NCBI GenBank assembly: GCA_031256445.1
Contig: JAIRQN010000018.1
Location: 1 to 64,000 of the forward strand
Origin: Treponema sp.
GTDB lineage: Bacteria > Spirochaetota > Spirochaetia > Treponematales > Breznakiellaceae
Reading direction: 5' to 3'
DNA: 64,000 nucleotides
Part shown: positions 1-64,000 of the stretch, piece after piece
How positions within the stretch are numbered: position 1 is the first letter of the stretch
How the letters are laid out: every line of letters begins with the position of its first letter
Made by a program: the position numbers and the translations under genes
The notes under the pieces: generated by a model
What the model saw: the letters and a program-made list of their open reading frames with translations, nothing else
Database searches by the model: none
What the model was told of the DNA's origin: nothing

Positions 1-74
1 TTATGGATCGGAAACATGATTTTTCAGCAAATAAGTGGTACTGTATTAATATACACAAAGCAGAGAGGCTGTTT

Positions 75-710
75 ATGAAACGATTATTATTGGGAGTATG
101 TGTTATTGTTATGTTTTTATCAGCATGCGCCGTATTTCAGAAAAAAACCAATCAGGAAACCATTGGTCAGGAAGCCGTTACCGGAGAAACCGCAGCTCCG
201 GAAACCGCCGTACCTGTTTTTGAGCGGAAAATTGCCGAGGATGTGCCGTCCTTTGTGAGCGACGCTTTAAAGAGTGTTCCCCAGGACGCGCTTGTAGGTA
301 TAGGCGCCGCCAAACTGTCCAATATTAGCATGTCGCAAACAATGGCCGCTGCGCGGGCCCAGGCCGACATCGCCAGGCAGATTAATCAGGTGTTTGTTCA
401 AATGGTGCGCAATTACAGTGTTACAAGCGCGTCAGATCCCGAAATGGTACAGTTATTTCAGGAGCGAATCAGTGTAACAATCGTTAAAGCCAGGCTTTCC
501 GGGGTGTCTTTTCCTGTCCAGTATACGGACGATGACGGCTGTTTTTGGGTAGCCGCAGTCATGAACAGGGAACCGGTTTCTGACACAATATCCAATGCCC
601 AGGATCAGGCTAAAGATGATTTTCCGCAAATGTCCTCCTTTAGTACCGCGGCTTTGCTGAGTGACGCTATTGCGAGTATTGCCAAAGAGGAAATTCCGGT
701 AGCCAGATAA
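75..710 (+). CDS. LPP20-family-like lipoprotein
   Basis: ORF 3..710; likely start at 75 (MKRLLLGVCVIVMFLSACA lipobox). Body 'DALVGIGAAKLSNISMSQTMAAARAQADIARQI' resembles LPP20 lipoproteins. Confidence 0.7.
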   Translation: MKRLLLGVCVIVMFLSACAVFQKKTNQETIGQEAVTGETAAPETAVPVFERKIAEDVPSFVSDALKSVPQDALVGIGAAKLSNISMSQTMAAARAQADIARQINQVFVQMVRNYSVTSASDPEMVQLFQERISVTIVKARLSGVSFPVQYTDDDGCFWVAAVMNREPVSDTISNAQDQAKDDFPQMSSFSTAALLSDAIASIAKEEIPVAR

Positions 711-730
711 TTTTAAAAGATATTAAATAG

Positions 731-826
731 AGTTGTTCGATAACTTCAGTTATTGAACAACTACCGCTTAAAAGAACTTGTGAGACAACTAACTTCGAAC
801 CGAAGGTTCGCAGTTGTCGAACAAGT
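731..826. repeat. Two adjacent intergenic hairpins
   Basis: AGTTGTTCGATAACT (731-745) pairs with AGTTATTGAACAACT (748-762), one wobble. ACTTGT/GACAACT/CGAAC (777-800) pairs with GTTCG/AGTTGTC/ACAAGT (806-826). Confidence 0.7.
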
Positions 827-948
827 CCAATATCATTTTTATACAATTTTTACGTCTTAAAATTTTTTTGTTGAATTATCAATGACCATAATATATCCTG
901 ACTTTATGTATACATTTCTGTTTTTTTAACATAAATGGGAGGATTTAT

Positions 949-3447
949 ATGAATTACGGCTATTTTGATGATGATGCGCGTGAATATGTTATAACCCGCC
1001 CTGATACGCCATATCCGTGGATCAATTATCTGGGATGCGAAGATTTTTACGGCCTTTTTTCCAATACTTCAGGAGGCTATTGCTTCTACAGGGATGCGCG
1101 GATGCTGCGACTTACCCGTTACCGTTACAATAACGTCCCTGCTGACGCTGGAGGGCGCTATTTTTACCTGAAAGACGGCGGCGCAGCAGGCGGCATAGCT
1201 GGCGCGTGCTGCACGGCTGACGCGTGTGGCGCGAATGTGTGGTCTCCTTCCTGGATGCCGATGAAGTCCGCGCTGGATCGTTATGAGTGCCGCCACGGGA
1301 TGGGCTACTCGCGCATTTCCTCCGCGAAGAACGGGCTTGCCTTTTCGCAGGTTTCTTTCGTTCCGTTACGCGACACCTGCGAGATTCACAAAATCACCCT
1401 GAAAAATGAATCGAACGAAGTTAAAAATGTTGACATGTTCTCTTTTATTGAGTTTTGTTTATGGAACGCCAATGACGACATGACCAACTTTCAGCGCAAC
1501 TTCAGCATAGGCGAGGTAGAAGTCCACAACGGCGGTTCGTGCATTTACCATAAGACTGAGTACCGCGAGCGGCGCAATCATTACGCGGTGTGGGCAGTCA
1601 ATGTCCCTGTTGAAGGTTTTGACACGGACAGGGAAACATTCCTTGGCCTTTACAACGGGTTCGATCAGCCGCAAACTGTGTTCGCGGGAAAAGCGAATAA
1701 CTCCGTCGCTTCAGGATGGGCTCCTGTCGGCTCTCATCATATTAAAACGAAACTTGCCGCTGGCGAATCAAAGTCGTTTGTGTTTGTGCTTGGCTACTGT
1801 GAAAATCCCGATGATAAAAAATGGGAGAAACTCTATGTGATCAATAAAGCTCCCGCAAACGCGCTGCTTGAAAAGTACGCGACTGTGGAAGCGGCGGACA
1901 GGGCATTTGCCGAGCTTAACGATTACTGGAAGAATCTTCTGGGACGTTTCACCGTGGAAGCGGAAGACAAAAAAATGGCGCGTATGGCCGGCGTTTGGAA
2001 CCAGTATCAGTGCATGGTGACATTTAACATGTCGCGCAGCGCGTCCTATTTTGAATCGGGGATAGGGCGCGGCATGGGGTTCCGCGATTCAAACCAGGAT
2101 CTTTTGGGATTTGTGCACCTTGTGCCGGAGCGCGCCAGAGCGCGTATTCTGGACATCGCGGCGACACAGTTTCCGGACGGCAGCGCGTATCATCAGTACC
2201 AGCCTTTGACAAAGAGGGGCAATAACGAGGTAGGCTCCGGCTTTAACGACGATCCCCTGTGGCTCATCTGCGGAGTCGCTGCGTATGTCAAGGAAACAGG
2301 CGATTACGCAATTCTGGATGAGAAAGTTCCTTTTGACAACAACGAGGCGTTAGCTGACACGCTCTTTATCCACCTGAAACGCTCTTTCGATTACACGGTG
2401 AACCACAAAGGCCCGCACGGACTGCCGCTTATCGGCCGTGCGGACTGGAACGACTGCCTGAACCTTAACTGCTTTTCCAAAACGCCCGGTGAATCTTTTC
2501 AGACAACGGCGAATTTTGAAAGCGGCATAGCGGAATCTGTTTTAATCGCGGCAATCTTCGCTTTTACCGGGCCGGATTACGCCGAGATTTGCAGAAGGAC
2601 AGGCCGCGCGGAAGAAGCCGCGTATGCTGAAAAAGAAATCGCCGTTATTAAAGACGCGGTTGACAAACACGGCTGGGACGGGAAATGGTTCCTTCGCGCT
2701 TATGACGCGCACGGTAAAAAAATCGGCAGCAGCGAAAATGAAGACGGAAAGCTCTTTATAGAATCCAACGGATTCGCGGTAATGGCGGATATCGGCATTG
2801 AGGACGGACGCGCCCTTAAAGCGCTTGATTCAGTCAAAGAGATGCTGGATACAAAATACGGAATTGTCCTTCAGCAGCCGGCGTACAAGGAGTATCATCT
2901 TGAGTTAGGTGAAATTTCCTCGTACCCGCCGGGGTATAAGGAAAACGCCGGAATTTTCTGCCACAACAATCCGTGGGTCACAATAGCGGAAACCCGTCTT
3001 GGCAGGGGGGATCGCGCCTTTGAGACTTATGCCAAAATATGCCCGGCGTACCGCGAAGACGACAGCGATCTTCGACGCACGGAGCCGTATGTGTACGCTC
3101 AGATGGTCGCCGGCAAAGACGCGCCCCGGCACGGCGAGGCGAAAAATTCCTGGCTCACCGGGACGGCGGCGTGGACATTCGTGAGCATTTCGCAGTATAT
3201 ACTCGGAGTGCGCCCTGTTTATGACGGTTTATTGATTGATCCGTGCATTCCCTCAGGCATGAAAGGATTTACCGTTAAGCGCCATTTCCGGGGCGCTGAT
3301 TATCACATAACGGTGGATAATAAATCAGGAGCGCAGAAGGGAGTTAAGTCTGTTACGGTTGACGGCGTTCCGCTGGATATTACAGCAAATGCAGTATTGC
3401 CAGTTTACGGAGACGGAAAAATTCACAATGTTGTTGTAAAAATGTAA
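949..3447 (+). CDS. GH94 cellobiose phosphorylase-like protein
   Basis: 832 aa; '[28 protein letters not shown]', '[31 protein letters not shown]' typical of GH94 cellobiose phosphorylases. Confidence 0.9.
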
Positions 3448-3467
3448 ATAAATTAAGGAGAAAAACA

Positions 3468-5168
3468 ATGTATTACAGTAATTTTATGACAGTTACCTAC
3501 GCGCCGGCTGGTTATCTTGACGATAATTCTGTGGAAGACATTAAAGCTGATATTGAAAAAGTGTGCAGATATATCAAGCTGGACAAGATCTATCTTGAGA
3601 CCTACCGCTCGGAGATTCTTATTGACCGCGAAAAAATGGAAAAAATAAAAGCGCTGTTCATGGAGAAGGGGTTTAAGGTTTCAGGCGGGATTACGACAAC
3701 TGTTAAACGCACATTGATGGGCAGCATGTGTTTTACAGACCCGGAAAACCGCAAGAGGCTCGGGGAAATCGCGGCTTATACCGCGCAGTTATTTGATGAG
3801 GTAATACTTGACGATTTTTATTTTACAAACTGCCGCTGCGAATCGTGCATAAAGGAAAAAGGCAGCAGAGACTGGGCTTCATTCAGGCTCGCGCTCATGA
3901 ACGACATTTCGGAAAATGTTATTATAAAGAACGCGAAAGCGGCAAATCCAAAAGTAAACATGATAATCAAATTTCCCAACTGGTACGACAGTTTTCAGGC
4001 TAACGGCTACAATCTGGAAGACGAGTCCAAAATGTTCGACATGATCTACACGGGAACTGAAACGCGCGATCCTCATTACACGCATCAGAACCTGCCGAGG
4101 TATTTAAGTTATTTCCTGCCGCGGCTGCTGGAAAACATCAAGCCGGGAAAAAACGGCGGCGGCTGGTACGATCTTTTTGAATGTTCGCACGAAGATTATA
4201 TTCAGCAGGCGTATTTAACGCTTTTCGCAAAATGCCGCGAACAGATGATGTTCTGTTTCCCGCTGCTTGTTAACCTGCCTTCATATGCCGCGGCAGCGGG
4301 AGCGTTTTATGACGAAGCCGATCTGTTCATGGGGAAACTTGGCGCTCCTTTGGGCATTGCGTGTTACAAACCGTATCATTCATGCGGAGAGAGGCGGCTC
4401 TATGAATTCCTTGGGATGATCGGAATTCCTCTTGAGCCGTATCCGTATTACCCGTGTGATGCGAAAACTGTGTTTTTAACGGCGGACGCCGCCTGGGACA
4501 GGGACATTGTCAGCAAGATCAAACAGAGTCTAATAAATGGAAGCAAGGTATTTATTACAAGCGGCCTTTATGAAAAACTTTCAGGAAAGGGCATTGAGGA
4601 CATTCTGCCGCTTGAGATTACCGGCAGAAAAATTACAACGGATACATTTACAAACAGCAGTTTCGGCTTCGGCAACACCGGCTATATAAAATCCGGCGGC
4701 GCTGTGACGCTGCCTCATATTGCGTATAACGAAAATGACATTTGGGCGCTGTCTTCGGCCCTTACGCCGTTTAACAGCCATCCGCTTCTGTTGTGCGGCA
4801 CATACGGCAGCGGCAGCATGTACATTCTGGCGGCTCCCGATACTCCCGCAGATCTTTACAAACTTCCGGCGCAGACGCTGACCCTTCTGCGCGGGGAACT
4901 TGATTTGCCCGTAACGCTGGACTGTCCCGGCAGAGTGGGGCTTTTCCTCTATGATAACAATACTTTCATACTGCAGTCGTTCCTGGAAAGGCCGGAACAT
5001 GTTCGCGTGCGCATTAACAGGGCCGGCGCTTCGATTATTCCGCTTGTGGAAACCCGCGCCGCCGGGAAACGGCTCTTTGTATCAAATCTGCCCGCGGGCG
5101 GAAATGAGAGCGCGTTCAATGTGCTGCTGATGCCCTGCCGTTACATGGCATTCCGTATTGAGGGATAA
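3468..5168 (+). CDS. Uncharacterized protein, possible TIM-barrel carbohydrate-related protein, co-directional with GH94
   Basis: 566 aa ORF with RBS (aaggag), 20 bp after GH94 stop; no family named with confidence. Confidence 0.6.
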   Translation: MYYSNFMTVTYAPAGYLDDNSVEDIKADIEKVCRYIKLDKIYLETYRSEILIDREKMEKIKALFMEKGFKVSGGITTTVKRTLMGSMCFTDPENRKRLGEIAAYTAQLFDEVILDDFYFTNCRCESCIKEKGSRDWASFRLALMNDISENVIIKNAKAANPKVNMIIKFPNWYDSFQANGYNLEDESKMFDMIYTGTETRDPHYTHQNLPRYLSYFLPRLLENIKPGKNGGGWYDLFECSHEDYIQQAYLTLFAKCREQMMFCFPLLVNLPSYAAAAGAFYDEADLFMGKLGAPLGIACYKPYHSCGERRLYEFLGMIGIPLEPYPYYPCDAKTVFLTADAAWDRDIVSKIKQSLINGSKVFITSGLYEKLSGKGIEDILPLEITGRKITTDTFTNSSFGFGNTGYIKSGGAVTLPHIAYNENDIWALSSALTPFNSHPLLLCGTYGSGSMYILAAPDTPADLYKLPAQTLTLLRGELDLPVTLDCPGRVGLFLYDNNTFILQSFLERPEHVRVRINRAGASIIPLVETRAAGKRLFVSNLPAGGNESAFNVLLMPCRYMAFRIEG

Positions 5169-5170
5169 TA

Positions 5171-5680
5171 ATGGACGCGGCAGATGAAAAAAAAATCACC
5201 GCATACAGGGAAATGGTGCGCGAATTCATCAATCAGCATCTGGTTTACCCTTTTACTGTCCCCGATGAAAAATGGGAAGAGAAGGAATTCTGTCTGGAAG
5301 CCATCGGTTTAAAAAGACACGCGCTTCGCTGTGTGCCGCGCAATTATTACCGCGATCCCGGTTTTTGCCTTGAAGCGATCAAGCGCAGCAGCGAAGCGAT
5401 TGAGTGGATAGACGAAAAAGTGTTAACGCGGGAGATGTGCTATATAGCGGTCAGGCAGGACGGCCATACCCTGGGGGATGTGCCCAGGGAATTAATGACA
5501 GAAGACCTTATACTTGAAGCGATTAACGAGAACGGGATTGCTTTGGCATATGTGCCGAAAAACTGCCTGACAAAACGGATTATCACCGCGGCGGTAAAAA
5601 AGGAAAGGAACGCCCTTCGTTATGTTCCCGACGAATGGCGGCAGGAAGCGAAAGCCGCGTTAGCTGAAAATAAGAATTAA
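5171..5680 (+). CDS. DUF4116-repeat protein
   Basis: Repeats such as 'FCLEAIKRSSEAIEWIDEKVLTREMCYIAVRQDGHTLGDVPRELMTEDLILEAINENGIALAYVP'. Confidence 0.75.
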   Translation: MDAADEKKITAYREMVREFINQHLVYPFTVPDEKWEEKEFCLEAIGLKRHALRCVPRNYYRDPGFCLEAIKRSSEAIEWIDEKVLTREMCYIAVRQDGHTLGDVPRELMTEDLILEAINENGIALAYVPKNCLTKRIITAAVKKERNALRYVPDEWRQEAKAALAENKN

Positions 5681-5693
5681 TTTTCTTGGGTAC

Positions 5694-6175
5694 TCACATG
5701 ACAGGGAACCAGTAATTTTATTTTAAACAACTCTATTATTGATGTTAATACTTATACCTCTTCTTAACAACAACGCACTGCGCCGCTGTTGCCGGGAAAT
5801 TTACGGGTATTCACATCAAATAGACAATGGAATTAAAATAAAATTTTTATTTACCATATAAACTCATAATGAAGGCGGCTGCGTAGTGCCTTATGGATTA
5901 ATGGAGCAGGCAGGGCGACGGCGGGTCAGCAAAATTGTCTTTGGATATCCCCTCCGGAGAGACCTGACCATAAAACCTATTAATAAAAACAACTTTTATA
6001 ATAATTACTTAATGGTCAGGGCTCAGAGGAGGATTCCTCCAAAAATTTTGATGGCACGCTGGAGCCTTGCCTGCTCTTTTAATTGAAAATATGGACTGGG
6101 TAATACGCAGCCGCCTTCAATGGTGTCTATAAGTTAAATAGTTAAAGAGTTATAGATTAAATCCCTGTCAGGTGA
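5694..6175. repeat. Nested inverted-repeat element in convergent intergenic region
   Basis: Outer arms TCACATGACAGGGA (5694-5707) / TCCCTGTCAGGTGA (6162-6175); perfect 16-bp inner arms TGAAGGCGGCTGCGTA (5870-5885) / TACGCAGCCGCCTTCA (6104-6119); further pairs GAGCAGGCAGGGC/GCCTTGCCTGCTC and CCTGACCAT/ATGGTCAGG. Confidence 0.8.
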
Positions 6176-7204
6176 TTATCCATAATTAATTCCGGCATTG
6201 GCGATAATTACATCTCTTGCCCATTGCTGCCATTCGGGAAGGACATTCAGATCCTCCCATGTGGGGTAATCTTTGGCAATCAGCGAACCGCCGCATTTCC
6301 TGAATTGTTCCGCCATGTTAAGAGCGCCTTCTTTGATGATTTTTTCGTTTCCTGTCGGCATGATCTTCTGAATATCAACAGGGCAGTAAAATACCGCCTT
6401 TTTCCCGAATTCCCGCGCCCATACGTCCGAGCCGCTAAGTTCCGGCTGGTCAAACTGAAAAACATCAACGCCGGCGTCAATCAACTGAGGCACTATTTTG
6501 TAAATCTTTCCGCAGGAGTGCATAAAAAATTTCATTCCGCGGTTGTGAAGTTCGTCAGCCAGCTTTTTGTAATATGGCTTAAAAAGGGCTGTAAAAGATT
6601 CAGGGCTGAAAAAAAGCTCGTTCTGCGTACCAAGGTCGTCGGCGATTATAATCCCCCGAACGCCGTTTTTGTGGGCTCTCTTTATTATTTCTGCGGACAG
6701 ACCGGCAGTCTTTTCCAGAAAAGCCGTTACAAATTCCGGTTCCAGCAGGGTGTCCATTAAAGCCTGATCAATCCGCCTTATGTCCCGCAGCGGCGACCAT
6801 ACTGCAAGGGGCATCCCGCCCAGCACAAATTTATCGCTTTTTTCCCAATGCGCGTTTTCAAATTCCTTGTCTTTTCCTTCGTCAATAAACGGAAGAACAT
6901 AGGTTTCCAGCAAATCCCAGCCGTCCTGTAGCGCGCCTTTAACGCATTCGCCTTTTGTTATACCGTTCAGCCTTCCGTAAATATTCCCCATAACAGTCAT
7001 CTGCAGCTCACCCGAAAAATCCGGCGCCTGCTTTACCAGAGACGGTTCCCGCCCCCATTTGTCAATTTCAATCTCACCCGGCCGCCTGAGAATCGCGGCA
7101 GGGACATGTAAAAAATCTGAAGGATTGTTCCCGTTAAAATCAAAACCTATTCTTGGCGGATTATCATGTTCAATTATCCGCCCGATTAGCTCTTTGCCTG
7201 TCAT
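6176..7204 (-). CDS. Uroporphyrinogen decarboxylase (URO-D) family protein
   Basis: 342 aa; 'GIIIADDLGTQNELFFSPESFTALFKPYYKKLADELHNRGMKFFMHSCGKIYKIVPQLIDAGVDVFQFDQPE' matches the URO-D/corrinoid methyltransferase-like fold. Confidence 0.8.
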   Translation of the reverse strand: MTGKELIGRIIEHDNPPRIGFDFNGNNPSDFLHVPAAILRRPGEIEIDKWGREPSLVKQAPDFSGELQMTVMGNIYGRLNGITKGECVKGALQDGWDLLETYVLPFIDEGKDKEFENAHWEKSDKFVLGGMPLAVWSPLRDIRRIDQALMDTLLEPEFVTAFLEKTAGLSAEIIKRAHKNGVRGIIIADDLGTQNELFFSPESFTALFKPYYKKLADELHNRGMKFFMHSCGKIYKIVPQLIDAGVDVFQFDQPELSGSDVWAREFGKKAVFYCPVDIQKIMPTGNEKIIKEGALNMAEQFRKCGGSLIAKDYPTWEDLNVLPEWQQWARDVIIANAGINYG

Positions 7205-7359
7205 AATTCATTAAAACACGGCTTTTTTAAATTTTCAATATTTTGGATTTTTTTCCCCTGAAAAAAATAAAAAATGTGATATTATTATTTACAGGTGAAT
7301 ATTATCCGCCCGGCCTTGTGGTCGTACAGTGTTATTAAAGCACAATTAAGGAGAAAAAA

Positions 7360-8385
7360 ATGAAAAGTAGATTGAACAAATTGTTCACAAACAGAGGTTT
7401 CGGAAAAACATACGCATTTATCTGCGTTTTTCTGCTGGCATTTGCCCTGATTCCCGTTTATGGAGCGGATGAACTGGACACGGCTATCCGCGAAGCGGGC
7501 GGCTATTTAAACACGCAAATTCAGGGGAGAAGCAGGATTGCCATTATTAATATTCAATCCGATTCACCTTCGCTCTCAAATTATATAATTGATGAGCTTA
7601 CCGCGAATGTGGTAAACAACAGAATCCTTGCCGTGGTTGAAAAAAAACAGCTGGATTCAGCCCGCGCGGAGCAGAAATTACAGGTTTCTGGTGAGGTTAA
7701 TGACAGGGATGCCATAGCTATCGGCCAGATTTCCGGCGCGCATTCAATCGTAACCGGAAGCGTTACTACGGTTGGCAGCCGCTACCGCCTGACAATCCGC
7801 GCTTTGGATGTTAAAACCTCCAGGGTACAGGTTCAGTACAACAAGAACATTAACTCAAGCCCGGTTATTGCCGCCTTTTTAAAGAAAGATGCGCCCGTAG
7901 CCGCAGCGCCCGCACCTGCTCCGGCTCCCGCACCTGCTCCGGCTCCCGCACCTGTAGCAGCGCCCGCTCCGGCAGCCAGAACATCAAGTCTGCAAAATGG
8001 AGAATATACATTTTGGCCGCGGCTTTTTACAATGCGCGCCGGTATTAAAGCAGATAACATTTTTATTCCGCAAATAACCGTTACAAAGGATTTTGTTGTA
8101 ATTCATCTTTGCAGAAGCGCGGCAGGCGCCTGGAAAGATGATGTATCGGGAAACGGTATCAGCGGATTTTATGATAAACGTAATTTTAGACTGCAGAATC
8201 TTGATAATCCTTCTCAATTTTATGAAGTTGTGAGCGCCCAAAGCACAAATAACGGAATGGGGAGAATTTGGACATTGTCATATAACCGTTTTGACGCGAC
8301 AAGACTCAGCCTTTCATGCAAGCCATACAGCGGTGATGATCCGCCTTACATCTTTGAGGAAATTATATTGGGTAAACCGGATTAA
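7360..8385 (+). CDS. Secreted CsgG/LpoB-like protein with Pro-Ala linker and C-terminal beta domain
   Basis: Signal peptide; 'SRIAIINIQSDSPSLSNYIIDELTANVVNNRILAVVEKKQLDSARAEQKLQVSGEVNDRDAIAIGQISGAHSIVTGSV'; PAPAPAPA linker. Confidence 0.75.
   Translation: MKSRLNKLFTNRGFGKTYAFICVFLLAFALIPVYGADELDTAIREAGGYLNTQIQGRSRIAIINIQSDSPSLSNYIIDELTANVVNNRILAVVEKKQLDSARAEQKLQVSGEVNDRDAIAIGQISGAHSIVTGSVTTVGSRYRLTIRALDVKTSRVQVQYNKNINSSPVIAAFLKKDAPVAAAPAPAPAPAPAPAPAPVAAPAPAARTSSLQNGEYTFWPRLFTMRAGIKADNIFIPQITVTKDFVVIHLCRSAAGAWKDDVSGNGISGFYDKRNFRLQNLDNPSQFYEVVSAQSTNNGMGRIWTLSYNRFDATRLSLSCKPYSGDDPPYIFEEIILGKPD
7909..7954. repeat. 18-bp tandem repeat encoding the Pro-Ala linker
   Basis: cccgcacctgctccggct x2.5. 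Confidence 0.85.
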
Positions 8386-8397
8386 TCCCGTCTTGCG

Positions 8398-8937
8398 ATG
8401 AGGGAAGACACCGTACCAATGGACAATCCGCGCAGGATTCCCGTTAACATGCGTTTAAGGCCGGAACATTATGAAAAACTAATGTCCGGCCTTAAGCCTG
8501 AAATGATGGAAGACAAGTGGCTGGTTTATGTTGAAAACGATGTCATTCACTGCCACCGCTCCTGGACAGGCTATGAAACCTACCGCGCCCAGATACACAA
8601 AGACGATAACAGCAGTTATGTGATAACAGAGATTCTCGCGGAGCGGAACGCGGAAAAATATACCAATACCAATGATGATAAAGACATTATGTCATTCTCA
8701 AGAGTAATCGCCTGGCTTGTTCTGCGAACCGGGGTGGAAGATATTATGGGCGGGAGCGAATTTCTGAGATGTCCCAAAGGGCATGTGTACGATTCCAAAC
8801 TGAAAAAATGCCCTTACTGTGACGGTTTGACAATTAACGAAGAACTGGAAAAATTGCTGGATAATGATAAAGAGAATGATACTGTAAAAAATCTGGGAAA
8901 CATCGCGATGTGCTATTTAATGGGGCCAAAAGAATGA
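8398..8937 (+). CDS. Zinc-ribbon protein with C-terminal AMCYxMGP motif
   Basis: 'MEDKWLVYVENDVIHCHRSWTGYETY' N-terminal domain; 'CPKGHVYDSKLKKCPYC' ribbon; ends 'IAMCYLMGPKE'. Confidence 0.65.
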   Translation: MREDTVPMDNPRRIPVNMRLRPEHYEKLMSGLKPEMMEDKWLVYVENDVIHCHRSWTGYETYRAQIHKDDNSSYVITEILAERNAEKYTNTNDDKDIMSFSRVIAWLVLRTGVEDIMGGSEFLRCPKGHVYDSKLKKCPYCDGLTINEELEKLLDNDKENDTVKNLGNIAMCYLMGPKE

Positions 8938-9134
8938 AGGAGAAGGCGGCTGGCAGTTTTAAAAAATGCTCCAATGGCCATGTGTACGATTCTAAATTGG
9001 AGGAATGCCCTTATTGCGGCGGTAAAAAAATAGAGGACGATCTGGAAAATTTGCCGCCCGATGATTCTGATCCGCCGATGGAAACCGCGATGTGTTATGA
9101 CATGGGTCCTAGGTGGCAGGATGATATTGACTGA
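8934..9134 (+). CDS. Small zinc-ribbon protein with C-terminal AMCYxMGP motif
   Basis: ATG at 8934 overlaps the upstream stop (ATGA); 'CSNGHVYDSKLEECPYCGG...ETAMCYDMGPRWQDDID'. Confidence 0.65.
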   Translation: MKEKAAGSFKKCSNGHVYDSKLEECPYCGGKKIEDDLENLPPDDSDPPMETAMCYDMGPRWQDDID

Positions 9135-9143
9135 GAGCCGAAA

Positions 9144-10553
9144 ATGAAAAATCAGGCCGTTCAGTCCGGCGTATTGCCAATAACAGGAGTGATTGAGCTT
9201 ACCTATAGGTGCAATCATAAATGTTTGTACTGCTCCTGTCCGTGGGAAAATGAACTGGACGGTTATCCGAAATATGAAAAAGGAACTGAGTTTGATTTAA
9301 CGCAATGGAAACAGGCGATGGATATTCTGGAAAAGAACGGAGTGAAAAACCTTTCTTTATCCGGCGGAGAAACCCTTCTTAAACCTGAGTTACCTGACAT
9401 TCTTGCCTATATCCGCGAAAAAAACGTTTTTAACAAAGACAAATATATCGTAGTTATTTCCAACGGCCTGGCGATGAGCGAAGAATTTCTTTCTCTTTTT
9501 AAAAAGTACAAGGCGCATTTATCGCTGTCGCTTCCCGGAATTGATACCTTTGAAAGGCACACTGGAGTTGATAACGCCCTTGGCGTGCTTCACTGGCTTA
9601 AAAGAGCCTCCAGAGAAGGGGTGCAGACAACGGTGAATGTGACTGTAACCAATATCAATTATCATGAGTTACGCGAAACAATTTCCTACGCGCTTATCGC
9701 GGGAGCGGACACTCTGCTGCTTAACCGTTTCCTGATTGGCGGAAGGGGAATCCGCTATCAGGATGAACTGTCGCTGACCCACGAACAGATCAACGGGATG
9801 CTGGACACCGCGGAGGATGTTCTTGAAAAAGCGCGGCGGTGGGGCGGCGCGGGAACGGAGATACCGTTCTGCGTTTTAAAAAAATATGAACATGAGTACA
9901 AACGCTTAAGAATAGGCTTTCTGTGCGCCGCGGCGAAGAATTTTTTTGTTGTGGATCCGGCAGGGCGCATAAGAGCGTGCAATCATTCGCCGCGCGCGGT
10001 TGGGCATATTTTTAATGATCCTTTAATTGACGATACTGATTACTGGAACATTTTCGCTAACCGCGATTATATTCCAAATGTATGCTGCCATTGCACTGAC
10101 ATATCCATTTGCGACTGCGGATGCAGGGAAGCCGCCAATATTACAGCCGGTTCCGCGCGCGGGGTTGATCCCTGCATGAAAGGCTGCGAAAAGGAAATGT
10201 CAGAGCGCGTGGAAAAAATTGAATATGAATACAGGAATGATTTTGACCGCAGGTTCGACAAGGATTTCCGCTCTCTTTTTACAGAGCGCCTTAAGGAAGA
10301 CTCAAAATTCGGATGGGAACTGTGGTCTTCCATGGCGAATGTAAGCTGGATAAACGAAAACGATCCTGATGAAACACATTGCAGGCGTTCCTTCCGGGGA
10401 GCCGGCACGCTGTTAGCTGTCATGGAAGGCAAAGACAAGTACACCAAATGGTACTGCACCGGTCCTTACGAAACGGTAAGCGGATACATAGCGGAAAAAA
10501 TGGCGTCCAAAGGCTGGCGTTATGTGCCGGACGGATATGGCACGGAGATATAA
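9144..10553 (+). CDS. Radical SAM/SPASM protein (candidate peptide maturase)
   Basis: 'LTYRCNHKCLYCSC' (CxxxCxxC), 'LSLSGGETLLKPEL', and a SPASM-type cysteine region 'FLCAAAKNFFVVDPAGRIRACNHS...CCHCTDISICDCGCREA...CMKGC'. Confidence 0.85.
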   Translation: MKNQAVQSGVLPITGVIELTYRCNHKCLYCSCPWENELDGYPKYEKGTEFDLTQWKQAMDILEKNGVKNLSLSGGETLLKPELPDILAYIREKNVFNKDKYIVVISNGLAMSEEFLSLFKKYKAHLSLSLPGIDTFERHTGVDNALGVLHWLKRASREGVQTTVNVTVTNINYHELRETISYALIAGADTLLLNRFLIGGRGIRYQDELSLTHEQINGMLDTAEDVLEKARRWGGAGTEIPFCVLKKYEHEYKRLRIGFLCAAAKNFFVVDPAGRIRACNHSPRAVGHIFNDPLIDDTDYWNIFANRDYIPNVCCHCTDISICDCGCREAANITAGSARGVDPCMKGCEKEMSERVEKIEYEYRNDFDRRFDKDFRSLFTERLKEDSKFGWELWSSMANVSWINENDPDETHCRRSFRGAGTLLAVMEGKDKYTKWYCTGPYETVSGYIAEKMASKGWRYVPDGYGTEI

Positions 10554-10592
10554 GTAGTGAATTGTGAGAAGAAAAAAGAAAGGAGAAATTAA

Positions 10593-12032
10593 ATGAAGAA
10601 AAAGATTTGGATTGCCGCATTGTCATTGGCGGTAATGTGTGCAGCGGCGACGGCCTGCGCGTCAGGCGGCGGAGCAAAAGAGTCTTCTTATTCCGCAGAC
10701 AGTCTGACGCTGGATACGGCGATAACTGAAACCGCTTCGTACTTTGCAGAGCGGATACCCCAGGGCGCGAAGGTGGCTTTGATTCCATTTGACGCGCCAG
10801 CAGGAAAGTTATCGGATTATATTTTCGAGGAATTTTGGAGACGCCTTGAAGATACGCGCAGGTTCGTTATGGTGGATCGCAAAAACCTTGATCGTATTGA
10901 AACGGAAATGAAACATCAATATGACTCCGGCAGGGTGGATGACGATTTAATCATTTCCATGACCAGGCAGTTCGGAGCGGAAATACTCATCCACGGACAG
11001 ATGACTTCGCTTGGCAGTGAATACCGCATGACAGTTTACGCTACCGATGTTGAAAAAGCCGCATCAAGTCAGAGGGCTTTTACCGTCAGGCCGGATAACC
11101 GCCTTTCCTCACTGTTAAATGTATCGGCGGAAGACGAGGTAGAAAGGGCTGTTTCAGTTATGGCCCGGTCTGTTAATCAAAGAACCGTTATCGCTGTGGG
11201 AAGAATAAGTTATGCGGATACCCAAACGGTTACAAGCCTTTCAGCATGGCTGAAGAACGGCATTATCACAGGAGCGCAGAAACAACAGGACAAGTTTCAG
11301 GTGGCGACAGATGACCAGAGCGCCGATTTCGCGGTGGCAAGCCGTGGGCTTACTGTTGAAACGCCGGTCGCGGACAGCGCAATTCAGGCTGTAGTTACCG
11401 GAAACTACTCGCCCCTGGATAACGGCGCGGAAGTATCTTTGCAGTTGGTATCCACAGGCGGGAATAAAACTGTGCTGGCCTCGCAGCGGTTTACCATTCC
11501 CGCTTCGGAACTGGAACGGCGCAGACTCTCTCTTCTTCCCGAAAAAGGCGGCGCTGTTATGAGCAGAGCCGAGTTTGAGACGAAACAGCAGGCTGTTAAT
11601 TCATACGCGGGTAAAAACAACAAGTGGAACTTTACGGTAACCCCGGACGTACTGGACGGCATTTACCGTGACGGGGATTTAATGTCCATGCGGATATTTT
11701 CTGAGCGCGACTGCTACTTCCGCATAATCCATGTCGATGTGAACGGAAACACCCAGATCATTTATCCCGCAGGTTCCGCAGATAATAACTTTATCAGGGC
11801 GGGAGAGACCCGGCGCATTCCGGATAACACAAGGTTCAGAATGGGATCGCCTTTCGGCGAAGAGCTCATTCTGGCTGCGGCTTATGACAGGCCGTTTACC
11901 TCCGGCGCGTCAGGAACTGTGCCGTTAAGTGAAGGATACATCTCCCGCGGACTGACTGTGGAAAGCGATAATAAAACATCGCTGAGCCCGTCGGCAACGG
12001 CTAAATTTAGCTACACTATTCTGGCGAAGTGA
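10593..12032 (+). CDS. CsgG/LpoB-like lipoprotein with DUF4384 domain
   Basis: Lipobox AAATAC; 'AKVALIPFDAPAGKLSDYIFEEFWRRLEDTRRFVMVDRKNLDRI'; C-terminal 'DGIYRDGDLMSMRIFSERDCYFRIIHVDVNGNTQIIYP' is DUF4384-like. Confidence 0.8.
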   Translation: MKKKIWIAALSLAVMCAAATACASGGGAKESSYSADSLTLDTAITETASYFAERIPQGAKVALIPFDAPAGKLSDYIFEEFWRRLEDTRRFVMVDRKNLDRIETEMKHQYDSGRVDDDLIISMTRQFGAEILIHGQMTSLGSEYRMTVYATDVEKAASSQRAFTVRPDNRLSSLLNVSAEDEVERAVSVMARSVNQRTVIAVGRISYADTQTVTSLSAWLKNGIITGAQKQQDKFQVATDDQSADFAVASRGLTVETPVADSAIQAVVTGNYSPLDNGAEVSLQLVSTGGNKTVLASQRFTIPASELERRRLSLLPEKGGAVMSRAEFETKQQAVNSYAGKNNKWNFTVTPDVLDGIYRDGDLMSMRIFSERDCYFRIIHVDVNGNTQIIYPAGSADNNFIRAGETRRIPDNTRFRMGSPFGEELILAAAYDRPFTSGASGTVPLSEGYISRGLTVESDNKTSLSPSATAKFSYTILAK

Positions 12033-12041
12033 GGAAAGCGT

Positions 12042-12374
12042 ATGTTCAGACTGGAAATAACAATGGAATCGCGCTGCGGGGAAAAGCAGAAATATATTAA
12101 AAGATCTTTCCCGGCGGAGAAGGGAACGCTTGAGATTGGAAAATACGGGTATCCTTTCAGCAAATACGGAACCATCGAGATCGGAAATTTTATCGGAATT
12201 ACAGACGGATATCTGGAATTTAATTTCGCCGGAACGAACTTAAAAGTTTTTCTGAACAGTTTTCTTACGGTTAAAAAAGAATACGCGACCGCGCACATAG
12301 ACCCGTACTTAAAGCTTCCTGTTCCCGGAGAGGAGGAAATAGTGCACACAACATTCTATCTTTATATTGAGTGA
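12042..12374 (+). CDS. Hypothetical protein
   Basis: 110 aa ORF in operon-like context. Confidence 0.5.
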   Translation: MFRLEITMESRCGEKQKYIKRSFPAEKGTLEIGKYGYPFSKYGTIEIGNFIGITDGYLEFNFAGTNLKVFLNSFLTVKKEYATAHIDPYLKLPVPGEEEIVHTTFYLYIE

Positions 12375-12388
12375 CAAGGAGTAGTTTT

Positions 12389-12913
12389 ATGAGTCCTGTA
12401 TTTTGGGCATTTGGAAAGATTAGTATTTTGCTGATCATTATCGGATTCTGCCTGCCTGTCGCCTATGGTTTAAACGGGTTTCAGCTCGCTCATAGCGATA
12501 TCGCCTCCCCAGGATTGTCATTTGTTCTTTATGGATTGTTTATATCCGCGGTTATCGGGCTTTTATTTTATTTTCTGGATAATATATTTCTGGAAATCAG
12601 CGGGTTTGTCGATCTTTGGGCGTTTTTTGAATCAAAAATTGTCAGCCTTGTCGAAATTATTATATGTATTTGTTTTGGGCTTATTCCATTTTTTATTAAT
12701 TTAAATGAACATGGCGGCAATTATCAATACGGTATAATTTTAATATTTATTGGATTCGCGCTGTCATTAATTTTTCATATTATTTCTTTGGTTATGGAAA
12801 TTAATGAAGGTGTCGGCGGCAGTGGGGGTAGCAGCAGCGGTATCAGTAGTAACAGTAGCAGTAGTAGTAGTAGCAGCGACGATGATTATTATTTTCCTGA
12901 CGTTTGTCCATAA
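12389..12913 (+). CDS. Hypothetical membrane protein with poly-Ser tail
   Basis: Start at 12389 (MSPVFWAFG) after aaggag; four hydrophobic segments; tail SGGSSSGISSNSSSSSSSSDDDYYFPDVCP. Confidence 0.6.
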   Translation: MSPVFWAFGKISILLIIIGFCLPVAYGLNGFQLAHSDIASPGLSFVLYGLFISAVIGLLFYFLDNIFLEISGFVDLWAFFESKIVSLVEIIICICFGLIPFFINLNEHGGNYQYGIILIFIGFALSLIFHIISLVMEINEGVGGSGGSSSGISSNSSSSSSSSDDDYYFPDVCP

Positions 12914-12928
12914 ACAATGGAGAGTTGA

Positions 12929-13306
12929 ATGACAGAACAGCAAATGAATGAAAAATTTATAAAAGGGAAAGGGTTTTATAATGACAAGCAGTATGAAGGA
13001 GCGGTATTAATTTTTATGGAGATTGCGCAGGCCGGATACGCTGACGCGCAATTCATGATGGGCATTTGCTGCGCGGGAGGTCATGGCGCGGAAAAAAGCG
13101 AAGCAGAAGCCGCGCGGTGGTTTGGCAAAGCCGCCGATCAGGGAAGTGCAAACGCGCAGAATGAACTCGGCGTTTTTTACCAGCTTGGCGCGGGCGTGGA
13201 ACAAAATCTGGAAAAAGCGGTTGAGTCTTACAGCATGGCGGCGGAACAGGGACACGCCGAAGCCAAAAATGTTTTAAATGAACTTGAAAAAAGAAAAATT
13301 ATATAG
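12929..13306 (+). CDS. SEL1-repeat protein
   Basis: 'AEAARWFGKAADQGSANAQNELGVFYQLGAGVEQNLEKAVESYSMAAEQGHAEAK'. Confidence 0.85.
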   Translation: MTEQQMNEKFIKGKGFYNDKQYEGAVLIFMEIAQAGYADAQFMMGICCAGGHGAEKSEAEAARWFGKAADQGSANAQNELGVFYQLGAGVEQNLEKAVESYSMAAEQGHAEAKNVLNELEKRKII

Positions 13307-13315
13307 GAGAAATTT

Positions 13316-15508
13316 ATGACCAAAGAAGAATTTGAAACCGAGTACAACAAAATATTCGACAGGGCAATGACGTTTAGCGAAAAAACCCGCCGCGAAGGAC
13401 TGCTTTCCATGGAAGACTCCATAGATGAAGAGAAGCTCTTTCAAAGAGATATAATGGAATTGGGGTTAAGACTTGCCTGCGATGGAACTGATTCCACAAT
13501 AATAGATAATATACTAACCAATATCATCAACCAGGAAAAAGATGAAAATAAAAAGATTTTAAAAACAGTTCAAAAAACCGCCGTGCTGTCCATTCAACAA
13601 GGATATTCACGTGGAATATTCGCGTTGACGTTAAATTCGCATGTAGATGTTTGTTACCGCGGCGCGCTGGATATATATCTTGATATTAATAATTACCCGA
13701 AAGTATCATCCGCTGACGAAATAGATCAGCTGCTCAACGGAGATGAAGATGAATCCGGCTCGGATTCATTTAATAAAGCGTTCGATGAGTATCAAAAAAA
13801 CAATTACGATAAAGCCGTGCCGGAATTTATAAAACTGGCGGAAGCGGGAAATGAAAAGGCGTGTTTTTATCTTGGCATCTGTTATCAGCATAATCTGGGG
13901 TTGGAACAGGATTTCCTCAAAGCCAAAGAGTGGTTCCTGAAGGCGGCGGAACTGGGCAATCTGGAAGGTTATGAAAGAATTGGCCTGTGTTATGAAAACG
14001 GAATTGGCACAGGGAAGGATTATGCCGAAGCGTTCAAGTGGTTTCTCAAGGCCGCCGAACTTGGTCAAAGCGAATCTCAGCGTAAAACCGGCCATTATTA
14101 TGCCGCTGGCAGAACCGTTGAACGGGATATTAACAAAGCGGCAGAGTGGATTCAAAAAGCCGCGGATCAGGGCGACTTTGTCGCGAAAATGGATTTGGAT
14201 AATCTTAAGGAAAATCCTGAAGCCTATACGGGAACGCTCCCCCAGAATGAGATTGATGCTCTGTTATCCGCCGTAGGTTCAAACAGCGGGAAAGACGGAG
14301 AATCGTCACAGGATTCAGATCTGCTGGATTTGGGCGAAGACAATTTTGACCTTGCCGTTAAATATCTGAAAGGAGAAGGCGTAGAGCAGGATTACGCTTT
14401 GGCCGAAAAGTTTTTCCACGAGGATTTGGAAACAAAAAAGGCAACTTTCGGAGAAGATTCTTTTCTGGCAAAAGAATGTTATGTGATTGGCGACCGTTAC
14501 AGAGAGCATGAAGATTACGAAATAGCGATCTCCTGGTATAATGACGCGCTTATGATGTTTAAAAAAATTAATGATGGAAAAAATCAGGATATAACCGATT
14601 CCCTGTGTTTTATCGCCATCTGTCATGAAAAAAAAGGCGATTATATAACGGCGGTTGATTATTATAAAGATACTGTAGCGTCAGATGAAGAAGTCAATGG
14701 AAAAGGAAATCAGAATATCGCTTTATATTTAAACCAGATATCCTTCTGTTATGTGAAATTGGAAGATTACGCGAATGCCCTGAAATACAGCATGATGGCT
14801 CTTGCAATAAGGGAAGAAATCTTTGGAACTGAACATTCGGATACGGCTTTAGTTTATTATAAAATAGCTGAAATTTATTTTATGAAGAATGATTATGAAA
14901 ACGCGCTGATTTTTTATGATAAAGCCTATTTAGCCCATAAAAAATGTAACGGTAAAGATGATATCAGCGCCAATGATTCGCTTTTATGCATCGCTTTTTG
15001 TCATGAGGAAATGGGAGAATACGGAAAAGCGCTTTCCTGCTATAAAGACGCGGTTGTTATATACGAAAGAGCGCTGGGTAAGGATCATCCAAGCACCGCT
15101 GTCGCTTTCTACAGTATTTCCGGCTGTTATTACAACCTGAAAGATTATGAAAAAGCGCTGGAAAGCGATTTGGAAGCTCTCGCCATAAGGGAAAGAATTT
15201 GCGAAGAAGACGCTCCTGAATTATCGCTCTCGTTTAATAACACCGGCACCGATTACCGTTTCCTTGGCAGGTATGAGGAGGCGCTTAAATATCATTTTAA
15301 ATCGCTGGAGTTAAGAAAGAAACACAGCAGGCAAAAAGATACTATCGCTTTCTCGTATAATACAATTGGCAAGGATTACGAAGCGCTGGGCGACAGGGAA
15401 AACGCTGTTAAATATTTTAAAGAGGCGCTTTCTGTTTATGAGTCGCTTGAAGGATTTGAGACCAACGCTGAAGACACAAGACAGGCGATTGCGAGGAATG
15501 AGGAGTAA
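13316..15508 (+). CDS. SEL1/TPR protein with MotA-like N-terminal segment and FliM/FliN-type EIDxLL motifs
   Basis: N-terminus 'EKTRREGLLSMEDSIDEEKLFQRDIMELGLRLACDGTDSTIIDNILTNII...AVLSIQQGYSRGIFALTLNSHVD'; 'ADEIDQLLNGDED'; SEL1 repeats; 'QNEIDALLSAVGS'; kinesin-light-chain-like TPRs. Confidence 0.7.
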   Translation: MTKEEFETEYNKIFDRAMTFSEKTRREGLLSMEDSIDEEKLFQRDIMELGLRLACDGTDSTIIDNILTNIINQEKDENKKILKTVQKTAVLSIQQGYSRGIFALTLNSHVDVCYRGALDIYLDINNYPKVSSADEIDQLLNGDEDESGSDSFNKAFDEYQKNNYDKAVPEFIKLAEAGNEKACFYLGICYQHNLGLEQDFLKAKEWFLKAAELGNLEGYERIGLCYENGIGTGKDYAEAFKWFLKAAELGQSESQRKTGHYYAAGRTVERDINKAAEWIQKAADQGDFVAKMDLDNLKENPEAYTGTLPQNEIDALLSAVGSNSGKDGESSQDSDLLDLGEDNFDLAVKYLKGEGVEQDYALAEKFFHEDLETKKATFGEDSFLAKECYVIGDRYREHEDYEIAISWYNDALMMFKKINDGKNQDITDSLCFIAICHEKKGDYITAVDYYKDTVASDEEVNGKGNQNIALYLNQISFCYVKLEDYANALKYSMMALAIREEIFGTEHSDTALVYYKIAEIYFMKNDYENALIFYDKAYLAHKKCNGKDDISANDSLLCIAFCHEEMGEYGKALSCYKDAVVIYERALGKDHPSTAVAFYSISGCYYNLKDYEKALESDLEALAIRERICEEDAPELSLSFNNTGTDYRFLGRYEEALKYHFKSLELRKKHSRQKDTIAFSYNTIGKDYEALGDRENAVKYFKEALSVYESLEGFETNAEDTRQAIARNEE

Positions 15509-15518
15509 GGAGTGAATT

Positions 15519-17183
15519 ATGGCAGAAGAAGCAGACGCTGACCATGCCGCTGATGGTGAAAATTCCCAGGATTTTTATTCAAGCGATTATCCCCACAAAT
15601 GTTCCAAAGATCAGATAAGATCAATCAGCATATTACATGAAAAATTTGTCCGTTTGGCGGTTAAAAGTCTTTCTGTTAAACTTAACCGCCATGTCAGCAT
15701 GTTTCTCGCCTGCACTGATCAAAATACCCTGGGAGATTTTATCCGCACGCTTCCCAATCCTTCAACAATTGGCATTATCAGCATGGAGCCGCTTAAGGGC
15801 TGCGCTGTAATGGAAATGTATAATTCAATCGCCTTTGACGGAATATTCCCCCTGCTTTTGGAAGATTTACGCAAAACATGGTCGGAAATTATTGACTTGC
15901 GGCCCAAGCTGGAAAAAAAGGAAACAGATCCCCAATCCATAAAAATCGCTCCTCGCCCGGAAGGCGTTGTTCTTTTGGTATTTGAAACAAGGATTGGAGA
16001 CACAGAGGCGATGATAAATTTCGCCATTCCGTATTCTGTCATTAAACAGGTTATTAATGAATTCACTGAAGAAAAAATTAATAAAATTAAAAACGAAGTG
16101 GACGCGCAGGACGCGCAGGAGTACCTGAAAGCCGCGGAAAATGGGGACGCGGAAAAACAAATTAAACTAGCTTTTTGTTATTTGAAAGGCGAAGGCGTGC
16201 AGCAGGATTACGAGAAAGGCATTGAATGGCTGCAAAAAGCCGCGGCTCAGGAGGATGTTGACGCTCAGCATTATCTGGCCATATTTTTCAAACAGGGATC
16301 TTACGTTGAAAGAAATTTGGCAAGAGCTCTTGAATTGTTTTTGAAAGTTTTGGAAAAAAAATTAAAGCAGAATGGAAAGGACAGTTCTGAAACAGCCGGA
16401 ATTTATAATGATATAGGCTCATGTTACAGCGAGCTGGGCGAATTTCAAAAAGCAGTTGAATACTGCAATAACGCGCTTGTTATGAGTAAAAATCTGCTGG
16501 AAGAAGAACTGCCCGAGACAGGTGAAATTTATACGAATTTGGGAATTAATTATTACTGCCTTGGCCAATACGACGCCGCTCTTGAAAATTTCACCAATGG
16601 AAAAAATACAAACGCCATTTCCCTGGGAAAAGAAACTCCCGGCGCGGCAACTTCCTGTTTTTACATTGCCAGCTGTTATGAAGCAAAAGGCGAATTCAAT
16701 AAAGCGCTTTCTTTCTATAATGAAGCGCTTGCCATTTATGAAAAAACATCCGATACGGACAGTTTTGATACAGCCAACACCTGCTACTGCGCGGCTAACT
16801 GCTGCAGGGAAATCAATAATTATGAAAAAGCGAATGAATTTGATTTAAAGGCTTTAAAAATCAGGGTGAAAATCTGTAAAGAAAATGATCCTGTTTTAAC
16901 TGATTCGTACAGCATTATCGGTGTTAATTACCGGAATCTGGGAAATTATGATAACGCTCTTAAATTTCATTTTAAGACTCTGGAGTTAAAGAAAAAATAT
17001 CAAGGCAATAACCCTGAAAATACCGCCTTTACATTAACAAGCATCGGCAGGGATTACGAAGCGCAGGGCGACAGGAAAAACGCGCAAAAATATTTCCAGG
17101 AAGCGCTTGCAATATATCAATCGCTCGATGGATTTGAAAATGACGCAGATGAAACAAAGCAAGCGCTTGAGAGGAACAGTTAA
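15519..17183 (+). CDS. FliM middle-domain-like / SEL1 / TPR fusion protein
   Basis: 'KCSKDQIRSISILHEKFVRLAVKSLSVKLNRHVSMFLACTDQNTLGDFIRTLPNPSTIGIISMEPLKGCAVMEM' and 'TWSEIIDLRPKLEKKETDPQSIKIAPRPEGVVLLVFETRIGDTEAMINFAIPY' are FliM-like; then SEL1 and TPRs. Confidence 0.75.
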   Translation: MAEEADADHAADGENSQDFYSSDYPHKCSKDQIRSISILHEKFVRLAVKSLSVKLNRHVSMFLACTDQNTLGDFIRTLPNPSTIGIISMEPLKGCAVMEMYNSIAFDGIFPLLLEDLRKTWSEIIDLRPKLEKKETDPQSIKIAPRPEGVVLLVFETRIGDTEAMINFAIPYSVIKQVINEFTEEKINKIKNEVDAQDAQEYLKAAENGDAEKQIKLAFCYLKGEGVQQDYEKGIEWLQKAAAQEDVDAQHYLAIFFKQGSYVERNLARALELFLKVLEKKLKQNGKDSSETAGIYNDIGSCYSELGEFQKAVEYCNNALVMSKNLLEEELPETGEIYTNLGINYYCLGQYDAALENFTNGKNTNAISLGKETPGAATSCFYIASCYEAKGEFNKALSFYNEALAIYEKTSDTDSFDTANTCYCAANCCREINNYEKANEFDLKALKIRVKICKENDPVLTDSYSIIGVNYRNLGNYDNALKFHFKTLELKKKYQGNNPENTAFTLTSIGRDYEAQGDRKNAQKYFQEALAIYQSLDGFENDADETKQALERNS

Positions 17184-17207
17184 TAGCGAGTAGTAAGGAG
17201 AGTAATT

Positions 17208-18458
17208 ATGGATTTTGGGTTTCCGACTATTTATTTTTGCCCTTCGTGCGGCAAGAAAATGTTAATGGATAATTATACCAGTTATACCGTCAGTTCAAGC
17301 GAATATTTCTCTGACGGCAGCGTAAAAGAGTCAGGCATTTGCTGCGCGCATTTTACCCCGGATTTGGCAAAATGTCCTCATTGTAAAACGCTTTTTTTCA
17401 GAGGCAACGCAAAATATGAGGAAACATCATTCATAACCAACACAAGTAAAATTAAAGATATCATGGAACCGGGAAGAGACGATCTTATCGATGCTGTTAA
17501 AAACAATATCGCCAAAGACTGGAAAGAAGAAAAAGCGATACGCGGAATGTTATGGTACGATTTTAATATAGATACGCGCAAAGGATATAATATTTTAAGC
17601 GGCGATGAACTGAAAATCTGGCAGGATAATTGCGCCGCTCTGCTGCCGTTGGTAAAAAAAACCCTGAAAGAAATGCAATCAAAGAAAAATAATGAAGATT
17701 ACAGTGATAACGACAGGGAAGAATGTCTTTTTATGATAGCGGAACTTTACCGGAATCTGGGAAAATTTGACAAGTGTATGGAAATTCTTGATGAATTTGG
17801 CGGCAAATGGAGCTGGCTTAAAAAGCAATTTGCGTGGGAATGTAAGGCGAAAAACATTTTTACTTTTGAAGTAATTTCAAAAAATGAAATGAATCTGGAA
17901 AGAGCAAAAGATCAATATGGACAAAATTATTATGACAGGGCAAAATATTTTCTGCCTCCGTACTACGGGCGGAGAAATCTGAAAAAAGTCATCGCGGATT
18001 TTAAGAAGGCTGAAAGTCTGGGCATGAAGGGAATTAATTTTTACCAGGAGAGAGGCGAGTTCTATCTGGAAGAACTTAACGATCCTGACAGCGCAATCGC
18101 CGATTTTACCAAAGCGCTGAAGCAGAAGGACAAAGACGAATGGATGGACAGATACATATCCGTTATTCTCTGTTTACGCAGCAGCGCTTATTTAAAAAAA
18201 GGAAATTTTAAAAAGGCCCTTGCCGACGTACAAACCGCGATTAATGAAGATGCTGAAAATGACAGCCTGTATACCGCGCGCGCTGAAATTCATGAAGCCA
18301 TGGGAAATATTAAAGACGCGCAGAGCGACAGGCGTACGGCTGAAAAAGTAAAACAGAAAAATTTTGAACGTTACGAGAAACAAAAGAAAAAGCTGGAAGC
18401 CATAATAAAAAATTCTGCAAAAAAAATTCGTAAAAGACCCAAAAAAGGCGAAATATGA
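17208..18458 (+). CDS. Zinc-ribbon and TPR-like protein
   Basis: 'FCPSCGKKM...CPHCKTLFFRG'; C-terminal TPR-like 'DSAIADFTKALKQKDKDEWMDRYISVILCLRSSAYLKKGNFKKALADVQTAI'. Confidence 0.65.
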   Translation: MDFGFPTIYFCPSCGKKMLMDNYTSYTVSSSEYFSDGSVKESGICCAHFTPDLAKCPHCKTLFFRGNAKYEETSFITNTSKIKDIMEPGRDDLIDAVKNNIAKDWKEEKAIRGMLWYDFNIDTRKGYNILSGDELKIWQDNCAALLPLVKKTLKEMQSKKNNEDYSDNDREECLFMIAELYRNLGKFDKCMEILDEFGGKWSWLKKQFAWECKAKNIFTFEVISKNEMNLERAKDQYGQNYYDRAKYFLPPYYGRRNLKKVIADFKKAESLGMKGINFYQERGEFYLEELNDPDSAIADFTKALKQKDKDEWMDRYISVILCLRSSAYLKKGNFKKALADVQTAINEDAENDSLYTARAEIHEAMGNIKDAQSDRRTAEKVKQKNFERYEKQKKKLEAIIKNSAKKIRKRPKKGEI

Positions 18459-18847
18459 AAATCGAAAAACTGACATACAGTAACGGCTCTGTTTACGAAG
18501 GAGAAACAGTAAACGAAATACCTCACGGCAAAGGGAAAATGAAATACGCAAATGGCAAGACAGAAAAAGGATACTGGAAAAGAAACGGCGAAAGAAGGAC
18601 AAAAAAAGTTTTTCTGGATTGGGAAAATTATTATGAAATCGCGGAGGCTTTGAACATACTCTATCCGAAAAGGTCGCCTGTGGCGATTTCCGATTCTGAA
18701 TTGATTGAATTGGTTACGGCGCTGCCCGATTTTGACGGAGAGAAGCAGCCTCCGTCAGACATATATTTGTCCTTTATCGCGAACAAATGGATTCTGGTAA
18801 GAGACGGGGGAAGGACATCAACGATTAATGATTCTCCGTTTGTATAA
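18455..18847 (+). CDS. MORN-repeat protein with IscX-like C-terminal domain
   Basis: 'YSNGSVYEGETVNEIPHGKGKMKYANGKTEKGYWKRNGE' (MORN); 'LDWENYYEIAEALNILYPKRSPVAISDSELIELVTALPDFDGEKQPPSDIYLSFIANKW' follows IscX spacing. Confidence 0.65.
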   Translation: MKIEKLTYSNGSVYEGETVNEIPHGKGKMKYANGKTEKGYWKRNGERRTKKVFLDWENYYEIAEALNILYPKRSPVAISDSELIELVTALPDFDGEKQPPSDIYLSFIANKWILVRDGGRTSTINDSPFV

Positions 18848-18858
18848 TCAGGGGTATT

Positions 18859-19035
18859 ATGAAAAAGGTTAAAATTAACTCCGCTTTTAGAATGGGCTGG
18901 GACAGATTGGAATTGCCGCTGGTAAACAGATGTTTTGTTCACAGAGGCACGCACCTAACGGCTTTCAGAGATGGATATTCCCGGACAATACGCGAATTTC
19001 TCGGCAAAGAATACAGCGACAGGAACAAGCAATGA
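18859..19035 (+). CDS. Small hypothetical protein (58 aa)
   Basis: ORF below the 60-aa cutoff: MKKVKINSAFRMGWDRLELPLVNRCFVHRGTHLTAFRDGYSRTIREFLGKEYSDRNKQ; stop overlaps the next ATG (ATGA). Confidence 0.5.
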   Translation: MKKVKINSAFRMGWDRLELPLVNRCFVHRGTHLTAFRDGYSRTIREFLGKEYSDRNKQ

Positions 19036-19553
19036 GCGCGGATCAAACGGAACTGGATAAAAAATTTGATGAAGCAATGGTTCTTAATGATGCTGATCGC
19101 TTTGAAGAAGCGGCGGCAATCTTTAAAGAGCTGGCTGAAAAGGGACACGCGCAGGCGCAGCTTGAGCTTGGCAAGTGTTATGATTACGGTCTTGGCGTAC
19201 AAATGGACAGGGACAAAGCGATAGAATGGTTCGCGAAAGCCGCGGAACAGGGACTTGAACTGGCGCGGAGATGGCACGCGCACTGCGTTAACGAAAAAAT
19301 GGAAAGAGAATCAGAAGACCCAAAGGAATTGATAAAAGCGTATTCATATCAATTTGATATTGTATCTGACGGTATAGAAGCGGAAAAAGAAATCTGTGAA
19401 AAATTAAATCTGATATGCAAAGGTAAAACCAATACCCATGAGCTGGCAAGAAGATGTTACATGCTTGATATTTATTTAATCAGGGAAAAAGAAAGCGATT
19501 ACGATCTCTTTGAAAAAATACATGATATTGCCGAAAAACACGGAGGACATTAG
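19032..19553 (+). CDS. SEL1-repeat protein
   Basis: Start at 19032 (MSADQTELDKKFDEAM); 'AQAQLELGKCYDYGLGVQMDRDKAIEWFAKAAEQG'. Confidence 0.75.
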   Translation: MSADQTELDKKFDEAMVLNDADRFEEAAAIFKELAEKGHAQAQLELGKCYDYGLGVQMDRDKAIEWFAKAAEQGLELARRWHAHCVNEKMERESEDPKELIKAYSYQFDIVSDGIEAEKEICEKLNLICKGKTNTHELARRCYMLDIYLIREKESDYDLFEKIHDIAEKHGGH

Positions 19554-19993
19554 TGGCAAAACTGGAATTTGATGATGTATTCCACATGATAAAAAATATT
19601 ACAGATGCAGAAAAAGAATGTGATACAGGTTTTTGGATAAATACGGACGGAATTTTTCATGACGATGATCCGATGCCCAATGTTTCTGACTTAACCTGCC
19701 ATTGCGGTATTAGTCATTATGAACCAACCGGAGGCTGGATAGTAACGCCCTGGCTTTATACAATGGATTGCCCCGCTGTTTTTAAAACACTCGAAAGCGC
19801 CCGCAAAATGGCGTTTTTCTGGCTTAACTGGATGGGCTATCTTTACGGAGACGGAATAGAAGAGCCGAGATTTGAAGCCGACTGGCTTTCCGTTAAATCA
19901 AACCGCTCTGTAATTATGATGTTATTCGAACAGGAAGCGGAAAAATTCCGTAATGAGTTAAAAGAAGAAGAAGGAATGAGGGAACATGATTAA
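19553..19993 (+). CDS. Uncharacterized protein, paralog of 21161..21598
   Basis: 'GGWIVTPWLYTMDCPAVFKTLESARKMAFFWLNWMGYLYGDGIEEPRFEADWLSVKSNRSVIMMLF' closely matches 21161..21598; GTG start. Confidence 0.6.
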   Translation: MAKLEFDDVFHMIKNITDAEKECDTGFWINTDGIFHDDDPMPNVSDLTCHCGISHYEPTGGWIVTPWLYTMDCPAVFKTLESARKMAFFWLNWMGYLYGDGIEEPRFEADWLSVKSNRSVIMMLFEQEAEKFRNELKEEEGMREHD

Positions 19994-20011
19994 TTTACAG
20001 GCAGTGATGTT

Positions 20012-21142
20012 ATGGAATTAATTTTAACCGAAAAAAACGCTCTGGAAAGAGCAAAACAAAACGGCAGAGCGCTTGACCTTGTTCCTGAAAGGCTAAAAAC
20101 AGAAGAAGTATGTCTTGCGGCTGTAGGACAGTGTACCACCGCGCTTGAATTTGTTCCCGCGGAATTCCAAACAGAAGAATTTTTAATAAAAGCGGTAAGT
20201 CAAAACCGGTGGATGCTCAGAGCTATTCCTATAAAACAAATTACACCCGAAATATGCAATGCGGCTGTTAAGCACAGCAGTTATGCGCTTGAATATGTTC
20301 CTAAAGAATTCAAAACAGCGAAAATGTGTTACGCGGCGGTTAAATCAAACGGGCAGGCGTTATGTGATGTTCCCGATGAACTTAAGACCGCGCAAATGTG
20401 TTTAATGGCAGTAAAGAGTAAAAACTTTGGAGGCAATTGTCTTCAATGGGTTCCTGATAAATTTAAAACAGAGGAAATGTGTCAGATTGCGGTAAAAAAA
20501 GACGGTGAAGCGCTTGAACATGTTCCTAAAAAATTTATAACAAAAGAACTGTGCTTTGCGGCGATAAATTCCGGATATGTCGGCTTTGACAGTGTTCCTG
20601 CGCTCAAGTTTGTTCCCAAAAAGTTTAGAACTTATGACCTGTATCTCGCATTGATGAAGGTACGCGGCTATGCTCTTAAATGGGTTCCTGCTAAATTTAT
20701 TACAGAGGAGCTATGTCTTACTGCAGTTAGAGAATGCAATAACGCAATTGAGTTTATTCCCAAAAAAGCATGGACAAAGGAATTATGTTTTACCGCGCTT
20801 AAAGAAAGCAAATATGCGCTTTCTTACATTCCTGATGAACACAAAACAGCCGAAATCTGTTTTATTGCGGTTGAGCAATTTGCTTATATGCTTGCGTATG
20901 TTCCCGAAAAATTAAAAACAATTGAATTATGCTGTATGGCTGTAGAAAATTTCGGCAGAGCGCTTCAATTTGTTCCTGAAAAATTAAAAACATTGGAACT
21001 CTGCCAGCTTGCCGTAGATAATGATTTTCACGATGAGAATTACGACGGGGACGGCTATGATTATGACGGCGGCGAAGTGATTAAATATATTCCCGATGAA
21101 TTGAGGGCTCAGATTAAATATGATTCAGAGGATGAGGGATGA
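20012..21142 (+). CDS. DUF4116-repeat protein
   Basis: About 11 copies of a ~28-aa unit like 'TAKMCYAAVKSNGQALCDVPDELK'. Confidence 0.8.
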   Translation: MELILTEKNALERAKQNGRALDLVPERLKTEEVCLAAVGQCTTALEFVPAEFQTEEFLIKAVSQNRWMLRAIPIKQITPEICNAAVKHSSYALEYVPKEFKTAKMCYAAVKSNGQALCDVPDELKTAQMCLMAVKSKNFGGNCLQWVPDKFKTEEMCQIAVKKDGEALEHVPKKFITKELCFAAINSGYVGFDSVPALKFVPKKFRTYDLYLALMKVRGYALKWVPAKFITEELCLTAVRECNNAIEFIPKKAWTKELCFTALKESKYALSYIPDEHKTAEICFIAVEQFAYMLAYVPEKLKTIELCCMAVENFGRALQFVPEKLKTLELCQLAVDNDFHDENYDGDGYDYDGGEVIKYIPDELRAQIKYDSEDEG

Positions 21143-21160
21143 TAACAAGGAGTAAAAATA

Positions 21161-21598
21161 ATGAACTACGATGAAGTAACGAGTATAATCAGCAATATAA
21201 TAAACATAAAAGAGGATTATGAAGTATTCTTTTGGGTTGGAACAGATGGCATATTCCATAATACAGAGAATCCAAATCCAAGAGATGAGTTAATATGCTG
21301 CTGCGGCATTTCCTATTCAACAGAAACCGGCGATTGGATAGTAACACCCTGGCTATATAATATTGATATTCCGGGTGTATATAAGTCTGCGCATAACGCA
21401 AGGGCAATGGCTTTTTTCTGGCTGAACTGGATGAGTAATCTTTACGGTGATGAAACAGAAGAACCGGTTTTTGAAGCTGACTGGCTCTCCGTAAAATCAA
21501 ATCGTTCTGTGGTAATGATGCTGTTTGACATGGAAGCCAGAAAATTTAAAGATGAATTGTATAAAAATGAAGAAGAAGATGATTTATGCAGACAGTAA
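21161..21598 (+). CDS. Uncharacterized protein, paralog of 19553..19993
   Basis: 'GDWIVTPWLYNIDIPGVYKSAHNARAMAFFWLNWMSNLYGDETEEPVFEADWLSVKSNRSVVMMLF'. Confidence 0.6.
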   Translation: MNYDEVTSIISNIINIKEDYEVFFWVGTDGIFHNTENPNPRDELICCCGISYSTETGDWIVTPWLYNIDIPGVYKSAHNARAMAFFWLNWMSNLYGDETEEPVFEADWLSVKSNRSVVMMLFDMEARKFKDELYKNEEEDDLCRQ

Positions 21599-21613
21599 AA
21601 TTAAAGAAGATTA

Positions 21614-21736
21614 ACCACGAACGTTCACGAACTTGCGATTCGACATCTGGGAGTTCGTGCTGGTTAGTGTGGTTTGTGGTAAAATTCTTCCCTGCGATCT
21701 TCGCGCCTCTGCCTGCCTGTCCTGCCTGTCGGCAGA
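21614..21736. repeat. Intergenic palindromic repeat cluster
   Basis: ACCACGAACGTTCACGAACT...AGTTCGTG...GTGTGGTTTGTGGT (21614-21680), then TCTGCC...GGCAGA (21708-21736) with internal CCTGCCTGT repeats. Confidence 0.65.
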
Positions 21737-21764
21737 CAAGTGAGAGGTCTTTTGAATATAAGGA

Positions 21765-23117
21765 GTGAAGAAAGTTATGAATGAGACAAAAATCGCGAAA
21801 AAATTAAATTCATTTTTCTGCTGGTTATGCGTAAAAGGAATACGAAAACAATTTTGCATTGTCTGCGATTATACACTGGAACATATCAACAGATTGACTG
21901 CGGCTATGAATGCCGGAGGCGCTGCCGAGCAGTTTGAAATGGGGCTGTGTTATTATCTTGGAGACGGCGTTGATCAGGATTATGACGCGGCTTTTCTGTG
22001 GTTCTCGAAAGCGGCGGAACAAAACTACGCGAAGGCGCAGCTTTATTTAGGGGAATGTTACGACTCAGGTTACGGCGTTGAACAGGATCGCAAGCAGGCG
22101 GGGCGGTTGTTTTTAAAAGCGGCACAGCAGGGTTTGGCGGAAGCGCAATTCAGGGTAACAAGCTGCTTTATGGGAACTTTTAACGGCTTTGAATATAATC
22201 CTGAACAATATAAGTATTGGAAAGATAAAGCCGCCGAACAGGGATACGGCTCAAAGGAGTACCAGAGAGACTGCGATAAAGAGCGAGCTATAGAAAACGC
22301 CGCGCGGTGGAGACGCAACGAAAAAGAATTAAAAAGGTTAAACCTTAATACAATTGAAGATTTGGAAAACCTCCTTAAACCTATCGTAAAGCACGCGACA
22401 AAATTAATTATTAAAAGACAGGAGACAGAACCACAGGACAGTTATCTGCGTTCCCATTTTCGCGGGCAGCCGTATTTTGAAAAAGGCGAAAAGTGGCCTT
22501 CATTGAAAGAAGGAGATCAATTCGATTTTATTTTTCAAATTTTCAATACCGGGGACATCAATCTTCCTTTCAATATAAAACTTTTGCAATTCTATTATGA
22601 TTATGAAAATTCCCCGATTTCATACCGGACATATACAGATGATTATGTCTGCCTCGGTTATAAATACGGGAACGGCTGGCTTGTGAAAGCTTATGAAAAA
22701 TTGGATATTGCAAACAGTTTTACTATGGATAAACCGGACTGGTGCTGCACGGATCTTTACTGTGAATTTGAATGTAAAGCAATAAAATCTTTGCCTTGTT
22801 GGAAATATTCAAATGAATGTAATGAAACCGTAGAAATGTTTTGCGAAAAACTTGATGGCGAGAGTAAAGATAAAAACTTTGACAGTTATAATTTTGTTGC
22901 GGAAAAACTTGGCTGCGAACAGGATTTTATAACTAAACTGGGCGGATATCCCAATTGGCTTCAGGGGGACGGCTCGCCAAAAAATAAAGATTTTCAGTTG
23001 TTGTTTCAGCTTGATTCGGAAGACGAAGCGGGACTGCATTGGGTAGATGTTGGATTGGTATATGTCTTTTATAATCCCAAAACCAAAAAATTTATTTTTG
23101 AAATTCAATATTGCTGA
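21765..23117 (+). CDS. SEL1-repeat protein with DUF1963 (YwqG-like) domain
   Basis: SEL1 'FEMGLCYYLGDGVDQDYDAAFLWFSKAAEQ'; DUF1963-like 'RSHFRGQPYFEKGEKWPSLKEGDQFDFIFQIFNTGD' and 'KLGGYPNWLQGDGSP...FQLLFQLDSE'. Start may be 21777. Confidence 0.75.
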   Translation: MKKVMNETKIAKKLNSFFCWLCVKGIRKQFCIVCDYTLEHINRLTAAMNAGGAAEQFEMGLCYYLGDGVDQDYDAAFLWFSKAAEQNYAKAQLYLGECYDSGYGVEQDRKQAGRLFLKAAQQGLAEAQFRVTSCFMGTFNGFEYNPEQYKYWKDKAAEQGYGSKEYQRDCDKERAIENAARWRRNEKELKRLNLNTIEDLENLLKPIVKHATKLIIKRQETEPQDSYLRSHFRGQPYFEKGEKWPSLKEGDQFDFIFQIFNTGDINLPFNIKLLQFYYDYENSPISYRTYTDDYVCLGYKYGNGWLVKAYEKLDIANSFTMDKPDWCCTDLYCEFECKAIKSLPCWKYSNECNETVEMFCEKLDGESKDKNFDSYNFVAEKLGCEQDFITKLGGYPNWLQGDGSPKNKDFQLLFQLDSEDEAGLHWVDVGLVYVFYNPKTKKFIFEIQYC

Positions 23118-23143
23118 TAAAAGAAATAATTATGGAGGAAACG

Positions 23144-25546
23144 ATGAGTAACGAAAAAATCACAGACCCGCAGGAGCAGGTAGCCGAAGGCGACCGTTTT
23201 TACAACGGCGATGGAGTCGAAAAAGATTTTGAACAGGCTGTCGCATGGTATAAAAAAGCGGCGGAGCAGGGTTACGCGCAAGGGCAGTACTACCTTGGCT
23301 ATTGTTACCATGAAGGGGAGGGCGTTGAACAGGATTACGCGCAGGCTGCGGCATTGTATTCAAAAGCGGCGCAGCAGGGAAACGCGGCTGCGCAGCAAAA
23401 ATTTGGTTTTTGCCATTATGCGGGCGAAGGCGTGGATCAGGATTTTGAGAAAGCTTTTTATTGGTATACACAATCGGCACAGCAGGGCAGGGCATACGCG
23501 CAGTATCTTCTGGGCGCGTGTTATTACAACGGGGAAGGCGTAGAGAAGGATTTTTCCCAGGCTGTGCATTGGTTCACAAAAGCCGCCGATCAAAACGATG
23601 ACACGGCGCAGTGTATGCTGGGACTGTGTTTTTACTTCGGCTCAGGCGCGGATATGGATTACAAAAAGGCTGCATATTGGCTGGAAAAATCCGCGCAGCA
23701 GGGTAATTCGGACGCGCAATTCTACCTTGGAGACTGTTATCTGCAGGGAGAAGGCGTCGAAGAAGACCACGCGAAAGCGGCTTACTGGTACGAAAAATCC
23801 GCGCAGCAGGATCACAAGGTTGCGCAATTTAAACTGGCATACCGTTACCTGGAAGGCGACGGCGTTGGCTGTGATACGGAGAAGGCAGTTTATTGGTACA
23901 CGAAATCGGCTGAACAGGGTTATGATCGCGCTCAATACAGCCTGGGAGTTTACTATAATGACGGCGAGAGCGCAGAACAGGATAAGGAAAAAGCCGTCTA
24001 TTGGTTTACGAAAGCGGCGCAGCAGGGCTATGCGGATTCCTGTGTGGAACTGGCTATAATGTACCTGAAAGGAAAAGGCGTAGAAAATGATATAGAAAAA
24101 GGCATTTATTGGTTCAGGGAAGCCGCGAAATCCGGAGAGCCGGGACCAATGCTGAATTTCGGGCAATGGTTGTTAAGCGAAGCCAACGGAGCGCAGGATG
24201 ACATAATCGAAGGACTCCAGTGGATAGAAAAAGCAGCGGACGGGAATGAACATAACGAGGATGAAATATTATGGCAGGCAAGGTGGGTGTTAGCCGAAAT
24301 ATACGAGTATGGTTTTTTCCGGATAACCAAAGATTTGGAAAAAGCGAAACGTTTCTACGAGTTGCTGGTTGAAAACGGAGACAATACCGCCGATGTTTAT
24401 TTTAAACTATTGTCTAATGGAAAAGAGGATGCCAACAGTTCACGGGGCTGGAGCGATAAAAACCTTATTGTAAAAGTTCTATCGGAAAGTTTCCCGGATT
24501 TTGACGTATCAGGCGCGTTATACGAAAAAGCGCCGGATTATTCTGATGCGGTCTTTACAGACGCGCAAAGGGAAGAGTGTCTGCCCATCGCGGAAAAAAT
24601 GCTGGAGCTGGCAGATATTGCAAAACGCGAAAGTATTTTGGCGTTCGCCGGGATAGCGGAAAAAGAAGAAGACGTTTATTTAAAAACGGCTTTAAAAATC
24701 GCGGCGGACGGCATACGGGCGGATCTGTTTACGCAACTAATGGTTATCCTTTTTATTAAAGACAGGCCCTCAGGCGCGGCTCTGCTTAAAAGACTGATTG
24801 TTCTCCACGGAATTTTCGCAATAATAAAAGGCGATTTTACAGTATTAAAATTAAAAGTGCTGATAGGATCGTTATACGTTCCGAAGATTCTGGCTCCCAA
24901 AAACGCTGAACGCAGGTATAAAATGACATTTAACTATTTGCTGACGCACCGTGAAATACCCAGGCAGTATTTCGCGGATTTAAACACATTCTATGATAAG
25001 GTATTGCCGGACCCGGAAATGATGCAGAGATTTTTAACTTTCGCGCATGGCAGATGCGTTTATTTCGCCAATGAAAATCCTGACATTGAGCCGCCGTTCG
25101 AGGCTGAGACATTTGACATGGTATTGTTCGGCGAAAAAGAAAGGCGCGTGCTTGTTATAACATTGCCCAAATGCGATACCCCGCCGGAAAGTTATCAGAT
25201 AGCGATTCCCATATTAAGACAAAATGCGGGATACTATACCTGCGAACTGTCTGTCGATCCTTTGACTGACATACCCTGTTTCATATTCGGCGAATGGAAC
25301 GCTGAACAGAAACACTCAAATTACGGAAAGATAGAAATGAAAAGCGAAAACAGTTTTGCAAAAATGGCGGTGGAAATCGCTTACGGGAAAATTCTTAAAG
25401 AGCCGCCTTTTGAACGTAATAACATGAAATTTGATACTCCCACGCTGGAATTGTACTGCGAAAAATGCGGAACCAACAACTTTTTTTATGAAGATAATGA
25501 TCCGCCGTTTCATTGCGACAACTGCGGCACGGCGCTGCAGGAGTAA
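23144..25546 (+). CDS. Multi-SEL1 protein with MotA-like segment and C-terminal zinc ribbon
   Basis: RBS ggagg before ATG 23144; about nine SEL1 repeats; 'IAKRESILAFAGIAEKEEDVYLKTALKIAADGIRADLFTQLM...LHGIFAIIKGDFTVLKLKVLIGSL'; 'YCEKCGTNNFFYEDNDPPFHCDNCGTALQE'. Confidence 0.75.
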   Translation: MSNEKITDPQEQVAEGDRFYNGDGVEKDFEQAVAWYKKAAEQGYAQGQYYLGYCYHEGEGVEQDYAQAAALYSKAAQQGNAAAQQKFGFCHYAGEGVDQDFEKAFYWYTQSAQQGRAYAQYLLGACYYNGEGVEKDFSQAVHWFTKAADQNDDTAQCMLGLCFYFGSGADMDYKKAAYWLEKSAQQGNSDAQFYLGDCYLQGEGVEEDHAKAAYWYEKSAQQDHKVAQFKLAYRYLEGDGVGCDTEKAVYWYTKSAEQGYDRAQYSLGVYYNDGESAEQDKEKAVYWFTKAAQQGYADSCVELAIMYLKGKGVENDIEKGIYWFREAAKSGEPGPMLNFGQWLLSEANGAQDDIIEGLQWIEKAADGNEHNEDEILWQARWVLAEIYEYGFFRITKDLEKAKRFYELLVENGDNTADVYFKLLSNGKEDANSSRGWSDKNLIVKVLSESFPDFDVSGALYEKAPDYSDAVFTDAQREECLPIAEKMLELADIAKRESILAFAGIAEKEEDVYLKTALKIAADGIRADLFTQLMVILFIKDRPSGAALLKRLIVLHGIFAIIKGDFTVLKLKVLIGSLYVPKILAPKNAERRYKMTFNYLLTHREIPRQYFADLNTFYDKVLPDPEMMQRFLTFAHGRCVYFANENPDIEPPFEAETFDMVLFGEKERRVLVITLPKCDTPPESYQIAIPILRQNAGYYTCELSVDPLTDIPCFIFGEWNAEQKHSNYGKIEMKSENSFAKMAVEIAYGKILKEPPFERNNMKFDTPTLELYCEKCGTNNFFYEDNDPPFHCDNCGTALQE

Positions 25547-25549
25547 ATT

Positions 25550-28500
25550 ATGTTATATGATTTTAAAGAAAACAGGCAAATACGCATTTTCATCTCTTCG
25601 ACATTCAGGGACATGATGCAGGAGCGGGATTATCTTATAACAAGAGTTTTCCCGGAGCTGCGCCGTTACTGCGATGAGCGTGACATCAGTCTCTTCGAGC
25701 TTGACCTGCGATGGGGCGTAACGCAGGAAGAGTCGGAAAACCAGATGGCGTTTAAAATATGCCTTAACGAAGTGGACAACACAAGGCCGTTTTTTATCGG
25801 GCTTCTGGGAGAGCGTTACGGCTGGGTTCCGGATGAAGAGACGCAGAATAAAATGAAATTGACAAAAGTATTTGATGAGTACGAGTGGCTTCCTGGCGAA
25901 CTAAAAAAGAAAAAAAGCATTACAGAAACCGAGATTCAGGAAGGCGCGTTTTTGCCGGAAGACGAAATAAACGCGTATTTTTATTTGCGCTCCCCAAAGA
26001 TGGATACGCCGCAGGAGTTCAGGGAAGATAAGGGCAGCCATGGCGAAAAAATGCTTTTGGAGCTGAAAGACAGAATCAGAAAAGATAAAAGATACGCGGT
26101 AAAGGATTATGACGGCGTTGAGCATCTGGGGAATATGATAGAAAAAGATTTTAAAGCGATTGTAGATAAACTTTTTCCCGGGCAGGGGCATCTTTCCGGT
26201 TTTGAAAAAGAACGGCTTCAGCAATATATATTTTTAAAGAGCAAAACCAGAGCGTATGTTACCCGCCATGAATGGATGGAATATCTTGATAAATTCGCGG
26301 ACGGCGGTGAAAGAGCTGCGGCTGTTACAGGCGAAAGCGGGATTGGAAAATGCGCTCTTCTTGCAAACTGGATCGCGGACAGGCAGAAAAAGCAAATACC
26401 AAACGAAAAAATCATTTATCATTTTACCGGCGTGTCCCAAAGCGAAGGCGATTATCAGAAAATCACCCGGCGTTTTATGGATGAAGTGCGCTCGCTTTAT
26501 AATTTTCCTGTAAAAGAAGAAAACGCGCTGAAGATAGATATGGTTGCCAATAAAAAAAATGAGACAGAAGATGATGAAGACGACCCTGAATTTGAATTGC
26601 AGGAACTGTTATTCGCCATACCTGAAGATCAAAAATTGATAATCGTTCTTGACAGCCTTGACAGCCTTGATGATACAGATAACGCGAAAATGCTTAACTG
26701 GCTGCCTGCTCACCCTGGCAATGTAAAATTTATTTTTTCGGCCGTATCGGGCGATAAAACCATTGAGGCTCTGGAGCGCAGAACAGGCAATATTCTTGAG
26801 CTTGACTCTCTGCCTGAAAAGTCAAGAAGAGGGTTAATTGTAAAATATTTTGAGAAGTTCAGCAAGAAACTGAGCGCCGCGCAGATGGAAAGGATAATAT
26901 CTGACAAGAAGAGCGAAAACCCTGCCGTGCTGACCGCCATACTGGATAATTTGCGCATATTCGGCAATTTTGACATTTTTGACAAACAGATAGAAGAACG
27001 CCTTTCCTGCCATAGCGGCGAGAGCCTGTTTGATCTGTTCCTGCAAAATATTGAATCGGTTTTTAATGAAGCCGGTGCAACAGCGGGCAGTTCGCGTAAA
27101 AGCGCGGTAAAAGATATTCTTTCTCTTCTGGCGCTCTCGCGGCGCGGGCTTACAGAAACAGAAATAGTGAATATTTCCAAAGTTCCCAAATTGTACTGGT
27201 CGCAGCTTTCCAACTGCATGTCAGCGCATTTAAAAACAATTAACGGATTTGTCACTTTTTCCGGCGGTTTAATGTTAAACGCGGTGAAAAACCGTTATCT
27301 GAAAGACAGCGGAGCGCGGCGGGCTTGCCGCCTGTCAATTTCCGCTTATATGGAGTCGGGCGAAGAAGTTTCGTTTAACAGAAAATGCGGGGAGCTTCCT
27401 TTCCAGCTCATGGAATTGAAGGATTATGACAGGCTTTACGGTTTTCTTCTTGACAAAAAGGCGTTTGATCATATTTACGCGAAGGACAAGTATGAACTTG
27501 GCGGTTACTGGAGAGCCCTGCGGGAACATGACATGAAACGCTATAAAATGGAAAAATACCTGGAACTTGACATTAAAGACAAGGAAGAATTGACGGACTT
27601 TTTGGAAAATATTTCCTCGTTTATTAACAACATAATAATTGATCCTTCTTTGGCTCTTGTGTTTGCGCAAAAACATCTTGAAGTATGCGAAGAATATTTT
27701 GGAAAAGACAGCGCAAAAACGGCTGTTTCATATATCAAAATTGGCAGCTGTTACGGAAGCAATAGCTTAAGGGATTATAACAAAGCGCTTGAATATTTCA
27801 TTAACGCCGGGGAAATTTATAAAAAAGTAAACGGTAAGGATCATTATACCGCAGCGACTGTTTATTGTAACATCGGTTCATGTTATGGCAATCCTTCCAT
27901 AGGTAAATATGATGAAGCGGTTGAATATTATACCGATGCCCTTGATATAATAAAGAAAGAATTCGGAGAGGATGAAAATTCCCTTACAGCCGTAATTTAC
28001 GGCAATATAGGCCAATGTTATATCAATAACAGCAAGCCTGCGGATGCCGTTGAATACTGTTACAATGCCCTTAAATTATGCGAAACTTTTTACGGAAGGG
28101 AACATCCTAAAACCGCTCAATCATATTATGTTATGGGAGAACTAATGTATAATCTGCAGCAATTCGCGGAAGCTGTTCAATTCCTTAATACTTTCTTAAA
28201 TATCTGGATAAATTTCTTCGGAGAAGAACATCTTAAAATCGCTGAAACCTATAATAATATCGGTTTTTGTTATATGGGCCTTAAAGAAAATGAAAAAGCG
28301 GTTGAAGCCAGCGGCAAAGCGATAAAATTATTCATGAAAATTGACGGAGAAAATACTGATAGGGCGGCCAGCGCGTATTTCAACGCCGGTATGTGCTTTC
28401 ATTCGTCAGAAGACTACGGCAAAGCGGTTGAAAATTTTGGCAAGTATATCAGCATAGTCGTCAAGAATCCCGGCACAGACCCTTTCAGAATCGCGTATGC

Positions 28501-28783
28501 CAAATCGAAATCCGCCGCCTGTTATTATGAGCTGGGCGAGTATGAAAAAGCGCTTCCATATTACAATGACGCGCTTGCGGCATATATGAAAAAATACGGC
28601 GGGAAACACCTACAGGTTGGAATTATGTACGATGACATGGCTGTATGTTATGATGAACTTGAAGATTATGATAACGCGCTAAGCTGTTACAAAAAGGCGA
28701 TATCTGTTTACGAATTGTACGATGATACTGAGGATTTAATTGAAGGCGCGAAGGATTCAATCGAAAGGATTGGTTCGTCATAA
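25550..28783 (+). CDS. DUF4062-STAND/NACHT-type ATPase-TPR protein
   Basis: 'IRIFISSTFRDMMQERDYLITRVFPELRRYCDERDISLFELDLRWGVTQEES' (DUF4062); Walker A 'GESGIGKCALL'; Walker B 'LIIVLDSLDSLDD'; C-terminal TPRs. Confidence 0.85.
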   Translation: MLYDFKENRQIRIFISSTFRDMMQERDYLITRVFPELRRYCDERDISLFELDLRWGVTQEESENQMAFKICLNEVDNTRPFFIGLLGERYGWVPDEETQNKMKLTKVFDEYEWLPGELKKKKSITETEIQEGAFLPEDEINAYFYLRSPKMDTPQEFREDKGSHGEKMLLELKDRIRKDKRYAVKDYDGVEHLGNMIEKDFKAIVDKLFPGQGHLSGFEKERLQQYIFLKSKTRAYVTRHEWMEYLDKFADGGERAAAVTGESGIGKCALLANWIADRQKKQIPNEKIIYHFTGVSQSEGDYQKITRRFMDEVRSLYNFPVKEENALKIDMVANKKNETEDDEDDPEFELQELLFAIPEDQKLIIVLDSLDSLDDTDNAKMLNWLPAHPGNVKFIFSAVSGDKTIEALERRTGNILELDSLPEKSRRGLIVKYFEKFSKKLSAAQMERIISDKKSENPAVLTAILDNLRIFGNFDIFDKQIEERLSCHSGESLFDLFLQNIESVFNEAGATAGSSRKSAVKDILSLLALSRRGLTETEIVNISKVPKLYWSQLSNCMSAHLKTINGFVTFSGGLMLNAVKNRYLKDSGARRACRLSISAYMESGEEVSFNRKCGELPFQLMELKDYDRLYGFLLDKKAFDHIYAKDKYELGGYWRALREHDMKRYKMEKYLELDIKDKEELTDFLENISSFINNIIIDPSLALVFAQKHLEVCEEYFGKDSAKTAVSYIKIGSCYGSNSLRDYNKALEYFINAGEIYKKVNGKDHYTAATVYCNIGSCYGNPSIGKYDEAVEYYTDALDIIKKEFGEDENSLTAVIYGNIGQCYINNSKPADAVEYCYNALKLCETFYGREHPKTAQSYYVMGELMYNLQQFAEAVQFLNTFLNIWINFFGEEHLKIAETYNNIGFCYMGLKENEKAVEASGKAIKLFMKIDGENTDRAASAYFNAGMCFHSSEDYGKAVENFGKYISIVVKNPGTDPFRIAYAKSKSAACYYELGEYEKALPYYNDALAAYMKKYGGKHLQVGIMYDDMAVCYDELEDYDNALSCYKKAISVYELYDDTEDLIEGAKDSIERIGSS

Positions 28784-28825
28784 AAACCGTCCAGTTCAGT
28801 AAATTTATTATTTATGGAGGATAAC

Positions 28826-30562
28826 ATGGACAATCAAACGGATAATTTATGCTCTTTATGCGGAAAGCCGATGCCGCGGGAAACCGGTATAATCAGCAGC
28901 GCCATAAAAAGCGGCGCAAAAGAACTGAAAACGCGCTATCCTGGTTTTCTTTTGGATTTAACCAGGTGCCCAAACTGCAATGACGAGGCCAACTATACAG
29001 TCTTCCGCGGATTAATGGATCGTCTTCGCGCGCATAAGGATAAAACAATAAGTGATCTTGTCTGCGAAGAAGACGACCAGATAATACTCGCCTGTGTTCT
29101 TGCCCGCGAAGAAGATTACGAACAGCTTGAGCGTTACGCGGCGGAAGGGCTTCCGTTAAACGAAATCGCGCCTTCTCTGTTCAGGCGTTTTGAGCCAACG
29201 CCTCTTTATTATATTACGTGCAATAAAATATGGGCGTCAATGAAAGACCCGGTAAAAATGCTGGGCTGGCTTGTCGCCCGCGGCGCGGACATTAACATGG
29301 CGGCGGGAGACGAAAGCACCCCTCTTGGGAATCACTGCCTCATGGACGGAAATGTCGAAATTGTGAAAGCGCTGCTGGAAGCCGGAGCGGATCCCAATGT
29401 GGAAATTTATCAGGACGGCGATTACTATCTGCCTCTTGATTTGGCGTCGGCTCTTGAAGGCTTTGAAACAAATCCGGATATCAGCGAAGAGGATAAAAAG
29501 TACATTAAAGAAACATACTCCGCGCGGGAAATAGAGAACAGCATAAAAATAGCCGCTTTGCTCCGCGAATACGGGGCCGGCGGTAAAAAAGATGAAATCG
29601 AAAATAATTTTACCGGAGAATACCATGAGCCGGAAGAAAAAGAACTGCGCATCTCTGATGAATGGAAAGAAATTCCCCCGTGGAAATTCGCCAGAGAGAG
29701 AACCTTCACCTCTTTTATTATTCCGCGCGGCGTGAAAAGCATCGGCAAGTGCGCGTTTGCCCATTGCCGTAATTTACGGAAAATAGACATCGGAGCGAAT
29801 GTAGTTTATATCGGCAAGTACGCCTTTCGCAAGGACAACCGCCCCGGAGAAATGGCTCATATTACCGAGGTTATAAACCGCAGCAAAATCCCGCAGATAA
29901 TAGACGGATGCCACTTTCATAACAACGATCTTAAAAAAGCGGCGCTGTTCGTTCCGCGGGAATCTGTCGAAGCGTACCGGAAAGCGGATGGCTGGGGAGA
30001 GTTTGGCTCCATTAAGGCGATAAGCGATGAACAGCCGGAAGCAAACGAACCTGAAACCCAAATGTTCCATATAAAAGAAATTCCCGCAAGCGCCCATGTC
30101 TGGATTTGCAGTTTTAAATCGGAAGAGGAGCTTGAAGAATACGCTGACAACTCAGAGTACGAGTGGGAGTATTACGGGCATATGTTAGGTGAAGATAATT
30201 TTGACGAGCCTCCGGAGGAATACGGCCTTAACTGCGGTTTCTGCTGCGAGAACGGCCTGATATACGAAGAGGCCGCGGATATCGCTGATGATTTGGTATG
30301 GAATTATCTGGGAGAGGATATGCCGTTGGATGATATACTGCGCAGCTTGAGTCCTTTCCCTGTTGATTTTTATGATGCGCAGGAAGCATGCAAAAAAAAA
30401 TATCCGCAGTTAAAAAAGGCAAATTCGTATATTGTGGTTTTTGGCTGGAGTGAAAAACAACCGGTATTTGAAAAAACAAAATCAGAAAAAGAATGTTTTT
30501 ATCTTGGAGAGTTTGAACTCCCCGAACCTGATATTGACGGTCCGCATGAAGCCGAGGCGTAG
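28826..30562 (+). CDS. Zinc-ribbon/ankyrin/LRR_5 protein with Imm22-like C-terminus
   Basis: 'LCSLCGKPM...RCPNCND'; ankyrin 'TPLGNHCLMDGNVEIVKALLEAGADPNV'; BspA-like LRR 'FIIPRGVKSIGKCAFAHCRNLRKIDIGANVVYIGKYAF'; 'HVWICSFKSEEELEEYAD' Imm22-like. Confidence 0.65.
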   Translation: MDNQTDNLCSLCGKPMPRETGIISSAIKSGAKELKTRYPGFLLDLTRCPNCNDEANYTVFRGLMDRLRAHKDKTISDLVCEEDDQIILACVLAREEDYEQLERYAAEGLPLNEIAPSLFRRFEPTPLYYITCNKIWASMKDPVKMLGWLVARGADINMAAGDESTPLGNHCLMDGNVEIVKALLEAGADPNVEIYQDGDYYLPLDLASALEGFETNPDISEEDKKYIKETYSAREIENSIKIAALLREYGAGGKKDEIENNFTGEYHEPEEKELRISDEWKEIPPWKFARERTFTSFIIPRGVKSIGKCAFAHCRNLRKIDIGANVVYIGKYAFRKDNRPGEMAHITEVINRSKIPQIIDGCHFHNNDLKKAALFVPRESVEAYRKADGWGEFGSIKAISDEQPEANEPETQMFHIKEIPASAHVWICSFKSEEELEEYADNSEYEWEYYGHMLGEDNFDEPPEEYGLNCGFCCENGLIYEEAADIADDLVWNYLGEDMPLDDILRSLSPFPVDFYDAQEACKKKYPQLKKANSYIVVFGWSEKQPVFEKTKSEKECFYLGEFELPEPDIDGPHEAEA

Positions 30563-30571
30563 GAGGAAAAG

Positions 30572-30928
30572 ATGGATTACGACAATGAAGATCTGTATGT
30601 GCATACCGCATACGACTGGATTGACAACGGAGCGGGCGAGCTGATGCTGGTAATGGATAAGACAGCGGGCATGGCAGATGATGATAACGCGAGAATCCTT
30701 TATGACGGTTTTCACGAAGCAATGCTGATAAAGAACGGCAGTCAAATTGTCCACCTGCCCCTGGTTGCGGAAGCAGTGCGCGAGATGCTGGAAAAACTGG
30801 AAAAAATTCTTGTCACCGAAATGGACGGCGAAGACATAGACGATGTCTACGAGGCGCAGGTCGTTGTTCTGAACAGCCCGCTTCCCATTCCGGGGGCTGT
30901 TTATATAAAGTTTGATAAACTTAAGTAG
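30572..30928 (+). CDS. Hypothetical protein
   Basis: 118 aa with aggagg RBS. Confidence 0.5.
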   Translation: MDYDNEDLYVHTAYDWIDNGAGELMLVMDKTAGMADDDNARILYDGFHEAMLIKNGSQIVHLPLVAEAVREMLEKLEKILVTEMDGEDIDDVYEAQVVVLNSPLPIPGAVYIKFDKLK

Positions 30929-30935
30929 GAAAAAA

Positions 30936-32099
30936 ATGGATGACATAAGCGGAAAAACCCCGCAACAGCTGATGGATTTATATTTTGACATGGTAGACAA
31001 GGAAAGCGGCGAAATTCCCGCGGATATTATGGAGAAAGCCTTTTTTTACCTTAAAACCGCGGCGGACAAAGGCTCTCCCGAAGCATGGGCGGAACTTGGC
31101 GCGTGTTACCTGATTGGCGATATCGTGCCTGACGCCGCGATGTCTCCTGCTTCCAATGAAACCAGAGCGCTGGAATATCTGGAAAAAGCGGCTCTTCGCG
31201 GAGTGGCAAACGCGCAGATGAACCTTTACACATTAATGTGGAATAAGGCGCGCACTGAAGAGGAAAAGAAGAACGCGCTCTACTGGCTGAACCAGGCGGT
31301 TGATAACAATGTCTCCAGCGCGTTATTCGAAATTGCGTCTCATTATTACTATGGTTTTGTGTATCAGCAGGATTTTGTAAAAGCGGCGGAGTACTTCAGG
31401 CGGTCATCCGATGCTGGCAGCAGCGAGGCTCTTGCGATGCTGGGCCTGCTTTATCAGCAGGGACAGGGCATGCGCAGGGATTTGGAGAAAGCGGCTGAAT
31501 GTTTGTACGAAGCCTCAAAAGCGGGAAGCATGACAGGGCTTTTAAATCTTGGAATCGCCTATATGGGCGGCCTTGGAGTGGAGCAGGATTACGAAGAAGC
31601 CAGAAATTGCTTTGAAATGTTAACCGATCTTGACGATCCTTTTATGAAAATACCGGATTTAAACGATATTAAAACTCGTTCCGACATCGCGCTTGTTTAT
31701 CACATGACCAGGGTTTACGAAATGGTCTACCCGATGGCGCATCACAATCTTGGAATAATTTATCAGCAGGGACTTGGCGCAGAAGCGGACACAAGCGCCG
31801 CTTTATACCATTTTATGCTGGCTGCCGAAAACGGCTACGGCCCTTCCTGTCTTCAGGCAGGCGCAATGCTTTATACCGGAGAGGGCCATGAATCGGCGCC
31901 TGAAAGGGCGTTTGAATATCTTAATGTTGCGCTTGATGCCGGCATTGCCGAGGCGAAAATCTGTCTGGGAATTATGTATTACTGCGGCGAAGGCGTCGCG
32001 CAGGACAGGGAAAAAGGCATCGCTTTTCTTGATGAACTTATTGCCGCCGGGAATGTTACGGCCATTCAGGTAAAAAATAACCTGTTTAACAATAAATAA
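30936..32099 (+). CDS. SEL1-repeat protein
   Basis: Start at 30936; many SEL1 units, e.g. 'AEYFRRSSDAGSSEALAMLGLLYQQGQGMRRDLEKAAECLYEASKAG'. Confidence 0.85.
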   Translation: MDDISGKTPQQLMDLYFDMVDKESGEIPADIMEKAFFYLKTAADKGSPEAWAELGACYLIGDIVPDAAMSPASNETRALEYLEKAALRGVANAQMNLYTLMWNKARTEEEKKNALYWLNQAVDNNVSSALFEIASHYYYGFVYQQDFVKAAEYFRRSSDAGSSEALAMLGLLYQQGQGMRRDLEKAAECLYEASKAGSMTGLLNLGIAYMGGLGVEQDYEEARNCFEMLTDLDDPFMKIPDLNDIKTRSDIALVYHMTRVYEMVYPMAHHNLGIIYQQGLGAEADTSAALYHFMLAAENGYGPSCLQAGAMLYTGEGHESAPERAFEYLNVALDAGIAEAKICLGIMYYCGEGVAQDREKGIAFLDELIAAGNVTAIQVKNNLFNNK

Positions 32100-32162
32100 C
32101 CGGGAATCTATTCCTATTAATTAATTTTTGGTGTATATTAATATCATTATCGGAGTATTTTA

Positions 32163-33614
32163 TTGAAAAGTGTGTTTTCAGGTTTAAAGAGGTTTCTTCA
32201 GACAAGAGATGAGCTGTCTCTTGGCAATATAAGGCGCGATTTGTGGCCTCTTTTCCTGATCTTTCCAATGACGGTTATTTTGGGCGATTTCCGCTATTTT
32301 AACATGAATATCGCCGCAGCCGGTCTTGAATCCTACGAATTAATGCTGTATCCCCTGGGTTTGGGCTGGCTGGTTCTCGCTTTTATTCCCAAAAAGCTAA
32401 TAATGCCCCTGCTTCGTATGGCTACAGTTTGCTGCGCGGCGCTGCTCCCTTTCCAGTTATTGATAACCGGCGACATTCCCAAACTTGCAATGTTTATGGC
32501 TTTCCAGTTCTTTAACGGCATTTGCGCCGGCTGCGCTTTCTTTTTATTCTGCTTTAAACTGAAAAACATCGAACGTCTGTTCGGTATGGCAATAATCATT
32601 TTCTATTACAGCCTTTATTATACAATTTACAGGGCTTTTCCCGCTGTTCAGGCGGTTTATAAAACATGGGGCGGCGCGGCGGTAATGGCGTTCTACCTTG
32701 TTTTGGTTTTTATTTTATACGGAAAGCTGAAGCAGACAGTAATTGAAGATGACGCTCTGCCGGAAAATAACGCGGCAAGCGAGACGGCGAAGCAGGCCGA
32801 GCCTCTGTACCCGGCAAGGTTCAGAATTGTTATAGGGCTTCATTTCGTTTACTACTCGATAATGTGCATGATCAATTATATTGAAAGCGCGGAAAATATA
32901 ATTTTCAGCCTTCCTTATGGCCTTGGACAGCTTGCTTCCGTCATTACGATTATTGTAATAATGATGATTTTTAACCGCAATTCTCTTTATATCTGGCTGA
33001 TGTATCTTGTTTTTACGCTTGTGGGAATGTCCATTGTCAGTTACGAGTCCCAGGCGGCTCATTTCTTCGGCTCGTTTTTATACGGTTATGGAGACGGTTC
33101 TGGTTACATTATTATTTATTATCTTTGCGCTGGAGCGATAAAAAAGAGCAAATCAATTAAAATGTACAAACTGTTCTGTCTGATAATATTCATAGAATAC
33201 TTTTTTATATCGGGCGTTTTTTCCCAGGCATTTGATCGTTATAAAGGATCATATCACGTTATCGCCCTCAGCGTAGTGCTTGTTCTGTGTTCATGCTGTT
33301 TTTTAATCCTTCCGTATTTACAAAAAAGATTCTTCGAAGCGGACTGGACGGACGGGCTTCATTTAAAGGATATGGTTGAATATTCACAGGGTCTGGCGGA
33401 AACAGACGCTATCAATGTTAAAGAACAGTTGAATATGACGGAAAGGGAACACGAGATTTTCACCATGCTGCTTAAAGGAAAAGCGCCCAAGGAAATCGCA
33501 TATACCCTCAAAATCAGTTATGATACCGTTTTATATCATAAGAAAAATTTATACCGTAAACTGAAAATACAAAGCATGGCCGAACTTTTCGCCAAATATA
33601 GCAAAGTAGTATAA
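32163..33614 (+). CDS. LuxR-family regulator with multi-TM N-terminus
   Basis: About 10-12 hydrophobic segments; C-terminal 'MTEREHEIFTMLLKGKAPKEIAYTLKISYDTVLYHKKNLYRKLKIQSMAELFAKY' HTH; TTG start. Confidence 0.8.
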   Translation: MKSVFSGLKRFLQTRDELSLGNIRRDLWPLFLIFPMTVILGDFRYFNMNIAAAGLESYELMLYPLGLGWLVLAFIPKKLIMPLLRMATVCCAALLPFQLLITGDIPKLAMFMAFQFFNGICAGCAFFLFCFKLKNIERLFGMAIIIFYYSLYYTIYRAFPAVQAVYKTWGGAAVMAFYLVLVFILYGKLKQTVIEDDALPENNAASETAKQAEPLYPARFRIVIGLHFVYYSIMCMINYIESAENIIFSLPYGLGQLASVITIIVIMMIFNRNSLYIWLMYLVFTLVGMSIVSYESQAAHFFGSFLYGYGDGSGYIIIYYLCAGAIKKSKSIKMYKLFCLIIFIEYFFISGVFSQAFDRYKGSYHVIALSVVLVLCSCCFLILPYLQKRFFEADWTDGLHLKDMVEYSQGLAETDAINVKEQLNMTEREHEIFTMLLKGKAPKEIAYTLKISYDTVLYHKKNLYRKLKIQSMAELFAKYSKVV

Positions 33615-33645
33615 TATAGCAAATTTAAGAAATCCCTGCGCCTCT

Positions 33646-33663
33646 ACTACAAGATTTTGTAGT
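33646..33663. promoter_or_regulatory. Palindrome ACTACAA-gatt-TTGTAGT, possible operator
   Basis: Perfect 7-bp arms; half-site ATTTTGTAG recurs at 33698-33706. Confidence 0.4.
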
Positions 33664-33744
33664 CTAAAAATACCCAAAAATGATTAATACAACAACATTT
33701 TGTAGGTAGATATGCCAAAAAACCTCCAATAAAATGGTACCTAA

Positions 33745-34074
33745 ATGAGTTTACCGCTTACACAAAAATCAATAGACCGTTCAAATGCTGAACAGTTCTC
33801 CTTCAGTTTTTTCTGCGACCGGTGCGGAAAAGAATGGAAAAGTCAGACGTTTTCTTTCAAAAACGGAAATTTTACAGCCATTGAAAACGAAGAGGCCCGC
33901 CAGTTAATTTGGGCTCAGGAGCATAAAACCGCTTTTGAACATGCAAATCTGGAAGCCCATATGCAGTTCAGCCTTTGCCCCAGGTGCGGCAAGTGGGTCT
34001 GCGATGACTGTTTCGTTCTGGAAGAACGGCATGAAGAAGTTTGCAGGGAATGTTCATTGGTCAGCGTTGCCTGA
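33745..34074 (+). CDS. Zinc-ribbon hypothetical protein
   Basis: CxxC pairs 'CDRCGKEW', 'CPRCGKWVCDDC', 'CREC'. Confidence 0.6.
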   Translation: MSLPLTQKSIDRSNAEQFSFSFFCDRCGKEWKSQTFSFKNGNFTAIENEEARQLIWAQEHKTAFEHANLEAHMQFSLCPRCGKWVCDDCFVLEERHEEVCRECSLVSVA

Positions 34075-34119
34075 CAGTGTATATCGCCGTGCGGTATAAA
34101 AACTTAAAAGGAGTTTATT

Positions 34120-35601
34120 TTGAAAAACACGGACAAATTTAAAACTATCCAAAAGATGGCAGGTATTACCGCATTTGCCGCGGTAATCGGATTTTTGATT
34201 GCCGCGTGCGATCTTGGCAGCCTCGGTATCAGTAATACTGAGCCTGTTTCATATTATACCGTAACGTACAACGGCAATGGCAATAATAGCGGCACAGTAC
34301 CGGCAGACAGCGGAAATTATGAAAGCGGCTCCTCTGTAACAGTGTTGGGCAATACCGGCAGCCTTGCCAGAGAAGGCTATATTTTTATCGGCTGGAATAC
34401 CGCAGGCAGCGGATCCGGAACCAACTACGCTCCGGGAGACTCTTTTACCATCACCGGCAATACCGTTCTGTACGCTCGATGGAATGTTGTCTTACCCGGC
34501 AACGGCGGTAATGTTGAGCCTGTTTCATATTATACCGTAACGTACAACGGCAATGGCAATAATAGCGGCACAGCGCCGGCAGACAGCGGAAATTATGAAA
34601 GCGGCTCGTCCGTAACGGTATTGGGCAATACCGGCGGTCTTGGCAGAGACGGATATGTTTTTATCGGCTGGAATACCGCAGACAGCGGCGCCGGAACCAA
34701 CTACGCTCCGGGAGACTCTTTTACCATCACCGAAAAAATTACCCTGTACGCTCAATGGGACGTTATCCTCTCCGAAGGCGTTTACATCTTCTACCCGAGG
34801 ATTCAAGCCACAAAAGGCGGTTTGCCGCAGGAAGAATACCTTGACAGGATCGAAGTAACCGGTAATTACACAAAAATTTACCTGAATAACAATGTTAACG
34901 GAGGAAGGGGCAGAACAGCCGGTAACTGGGGAAGTTATTTAGCCAGAAATAGTGTCATTCTGAAGGATATTGTATCCAACAACGAATACAATGTAAATGA
35001 TTCTTCTTATCCTTCCAGTCAGGGTAATATAGCTTATGTAAACGGTTATACAGTTCTTGTATTTGAAAATGTAAGGCAGGGAACCATGTTTAGCCTGACT
35101 AACAGCTATGGCGGCGGCGCGCCTTCTGTCTTTGCCAATGTCAACTTAACCGGCAGCAATGTAAAAGCGCCTGTGAATAAACCAGCGCTTCCTGACGGCA
35201 TAACAACCTTTACTCCTGAAATAAAAATAAAATTGAATGGTGTTGACATTGCTGATACCTATAGCAGCGGATCATGCGCTTTGTATCAGGTTGCTGTAAG
35301 CGATAACGGCAGATATATGAATATCACTTTGGGCGTTTCATCTGCATTCGAATATCAAAATTGGACTCCTTCCGGAAGTTGGATATTAGCAAGCAGTGAA
35401 GCAAATAGCTATAACGTAAAACTTGTGGATCTGGATAATCCCTGGGCGGTGTACGAGCCAATGACAGTATCGCTACTTGCATCAGGCACGTCTGAGCGGT
35501 TTGTTATAACTTTTGAGAATGTAAAAGCGGCGAGGTTCAGTCTTACTTCTTATTATGGCGGCAATACATTTGCTTTTTGGGAAGTTAATATAGGTGACTA
35601 A
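34120..35601 (+). CDS. Lipoprotein with two InlB-type (Listeria-Bacteroides) repeats and two C-terminal beta domains
   Basis: Lipobox LIAAC; two copies of 'YYTVTYNGNGNNSGT.PADSGNYESGSSVTVLGNTG.L.R.GY.FIGWNTA'; near-identical DNA about 276 bp apart. Confidence 0.8.
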   Translation: MKNTDKFKTIQKMAGITAFAAVIGFLIAACDLGSLGISNTEPVSYYTVTYNGNGNNSGTVPADSGNYESGSSVTVLGNTGSLAREGYIFIGWNTAGSGSGTNYAPGDSFTITGNTVLYARWNVVLPGNGGNVEPVSYYTVTYNGNGNNSGTAPADSGNYESGSSVTVLGNTGGLGRDGYVFIGWNTADSGAGTNYAPGDSFTITEKITLYAQWDVILSEGVYIFYPRIQATKGGLPQEEYLDRIEVTGNYTKIYLNNNVNGGRGRTAGNWGSYLARNSVILKDIVSNNEYNVNDSSYPSSQGNIAYVNGYTVLVFENVRQGTMFSLTNSYGGGAPSVFANVNLTGSNVKAPVNKPALPDGITTFTPEIKIKLNGVDIADTYSSGSCALYQVAVSDNGRYMNITLGVSSAFEYQNWTPSGSWILASSEANSYNVKLVDLDNPWAVYEPMTVSLLASGTSERFVITFENVKAARFSLTSYYGGNTFAFWEVNIGD

Positions 35602-35625
35602 AAATAATTTTTTTTGGAGGAAAAA

Positions 35626-36747
35626 ATGAAAATGAAAAAATTTGTAGTAATGTTAACCGCTTTCATCGCGATTAATGTTCTTTTACCGAACTGCGTCACA
35701 ACCCCGCAGCCTGAGCCGAAACAAGCCGCGCCCGCGGAAAATACCGCAACAGCGCAGCAAACGGAAAGCGCAGGCGGCAAGTCGCTGGATCAGGCAATCG
35801 CGGAAGCGGCCGCCCGTATTGAAGAACGTGTCAGGCCGGGATCGAAAATTGCCCTGCTCAACTTTAACGCGCCTTCGGACAGGTTCTCCGCCTATGTGCT
35901 GGACGAGCTTTCTGTGTATCTTGTGGACAGCGGCAGCCTGACTGTTGTTGACCGCAAGGAAATGGACTTAATACGAAGCGAGATGGATTTTCAATTTTCC
36001 GGCGATGTAAGCGAAAATTCCATGCAGGCGTTAGGGCAGAAGATAGGAGCGCAGTCGATTGTTTCAGGTTCGTTAACTGACATTGGCGGCGATTACCGCA
36101 TTATGTTCCGCGTTCTAAGTGTGGAGTCAGCGGCAATTCTGGCCCAGTTCAGAACGGACATTGTAAGCAGCACCCGCGTTAAGGCGTTGCTTGAAGGCGG
36201 AAAAACTGCAACAGCCGCAAGCGCGCAGACAAACAGACAGGCCGCGGCTCCGGCGCAGCCTGTTTCCTACAAAGTCGGCGATAAAGGGCCTGCCGGCGGC
36301 ATTGTCTTCTATGACAAAGGAAATAAATCAAATGGCTGGCAGTACCTGGAAGCCGCTCCCTCGGATATAAACCGAAAACTGCCGGGTCAGACTGAACATA
36401 TTGGAATGTTAACTGAAGATCGCACTGTTGGAAGCGGCAGGAAAAATACCGACCGCATGATGGAAGAGGCAAGAAAAAGCGGCGGCGGATTCGGCTGGGC
36501 TGCCAAAGCCTGTGTTGATTTGACAGTTAACGACTTTAATGACTGGTATTTGCCTGCATGGGATGAATTGAACTTTATGTATGGCAATCTGCACGCGCAG
36601 GGATTGGGCGGTTTCAGGAATGACATATATTATTCGTCAACCGATACCAGCGCAGGGTGGTGGCTTGTCAATTTTTCAAACGGAAGCAGGGATTATGCTT
36701 CATGGGGACAAAGAGAGTGCTACGTCCGTCCTGTGCGGCAGTTTTAA
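35626..36747 (+). CDS. CsgG/LpoB-like lipoprotein with DUF1566-like C-terminus
   Basis: ATG 35626 after ggagg; 'SKIALLNFNAPSDRFSAYVLDELSVYLVDSGSLTVVDRKEMDLIRSEMDFQFSGDVSENSMQALGQKIGAQSIVSGSL'; 'WYLPAWDELNFMYGN...YVRPVRQF'. Confidence 0.75.
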   Translation: MKMKKFVVMLTAFIAINVLLPNCVTTPQPEPKQAAPAENTATAQQTESAGGKSLDQAIAEAAARIEERVRPGSKIALLNFNAPSDRFSAYVLDELSVYLVDSGSLTVVDRKEMDLIRSEMDFQFSGDVSENSMQALGQKIGAQSIVSGSLTDIGGDYRIMFRVLSVESAAILAQFRTDIVSSTRVKALLEGGKTATAASAQTNRQAAAPAQPVSYKVGDKGPAGGIVFYDKGNKSNGWQYLEAAPSDINRKLPGQTEHIGMLTEDRTVGSGRKNTDRMMEEARKSGGGFGWAAKACVDLTVNDFNDWYLPAWDELNFMYGNLHAQGLGGFRNDIYYSSTDTSAGWWLVNFSNGSRDYASWGQRECYVRPVRQF

Positions 36748-36821
36748 TTTACAACGCGGATATTAATCGCTTGTGATATAAGGGTTAATGAAGGGGTAAA
36801 ATTTAATTGATGCGGCAAATG

Positions 36822-37094
36822 TCAGTACAATTCAGAATGAGAACCGGTACGGTTAAAAGTTATCTCGTTGGTGAATTTATCAATGCGGTATATAAGAAGC
36901 CAGTCCGGTTCAATATGACATTCCCACCAATTCTTATAATTTCCATGCAAAGGATGATTTTTATGCTTTGGCAGCAAAGGCTGTTCATTAATCAGCATTT
37001 TCATAACTTCAATGAGATTGTCCATATTTTTATTTTGCTTTTTCATGAGTTTGCGATCCTTCCTAAAAGAACCGTAATAAACTGGTATCATCAT
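36822..37094 (-). CDS. YafQ/RelE-family type II toxin
   Basis: 'FRKDRKLMKKQNKNMDNLIEVMKMLINEQPLLPKHKNHPLHGNYKNWWECHIEPDWLLIYRID'. Confidence 0.85.
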   Translation of the reverse strand: MMIPVYYGSFRKDRKLMKKQNKNMDNLIEVMKMLINEQPLLPKHKNHPLHGNYKNWWECHIEPDWLLIYRIDKFTNEITFNRTGSHSELY

Positions 37095-37097
37095 TTT

Positions 37098-37424
37098 TTA
37101 ATCTTCCGAATCAAGGTCTACAAGCATTTCTTCAAGGGATTTAAATCTTTTCAATGTATCAGGTATTCTGCCTGCGATCATATCATCCACTTCCTTAATG
37201 GCTGCTTTGGTTTCGGCATTATAAAGAGGCTCACCAGTTACCGGATCGCGGAGTTTAGCGCAGATTGGACAATCTTCGCTGGAAGCGTTACCTTCCTGAC
37301 TGGCGGCTTTGGACTTAAGATAACCCACAAAATCAAAAACCTGCACAGTGTAAGATTCGGGCAAAGATTTTATATCTTCCATAAGCAAATCAATATAAAC
37401 GGGGGTTGCGGCTGCCATTTCCAT
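37098..37424 (-). CDS. Antitoxin partner of YafQ-like toxin
   Basis: Adjacent upstream of toxin; 'YNAETKAAIKEVDDMIAGRIPDTLKRFKSLEEMLVDLD' is RelB/DinJ-like. Confidence 0.7.
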   Translation of the reverse strand: MEMAAATPVYIDLLMEDIKSLPESYTVQVFDFVGYLKSKAASQEGNASSEDCPICAKLRDPVTGEPLYNAETKAAIKEVDDMIAGRIPDTLKRFKSLEEMLVDLDSED

Positions 37425-37510
37425 ACTCCTGTAAATTTAGATTATGTAATTCTAACATAATAAAGAGGGTATTGGCAAACTATCCGGCGTTAATCGCCCC
37501 AGGAGATTTT

Positions 37511-38704
37511 ATGAGTTATGAAAAATTAATTTTCTCTGACGGCGTATACGAAGGCGATGCAGTTGACGGCAAGCCAAACGGAAAAGGAAAAAAGATACTA
37601 AGAAGCGGCAGCGTTTACGAAGGCGATTTTGTAAACGGCAAGCTGCACGGCAAAGGGAAAAAAACATTTGCCGACGGCAATGTATTCGAAGGCGATTTTG
37701 AAAACGGCGAACCGCACGGTCAGATAAAAATGACATTCAATAACGGCGATGAATACGAAGGCGGGTTTTTTAACGGAAAACCTCACGGTAAAGGCAAAAG
37801 GATCATACAAATCTACGAAGGCTGTAAAGTCTACTACGAAGGAGATTATGTTAACGGCCTGATGCACGGTATCGGAAAAGATTTAAGCGCAATGGGCGAT
37901 ATATACGAAGGCGCGTTTTACAAAGGCGAAAAGCAGGGGAAAGGAAAAATAATTCACCCTAACGGGGATGTATCCGAAGGTGAATTTTTTAATGGGTATC
38001 TGCATGGACGGGGAAAACATACATTCGCAAACGGCGATGTTTACGAAGGCGATTGGGCGGACGGCAAAAGAACCGGCAAGGGCAAGATAACGTACGCAAG
38101 CGGCTTTGTGCTTGAGTACGAAGGCGATTTTGTTGACGGCCAAAAAACAGGCAAAGGGAAAATGAAAACGTCTAACGGAATTACCTACGAAGGCGATCAT
38201 GCAGACGGCAAGTGGCACGGCAAAGGAAAAATGACCGGACCTGACGGCGGCGTTTACGAAGGTGATTTTGCCAATGACAGAATGCACGGTAAAGGAAAAT
38301 TAACCAACCTGGGCGGAGATGTTTTTGAATGTAATTTTGACAATGACAATATGATTAATGGAACGCTTACATACGCAAACGGAGCCGTTTATACAGGCGC
38401 TTTTGAGGACGGACAGCCTCACGGCAAGGGAAAAAAGAAATGCGCGGACGGCGGCTTTTACGAAGGCGATTTCGCCGGGGGCGTATTCCACGGCAAAGGG
38501 AAAATGTCATACCCAAGCGGCTCTTTTTACGATGGCGATTGGGCAAATGGCCTTCCTCACGGCAGAGGAAAAGTTTCGTGTCCGGATGACGCTTTGCCGC
38601 CGGATGGCGGCGAAGTTAATAAATTTCCGCCCGGCAAACGGCCCGAAGGGACGTATGGAGTTGTCAGGGAAGGTGAATGGAGAAACGGCGAGTTTTTGGG
38701 GTAG
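37511..38704 (+). CDS. MORN-repeat protein
   Basis: Start ATG 37511 after aggag; about 14 repeats of 'YEGDFVNGKLHGKGKKTFADGN' type with ~69-nt period. Confidence 0.85.
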   Translation: MSYEKLIFSDGVYEGDAVDGKPNGKGKKILRSGSVYEGDFVNGKLHGKGKKTFADGNVFEGDFENGEPHGQIKMTFNNGDEYEGGFFNGKPHGKGKRIIQIYEGCKVYYEGDYVNGLMHGIGKDLSAMGDIYEGAFYKGEKQGKGKIIHPNGDVSEGEFFNGYLHGRGKHTFANGDVYEGDWADGKRTGKGKITYASGFVLEYEGDFVDGQKTGKGKMKTSNGITYEGDHADGKWHGKGKMTGPDGGVYEGDFANDRMHGKGKLTNLGGDVFECNFDNDNMINGTLTYANGAVYTGAFEDGQPHGKGKKKCADGGFYEGDFAGGVFHGKGKMSYPSGSFYDGDWANGLPHGRGKVSCPDDALPPDGGEVNKFPPGKRPEGTYGVVREGEWRNGEFLG

Positions 38705-38725
38705 GGGATAGTGAGGAGTGAGAAG

Positions 38726-38878
38726 TTAGTTATGAGAAATGATCCAGTCAAGCAGTTCGGCTTCGTTAATGGAACCATCTGCAAGTCCCCATCCGAGTGT
38801 TTCAAGACCGCCGCTTCGGGTAATAAGCATACTATGCAAAGCGGTTATATCTTCAACAGAGAGGCGAACACAGGTCAC
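38726..38878 (-). pseudogene. Truncated Doc/Fic-like toxin fragment (50 aa)
   Basis: GTG at 38878 overlaps the antitoxin stop; 'VTCVRLSVEDITALHSMLITRSGGLETLGWGLADGSINEAELLDWIISHN' resembles the Doc N-terminus only. Confidence 0.45.
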
Positions 38879-39090
38879 TTAGCCAGTGCCTCAAATGCAG
38901 CAAGATGTTTATTAAGTATCTCGTCACCTACAGCTACAACATCTTCTTTGGCGGCCTCTACAAATTCAATCTTGCTTGTTTCAGATACCGGAGTAAAGGA
39001 TAAAATAACAGTTCCTGTCGGCACTTCGCGGGGAACTTCAAGGGTAATACGGCGGTCAGCCGGTATTTCAACAGTTTGTGTAAAGGTCAC
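38875..39090 (-). CDS. Antitoxin-like small protein
   Basis: 'MTFTQTVEIPADRRITLEVPREVPTGTVILSFTP' resembles small TA antitoxins. Confidence 0.6.
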   Translation of the reverse strand: MTFTQTVEIPADRRITLEVPREVPTGTVILSFTPVSETSKIEFVEAAKEDVVAVGDEILNKHLAAFEALAK

Positions 39091-39145
39091 GCATTAAATT
39101 TAGCATGATAAAGAAAAAAGAGCAATTAACTAAAGGAGGCTTTTT

Positions 39146-41098
39146 ATGAAGAAGAAAATAATTTTTGCCGCACTGGCATTGGCGGTAATGGGTAGCGTTG
39201 CCGCTATTGTATTGGCGGCGTGCGGTACTACAGGCGGCGGAAGCGGCGGCGCGTCAAGGCCGGGCAGCAGGGATACGCCAACTGTTGTCAAAGCGGCGTT
39301 TAACATCCTTGACCCGGTGTTTCAGAAAAATCTGAAGCCCAACGCGGAAATTGCCGTATTTCCCGTGTCTGCTTTCGATCCGAACGATGAAGAAGACATT
39401 TACACAAATTTGCAAAGCTGTATTGTGAACTCTGACCGGTACAGCCTTGTGGAAAAACGCCATGTCGATCAGTTGCTGGAAGAACACGATTTCCAGCGGT
39501 CAGGGCTTGTATCGGATGAAACGCTGATCAGCTTCGGCAGACTGTTGGGAGCAGACGCGGTTATTCTCGGTTCTGTTGCCGGCAGGGGAACCAAACGCGA
39601 ACTTGCGCTTATTGCCGTTGACATGGAGAATCGCGCAACACTGGCAGTTGCCCATGAACCTTTTCCGCAGTCTGCCCTGGCTGGAAGCTCGGCGAGAACC
39701 CAGACAGAAATACCGAAAGACATGGGCATTGGCAATGTGCTGTTGCTGCCCGTACTTGGCGGAAAAGACGGCGATAATCTGACCCTGGGTAACCTTATCG
39801 CCGGTTTGCGTGACATTAACGACGCCTGTAACTTTATTGACGAAAGCAAAAACACTTCGCTTTTGCCCGCGAACTTTACCGGGTTTTCAGCGGAAGATAA
39901 CGCGCTTCTTTATAATCTTGGCGTTAAACACAGGGCGAATTTTGTCATTCATTCAAACGTGCAAAAATTCGGACAGCGCAATCTGGCGATTATAAGCAGG
40001 TACAATGTGTACGCAAAAAAGACCGACTGCGTTTATTACCTTGAATATCTTGACCCGGTTGAAGCGTGGATTAAATTGCCAGGCGTAATCAATACGATTA
40101 TGAAAAGAAATATAGACAGTACCACATGGAGTACAACATCCGCCTCTGCGGATCATTATCTGTGGGTACGTTACCGGGACGGCGTAGATCGTGTCGCGGC
40201 GCAGAGAATGATGAATTTGTTTATTTCTGATTATATGGAAGCGACAGGAAAAACAATTATGGACAGATCAGATGATCTTGAAGACGCAATAGCAGGCAGG
40301 CAGGGTGTTGAAAGATTCGGCAGGATGGCGGACGGAGACCGTCCGGGCGCGGCGATACCGCAGCGGGATTGGAAAGCGTATATTGACGCGTATATGAAAG
40401 ATTTAAGAGAGGGGACATCAAAAACAGGCGGTTATTATTCATTGAATGACGGCGTAAGGGCACTATTATATGATATAGGTGTTGCCCGGGAAGAAGCCAC
40501 CAAAGTCATAATAATAGAGGCAAGCAGACTTGAAACAGGGATGCGGTTTCAACTGCTTGGCTCTCCCTTTGACTATTCCCTGGATTTTACCGATATGCGG
40601 GATTTTGTACGCAAAGTACGCGGTATGTCTCTTTCCATTGGCTCCGGAAAATTAACCGCGGGATATGATTTGGGAATAATACAGGGGGTAAAGTACAATT
40701 ACTGGAAATACGCCGGCGAAGACAGCGCCATACCTGATATTGTTGCGTACACGCAGCCTTTACAGGGTAAACCGGGTGTTACTTTACGCGAACGCGGTCC
40801 TGCTACAGTAACTTTTTATATAAAAACCCCAAAGGGTGTATTCTCCCCGGAAATCCTTTATTATTATTCCACAGAGAAAGATTTTAACAAAGCAACGCCC
40901 ATTAACCCCAGAAGACGTTATTATCAACAGGTCTTGAGTGATTTATCAATAGATGTAAACAACTTTCATGATTTGTATGGTCTTAAACCTGATACCCAAT
41001 ATTATATCTGGGCGGCCAGTTGTTGGGGTCATCTTGTCTGGCTTCAAAGCCAGCCTGTATTATTTGAAACCCGCACAAGAGCGGAAGGAGGGTATTAG
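39146..41098 (+). CDS. CsgG/LpoB-like lipoprotein, large
   Basis: Lipobox LAAC; 'NAEIAVFPVSAFDPNDEEDIYTNLQSCIVNSDRYSLVEKRHVDQLLEEHDFQRSGLVSDETLISFGRLLGADAVILGSV'. Confidence 0.7.
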   Translation: MKKKIIFAALALAVMGSVAAIVLAACGTTGGGSGGASRPGSRDTPTVVKAAFNILDPVFQKNLKPNAEIAVFPVSAFDPNDEEDIYTNLQSCIVNSDRYSLVEKRHVDQLLEEHDFQRSGLVSDETLISFGRLLGADAVILGSVAGRGTKRELALIAVDMENRATLAVAHEPFPQSALAGSSARTQTEIPKDMGIGNVLLLPVLGGKDGDNLTLGNLIAGLRDINDACNFIDESKNTSLLPANFTGFSAEDNALLYNLGVKHRANFVIHSNVQKFGQRNLAIISRYNVYAKKTDCVYYLEYLDPVEAWIKLPGVINTIMKRNIDSTTWSTTSASADHYLWVRYRDGVDRVAAQRMMNLFISDYMEATGKTIMDRSDDLEDAIAGRQGVERFGRMADGDRPGAAIPQRDWKAYIDAYMKDLREGTSKTGGYYSLNDGVRALLYDIGVAREEATKVIIIEASRLETGMRFQLLGSPFDYSLDFTDMRDFVRKVRGMSLSIGSGKLTAGYDLGIIQGVKYNYWKYAGEDSAIPDIVAYTQPLQGKPGVTLRERGPATVTFYIKTPKGVFSPEILYYYSTEKDFNKATPINPRRRYYQQVLSDLSIDVNNFHDLYGLKPDTQYYIWAASCWGHLVWLQSQPVLFETRTRAEGGY

Positions 41099-41151
41099 AA
41101 ATGAGCAAGGAACAGTTAGCAATGAACAATGAAGAAAAAAGGAGAATCAAA

Positions 41152-42930
41152 ATGAAAATGCAATGGAAATTTGTTTGTTTAGCTGCCGTATTGTCAGTCG
41201 TAATGCTGGTAACAGCGCTGTTTGCAGCAGCTTGCGGGACTTCGCCGGGAGCAAAGGATGACGCGAAAACAGGGCCGTCAGTATCTTTGCATGTGGGGTA
41301 TACTGAAAAAAGCGGCGACGATTTATTAATCTTTAGCCCTGACAAAAAATATATTGCGACTGTTTCCGTTGAAAAAGGTATCGTAAAAATTTGGGATGCG
41401 AAGAACGTAACCGTTATTACTACCATTAATGTCGGGCAAAAATTTTGGAATTTTGTTTTAAGTGAATTAATATGGAGCGGACGCAGAATATCAGTACGTT
41501 ATAATTATCAAAGTGGAAATCGACCAATGGCATTTGTAGATACTTACGATGCTGTTACAGGCAAGTTAATTTCGTCAAAGAAAACTGATGATTATGAATA
41601 TAAAATAAATCGTGCCGATAGAATTGCGAGATTGGGCAACAGAAGCGATCTTGACAGAATAACTACGCTGATGCACAAAGCGCCTGAAAATCTTGTAGCA
41701 ATTAACTGGAGTCAGGACGGAAGCCGTATTGTAACAGCCAATCAAATCAGAGCAGGGACAAGCTCTTGTTATGTCTGGAATACAGCAACGGCAAGTTTTG
41801 ATTCGAATAGTATAGTAGACATACATTTTACCGGAAGTGAAACTCCGACAACAACTCAATTCAATACCACTACAGCCCATGATATTAAATCTGTAGCGCA
41901 AAAAAATGACGGAACAATAGCTGTAGGCATGTGGCCGCATGGTTGGCTGCAAACCTACAATGAAGGCGCAAGGATTTTAAGTACGAAAACATTACAAAAT
42001 GAAGGACATCGTATTAGAAAACTTGTTTACAGCCCTGACGGAACTCAGATTTTAATACTTGGAGGTAATCCTCTGTTTAATTTGTGGGAAGTTGAAACAA
42101 CAAGAGTTAAATACGAATTTATTGAAATATTTGATTCTGACACAGGCGGAAGAATCCGTAATCTGGTATCGGGGTCTGAGCAAAACAGTACAGATATATA
42201 CTATGACATTGCGTGGAGCCCGGACGGAACTCAGGCGGCGGCGGTAAGCGATAAAAGCATTAAAGTATGGAACGCTTTAAGCGGAGCGTTGATAATGTCA
42301 ATAAATAACCCTGAAACCGCTAACGGCAGAGAAAACCGCCTGATGGTCGGCGGAAAGAAGGAAAAGGCAAAATATATTGTCATTACAAGCCTTGCCTTTA
42401 GCCCTGACGGAAAGCGGCTTGTGTATGGTGATGAATTCGGCGCTGTAAGTATTTTGGACATACAGGCAAAAAAAGTTATTCAAACATTCAGTTCAGGGAA
42501 AGGTGAAATAGCGGCGGTTGCATTCAGCCCCGATTCCAAACAGGTTCTTGCGGTTGGCGGCGGAAACCTGAAAGTATGGGATGCGGAAAACGGCAGTGAA
42601 ATAAAGACCCTGCAATTAACATTTAATTCGAACTTAACATATGAATCGAACAGAGTCGTTTTCAGTCCTGATGCAAATCGTGTCGCTTATATTAACTCTG
42701 ATAGCATAATAAAGGTGCTTCACATTCCAAGCGGCAAGAGCGCTTCCCTTGCTGTTTATGCCGATGATGAATGGGCGGCTTGCGCCGACGAGGGAATAAG
42801 TTTTAACAGCAACGGCAAAGGAGAGCGTCTTATTTCCATAACTTCCAATGGTAAAATGCTCCCGCGGGAATCATACGAGTCGATGAATAACCCGGCTCCG
42901 CTCAGGCAGATTTTGACGGGGAAGGAATAA
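41152..42930 (+). CDS. WD40-repeat lipoprotein
   Basis: Start 41152, lipobox LFAAAC; repeated 'FSPDGKRLVYGDEFGAVSILD', 'AFSPDSKQVLAVGGGNLKVWDAENG'. Confidence 0.85.
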   Translation: MKMQWKFVCLAAVLSVVMLVTALFAAACGTSPGAKDDAKTGPSVSLHVGYTEKSGDDLLIFSPDKKYIATVSVEKGIVKIWDAKNVTVITTINVGQKFWNFVLSELIWSGRRISVRYNYQSGNRPMAFVDTYDAVTGKLISSKKTDDYEYKINRADRIARLGNRSDLDRITTLMHKAPENLVAINWSQDGSRIVTANQIRAGTSSCYVWNTATASFDSNSIVDIHFTGSETPTTTQFNTTTAHDIKSVAQKNDGTIAVGMWPHGWLQTYNEGARILSTKTLQNEGHRIRKLVYSPDGTQILILGGNPLFNLWEVETTRVKYEFIEIFDSDTGGRIRNLVSGSEQNSTDIYYDIAWSPDGTQAAAVSDKSIKVWNALSGALIMSINNPETANGRENRLMVGGKKEKAKYIVITSLAFSPDGKRLVYGDEFGAVSILDIQAKKVIQTFSSGKGEIAAVAFSPDSKQVLAVGGGNLKVWDAENGSEIKTLQLTFNSNLTYESNRVVFSPDANRVAYINSDSIIKVLHIPSGKSASLAVYADDEWAACADEGISFNSNGKGERLISITSNGKMLPRESYESMNNPAPLRQILTGKE

Positions 42931-43084
42931 GGGGATTGACCACAGACGAATGGATGTTCGCAAACAGTAAGAAGGAAGACATGGGTTCCAATGCCAGAAT
43001 AGCGCCTATCCGTGTTGTGCGACCTGTTTTTGACTACTGGAAATATACGAGCGGAAAGTGATAATAAATTATAAGGAGATAAAC

Positions 43085-43504
43085 ATGAAAAAATTATTTT
43101 CAAGCGTGATGCTGGTTTCGGCATTGGTATTCGGCGCCTGCGGCGCGGGAAGCGGGATATTAACCGTGACGGATATTCCGGCAAAGTATAACGGAATGTA
43201 CGCGATGATGGAAACGGAGACTCCCGATGGAGATACAATACTTGGCGCGTACGATAAAGGGTTTGGCGGAGTAAAAATATCCGGCGGGAAAGCAAACATT
43301 CCAACATGGTATCTTGAAAATGAAAGCTACTACGAAGATATAAAACCGTATACGGGCAATGAAACAGTTGAAGGAATGCTGATTATCATCAGTAATGATG
43401 ATGGTCAGGAATTTGCCGTTATATTCTTTGAGCATACAAGCATCAGCTTTAAAAAAGGCAGCGCTAAAGTATCCTGTAAAGACGCGGATGGAATCGAGGA
43501 ATAA
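43085..43504 (+). CDS. Hypothetical lipoprotein
   Basis: MKKLFSSVMLVSALVFGACGAG lipobox. Confidence 0.65.
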   Translation: MKKLFSSVMLVSALVFGACGAGSGILTVTDIPAKYNGMYAMMETETPDGDTILGAYDKGFGGVKISGGKANIPTWYLENESYYEDIKPYTGNETVEGMLIIISNDDGQEFAVIFFEHTSISFKKGSAKVSCKDADGIEE

Positions 43505-43568
43505 TAAACTGCCGGAAAAAACATTTGATAATGCGGAGTATGCGAATGAATTTACGGGACAGTAAAAA

Positions 43569-44684
43569 ATGAACTATTACGAAATATTGAATATCAGCCA
43601 ATACGCCTCGACAGATGAAGTAAACAGGGCGTTCAGATCCCTTGCGAAAAAATATCATCCCGATTTTAACAAGAACTATGACGCGAAAGATAAATTCATG
43701 AGTGTTTACAGGGCGTATTCCGTATTGAAAAGACCGGAAAAAAGAAAATCGTATGACGAATCGATAAATATTAAACCGCAGCCCAAAGATTATTCACATG
43801 AGGAAGAAAAAGAATCGTTTGAATTTTCTGGAAATACCGAAGGCAATATCTGCAGCAACGGCTATTTCGCGTTTAAAGACGGATGGCTTTATTATAATAA
43901 TTTTTCCGGTTTTTGGTCTTCGGGCGAGTTATGCAAAATGCGCCTTGACGGAACAGGCAGGCAAACGCTATTTAACGGAAAATGTTTAAACCTAAATGTA
44001 ATTGGAGACTGGATTTATTATTACAGTTATGACGATAAAGGACATCTTTATAAAATACGCACAGACGGAACAGGCAGGCAAAAATTAAATGACGACAGTA
44101 ATTACTTCGTTCATGCGGCGGAAAACTGGATTTATTACATTAACTGCAATGAAAAAAAGAACAATATTTACAGAATACGCACAGACGGAACAGAAAGGCA
44201 GAAGCTGAATGATGACGAATGCAGGCATCTTAATCTGTCCGGAGGCTGGATTTATTACGAAAATCTCAAAGACGGTTACAGTTTTTACAAAATGCGCACA
44301 GACGGAACGGAAAGGCAAAAAATTATCAATGATCAATGTTACGGAGGCGTTAATGTAACCGGAGGCTGGATTTATTATGTAAGCGGGAATAGCGGCAGCC
44401 GTCTGTGTAAGGTAAAAACAGACGGGACAGGCTTTCGCAAAATCTGCGACAGCGAAGTAAACAGAATTAATGTAGTCGGCGGCTGGATTTATTATGTGGA
44501 TGACATCTTTCACAGCAGAATTTTCAGGATACGCACGGACGGAACGGAAAAGCAGAAATTATGCGATGATAACGCCTTTGAGGTTCATGTAGCGGGGGAC
44601 TGGATATATTACATGAATTATTCCGATAATCAGGCGCTTTACAAAATGCGCACAGACGGAACGCAGAGACAGCGTTTCATATAG
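43569..44684 (+). CDS. J-domain protein with DUF5050-like beta-propeller repeats
   Basis: 'MNYYEILNISQYASTDEVNRAFRSLAKKYHPDFNKNYDAKDKFMSVYRAYSVL'; seven 'GGWIYYVN...LYKIRTDGTERQKL' repeats. Confidence 0.85.
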   Translation: MNYYEILNISQYASTDEVNRAFRSLAKKYHPDFNKNYDAKDKFMSVYRAYSVLKRPEKRKSYDESINIKPQPKDYSHEEEKESFEFSGNTEGNICSNGYFAFKDGWLYYNNFSGFWSSGELCKMRLDGTGRQTLFNGKCLNLNVIGDWIYYYSYDDKGHLYKIRTDGTGRQKLNDDSNYFVHAAENWIYYINCNEKKNNIYRIRTDGTERQKLNDDECRHLNLSGGWIYYENLKDGYSFYKMRTDGTERQKIINDQCYGGVNVTGGWIYYVSGNSGSRLCKVKTDGTGFRKICDSEVNRINVVGGWIYYVDDIFHSRIFRIRTDGTEKQKLCDDNAFEVHVAGDWIYYMNYSDNQALYKMRTDGTQRQRFI

Positions 44685-44699
44685 TACATTTTAACAGCA

Positions 44700-45827
44700 T
44701 CAGGTAAGCGTTTCATGCGTTTGCGCGAGCTGTTTCATAATCGGCAGCTTCTGAGGGCACTTTTCCTCGCAGGCGCCGCACTGGACGCATTTGGAAGCGT
44801 CCGCGCTTTTTATCCAGCTCCACCCGTTGATGACTTCGTTATACGCGCTTTTCGCGTGTTCCTTTAAATCGTAAACGCGGTATCGATTCATGATTTCAAA
44901 AAGGTAGGGAATGTCAATTCCCTGCGGGCAGGGTTTGCAGTAATTGCAGCCGGTACAGTAAAGTTTCGCGTGGTTTTTGTGTTCTTCCATCATTTTTTTG
45001 ATGTGCTCAAGCTCGCCATCCGTCAAATGGCCGGTGCGTGACGCGACATCGAAATTTTCCTTTACCATGTCCGGATTGCCCATGCCGGAAAGCGCGACAT
45101 CAACATTTTCGTTTGCGAGCACAAAACGCAGCGCCATTTCCGCTGTGCTGATTTTTTTATCTTTTAAAAGACCCTGGATCACTTCGCTGGGAGCGCCGAG
45201 CCTGCCGCCGCCGACAGGCCCCATTACAACAACGCCCAGACCTTTTGACTTTGCGTATGCGATATTTTCTTCGTTGGAACGATCCAGCAAATTATACTGA
45301 ACCAGAGTTGATTCAAAGTATCCTGAATCGATTATTTTTTTATAATTTTCCGCCGCGTCATGATACGAAAAAGAAATATGTTTAATCAGCCCCTGATCTT
45401 TTGCTTTTAGAGCGGCTTCAAGCGGTCCGTACTTTAAACCCTGCCAGCCTTCAAAACTTTTTAATGAAATGCCCCAAAAATGATAAAAGTCAATGTAACC
45501 GGTATCCAGTTTTTTCAGCGAATTTTCCAGGCGCTGCATCCAGTGATCGCCGTCATTGTCTTCAATCGGGTTTTTTGTTGACAGGTACACTTTGTCACGG
45601 TAACCTTTCAGCGCCTTGCCGACCGAATTTTCGCTGAGTTTCTCGCAGTAAAGCGGAGCGGTATCAACATAATTTATACCCATATCAAATGCCTGCCGCA
45701 TGAGCGGAACGGCAAGTTCGTCGTTGACAATTTTTTTACCGTCAACTTCCGTCATTGGCAGCCTCATCGCGCCGAACCCAAGAGCTGAAACTTTCACCCC
45801 GGTTTTTCCAAATTCCTTAAATACCAT
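44700..45827 (-). CDS. Aldo/keto reductase with C-terminal ferredoxin-type cysteines
   Basis: 'KVSALGFGAMRLPM'; 'MGINYVDTAPLY'; C-terminal 'CTGCNYCKPCPQGIDIP' and 'CVQCGACEEKCPQ'. Confidence 0.9.
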   Translation of the reverse strand: MVFKEFGKTGVKVSALGFGAMRLPMTEVDGKKIVNDELAVPLMRQAFDMGINYVDTAPLYCEKLSENSVGKALKGYRDKVYLSTKNPIEDNDGDHWMQRLENSLKKLDTGYIDFYHFWGISLKSFEGWQGLKYGPLEAALKAKDQGLIKHISFSYHDAAENYKKIIDSGYFESTLVQYNLLDRSNEENIAYAKSKGLGVVVMGPVGGGRLGAPSEVIQGLLKDKKISTAEMALRFVLANENVDVALSGMGNPDMVKENFDVASRTGHLTDGELEHIKKMMEEHKNHAKLYCTGCNYCKPCPQGIDIPYLFEIMNRYRVYDLKEHAKSAYNEVINGWSWIKSADASKCVQCGACEEKCPQKLPIMKQLAQTHETLT

Positions 45828-45841
45828 AAATACCTCTTTGT

Positions 45842-48235
45842 TTACATTTCCAAAACAACTTCATTCTCCGCTTTCAATGCCGAAGCGGGAATATAATTGC
45901 CTTCCATCGCTTCTCCGTTAACTGTCAATTTATTACAGCCGGTTTCCTTTCCGCCGGGGTTATTCACTTTTATGTTAAGTTTGCGGCCGCGGAAAATTTT
46001 CTCTATTGTAATGGATTTCCACGAAGCGGGAACAGACGGCGACAGGGTTAAGCCTTCAATGCCGGGCCTCAGTCCGAGGATTCCTTCTACGCAGCCGACC
46101 ATGACCGTGCTGGCGGTTCCGGTCAGCCAGTGAACATGGCTGCGGCCTTCGAACGGGCTGTCAACGCTTTCTGTGAACTGCGAATAAACATACGGTTCCA
46201 GAAGGCGGGTATCGGCGATTGTGTTCTGGGCGGACGGACAGCTTTCAAGGTAGTACTCAAACGCGCGTCCGCCGCGGCCAAGCAGCGCTTCGGCCAAAAT
46301 CAGCCAGCCCTGCGACTGCAGGAAGATGCCGCCGTTCTCCTTTGTGGACGGGTTAAAGAGAAGCGCCAGCGCTCCGTCGAACGCGAACTTGCGGTAGGAT
46401 GGAGCCATAAGGCGTGCGCCGTATTTTGTGTTCAGCTCTTTGTGTACTAAATCGAGAATGGCCTTTCCGCGCGCTTCGTCAGCAAAACCTGAGATTACCG
46501 CCCAGCTCTGCGGGTTAAGCCACATGCCCGCTTCCGGATCGCCGGGCTTGCCGACTACGACATCATTCTCGGTGATGCCGCGCACAAAGCGGTCTGTGTC
46601 CCAGCACTTTTCTTCGATAATTTTGCTGAAATGCGTTTTTAATTCCGTCATCTGCGTTTCCGTTGCCGCGTCTTTTTTGAATTTCGCGAACCGGATCATT
46701 ATTCCGAAAGCGTAGTAAAGCTGCATCGCCACGAATACCGAGACGCCGTTTGCGCCTAACCGCAGGCAGTCGTTCCAGTCGGCGTGAAGCCCGGCGGGCA
46801 GTCCGTGAATACCCAAATGGTTCAGCGAAAAATCCACCGCCTTTTTCAGGTGATTATATAAACTGTCCTGTCCTTCGTCAGCGTAGGGAATCACTTCGTC
46901 CAGAAGGGCTGTATTGCCGGTCTCCGCGATATATTTCCATACAGTCGGGAAAAGCCACAGCGCGTCATCCGCGCGGTAGGAAGGATGCCCTGTTCCGGAA
47001 CGGTAAGATTCATCTTCCGGTTTGTCTTCGCTTCCCGGGTTATGGTTGTACTTTACAAGAGGGAGCGCGCCGCCGTGGCTGACCTGGCCTGAAATCATAA
47101 ACCTGATTTTTTCCAGAGCCATTTCCGGATCCAGATGAATAATGCCCTGAATATCCTGAACCGTGTCCCGGAAGCCATAGCCATTGCGCTGTCCGCAGTA
47201 GATAAGAGAGGCGGCGCGCGACCAGATAAAAGTAATAAAGCACTGATACGCGTTCCATGTGTTTATCATATTGTTAAAATCTTCGTTGGGCGTTTTTACT
47301 TTTAAATTATCCAGTTTGCTGTGCCAGTATTTTTTTAATTCGTTTATTTCACAGAAGGAAAGGCCCGCTTCTTCATAACGCGAAACAAGCTCCGCCGCCT
47401 GCGCTTCGCGTTTTTGCCCCAGCAGGAATACAAACTCCGCGCTTTGTCCCGGCGCGAGGTTCAGCGTTGTTTGGAGCGCTCCGCATGGATTCAGGTTGTA
47501 GTTTAAAATTCCGTTCAGCTTTTCCTGTTCCAGGGAAACGGGATTTCCGTAATCGCGGTAATTGCCCAGGAACGCCGCCTTGTCGCCGCAGTAACCTGTC
47601 ACTTTCGCGCCTGCAAGACCGAAGAAACGGGTTTCGACCCTGCTTTCATTGACGGCGTTCAGGCAATTTTCGTTTATTGTCTGAAGAATGAATTTATCTT
47701 TAAAATATGTCCGGGTAATAAACTGCGTGTACTGAAGATTAACCTGATCCTGTTCGTAAAAACTTTCGCAGGTAAATTCGACATAGCCAAATACGGAAAG
47801 AATTCTTGACGAAGGCCCTTTATTTATTATCTTGACATGCCACACTTCATGATCCGCGCCGTGCGGAACATAGTAACAGGCTTCGGAATGAATATCCCTG
47901 TAATCGGCTTCCATCTGGGTATAACCTGTGCCATGCCGGCATACCGATGTATATTCCGATAAGGGCTTGCCAACAGGCTGCCATGACGCAGACCAGTAAT
48001 CCTGTGATTCATCATCGCGTATGTAAATATACCGTCCAGGTCTGTCCTGTTCATTAAAACGATAACGTATTATGCGTCCGGCGGCTCCGCTTTTTACAAA
48101 ACTGTAGCCTCCGGCATTATTTGAAATAATCGCTCCGTAGGCCGGCGAACCAAGGTAATTTGCCCAGGGAGCCGGCGTATCGGGTCTTTTTATAATATAT
48201 TCCCGCTGCTCTGAATCAAAGAATCCGTACCGCAT
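45842..48235 (-). CDS. GH94 family phosphorylase (second paralog)
   Basis: 'RYGFFDSEQREYIIKRPDTPAPWANYLGSPAYGAIISNNAGGYSF', 'GIHGLPAGLHADWNDCLRLGANGVSVFVAMQLYYAF'. Confidence 0.85.
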   Translation of the reverse strand: MRYGFFDSEQREYIIKRPDTPAPWANYLGSPAYGAIISNNAGGYSFVKSGAAGRIIRYRFNEQDRPGRYIYIRDDESQDYWSASWQPVGKPLSEYTSVCRHGTGYTQMEADYRDIHSEACYYVPHGADHEVWHVKIINKGPSSRILSVFGYVEFTCESFYEQDQVNLQYTQFITRTYFKDKFILQTINENCLNAVNESRVETRFFGLAGAKVTGYCGDKAAFLGNYRDYGNPVSLEQEKLNGILNYNLNPCGALQTTLNLAPGQSAEFVFLLGQKREAQAAELVSRYEEAGLSFCEINELKKYWHSKLDNLKVKTPNEDFNNMINTWNAYQCFITFIWSRAASLIYCGQRNGYGFRDTVQDIQGIIHLDPEMALEKIRFMISGQVSHGGALPLVKYNHNPGSEDKPEDESYRSGTGHPSYRADDALWLFPTVWKYIAETGNTALLDEVIPYADEGQDSLYNHLKKAVDFSLNHLGIHGLPAGLHADWNDCLRLGANGVSVFVAMQLYYAFGIMIRFAKFKKDAATETQMTELKTHFSKIIEEKCWDTDRFVRGITENDVVVGKPGDPEAGMWLNPQSWAVISGFADEARGKAILDLVHKELNTKYGARLMAPSYRKFAFDGALALLFNPSTKENGGIFLQSQGWLILAEALLGRGGRAFEYYLESCPSAQNTIADTRLLEPYVYSQFTESVDSPFEGRSHVHWLTGTASTVMVGCVEGILGLRPGIEGLTLSPSVPASWKSITIEKIFRGRKLNIKVNNPGGKETGCNKLTVNGEAMEGNYIPASALKAENEVVLEM

Positions 48236-48324
48236 GACTGGCCTCCATTAATTTTAAAGATATTAAATTAATTTTATCAGGATAATACCTTTTTATCCAC
48301 CATATATTTCTGTTATTATTAGTT

Positions 48325-50310
48325 ATGGATCTGGAACAGGAAGAAGGTCTGTATGAATTTCTCGAAAACGCCGTTGAACCTTTTACAGTAGAAGATGTTA
48401 CAGGGTATATAAATGTTTCGGGAGGCAAACGCGATAAAAGGCTGTCATTTGAAGTATCTTCTTATCTGGATGTGCGCAAGATCGCCTTTAAACTGGACAG
48501 CCGCCGCTGGATCTCGCGCAGAGGCTGTTTTGAGTCGGCGGTATTTGTAATTACTCCCTCCAGGCTGGAGCTGCTCAACGGGATACTAATTCCCGGCCAC
48601 AGGTGCGTTCCTTTCGCCAATCCGCTGGCTCTGCCCAATCATTATAAATTTTTCTGGGAAGGGAAGATTGTTCCGGCAACCACTACCGAAGCTCCTCCCG
48701 AAGAACTCTATCCCTATTATTGCATTTACGGCGAAGAGTTCGCTCCACAATACATCGCAAGGGATAATCCCAAAAACGAAGAATCGTTTAACGCTGACCC
48801 TTACGAAGATCCGCCTGAGGTTTCCATTCATACGCTTGATATGCGGGCTATCTACCGGGAAAGCGCCTTTGTGCCCGGCGACCGTTTTGTCGTGCGTACA
48901 ATGAACTGGAAGGAGTGCAGTTTCGAGCTGGCAAAAGCCGCCAAAGATGACTGGTCCCGCGAGGATTTGAATAAATGGCTGGAAGCCGCCGAAAGCGGTT
49001 TCGAAGACAGCTTCGCTCTGCTTGGGCCCGGAGCGGGAACGGAAGAACAGACCGCGTTTGCATACTGGTACGGCGGCAAACGCATGAGGGAAATTCCCGC
49101 CTGGTCGCTGGAAGAATTCCTGTATGAAAAAACTGATCGTGTGGAAACTGTGCCTTACGGAATAGAGACGCGCTTCTGGTTCGCAGGCAGGGAAATCCCG
49201 GACATAAAAAAACTTGATAACAGCGCCGTTCCGCCGGACAGGACTTTTATAGAAGACCTGCTGTTTAAAAAGAATATCCCTGTTTCAGAATTTGTGATTC
49301 TTTCTTTTATCAGGGACGCGTTTTACCGCAACGAAAATGATATCGACAAGGTGATAGATCGCATTGTACCGCCGGTAGTGCATCTTGAAGAAACGGAATG
49401 GGATGTAATCGCGGATTATATTTCCGACAGCATGGACGATTTCAGAAAGAGTTATTCAATTTTTATGGATCAGAAGACAGGCCCTGTCCGGCAGCGTGTA
49501 GCGGAATTGCATACGGCTGTGATTGAACTTTCCGCCAGACTACAGAAAGGCGATATTGAAGCCGCCTGGCTGCCAAGGCATACGTTTATCGTACTTTCGC
49601 AGATCCAGGGACACGCCGCGGCTCTTCTTGAAGATCTTGCCTTTGATGATTCTCCTCCCGAAACAGAAATTATCTCCATGGATAATTCTCTTGACAGCAT
49701 GGTTGATACATACGGCGATATAAAAGAACTGATCAATAACGCGATGGACAATTTCAGAAGGAGCAACCTTACCGTAATTCACGGCGGCAAGCCTGGCGGA
49801 CAGTTGTGGCGGATGATTCAGATAGGCATCGGTTCCATTAATGTCTGGAGACGGGCGATTGTTTCTCATGAATGTACCATGAAGGAACTTCACCGGCTGA
49901 TACAGATTGGCATGGATTGGAAGGGAGAGCAGGATTTCAGTTTCAGCTGCGAAACCGGCAGCGGCAAACTGTACCTTAAGGAAGATGTTAAACTGGGCGA
50001 TATAGATTTCCACGGCAAGAAAGAGCTGGTTTATGAATACGGTTCAAAATGGAATATCAAAGTAATAATAATGTCTTCGTATCAGCCGGCAAAAGATGAA
50101 GTAACGCGCTTTGTCGCCGGAGACGGCGCGCCGCCTCCGGAAAATATCGAAGGGCCTCGGCAGTTCAGCAGACTGCTTTTAAATTTGGAATCAGGCGGCA
50201 GTTTGGAAAAGCAGCAGGCAATCCGTGAACTTGGCGCGGATTTCGACCCCGGTCTTTTTGACCTTGACAGAATCAACCGTAATCTGCGCGCCGCCCTGAG
50301 TAATAATTAA
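48325..50310 (+). CDS. Uncharacterized 661-aa protein
   Basis: Long ORF; no family recognised. Confidence 0.6.
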   Translation: MDLEQEEGLYEFLENAVEPFTVEDVTGYINVSGGKRDKRLSFEVSSYLDVRKIAFKLDSRRWISRRGCFESAVFVITPSRLELLNGILIPGHRCVPFANPLALPNHYKFFWEGKIVPATTTEAPPEELYPYYCIYGEEFAPQYIARDNPKNEESFNADPYEDPPEVSIHTLDMRAIYRESAFVPGDRFVVRTMNWKECSFELAKAAKDDWSREDLNKWLEAAESGFEDSFALLGPGAGTEEQTAFAYWYGGKRMREIPAWSLEEFLYEKTDRVETVPYGIETRFWFAGREIPDIKKLDNSAVPPDRTFIEDLLFKKNIPVSEFVILSFIRDAFYRNENDIDKVIDRIVPPVVHLEETEWDVIADYISDSMDDFRKSYSIFMDQKTGPVRQRVAELHTAVIELSARLQKGDIEAAWLPRHTFIVLSQIQGHAAALLEDLAFDDSPPETEIISMDNSLDSMVDTYGDIKELINNAMDNFRRSNLTVIHGGKPGGQLWRMIQIGIGSINVWRRAIVSHECTMKELHRLIQIGMDWKGEQDFSFSCETGSGKLYLKEDVKLGDIDFHGKKELVYEYGSKWNIKVIIMSSYQPAKDEVTRFVAGDGAPPPENIEGPRQFSRLLLNLESGGSLEKQQAIRELGADFDPGLFDLDRINRNLRAALSNN

Positions 50311-50315
50311 ACCAT

Positions 50316-50378
50316 GTATTCACATGACAGGGAATTAATTATTTTTATTAATTACAACTCTCTTTTTGATGTGAATAC
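50316..50378. repeat. Intergenic inverted repeat between convergent genes
   Basis: GTATTCACAT (50316-50325) / ATGTGAATAC (50369-50378); contains TCACATGACAGGGA shared with 5694-5707. Confidence 0.7.
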
Positions 50379-50381
50379 CAA

Positions 50382-50415
50382 AGTAGTTAACTTACTTCAG
50401 TAGTTAACTTACTTC
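50382..50415. repeat. 17-bp perfect tandem duplication
   Basis: AGTAGTTAACTTACTTC x2. Confidence 0.85.
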
Positions 50416-51077
50416 GTTTTAGCCGCGTTGATTATCATATGCAGCGCTTCTTCGTTTGTCGGCGTTGAATTTCTTTCCAGCGTATTGCGCGCGTTGGGCA
50501 GAATTTTCGCGTCAACATCCATAATCGAGTATATTCTGATATAGGTGTATTTTTTGCCGTTAATGGTTACTTCTTCGACATACCGGGGAGCTGTTAATTT
50601 TTTTATATCCTTGTTGGTTTCACTGTCCTGCGGAAGCTGATTTAAGTCTATGCCGAAAGCGGTTTCCGTATTTGTTATGACTTTTAATGCGGCGCGGTAC
50701 GGCGTTTTCATCCTTATGCCCACTACTATCGCAATGGAAATAAAATCAACGATAATCTCGTTCTCTGTCCGGTTTACGATTTTTAAATCCAGCTCGCTTC
50801 TTTTCCCTTTAAAATATCTGGGCTGATTTTCCAAATCCAGCAGCACAGCCACAACCTGTTTTAAAGTCACTTCATCAGAAAAAACATGCGCGTCTGTTTC
50901 AAGAGTAAACCAGTTTTTTCCCAGCGGTACCGCGGATGCCGGCTTTACCATGCCGGGCTTGTTGAGCAGATTTTCAAGCTGCGACTGCGCTCCCGCAGCT
51001 ATTCTGAAAATATTCGCCTGCGCGGAAAGGGGAAGAGCGGTAATAATAAAAACCAATAATATAAAAATCTTTTTCAT
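50409..51077 (-). CDS. Secreted hypothetical protein (possible START/SRPBCC-like)
   Basis: Signal peptide MKKIFILLVFIITALPLSAQA; 222 aa. Confidence 0.55.
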   Translation of the reverse strand: MKKIFILLVFIITALPLSAQANIFRIAAGAQSQLENLLNKPGMVKPASAVPLGKNWFTLETDAHVFSDEVTLKQVVAVLLDLENQPRYFKGKRSELDLKIVNRTENEIIVDFISIAIVVGIRMKTPYRAALKVITNTETAFGIDLNQLPQDSETNKDIKKLTAPRYVEEVTINGKKYTYIRIYSIMDVDAKILPNARNTLERNSTPTNEEALHMIINAAKTK

Positions 51078-51279
51078 ATTTGATAATATACTGCCTGAAT
51101 TGATTTTTTACAAGTGTTAATATTTTAAAAATTCCGCCGGACAGAGACGTTTTTTCCTTGAACTGCGCGTTATGTTTTATTATTGTATATTATGTAACAA
51201 CAAAAGCACTTGTTTTGTACGCGTTATGGTTGTGAGTATTTTTCTTTTGAAATTTGCAGACAACAGAGGTAAAAAAAAA

Positions 51280-52302
51280 TTGAAAATTGTTTTTATTGTA
51301 GATGATAATAATGTAAATCTGGCGGCGGCGGATGATGTTTTATCAGGATACTACCGCGTATTTACCCTGCCGTCCGCTTCTGACATGTTCGATCTTTTGC
51401 ATGATATCAAACCGGATTTAATCCTGCTGGATATTCTTATGCCGGAAATGAACGGGTTTGAAACGCTTAAAGTTTTAAAATCCAGCAGTGAATACGCTGA
51501 CATTCCGGTTATTTTTCTCACCAGCCGGAATGACTCAGTGACGGAATCCCTTGGTTTTGAAAAGGGCGCGGTGGATTTTATCACCAAGCCGTTCTCGGGG
51601 CCGGTTTTGCTTAACAGGATTAAAACACATTTAAATATCGAAGATATTATTTATGAACGCACCAGCAGTTTAAAAAAACTGAAGAACGGCATCGTGTCTG
51701 TTCTTGCCGGTATAGTGGAAAACCGCGACAAGTGGACAGGCGGACACATTGAGCGCATGTCCGGTTATATCAGTCTGTTTTTGGAATCAATCCGCGCGGA
51801 CGAATTATATAAAGATGAGACAGAGAACATGGATTATGAAACGCTGATTTCAGCCTCGCGCCTGCATGATATCGGTAAAATTGTTGTTACAGACGCTATC
51901 CTGAACAAGCGCGATAATCTGACAATTGAAGAAATTGAGGTAATCAAGACACATGCCTCGGAAGGCGAAAGAATAATCGAAGAAATAACGCATACTGCGG
52001 GAGACGAAGCGTTTCTTCAGTGTTCCAGATATTTTGTCGGTTATCATCATGAAAGATGGGACGGCAGCGGTTATCCCTACGGGCTTAAAGGCAAAGATAT
52101 TCCGCTTCCCGGACGCATTATGGCGATTGCCGACGTATATGACGCGCTCGTTACGGAGCGCCCGTACAAGCTGGCGTTTTCACATAATGAAGCGGTAGAA
52201 ATTATTTCTAACAGCAGCGGAGTGCATTTTGATCCCTGCCTGGTGAAGATATTTTTAAAGCTTGAAAAAGAATTTGAAAAGGTGCTGCATGAACATATGT
52301 AA
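51280..52302 (+). CDS. Response regulator with HD-GYP domain
   Basis: 'DLILLDILMPEMNGFETL'; 'SRLHDIGKIVVTDAILNK'; 'HHERWDGSGYPYGLKG'. ORF opens at 51172; TTG at 51280 likely start. Confidence 0.85.
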   Translation: MKIVFIVDDNNVNLAAADDVLSGYYRVFTLPSASDMFDLLHDIKPDLILLDILMPEMNGFETLKVLKSSSEYADIPVIFLTSRNDSVTESLGFEKGAVDFITKPFSGPVLLNRIKTHLNIEDIIYERTSSLKKLKNGIVSVLAGIVENRDKWTGGHIERMSGYISLFLESIRADELYKDETENMDYETLISASRLHDIGKIVVTDAILNKRDNLTIEEIEVIKTHASEGERIIEEITHTAGDEAFLQCSRYFVGYHHERWDGSGYPYGLKGKDIPLPGRIMAIADVYDALVTERPYKLAFSHNEAVEIISNSSGVHFDPCLVKIFLKLEKEFEKVLHEHM

Positions 52303-52344
52303 AAAATTTCCGGTTTTTGCGGCGCGAAACCTGCGGAGGCGCAG

Positions 52345-55300
52345 ATGCCGTGGTTAATCGGGGCATTCGTTCTGTCTTTAATAATAATTATCCTGATTCT
52401 GATAATTCTTTTAAGAAGCAGACGCAAATCGAAAATTGTTTTAAAAGAGCATGAACGCGCAAGAGTCATGCTGGATACCATTCCCATCGCGTGTTTTACG
52501 GGAGACGGCAGCGGCCGGATAATTGACTGTAATGAGGAAAGCGTGCGTCTTTTTGAACTGAAAGACAAGCAGGAATTTATAAGGAGCTTTCATGAAGAGC
52601 TTTCCCCCCGGTATCAGCCTGACGGAAAACTTTCGCGTGACGCGATATATATGTACGAACGCAGGGCGCTCGAAGAGGGAAAAATTTCTTTTGAATGGAT
52701 TCATCAATTAAAAGACGGCGCTCTTGTTCCTGCGGTTATTACGGCGGAAAGGGTAGTGTACGGCGAAGCGCCGGCAATCCTGACATATATCCGCGATATG
52801 CGCGAGCATAAAAAAATGACAGAGGAGATCAACAGGCAGAATAATCTTCTGGAAGCTGTTAGCTGCATGTCCGCCGTATTGCTGGATCCTGATATGGAAA
52901 ATTTCGATGAAATTCTTCTGCGGTCAATGGGGATTATGGCAAAAGCCGTGGATGTTGACGGTGTTACCATTTGGAAAAATCATTATGACAGCGGCGTTCT
53001 TTCCTGCGCGCTGGCGTACGAATGGGTTAACGACGCTGCGAAATACACGGACGTGGTTTTCCGCAAAGATGTGCCGTATAAAGAGATATTGCCCGGCTGG
53101 GAAGAACAACTGTCAAAAGGAAATTGCATAAGCGGTCTTGTGCGCGATATGTCCTGTATTGTCAAAAAACAGCTAAGGATGAGGAGAATTATTTCAGTTT
53201 TTGTAACGCCTGTATTTACTCACGACACATTCTGGGGTTTCGTAGGCTTTGACGATTGCCACAGGGAAAGGGTTTTCACGGAGAATGAAACAATTATTCT
53301 GCGATCGGCAGGCAGGATGATTGCAAACGCCCTTATCCGCAATGACATGACACAGAGTATCATTAATACGACCATACGGCTGGAAGCCGCCGTAGAGGAT
53401 GCGAATTACGCGAATAAAATAAAAACAAGATCTTTGAGCACTCTGGAAAGCATATTAAACAGTATTGACGCTTTTATCTATGTAACAGTTCCCTATACAG
53501 GCGAAATCCTTTTTATTAACAGGCGGATGAAGGAGATGCTGGGACTGGAAAATGCCGATACTGCCGGAAAATTCTGCTATAAGGTTTTTCGGAAAAAAGA
53601 CGCCATGTGCGATTTTTGTCCGTGCGGTCAGCTTGATATGGAACCTGGTAAAATATTCATATGGGACGATTACAATGATATTCTGGATTGCCATATCAGG
53701 CACGCTGACTGTTATATTGACTGGCCGGACGGTTCCAAAGCGCATTTGCAGCACGCCGTTGATATCACCGAGCTGATTACCGCAAAGGAGCAGGCTGAGC
53801 AGAGCAGCCGCTCCAAGAGCATATTCCTTTCGCACATGAGTCATGAAATCCGCACTCCGATGAACGCAATTCTGGGCATCGCCGAAGTCCAGCTTCAGAA
53901 TGAAAACAATTCTGCGGAAACTGAAGATGCGTTAGGTAAAATATACGAGTCCGGCAATTTGCTGCTTAACATTATAAATGACATACTCGATCTTTCCAAA
54001 ATCGAAGCGGGCAGACTGGAACTGGTGCCTGTCAGGTACGATATATTAAGCCTGCTTAACGACACTGCGCAGCTGGTCTGTCTTCGGTATGAAAGCAAAA
54101 AGATACTTTTTTCCCTTTCGCTGAACGAGAATACGCCGTTTGAACTGTTTGGCGATGAGATGCGGATAAAACAGGTTTTGAATAACATTATTTCCAACGC
54201 GTTCAAATATACCGACGAAGGAAAGGTGGATTTTTCTGTCACGTTTGAAACGAATGATGAAGACGCGGGTAATGTGACGCTGATTTTTTCCGTAAGCGAT
54301 ACAGGGCAGGGTATGACTGAAAATCAGCTTGGGAGGCTGTTTGATGAATACTCCCGTTTTAACCTGATAAAAAACCGCACAAAAGTCGGCACCGGCCTTG
54401 GCATGAGTATCACCAAACGGCTTGTTGATTTAATGAACGGCAGTATTCATGTGGAAAGCGAACCAGGCAAAGGGTCTGTGTTTACGGTGCGCATTCCGCA
54501 GAAACGCCTGGGTTCCGCAGTATGCGGGCCGGAATTGGCTGAAAATTTACGCAATTTTAAATTTAAAAGCGCGTCAATAAAGAAAAAGATGCAGTTCATG
54601 CGCGAGTTTATGCCATACGGCAATGTGCTTGTGGTTGATGATGTGGAATCGAATATCTATGTCGCAAGAGGGTTGTTGACGCCGTACGGTCTTAATATAG
54701 AAACTGTCACAAACGGAATTGATACAATAGAAAAAATCAGGAACGGCAAGGTATACGACATTATTTTTATGGATCATATGATGCCGATAATGGACGGTAT
54801 GGAAACCGTTAAAAATTTGCGTAAAATGGGATACAAAAACGCAATAATCGCGCTGACGGCGAACGCGTTAATCGGGCGCGAAGATATGTTTTTACAGAAC
54901 GGTTTTGACGGTTTTATTTCCAAGCCGATTGATTCGCGCGAATTGAATCAGGTGCTCAATGATTTTATCCGCAATAAAAAACCGCCCGAAGTTGTTGAAG
55001 CGGCGCGCCGTGTTCCTGAATCTGAAAGGAGCATAAGGCAGAACATTACTTTCCCGGATGATAACAAAGACGCGCCTGCCGCCGAGGCAAAGAATTTGGA
55101 AAAAAAATTATTCTTTATAAATGACGCTGATAAAGCCGTAAATACGCTGGAAAAAATGAACATTAACGACATTAAAAACGCTGAAATGGAATTATACATT
55201 ATCACAGTCCACGGGATAAAAAGCGCTCTTGCCAATATCGGAGAAAAGGAATTATCCGCCGCCGCGCTTAAACTGGAACTTGCGGGAGAGGCGCGCAGCC

Positions 55301-55653
55301 TTTCCGTTGTTTCAGGCGAAACGCCCGCGTTTATTGATTCGCTTAAATCCATTATCGCCGAATATAAACAGTCAATTCATGAATCCGGAAAAAAATCAGA
55401 TAATCAGGTTTCAGATAATGACAATCTTTCGGACGAAGACCGTCTTTTTTTAAAAGAAAAAATGCTGATAATAAAAACCGCATGCTCTGAATTCAACAGA
55501 AACGCCGTAAAAGCGGCACTGGAGGAAATCAGGCGGAGAAGCTGGCCGGCCAAAATAAATTCTGTTCTTGATGATATATCGCTTCAGATATTGCACAGTT
55601 CCTTCAGGAAAATCCTGGCTCTGGCTGATTCTGCGGCGGATGCCGAATTTTAA
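52345..55653 (+). CDS. Hybrid sensor histidine kinase (PAS/GAF/HisKA/HATPase/REC/Hpt-like)
   Basis: 'SIFLSHMSHEIRTPMNAILGIAE'; 'DTGQGMTENQLGRLFDEYSRF'; 'DIIFMDHMMPIMDGMETV'; Hpt-like 'TVHGIKSALANIGE'. Confidence 0.9.
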   Translation: MPWLIGAFVLSLIIIILILIILLRSRRKSKIVLKEHERARVMLDTIPIACFTGDGSGRIIDCNEESVRLFELKDKQEFIRSFHEELSPRYQPDGKLSRDAIYMYERRALEEGKISFEWIHQLKDGALVPAVITAERVVYGEAPAILTYIRDMREHKKMTEEINRQNNLLEAVSCMSAVLLDPDMENFDEILLRSMGIMAKAVDVDGVTIWKNHYDSGVLSCALAYEWVNDAAKYTDVVFRKDVPYKEILPGWEEQLSKGNCISGLVRDMSCIVKKQLRMRRIISVFVTPVFTHDTFWGFVGFDDCHRERVFTENETIILRSAGRMIANALIRNDMTQSIINTTIRLEAAVEDANYANKIKTRSLSTLESILNSIDAFIYVTVPYTGEILFINRRMKEMLGLENADTAGKFCYKVFRKKDAMCDFCPCGQLDMEPGKIFIWDDYNDILDCHIRHADCYIDWPDGSKAHLQHAVDITELITAKEQAEQSSRSKSIFLSHMSHEIRTPMNAILGIAEVQLQNENNSAETEDALGKIYESGNLLLNIINDILDLSKIEAGRLELVPVRYDILSLLNDTAQLVCLRYESKKILFSLSLNENTPFELFGDEMRIKQVLNNIISNAFKYTDEGKVDFSVTFETNDEDAGNVTLIFSVSDTGQGMTENQLGRLFDEYSRFNLIKNRTKVGTGLGMSITKRLVDLMNGSIHVESEPGKGSVFTVRIPQKRLGSAVCGPELAENLRNFKFKSASIKKKMQFMREFMPYGNVLVVDDVESNIYVARGLLTPYGLNIETVTNGIDTIEKIRNGKVYDIIFMDHMMPIMDGMETVKNLRKMGYKNAIIALTANALIGREDMFLQNGFDGFISKPIDSRELNQVLNDFIRNKKPPEVVEAARRVPESERSIRQNITFPDDNKDAPAAEAKNLEKKLFFINDADKAVNTLEKMNINDIKNAEMELYIITVHGIKSALANIGEKELSAAALKLELAGEARSLSVVSGETPAFIDSLKSIIAEYKQSIHESGKKSDNQVSDNDNLSDEDRLFLKEKMLIIKTACSEFNRNAVKAALEEIRRRSWPAKINSVLDDISLQILHSSFRKILALADSAADAEF

Positions 55654-55691
55654 CGGAATTTTAACAATTCATTAATCTTTCTTTAACACAA
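55648..55691 (+). promoter_or_regulatory. Pho box-like array: four direct repeats with 11-bp period upstream of pstS
   Basis: TTTTAACggaa / TTTTAACaatt / cATTAATcttt / cTTTAACacaa. Confidence 0.65.
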
Positions 55692-55732
55692 TCAAATTAC
55701 ATTTTTTGTAGTAAATCTTTAAGGAGCGAATT

Positions 55733-56569
55733 ATGAAAAATAAATTATTTTTATTAGTATCGGGGATTCTGTTTCTTGCGGCAGCCTGTACCGGAGACGG
55801 TAAAAATACCGCCTCGGGGCAGAGCGTCCGTTCCGCGGCAAATTACACAATCGAGGCGGGCGGTTCCACTTCGGTGACTCCGCTGATGGAACTGTTTGCC
55901 GGGGAGTACTGTAAGTCTAAACCTAACATTAAAGTAAACATTAACGGGACCGGTTCCTCGGACGGAATTAAAAACGCCGGAACGTTATATCAGATTGGAA
56001 TGTCCAGCCGCGAGCTTACTCCGGCGGAGCAGGGCGCCGGTCTTAAAGAGGAAATTGTGGCAATTGACGGAATTGCGGTAATTGTGAATAACAGCAATCC
56101 GGTTGACAGCCTGACGGTTGAACAGATACGCGATATTTACACCGGCGCAATCACTGACTGGAGTCAGGTGTCAGGCGGGGCGAAAAGAGGCAAAATCGCC
56201 GTTATCAGCCGCGAGGAAGGCTCCGGCACAAGGGGCGCATTTGAGGAACTTGCAGGTTTTCAGGGCAAGCTGCTTGCGGGAGCGAACGAGTCGACAAGCA
56301 CCGGAGCCATCAAGGCGGGCATCGCTCAAAATACTGACGCTGTCGGTTACATTTCGCTCGGTTCTGTTGATGATTCGGTAAAAGCGTTAGCTGTAAACGG
56401 CATCGCGCCTTCCGGGGCCAATGTAAAGAATGGCTCCTATAAAATCGCCCGTCCTTTTATTGTGCTTACCGGAAACAATGTTCATGCCGAAAGCGCCGCT
56501 TTTATAAACTGGATGCTCGGCGAAGAAGGACAGAAAATCGCGGCAAGAAGCTGGATTTCCGTAAAGTAG
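55733..56569 (+). CDS. pstS: Phosphate ABC transporter substrate-binding protein
   Basis: 'IEAGGSTSVTPLMELFAGEY...NINGTGSSDGIKN', 'ISREEGSGTRGAFEEL'; followed by pstCAB. Confidence 0.9.
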   Translation: MKNKLFLLVSGILFLAAACTGDGKNTASGQSVRSAANYTIEAGGSTSVTPLMELFAGEYCKSKPNIKVNINGTGSSDGIKNAGTLYQIGMSSRELTPAEQGAGLKEEIVAIDGIAVIVNNSNPVDSLTVEQIRDIYTGAITDWSQVSGGAKRGKIAVISREEGSGTRGAFEELAGFQGKLLAGANESTSTGAIKAGIAQNTDAVGYISLGSVDDSVKALAVNGIAPSGANVKNGSYKIARPFIVLTGNNVHAESAAFINWMLGEEGQKIAARSWISVK

Positions 56570-56582
56570 CCGCAACTGTTTT

Positions 56583-57782
56583 ATGAATCGCAAATTTATA
56601 GATGTTTTTTTTAAGCATCTGTTCAGTATTACAGCGCTCTTTTCTGTGCTGGCATTGACCGCGATTCTGCTTTTTGTTTTCGCGCAGGGCAGTATGCCGT
56701 TCTTTACATCTACCGCATCCGGCATCCGCCTTGTCACGCAGCGGATTGACGATTTTACCGTTAACGGTAGCCGCTATCTTGAACACCGCGCCTTTATTGA
56801 CATTCCGCCGGACAAAGATTTAATTTCGATACAATTCAATGACGGTGCGCCGCAAAAGCTGGAAATTAAAATAAAAAACAAAGAAAAAGATCCCCGGAAA
56901 AAACTTGAATTTTCATATAACGGAGAAGTAAAGATCACTTACCCTGAAAGTTATGTGTACACGGCAAGCTGGCCGGTGAATCCCGAAGGCCCGGCGGCCG
57001 CGCCGGAAAAAAGAGTACATATTATTTTACCCGAACCTCCCTATAATTTCGGAAAATTCATCACCGGCATGCAATGGCGGCCGGGAAGAGACAAGGTTTT
57101 CGGCATCCTCCCGATGATTGCGGGAACTCTCGCCGCAAGCCTTGGAGCGGTAATCCTTGGAGTGCCAATCGCCCTGTTATGCGCTCTTTTTATGGCTGAG
57201 TTTCTCAAGCCAAAAACAGCAGGCGTTCTGCGCGCCGGAGTTGAGCTGCTTGCCGGAATTCCTTCCGTTGTGTACGGCTTTTTCGGGCTTATGGTAATTG
57301 TTCCGTTTGTAAAGAATATTTTTAAAGTGCCGTCCGGCAACACGCTCTTATCCGCCGTAATTGTGCTCGCGCTGATGATACTGCCGACAGTCATCACAAT
57401 CGCCGAAACTTCCCTGCGCGCGGTTCCGCTGTCGGTGCGGGAAGCAAGTCTCGCTTTGGGAGCCAGCAAAATGCAGACATCCTGGAGAGTGGTGCTGCCT
57501 CACGCGAATTCGGGAGTAATCGCTGCGGTTATCCTGGGAATTTCCCGCGCTGTGGGAGAAACCATGGCTGTGATCCTTGTGGCGGGAAACTCGCCCCAGC
57601 TTACAATAAACCCGCTGGCGAGCGTGAGAACCCTTACTTCCACAATCGCCATGGAGATGGGTTACGCGTCAGGCAGGCACAGCGAAATGCTGTTTTCAAT
57701 CGGCGTAACGCTGTTCGCGATAATTTTAATTCTGAATAGCCTGATTTTATGGTACAGGCGGAAAATAGGGAATGAACAATGA
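56583..57782 (+). CDS. pstC: Phosphate ABC transporter permease PstC
   Basis: 'GILPMIAGTLAASLGAVILGVPIALLCALFMAEF', 'LLAGIPSVVYGFFGL', 'GISRAVGETMAVILVAGN'. Confidence 0.9.
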   Translation: MNRKFIDVFFKHLFSITALFSVLALTAILLFVFAQGSMPFFTSTASGIRLVTQRIDDFTVNGSRYLEHRAFIDIPPDKDLISIQFNDGAPQKLEIKIKNKEKDPRKKLEFSYNGEVKITYPESYVYTASWPVNPEGPAAAPEKRVHIILPEPPYNFGKFITGMQWRPGRDKVFGILPMIAGTLAASLGAVILGVPIALLCALFMAEFLKPKTAGVLRAGVELLAGIPSVVYGFFGLMVIVPFVKNIFKVPSGNTLLSAVIVLALMILPTVITIAETSLRAVPLSVREASLALGASKMQTSWRVVLPHANSGVIAAVILGISRAVGETMAVILVAGNSPQLTINPLASVRTLTSTIAMEMGYASGRHSEMLFSIGVTLFAIILILNSLILWYRRKIGNEQ

Positions 57783-58663
57783 GCGATTATCAAATGACAA
57801 TAAACAGTGAGCAGGAAGAGTTAAAAGGCAAAAAAGCATTGAAATTGAGAAAGAGAAAATTTCTGGATGGGCTGCTGTATGGTGTAATGGCTGTTACCAT
57901 GACATGCGTTGTCCTGGCGCTGTTGTTCATTTTAATTTACATTTTCCGTTCGCAGGCGGGTTTCCTTAACTGGAAATTTCTTACCGGCGCGGAAACCGGA
58001 ATTCTTCCCATGATTGTTACTACTCTCTACATTGTTCTTGTGTCCATCGCGGTTGCGCTGCCTGTGGGTCTTGCCACCGCCATCTTCCTTAACGAATACT
58101 CCGGCAATTCGTCTTTTATCAGAATTCTTCGCCTTGCCATTGAAACGCTTGCGGGTATTCCGTCAATTATTTACGGGCTTTTCGGCCTTTTATTGTTCTG
58201 CCGCATATTAAACCTTGGTCAGTCAATAATCGCCGGGTCTTTAACGCTAAGCATAATGATTCTGCCTGTTATTATCCGCACCACGGAGGAAGCCCTTAAA
58301 TCCATTCCCGACTCATTCAGGGAAGGTTCCCTTGCGTTAGGCGCAACAAAATTCCAGACAATAGTTTATGTAGTGCTGCCGTCCGCGCTGCCGGGAATTT
58401 TAACGTCGGTAATTCTGGCTATAGGCAGGGTTGTAGGAGAATCCGCGCCCGTGCTGCTGACAGTCGGCCTTGCCAAAAATATGCCGCACACCATTTTTGA
58501 ATCCGGAAGAACGCTGACCATCCACCTTTATTACCTGACAAATGAAGCTGTCCGTTCTGAAGATTTCTGCATCGCCTTCGCAACGGCTTCGGTGCTGGTA
58601 ATATTGGTTGTAATTATCAACACAGCGGCAAAGGTTCTGACCGCCGGCTTCGGAAAAAAATAG
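57779..58663 (+). CDS. pstA: Phosphate ABC transporter permease PstA
   Basis: 'ETLAGIPSIIYGLFGLLLF', 'ILAIGRVVGESAPVLLT'. Confidence 0.9.
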   Translation: MSDYQMTINSEQEELKGKKALKLRKRKFLDGLLYGVMAVTMTCVVLALLFILIYIFRSQAGFLNWKFLTGAETGILPMIVTTLYIVLVSIAVALPVGLATAIFLNEYSGNSSFIRILRLAIETLAGIPSIIYGLFGLLLFCRILNLGQSIIAGSLTLSIMILPVIIRTTEEALKSIPDSFREGSLALGATKFQTIVYVVLPSALPGILTSVILAIGRVVGESAPVLLTVGLAKNMPHTIFESGRTLTIHLYYLTNEAVRSEDFCIAFATASVLVILVVIINTAAKVLTAGFGKK

Positions 58664-58672
58664 GAAAATATT

Positions 58673-59428
58673 ATGGATAAAATTAAAATTGACGTAAAAA
58701 ACCTTGATCTTTTCTACGGAGATTTTCATGCTCTTAAAAAAATAAATATGGCGATCACAAGGGGCGATGTCACCGCGCTCATAGGCCCTTCAGGCTGCGG
58801 CAAGTCAACATTTATAAGGACTCTGAACCGTATGAACGACCTTATTCCCTCATGCCGCGTTACAGGGGAAGTTCTGCTGGACGGAAAGGACGTTTACGGC
58901 TCGATGGATGTTACGGAACTGCGCACGCGGGTGGGGATGGTTTTTCAGAAGCCAAATCCGTTTAACATGACCGTATATGACAATGTCGCATATGGCAGAC
59001 GGATGCATGGCGTCACTGACAAATGGCAGCTTGCAGAACTTGTTGAAACATCGCTTAAAAAGGCGGCTCTTTGGGAAGAGGTTAAAGACAGGCTGAAAAA
59101 GCCCGCTCAGGCGCTTTCCGGCGGTCAGCAGCAGCGGCTGTGCATAGCAAGAAGCATCGCGATGGAACCTGAAATAATCCTTATGGACGAGCCTACAAGC
59201 GCGCTTGATCCTATCGCGACAGGCAGAATAGAAGAACTGATCGGCGAATTAAAAGAAGAGTTCACAATAATTCTTGTTACCCACGCCATGCATCAGGCGT
59301 CCAGGGTAAGCAATAAAACTGCTTTCTTTCTGCTGGGAGAACTGGTAGAATACAACAGTACGCGCAAAGTTTTTACAAATCCGGTTGATAAACGCACGGA
59401 AGACTATATTTCCGGCAGATTTGGTTAG
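58673..59428 (+). CDS. pstB: Phosphate ABC transporter ATPase PstB
   Basis: Walker A 'GPSGCGKST', signature '[14 protein letters not shown]', 'DEPTSALDP'. Confidence 0.95.
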
Positions 59429-59442
59429 GGGCAGGTGTTAAA

Positions 59443-60108
59443 ATGGATACTCGAAAATTCTTTTCTGATGAATTGGACAGGCTCAGACAGGAAATACTCG
59501 CGATGGCCATAAGAGTGGAAGGAAACCTTGGCAAGGCGCTTACCGCTTTAAGGACGCGCAATGCCGATTTGGCGAAAGAAGTCCGCGCCGATGACGCGGA
59601 AGTAGACGCTCTTCAGATTAAAATTGAGGATGAGGCCGCCATTATTATCGCGACCCAGCAGCCCGTGGCGCGCGACCTGAGGGAAATGGTTACTATTTTT
59701 AAACTTACCAGCAATATCGAAAGAATAGGGGATCATGCCGTGCATCTTGCGAAGGCCGCGAAGAAACTCGCAAAGAGCGACGCTTCTCCTTTCAGCGCGC
59801 AGGAACATCTGGAAATAATGGCCGACACCGGCATGCAAATGATCCGGGCCGCGATTTCCGCTTTTATGGAACAGGATTCCGGCGCGGCGCGCAAAGCCGC
59901 GGCAATGGATGTAAAAATAGACGAAGAACACAAAGCGCTAATAGAAAATATTTTAAAACTGATGAAAAAAAATTCCTGCGTTGTAAAAGACGCATTACAG
60001 GTGCTGAATACTTCCAACCAGCTTGAACGCCTTGGAGATCATATAACCAATATCTGCGAAGCTGTCGTTTACATGATAGAAGGCAAACATGAGGAATTGA
60101 ATGAGTAA
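59443..60108 (+). CDS. phoU: Phosphate signalling protein PhoU
   Basis: 'QPVARDLREMVTIFKLTSNIERIGDHAVHLAKAAK', 'NQLERLGDHITNICEAVVYMIEG'. Confidence 0.9.
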   Translation: MDTRKFFSDELDRLRQEILAMAIRVEGNLGKALTALRTRNADLAKEVRADDAEVDALQIKIEDEAAIIIATQQPVARDLREMVTIFKLTSNIERIGDHAVHLAKAAKKLAKSDASPFSAQEHLEIMADTGMQMIRAAISAFMEQDSGAARKAAAMDVKIDEEHKALIENILKLMKKNSCVVKDALQVLNTSNQLERLGDHITNICEAVVYMIEGKHEELNE

Positions 60109-60820
60109 AGAGGTCATTCTTGTCATAGAGGACGATCCGGATATTCAGGAACTGCTTGCCCATTCAATGTCACGCGAAGGATGGAAACTTGTTCCGGCAA
60201 GAACCGGAGAAGAAGGAATAAAAATTTTTAAAACAAAAAATGTGGACTGCGTTCTTTTGGATATTATGCTGCCCGGCATGGACGGATTAAAAACATTAAA
60301 AAAAATAAAGGAAATTGAAAACGGCGCTGGCGGCAGGCGCGGCGCCAGTATTCCCGTGATAATGACCACCGCGAAAGGCGAGGAAGCCGATATAGTATCG
60401 GGGCTGGAACTGGGCGCTGATGATTATGTTGTTAAACCGTATAGTCCCAAAGTGCTGATTGCCCGTATCCGCGCCGGTCTGCGGCGGCAGGAAGAGAGCT
60501 GTTCAGGCGCGCCGGCTTCTTCGTGGCAGCAGGGAGAACTCAGACTTGACGCGTCCCGTCATACCGCTTTTTGCGGCGAAAGACAGCTTGACCTTTTTGC
60601 CACCGAATTTGAACTGTTAAAACATTTTTTGTCCAATCCGGAAATTGTGTTTTCGCGTAATCAGATTATTAAAGCGATCAGAGGGCCGGATTACCCTGTT
60701 ACAGACCGTTCTGTGGATGTGCAGATACTGGGCCTGCGGAAAAAACTCGGTGAAGCCGGAGAGATGATCGAAACAATCCGGGGCGTTGGATACAGATTCA
60801 GGGCAGTAAACGGCGAATAA
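60101..60820 (+). CDS. phoB: PhoB-like winged-helix response regulator
   Basis: 'VDCVLLDIMLPGMDGL', 'ELGADDYVVKPYSPKVLIARI', C-terminal 'DRSVDVQILGLRKKLGEAGEMIETIRGVGYRF'; within pst locus. Confidence 0.85.
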   Translation: MSKEVILVIEDDPDIQELLAHSMSREGWKLVPARTGEEGIKIFKTKNVDCVLLDIMLPGMDGLKTLKKIKEIENGAGGRRGASIPVIMTTAKGEEADIVSGLELGADDYVVKPYSPKVLIARIRAGLRRQEESCSGAPASSWQQGELRLDASRHTAFCGERQLDLFATEFELLKHFLSNPEIVFSRNQIIKAIRGPDYPVTDRSVDVQILGLRKKLGEAGEMIETIRGVGYRFRAVNGE

Positions 60821-60850
60821 TCAGCCGATATATTAGCAAGGAGAGTTAAC

Positions 60851-62764
60851 ATGACAATATTCCGGAAAAGTATGATAACGCTTGGCGCGGCTGTCATTGG
60901 GTTTTCTGCTGTAATTGTTGTGTCGATTCTTTTATTTATGAACTCTCTTTATTACGAGATAAACGCCGCGGGACTGGAACACACGGCAAAAATATTCTGG
61001 ACTGTTTTGGACAAAGACAGCGTAAAGGAAATATTGCTGAATAATAATAACGCGGACCCGGACATACATCCCGGCCTCTCGCTGCCTTCCGGAACTTTTG
61101 ACACTTACAGACTCACCCTGATTGCTTCTTCCGGTTATGTCATGTGGGATTCCCATGTTTCAGACAGGCTTGTGAATCATCTTGACCGGAAAGAAATTAA
61201 AGCTGCGCTGGAAGGAAAAGTGGCAAGCGCGCGCCGGGAATCCATCACTACCGGTTTAAAGCGCATCTACTACGCAATGCCGGTTTATGATGATATGAAC
61301 ATAATTGGCGTGTTCAGGCTTTCAATCGCTGTTCCTGGTTTTTTGGCGAGGATTTCGCCTGTTATTCTTCCTTTTTTGGTCTTTATTACCCTGTTTGTCA
61401 TTGCCGCTTTTTGGGCGATTTTTGTTTTCTCCCGCTCTCTTTCCGCTTCGCTTGTCAGGCTGGTAAAAATCGCGCAGGCGGGCTCTCCCGCTTATTCCGG
61501 TTCAGAAGCAAGTCAGCATGTTACGCTGGAATTTGACGCTCTGGAGATGTCTTTAAAGGCGATGAAATCGGAATTGAATTTCCGTTTTGAACAGGCAAAG
61601 TCAGAAGGCCAGCGGCTCGAGGCGATCCTTAACGGAATGTCAGAGGCGGTATTCGCGATGGACTCCTCCCTTAAGCTGCATCTCGTAAACCCCAGGGCGC
61701 GGGAGCTTTTTAACCTTGGAAATAAAGAAATAATCTCCATGACGCTTCTTGAAGCGACCCGTTCCGCAGATTTGGCGGAAGCCGCAAAGAGGACGATTTC
61801 AGGCGGCCGCCCTCTGGAAATGGAATTGGCTTTCCATACAGATCAGGAACAGCATTTTCAGGTTTTTGCCGCTCCTCTTGCCAGAACAACTTCGCTGTCC
61901 GCAGGCGCTGTCAATTATAACGGCGCTGTTCTTGTTCTTCAGGAAATTACCCGCCTTGTAAAACTGGAAAGGGTACGCAAGGATTTTGTAGCGAATGTAT
62001 CGCATGAACTGCGTACGCCAATTCAGCTTATCAAGGGTTTTTCTGAAACATTGCTGGATACGATCAGCGATAACGGCGATGAAAAAAACAAGCAGATGAT
62101 TCATTTTACGCAGATAATCCGCAAGAATGCCGGAATAATGGAGAATCTGACCAACGATCTTTTAATACTCAGCAGTCTGGAAAATACCGCAGGTTACCGC
62201 CGGGGCAGCGATTATCATATTGAAGAGTTCAGCATTATGTCATTAATTGACGAAGCTGTCTGCGCGATGCAGCCTCAGGCAAAGAAAAAACAAATTGAAA
62301 TCATTGTAAATTGCCCGCAGGAGTTAACGGCCAAACTGCAGGGTTCATTCATAATTCAGGCATTGATCAATTTGATAGATAATGGAATTAAATTTTCACC
62401 TCCGGAATCCGAATTGCGGGTAAACGCGGTTTTGGAAGGCGATGAACTGGTTCTGGAAGTGCATGACAGGGGAATTGGAATTCCATCCGAACATCTTGCC
62501 CGTATCTTTGAAAGGTTTTACCGGGTAGATCATTCAAGAAGCCGCGAAGACGGCTCTTCCGGCGGCTCCAACTGGGCGAAACATTCAGGAGGCACCGGCC
62601 TTGGGCTTTCAATTGTCAGGCATGTCGCGGCGCTGCATAATGGAAAAGCCGAAGTTGAAAGCCGTTATGGCGAAGGCTCGGTCTTCAGGATTAAAATACC
62701 TCAGGAATCCTCTTCCGAAGATTCTTCATCTTCAGATTCTTCCTCTGCGTCATCTGATTCCTGA
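60851..62764 (+). CDS. phoR: PhoR-like sensor histidine kinase
   Basis: 'VRKDFVANVSHELRTPIQLIKGFSETLLD', 'DRGIGIPSEHLARIFERFYRVDHSRS', 'GGTGLGLSIVRHV'. Confidence 0.85.
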   Translation: MTIFRKSMITLGAAVIGFSAVIVVSILLFMNSLYYEINAAGLEHTAKIFWTVLDKDSVKEILLNNNNADPDIHPGLSLPSGTFDTYRLTLIASSGYVMWDSHVSDRLVNHLDRKEIKAALEGKVASARRESITTGLKRIYYAMPVYDDMNIIGVFRLSIAVPGFLARISPVILPFLVFITLFVIAAFWAIFVFSRSLSASLVRLVKIAQAGSPAYSGSEASQHVTLEFDALEMSLKAMKSELNFRFEQAKSEGQRLEAILNGMSEAVFAMDSSLKLHLVNPRARELFNLGNKEIISMTLLEATRSADLAEAAKRTISGGRPLEMELAFHTDQEQHFQVFAAPLARTTSLSAGAVNYNGAVLVLQEITRLVKLERVRKDFVANVSHELRTPIQLIKGFSETLLDTISDNGDEKNKQMIHFTQIIRKNAGIMENLTNDLLILSSLENTAGYRRGSDYHIEEFSIMSLIDEAVCAMQPQAKKKQIEIIVNCPQELTAKLQGSFIIQALINLIDNGIKFSPPESELRVNAVLEGDELVLEVHDRGIGIPSEHLARIFERFYRVDHSRSREDGSSGGSNWAKHSGGTGLGLSIVRHVAALHNGKAEVESRYGEGSVFRIKIPQESSSEDSSSSDSSSASSDS

Positions 62765-63447
62765 TATACCTCGTTTATAATCTCCAGCAGCTCTACCTCA
62801 AAGATCAGCGTTGAGTACGGAGCAATCATTGGCTGGGCGCCTTCTTTTCCGTAAGCAAGCGAAGAAGGTATGTAGAATTTGTATTTGCTTCCGGGACTCA
62901 TTAACAATAATCCCTCGGCCCAGCCCGGAATTACCATCCCAAGCGGAATGTACGCGCCTCCGTCTTCATCATTTGATTGGTCAAACTGCGAGCCGTCCAT
63001 AAAGGCGCCTGTATAGTTCACCCGGACAATGGAAGTAATTACAGGTTTTTCTCCTTCAGTTTCTGCCAGGATTTCGTACTGTAGGCCTGTTTCCGAAACC
63101 TGAACTTCCGGGCGGGTTATATTATTTGCAAGAAATTCTTCTTCCTTTACCCGGTATTCATCGGCCTTTTTATCCATTGCTTTCTGCATGGCGGTTTCCA
63201 CAATTTCCATAGCTTCCTGCTCTGTAAACTGGGTTTCGCCGTTTTCCATGATGGCTTTCATGCCTTCGGCAAAAGCGATGTAATCGAATTCCAGCGGCGT
63301 AGACTGCAAATTTGATCCGAGTATCATGCCGAAAGCGTAGCTTACGCGCGCCTTTTCTTCGGATTTCTTGTAATCTTCCTGAATGCCCCTTGCGTGTAGC
63401 GATAAGGCGAATAGCATCAGCGCCGTTAAAATAATCAGTTTTTTCAT
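62701..63447 (-). CDS. FKBP-type peptidyl-prolyl isomerase
   Basis: 'VRVNYTGAFMDGSQFDQSND...GMVIPGWAEGLLLMSPGSKYKFYIPSSLAYGKEGAQPMIAPYSTLIFEVELLEI'. Confidence 0.9.
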   Translation of the reverse strand: MKKLIILTALMLFALSLHARGIQEDYKKSEEKARVSYAFGMILGSNLQSTPLEFDYIAFAEGMKAIMENGETQFTEQEAMEIVETAMQKAMDKKADEYRVKEEEFLANNITRPEVQVSETGLQYEILAETEGEKPVITSIVRVNYTGAFMDGSQFDQSNDEDGGAYIPLGMVIPGWAEGLLLMSPGSKYKFYIPSSLAYGKEGAQPMIAPYSTLIFEVELLEIINEVYQESDDAEEESEDEESSEEDS

Positions 63448-63449
63448 AT

Positions 63450-64000
63450 TTACCTCTCTATTATCTCCAGAAGTTCCACTTCAAAGATTAACGTAGAATA
63501 CGGAGGAATTGTCCCCGCGTTTCTTGAACCATATCCCAATTCTGATGGAATATACAGTCTGTATTTACTGCCTTCGCCCATTAACTGTAAACCTTCTGTC
63601 CAGCCCTGAATAACTTCGTTCAGCGGGAATTCCGCAGGAACTCCGCGGGTGTAAGAACTGTCAAAGATCGTACCGTCAATTAACCTGCCTTCGTAATGCA
63701 CTTTTACAACATTGTTCACGGATGGTTTTCTTTTTCCCGACTCCGAGATTACTTCGTACTGTAACCCGCTTGATGTAATTACTATGCCGGGTTTCTTGCT
63801 GTTTTCCGCCAGATATTCCGTATTTTTTATAATTGCTTCGCTTTCTTTTTCCATTGAATCCGCTTCCATTTTCTGCATCATTTCCTGAAATGCGGCCTGA
63901 AGCTTCGCGATAGCCTCATCTTCAGTAAGCCTTGCTTCCCCGCCTGATAAAACGTCCTTCATCCCCTGATAAAATTCATCCATATCGGGAATAATGCCGT
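63450..64000 (-). CDS. FKBP-type peptidyl-prolyl isomerase, N-terminus cut by window edge
   Basis: 'VKVHYEGRLIDGTIFDSSYTRGVPAEFPLNEVIQGWTEGLQLMGEGSKYRLYIPSELGYGSRNAGTIPPYSTLIFEVELLEI'; frame stays open upstream of 63983 (...GIIPDMDEF). Confidence 0.9.
   Translation of the reverse strand, partial: GIIPDMDEFYQGMKDVLSGGEARLTEDEAIAKLQAAFQEMMQKMEADSMEKESEAIIKNTEYLAENSKKPGIVITSSGLQYEVISESGKRKPSVNNVVKVHYEGRLIDGTIFDSSYTRGVPAEFPLNEVIQGWTEGLQLMGEGSKYRLYIPSELGYGSRNAGTIPPYSTLIFEVELLEIIER

Follow-up and report, generated by a model that had tools for sequence, protein, structure and literature searches.

Two small zinc-ribbon peptides and a radical SAM (rSAM)/SPASM enzyme are encoded in a tightly packed gene run in the window, a stretch of 64,000 nucleotides from a Treponema genome (2.8 Mb, 107 contigs). 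Its nearest named relatives are Treponema MAGs, whose termite-gut origin we take from their isolate names. Enzymes of the SPASM type introduce unusual bonds into peptides. The run probably represents one compact peptide-modification cassette made of two ribosomal peptides and one modifying enzyme, with the ribbon as leader and a C-terminal Ala-x-Cys-Tyr (AxCY) tail as core. With the substrate role taken from gene context, the cassette appears to be an undescribed variant of rSAM/SPASM peptide modification. It is narrowly distributed, in a few termite-gut spirochaetes.

In the mechanism that we propose, the N-terminal zinc ribbon would be a folded recognition part, joined by an acidic, flexible linker to the C-terminal core. 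The enzyme would dock on the ribbon and/or the linker, SAM would be cleaved reductively and the 5'-deoxyadenosyl radical would abstract a hydrogen from a core residue, which the auxiliary SPASM cluster would help to oxidise or to join. The simplest outcome would be a link between the Cys sulfur and a carbon of a neighbouring residue, with the loss of 2 Da. From the gene order, the overlap, the conservation, the co-occurrence and the SPASM class of the enzyme, we infer that peptides A and B are the substrates, AxCY the site and the ribbon the recognition part. A thioether or a similar two-electron oxidation at the Cys is our guess, and we can likewise only guess at the fate of the tail, which might later be cut off and exported or be kept on the protein. 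The cassette is laid out as follows.

8398..8937, + strand: ORF A (179 aa), accessory 'HRSWTG' domain fused to substrate-type peptide A
8770..8826, + strand: zinc ribbon of peptide A (CPKGHVYDSKLKKCPYCDG), C-x3-H-x8-C-x2-C (peptide alignment)
8905..8934, + strand: putative core, C-terminal tail AMCYLMGPKE (AxCY) of peptide A (motif search, peptide alignment)
8934..9134, + strand: ORF B (66 aa), substrate-type peptide B
8967..9023, + strand: zinc ribbon of peptide B (CSNGHVYDSKLEECPYCGG) (peptide alignment)
9087..9131, + strand: putative core, C-terminal tail AMCYDMGPRWQDDID of peptide B (motif search, orthologue codon comparison)
9144..10553, + strand: radical SAM/SPASM maturase candidate (469 aa; domain models, conserved cysteines)
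9210..9233, + strand: SAM cluster ligands CNHKCLYC (CxxxCxxC), cysteines invariant in 5 of 5 members
9924..10175, + strand: SPASM region with C261, C279, CxxC-x5-CxCGC and C344 as auxiliary cluster ligands (TIGR04085 above cut-off)
10209..10553, + strand: extra C-terminal domain of the rSAM enzyme, missing from the G168 and G222 enzymes and stand-alone elsewhere

The first-pass annotation had described two consecutive ORFs with a zinc ribbon and a matching tail, followed within 10 bp by an rSAM gene. Indeed, the ORFs at 8398-8937 and 8934-9134 end in IAMCYLMGPKE and TAMCYDMGPRWQDDID, the ATG of ORF B overlaps the TGA of ORF A (ATGA overlap), and the rSAM gene starts 9 bp after ORF B. An Rfam search revealed no RNA family near the cassette, and a promoter/terminator scan gave nothing useful above chance level.

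In both peptides, a CxxGHxYD..CPYC ribbon is followed by an acidic linker and the tail. Degenerate DNA for AMCYxMGP has exactly two matches in the 2.8-Mb genome, both in the cassette, with 0 control matches. Alignment of ten peptides revealed that F, C, G, H, C, P, C and G of the ribbon and A, C and Y of the tail are invariant; the linkers vary in length and sequence and do not align. When an orphan peptide of G168 is counted, A-x-C-Y is present in 11 of 11 tails. The core had been proposed to be AMCYxMGP, and the Cys/Tyr part of this proposal is strongly conserved, but MGP is not invariant; AMCYxMGP is ruled out as the true motif and only A-x-C-Y is kept. We know of no published target motif that matches the AxCY core. 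Two paralogue types recur, one with A-like tails (A-x-C-Y-[LMF]) and one with B-like tails (AMCYDMG). A pair of B orthologues has 0-1 amino-acid changes and 2-4 synonymous ones over the eight tail codons from Ala, compared with 3-9 amino-acid changes in 21 ribbon codons, which is a description and not a test because the orthologue pairs are not independent. No solved-structure relatives of the peptides were found. In the B peptide of G172 (L006 1987-2289), a long extension rich in Asp closes with another CY motif (IPPPCYAPRAEKFRK), which resembles the tail CYAPKP seen in one of the L005 peptides.

ORF A begins with a distinct domain of ~120 aa that carries the motif HRSWTG. In L005 this domain has its own gene (58% identical), whose end abuts the first peptide, and in other phyla it occurs by itself or joined to NUDIX; therefore, ORF A combines peptide A with an accessory part in one fused gene. 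Accordingly, the earlier view of two small zinc-ribbon proteins is right for ORF B but has to be amended for ORF A. The AlphaFold model of ORF A (pLDDT 68) had no PDB match with E below 0.001, and solved-structure relatives were found neither for the HRSWTG domain nor for the C-terminal domain of the enzyme. The HRSWTG domain (window 8398-8757; L041 2146-3330; L042; L043) belongs to no Pfam family and stands alone in Streptomyces. An Aeromonas plasmid protein is an HRSWTG-NUDIX fusion and its gene is near an ADP-ribosylglycohydrolase gene, which hints at an NAD/ADP-ribose link of the domain.

The enzyme matches the rSAM core model PF04055 (E=3e-22) and its residues ~253-355, scanned alone, reach TIGR04085 (33.2 bits; cut-off 27); the Pfam SPASM model was not reached. 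C261, C279, C314, C317, C323 and C327 are invariant in five members, together with the SAM-site cysteines. The enzyme has both the CxxxCxxC core of the radical SAM superfamily and the auxiliary-cluster SPASM domain of the SPASM subgroup, in agreement with the SPASM-type cysteine cluster noted before. It has no curated family name: none of the equivalog models in the list of best matches reaches its cut-off, and PqqE and PapB are nearest. The closest curated whole-enzyme model is TIGR02109 (PqqE; 92 bits) and the closest solved structure is that of PqqE (6c8v; E=1e-11). PqqE is a SPASM enzyme that makes a Glu-Tyr C-C link. The core described here shares the Tyr with PqqA, but it is Cys-Tyr without a conserved Glu, the enzyme scores far below the TIGR02109 cut-off of 381, and the scanned neighbours include neither PqqD nor other PQQ genes. 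There is no fused RRE, as only ~16 residues precede the rSAM core (start at about residue 17), and a PqqD-like match was absent among the neighbours at 7360-15508. An unrecognised RRE may still be present. The AlphaFold model of the enzyme (mean pLDDT 40) is too poor for docking or for the fold of the extra domain. A phage or plasmid origin of the enzyme was rejected: plasmid and phage records give generic PqqE-like relatives only, and IMG/VR is without a true family member.

GTDB species genomes were scanned at the protein level with patterns suited to close relatives only, and the range was sampled mainly within Spirochaetota; the scan led to two close loci, L005 and L006, both in Treponema MAGs. 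Among 200 genomes searched in the family, 4 have the rSAM enzyme, and these belong to a single genus (G000, G166 with L005, G172 with L006, and G168), and the window enzyme is 73-81% identical to those of the three other genomes. The rSAM gene is directly preceded by two peptides in the window, in L006 (G172) and in G168, where the cassette encodes 60 + 74 + 351 aa, and by four in L005 (G166). A profile made from the ten peptides has strong matches in these four genomes only; two of the weak matches elsewhere, upon inspection, are ribbons that begin FHA-like proteins (FHA judged by eye). Peptides and rSAM are present in the same 4 of 4 genomes of the genus vs 0 of 35 others (Fisher p=1e-5, relatedness ignored). 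Outside the genus, rSAM relatives were absent from 394 genomes of the order, and 294 genomes of the order gave no new peptides. The concern that AMCYxMGP-type tails might be widespread without a linked rSAM gene is not borne out: 10 of the 11 peptides adjoin the rSAM gene, and the eleventh is in an rSAM-bearing genome. Every genome found with tailed ribbon peptides carries the rSAM, which is in line with the proposed linkage of enzyme and substrate. Against our explanation stands the eleventh peptide itself, an orphan (tail IADCYFQMGGD) that in G168 is on another contig than the rSAM gene. When the stretches of G168 and the other cassettes were compared, the peptides and the rSAM matched and no flanking gene did; only these are common to them, and therefore peptides and rSAM are the functional unit.

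The phylum was sampled twice, evenly (393 and 306 genomes), and one further true relative was found, G222, from a separate class of two genomes, with an rSAM enzyme 43-46% identical over the core. The gene directly upstream (the ORFs abut) encodes 224 aa and carries KNLSIGAECYEIAQKPERVEYVCPVCG, with GAECYE followed by a zinc ribbon. AxCY had been defined on the Treponema peptides before this comparison; A.CY appeared in 1.0% of shuffles of the G222 neighbour and about once per 7,000-9,000 residues in 149 background ORFs of at least 150 aa. This one gene, with AECY and a ribbon, is supportive but not conclusive for a pairing of AxCY with the rSAM. A weaker relative, G266, has a neighbour with PVTCYE, without the Ala, and was left out of the count. 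The gene of its SPASM rSAM (L047 1489-3100; best model GeoRSP with 100 bits, below the cut-off of 400) starts 1 bp after that of a membrane-type protein (200 aa) that carries SCIPPVTCYEGGYEPYEYENY. In G367 (L048 1429-3944 / L051), a SPASM-type rSAM adjoins a membrane-type protein with a C-terminal Cys/His repeat, possibly another long protein with an rSAM-modified tail.

Is the cassette a RiPP system, as the first-pass annotation had it? A short ribosomal precursor with a conserved core next to a maturase is what is seen here, and adjacency, co-occurrence and the expected duplication of the peptides (2, 2, 2+1 and 4 copies in the four genomes) argue for it. On the other hand, a fused RRE is missing, and the neighbours covered by the Pfam scans include neither an exporter nor a leader peptidase. 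The term RiPP is perhaps too specific, because the rest of a RiPP pathway was not found among the scanned neighbours. With no RRE, exporter or leader protease nearby, a modified intracellular small protein is therefore a serious alternative to a secreted RiPP: the rSAM would modify a small protein that stays whole in the cell as a redox or metal centre or as an interaction tag, similar to QhpD/QhpC. This alternative, which overlaps our explanation in the assignment of the substrates, is plausible but falls short of being probable. In its favour are a recognition part with a fold of its own, the ribbon, the lack of any visible leader protease, double-glycine site or exporter in the vicinity, the fusion of ORF A to a further domain of intracellular type and the FliM-like gene beside that of the orphan peptide; however, several divergent copies with tails varying around a fixed AxCY resemble RiPP precursors, and exporter and protease may be unlinked. 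It is tempting, though rather speculative, to combine the ribbon as folded leader with a new Ala/Cys/Tyr-centred modification (e.g. a Cys-Tyr-derived crosslink) on paired small proteins that stay in the cell, so that the product would be a genetically encoded cofactor or tag within a protein rather than a RiPP for secretion.

PapB links Cys to a downstream Asp/Glu and tolerates CXnD with n=0-6 (PMC9413430). Like the cassette enzyme, PapB (NF047865) is a SPASM enzyme with a Cys in the core of its substrate; it is the best match of the G168 enzyme and among the best whole-length family matches (E 2e-14 to 2e-19), and most tails have D/E 2-7 residues after the Cys. Still, it is unlikely that the cassette enzyme is a maturase of this ranthipeptide type, with a link from the core Cys to an Asp/Glu further downstream. 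The scores of 53.9 (window) and 69.9 bits (G168) are far under the PapB cut-off of 340 bits, a CX3D array is absent, and the invariant neighbours of the Cys are Ala and Tyr. Moreover, peptide A of G168 (AMCYLRGPKI) is without any acidic residue after the Cys, so that Cys-Xn-Asp/Glu is not found in every core; a PapB-type Cys-Asp/Glu link is therefore ruled out as a general rule.

Two CsgG-type lipoprotein genes flank the cassette of the window, which occupies one end of an island. This island has genes for Sel1/TPR proteins, a DUF4062-NACHT-like-TPR protein, DUF1963, DUF4116, MORN-like and LRR/ankyrin proteins. L005 and L006 have their cassettes in similar islands, the latter with SUKH and a Sel1-DUF1963-type gene. 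The ribbons could be adaptors of such an island, with the rSAM acting on something else and the tail being an interaction motif only. Three of the four cassettes are in such islands and similar ribbons start FHA-like proteins in other spirochaetes, but the co-occurrence of peptides and rSAM is perfect and the G168 cassette is outside any Sel1/TPR/NACHT-like island, with only peptides and rSAM kept. Therefore, the island is not needed, and we regard the adaptor function as quite improbable. Hardly credible is a separate chemistry of the viperin or cofactor type (viperin, MoaA, PqqE) for the enzyme, next to unrelated peptides, since the domain-level matches to all three are far under the curated cut-offs (viperin (pVip), NF038283: 45 bits, cut-off 180), which rules out PQQ, viperin and MoaA membership, the enzyme has a SPASM domain, to our knowledge absent from viperin and MoaA, and PQQ or Moco genes were not among the scanned neighbours.

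The peptide-modification cassette that we favour has counterparts elsewhere. In conflict systems of other bacteria, C-terminal-motif peptides beside rSAM/SPASM enzymes are predicted to be modified; the VMAP ternary conflict systems share with our cassette the rSAM/SPASM enzyme and the C-terminal-motif peptide near repeat/NTPase conflict-type genes (PMC7159879). In contrast, the motif is AxCY and not FxSxx, vWA-MoxR-VMAP genes are missing among the scanned neighbours and the cassette is also found outside such islands. GeoRSP and rSAM_w_lipo (TIGR04133) are likewise SPASM enzymes, which NCBIfam pairs with a longer neighbouring target protein; the HMM similarity to TIGR04133 is weak (E=9e-12; 44.6 bits, cut-off 425). 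Nothing relevant on ribbon-type leaders or Treponema RiPPs was found in the open-access literature. New features of the cassette would be the replacement of a simple leader by a folded zinc ribbon, the invariant AxCY core, the paired A/B substrates and an enzyme for which no curated name was found. The G168 cassette is a minimal, clean test system. If the modification is true, more leader folds and more kinds of rSAM chemistry on peptides would be known; should the tail remain attached, the peptides would join the short list of rSAM-matured intracellular proteins.

A DUF4062 + NACHT-like ATPase + TPR protein (window 25550-28783), conserved in L005, matches the nephrocystin-3 models PF24883 and PF24884 and is a candidate STAND/NLR-like protein in a repeat-rich island. 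Another protein combines a FliM middle domain (PF02154 E=3e-33) with Sel1/TPR repeats (window 15519-17183 and 13316-15508; L032 709-1629), and the Sel1/TPR protein adjoining the fusion has EIDQLL / NEIDALL motifs resembling the CheY-binding segment of FliM. The gene of the orphan AxCY peptide of G168 is 18 bp downstream of a 228-aa FliM-like ORF (PF02154 E=5e-38).

Residues ~356-469 of the rSAM enzyme are an extra domain, which is missing from the enzymes of G168 (351 aa) and G222 (372 aa) and stands alone in a 153-aa ORF of G171. The domain is dispensable because the G168 enzyme is without it; since G168 is without the HRSWTG domain as well, both extra domains are ruled out as essential parts. 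Relatives with 31-41% identity are found in a Bradyrhizobium prophage and on Sphingomonad plasmids. Apparently, this is an unnamed portable domain with the pattern ELWSSMANVSW..SFR.AG..A...G..Y..WYC.GPY..V (window 10209-10553; L011 1387-1848; L040 4950-5360; L044; L045). As a stand-alone gene it follows ERF/YqaJ recombination genes in a prophage, and on plasmids it has a Fic protein or a VapBC-type pair in its vicinity.

Follow-up and report, generated by a model that had tools for sequence, protein, structure and literature searches.

Gene content of the locus

The window analysed here is a stretch of 64,000 nucleotides from a Treponema sp. contig (JAIRQN010000018.1). Two adjacent genes in it, P730 and P554, encode pieces of flagellar motor proteins joined to SEL1 and TPR repeats (Table 1). 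The upstream P730 reading frame ends ten nucleotides before P554, and an AAGGAG site lies 5' of the P554 start. Judging from the spacing, the small SEL1 gene before this unit is probably co-transcribed with it, and the Cys-rich TPR gene that follows is probably part of the same transcript. The initial annotation stated that no flagellar operon is present in the window. No standard operon was found among the scanned window proteins, but P730, next to P554, bears MotA and FliM-N pieces. No FliG_C gene was found at the window locus.

Table 1. Features of the P730/P554 locus, in window coordinates.
Feature	Position	Strand	Basis
Small SEL1 protein	12929..13306	+	Pfam; 65% identical to L083 9091-9900 (G018 locus)
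P730, soluble MotA + two EIDxLL + SEL1 + TPR (730 aa)	13316..15508	+	ORF, Pfam, NCBIfam, structure model
solMotA, MotA TM2-TM3 cytoplasmic loop joined to C-terminal tail, TM3-TM4 excised	13316..13651	+	NCBIfam, profile-profile, two-piece matches
EIDQLL, FliM-N-like CheY-docking motif (residues 135-140)	13718..13735	+	Motif as in PMC9126983
P730 SEL1 repeats	13760..14230	+	Pfam; structure model
EIDALL, FliY/FliN-N-like CheY-docking motif (residues 312-317)	14249..14266	+	Motif search; shuffle test
P730 TPR array	14342..15502	+	Pfam; 56% identity to separate G018 TPR gene
P554, FliM middle domain + SEL1 + TPR (ATG start, 554 aa)	15519..17183	+	ORF, Pfam, AlphaFold2, Foldseek
FliM middle domain of P554 without GGxG loop (residues 24-187)	15588..16079	+	PF02154; alignment with standalone truncated FliMs
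P554 internal deletion site, ~30 profile positions (residues 106-112)	15834..15854	+	PF02154 coverage; alignment
P554 repeats, SEL1 then TPR	16098..17177	+	Pfam; helices 184-553 in AlphaFold2 model
TPR protein, Cys-rich N-terminus	17208..18458	+	Pfam; AAGGAG 5' of start
MORN-like + IscX-like (Fe-S_assembly) protein	18455..18847	+	73% identical to L083 7668-8465; kept in syntenic locus

The surrounding region (12929-32099) is packed with genes for repeat proteins (SEL1, TPR, DUF4116, DUF1963+SEL1), including a DUF4062-AAA-TPR protein that resembles the STAND/NLR type (25550-28783), and is flanked by GH94 phosphorylase-type genes (949-3447 and 45842-48235). CsgG-like proteins are encoded at 7360-8385, 10593-12032 and 35614-36747; homologues of the first two adjoin a truncated FliM in a genus relative (G028, L048).

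P554 carries a shortened FliM middle domain

The initial annotation read the P554 N-terminus as a FliM middle domain and staked this on a PF02154 match and an AlphaFold overlay; both agreed with it. PF02154 matched in two stretches (E=3.3e-33, 115.7 bits; Pfam cut-off 27 bits), and the NCBIfam model fliM_switch (TIGR01397) matched with E=5.8e-33 and 114 bits, far under its 219.6-bit cut-off for full-length FliM. The closest solved structures by sequence were FliM middle domains (4fq0, 4gc8 and 5x0z, E ~1e-21). In the AlphaFold2 model (mean pLDDT 88.4), the N-terminal part had the FliM/CheC-like fold: Foldseek matched it to 4gc8_B (E=7.9e-11, TM 0.81 on the target) and overlaid the model on 5x0z_E at 1.3 Å and on 4fq0_A at 1.5 Å.

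The suggestion that the core is internally shortened also held. The match covers PF02154 positions 5-88 and 119-190, so that about 30 profile positions (between 88 and 119) are absent where FDGIFPLL abuts LEDLRKTW. This gap takes out the GGxG loop and the beginning of the next helix, and it is also present in a relative (G018, L047). A motif search of both proteins found GGxG in neither P554 nor P730. As had likewise been proposed, the C-terminal FliN-like domain is replaced by repeats: Pfam gave no SpoA match (PF01052) in P554 and placed SEL1 (E=1e-13) and TPR_12 (E=3.6e-42) there instead, and Foldseek matched this part to TPR superhelices. The N-terminal EIDxLL CheY-binding peptide is not present in P554. 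P554 is a FliM middle domain minus the GGxG loop, the CheY peptide and the FliN-like C-terminus, fused to SEL1/TPR repeats. FliM uses GGxG, with EHPQ, to contact FliG_M (PMC4642947). Because the shortening takes out this FliM_M-FliG_M contact region, binding of FliG by P554 in the manner of FliM, which had been envisaged, is less likely.

P730 combines soluble MotA with two CheY-docking motifs

The companion P730 was overlooked in the initial annotation, as were the genome-wide family of motor fragments, including FliG C-domains, and the unfused genes in a close relative. The first 112 residues of P730, searched as that segment alone, matched the NCBIfam MotA model (E=3.5e-9); no Pfam model recognised this domain (solMotA). 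Profile-profile alignment with ordinary MotA by hhalign gave P=99.5% and E=2e-22 with one large gap. When ordinary-length MotAs were searched with a solMotA HMM, 67 were matched in two pieces lying 57-89 residues apart (median 71), whereas 46 distinct soluble domains were each matched as a single continuous piece. By these alignments, the domain is therefore the cytoplasmic TM2-TM3 loop of MotA fused straight to the C-terminal tail, with TM3-TM4 (~71 residues) excised. The four transmembrane helices of MotA were not found: hydrophobic 19-residue windows scoring above 1.6 numbered zero in P730 versus 14 in MotA. Foldseek matches of the P730 model were dominated by its TPR part. Chance similarity was rejected on the E-values and the fold.

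R90 and E98 (numbered on an E. coli MotA reference stretch) are charged residues that face FliG. The equivalents of both are kept in the window copy. Of the 46 soluble domains, 33 keep the R90 equivalent and 31 that of E98, and 20 are without the pair of an arginine at R90 and an acidic residue at E98.

CheY-P docks on FliM and FliY through the sequence EIDxLL (PMC9126983). None of 20,000 shuffles of P730 gave the two copies that this protein contains, and the motif occurs in tandem at the N-terminus of standalone truncated FliMs. Both observations would fit proteins that chiefly titrate CheY-P through EIDxLL and the FliM middle domain, itself a second CheY-P contact (PMC9126983), with the MotA part merely structural. 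We consider this improbable, since in most of the examined soluble MotA proteins the linkage is to FliG_C and not to CheY-docking motifs, and the MotA interface residues are often kept.

Motor fragments recur in the same genome and in relatives

The host genome (2.79 Mb, 97.7% complete) also encodes an ordinary motor with FliM/FliN, MotA/MotB and two FliGs. Beyond the window copy, it contains eight solMotA domains in five genes: two domains in one MORN-bearing protein (contig C1), one next to a gene for FliG_C on its own (C107), and the other five, together with FliG middle and FliG_C domains, in three genes on C47 (L042, 6722-10714), the densest motor-fragment locus of this genome. A second tail-less FliM, in which RHGRTG replaces GGxG, is encoded on C23. 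Among all the soluble MotA proteins collected, fusions are to leucine-rich (L089 753-2210), SEL1+ankyrin (L092 4226-6868) or MORN repeats (L043 788-1687).

Relatives were sampled as 40 genomes of the genus and 200 of the family. A first contig profile search with the FliM part of P554 alone returned no relative. Among the 40 genus genomes, two (G018 and G028) encode standalone truncated FliMs, and three (G016, G018 and G021) have a second FliG-FliM gene pair. These pairs (L050 4663-7274, L051 4481-7059 and L052 5587-7878) have long FliM copies of ~425 aa, the one in L050 retaining its SpoA domain, and possibly form a second switch complex. The truncated FliMs form one clade (98/96), in which the window copy is sister to the G018 gene (100/97).

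Across the 200 family genomes, the solMotA profile separated ordinary MotA (50-58 bits, positions ~11-90, ORFs of ~262 aa) from a soluble class (70-175 bits, most of the model, ORFs of other sizes). The soluble class was present in 25 genomes from eight genera, with the window's genus accounting for 13 of these genomes, and the majority of family genomes were without it. A contig search with a closer subset of the solMotA alignment returned mainly ordinary MotA and three soluble loci; the named soluble loci are those of Treponema sp. Cyl330_bin39, Treponema sp. Co333_bin15 and Spirochaetia bacterium PG1894_110, and an insect-gut origin of these records is our guess from their names. A single clade of soluble domains is compatible with the data (p-AU 0.951); two long-branch members fell among ordinary MotAs in a quick tree, but the likelihood improved when all soluble rows were constrained to group.

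FliG_C lay in the same protein as solMotA or at most 60 nt away in 15 of 31 solMotA loci. A 245-aa solMotA-FliG_C fusion occurs in three genomes of a distant spirochaete family. Many FliG_C partners, including solo genes, retain most of the torque-helix charges. Four solo FliG_C proteins (L044 6231-6722, L084 6016-6564, L088 1785-2309 and L102 5780-6928) have in common an N-terminal stretch of ~65 residues (VVxTVxG...YCxxINxLxL...) that has no Pfam match and seemingly occurs twice in L102. One complete genome (G183, L104 602-3685 and 5046-8129) encodes a pair of similar proteins, each of 1027 aa and starting with a soluble MotA domain.

That the partners are co-encoded or fused, with 4-nt overlaps in several gene pairs, raises the possibility that the fragments act among themselves: solMotA and solo FliG_C (in the window, the FliM domain and EIDxLL) would form a self-contained soluble complex, a signalling or scaffolding handshake off the flagellum. 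Such a complex would also suit the FliM piece, which without GGxG and SpoA has lost its known C-ring attachment, and the interchange of scaffolds among SEL1, TPR, MORN, LRR and ankyrin. Against it, many copies retain residues used against the real motor, and the EIDxLL motifs point toward CheY. We hold this explanation to be possible but not the best one, although nearly as likely as the decoy or adaptor reading discussed below.

Origin of the fusions and selection on the fragments

At the counterpart locus of G018, the gene order is solMotA (149 aa, 69% identical), TPR (408 aa, 56% identity with the tail of P730), MORN/IscX-like (73%) and SEL1 (65%); the truncated FliM of G018 (51% identical) lies on a separate contig and has no repeats. 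An assembly artefact was rejected on this matching locus. As the genes are separate in G018, P730 looks like a fusion of solMotA and TPR genes with a SEL1 insert that brought in the EIDxLL motifs. P554, by its sequence, looks like a truncated FliM joined to SEL1/TPR repeats. For both proteins we infer fusion rather than fission. The evolutionary path is thus visible in a close relative that still carries the FliM and MotA pieces as unfused genes.

An alternative is that the fragments are functionless copies of motor genes, decaying or neutral, that were drawn into recombination between repeat genes. Repeat families do crowd around the locus, some domains are strongly diverged, and in two relatives an in-frame stop lies inside the matched stretch. 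Pairwise dN/dS, however, was 0.17/1.32 (solMotA), 0.41/1.78 (FliM), 0.08/0.49 (C1 gene) and 0.12/0.65 (FliG_C), with the larger dS values near saturation; across the tested pairs the ratio was ~0.13-0.28. Selection on the motor-fragment genes is purifying, and dN/dS led us to reject a pseudogene reading. A single clade common to many genomes, confident folds and conserved gene pairs likewise speak against functionless duplicates, which we regard as very improbable.

Discussion

P554 has the middle-domain sequence and fold of FliM (PF02154 + FliMN_C). It differs from FliM in being without the GGxG loop, SpoA domain and CheY peptide and in its SEL1/TPR fusion, and a complete FliM is encoded separately in the genome. 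The soluble MotA forms share with MotA the cytoplasmic loop and C-tail, including the charged FliG-facing residues; unlike MotA, they are without any membrane helix, hence without an ion channel or MotB contact, and are fused to FliG_C, SEL1/TPR, MORN, LRR or ankyrin. Because P554 departs from FliM in three features and P730 from MotA in its membrane features, we file neither protein as FliM or MotA. Solo FliG_C genes (PF01706), found in relatives and elsewhere in the genome outside the window, keep most of the torque-helix charges but are without FliG_N, the MS-ring anchor, and are co-encoded with solMotA.

The known motor contacts are those of MotA with FliG_C through charged residues, of FliM_N with CheY-P and of FliM_M with FliG_M (PMC7693769). 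Interfaces that are retained while anchoring is lost suggest decoys or adaptors, and our preferred, still tentative, reading is that P730 and P554 act as such in the cytoplasm at the rotor-stator/C-ring interface, in a brake- or clutch-like way. Excised motor binding surfaces (the FliG-facing face of MotA, the CheY-P-catching FliM/FliY peptides and the FliM middle domain) would be mounted on SEL1/TPR scaffolds. solMotA would occupy FliG_C in competition with the real stators, the EIDxLL motifs would recruit CheY-P and so tie the proteins to CheY signalling, and the repeats may bind a controlling partner protein.

This decoy or adaptor reading is supported by the solMotA and FliM homology, the FliM fold and the excision of TM3-TM4, by retention of R90/E98 and by the solMotA-FliG_C linkage that recurs as a fusion in another family. 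The ordinary motor in the same genome, on which such proteins could act, purifying selection, the two CheY-docking motifs and the precedent of brakes on MotA/FliG such as YcgR support it as well. It is weakened by the 20 of 46 soluble domains without the R90/E98 pair, by the missing GGxG of P554, by a window locus without FliG_C and by the absence of the soluble class from most family genomes.

YcgR, a brake, acts on MotA and FliG (PMC10140304). The proposed effect of P730 and P554, cytoplasmic action on MotA/FliG, is shared with YcgR/EpsE brakes and clutches (PMC10140304, PMC3000366), but the proteins are non-homologous, and Pfam matched no PilZ or glycosyltransferase domain in the window proteins. 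The spirochaete collar proteins of the FlcA/FlbB type are also TPR proteins of spirochaete motility (PMC8609358, PMC11750108). The collar differs in being a structure of the periplasmic flagellum, and we know of no FliM or MotA piece in it.

We know of no described kind of soluble protein made of membrane-excised stator and rotor fragments, and therefore rate the motor-fragment family as apparently a categorically new kind, built from folds already known and with a putative function. The open-access literature gave, as a weak negative, no descriptions of FliM-Sel1, FliM paralogs, termite-Treponema MotA/FliG or TPR-FliM/MotA proteins. More broadly, spirochaetes may have a soluble shadow motor, which we propose with some reserve: TM-less MotA, solo FliG_C, tail-less FliM and CheY-docking peptides would bind one another, the real motor or both, as a regulatory layer on interchangeable repeats.

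Motor parts without membrane helices and ring-forming domains, whose contact surfaces are under selection, amount to a natural isolated stator-rotor interface. Binding to the motor would make them brakes or adaptors of a class derived from the motor's own components; binding among themselves alone would mean that a torque interface has been turned into a signalling handshake. Either way, with small soluble FliG_C-solMotA pairs, membrane-free study of the stator-rotor contact might be possible. In gut-type Treponema, soluble pieces of FliM, MotA and FliG on helical repeats probably regulate or mimic the motor from the cytoplasm.
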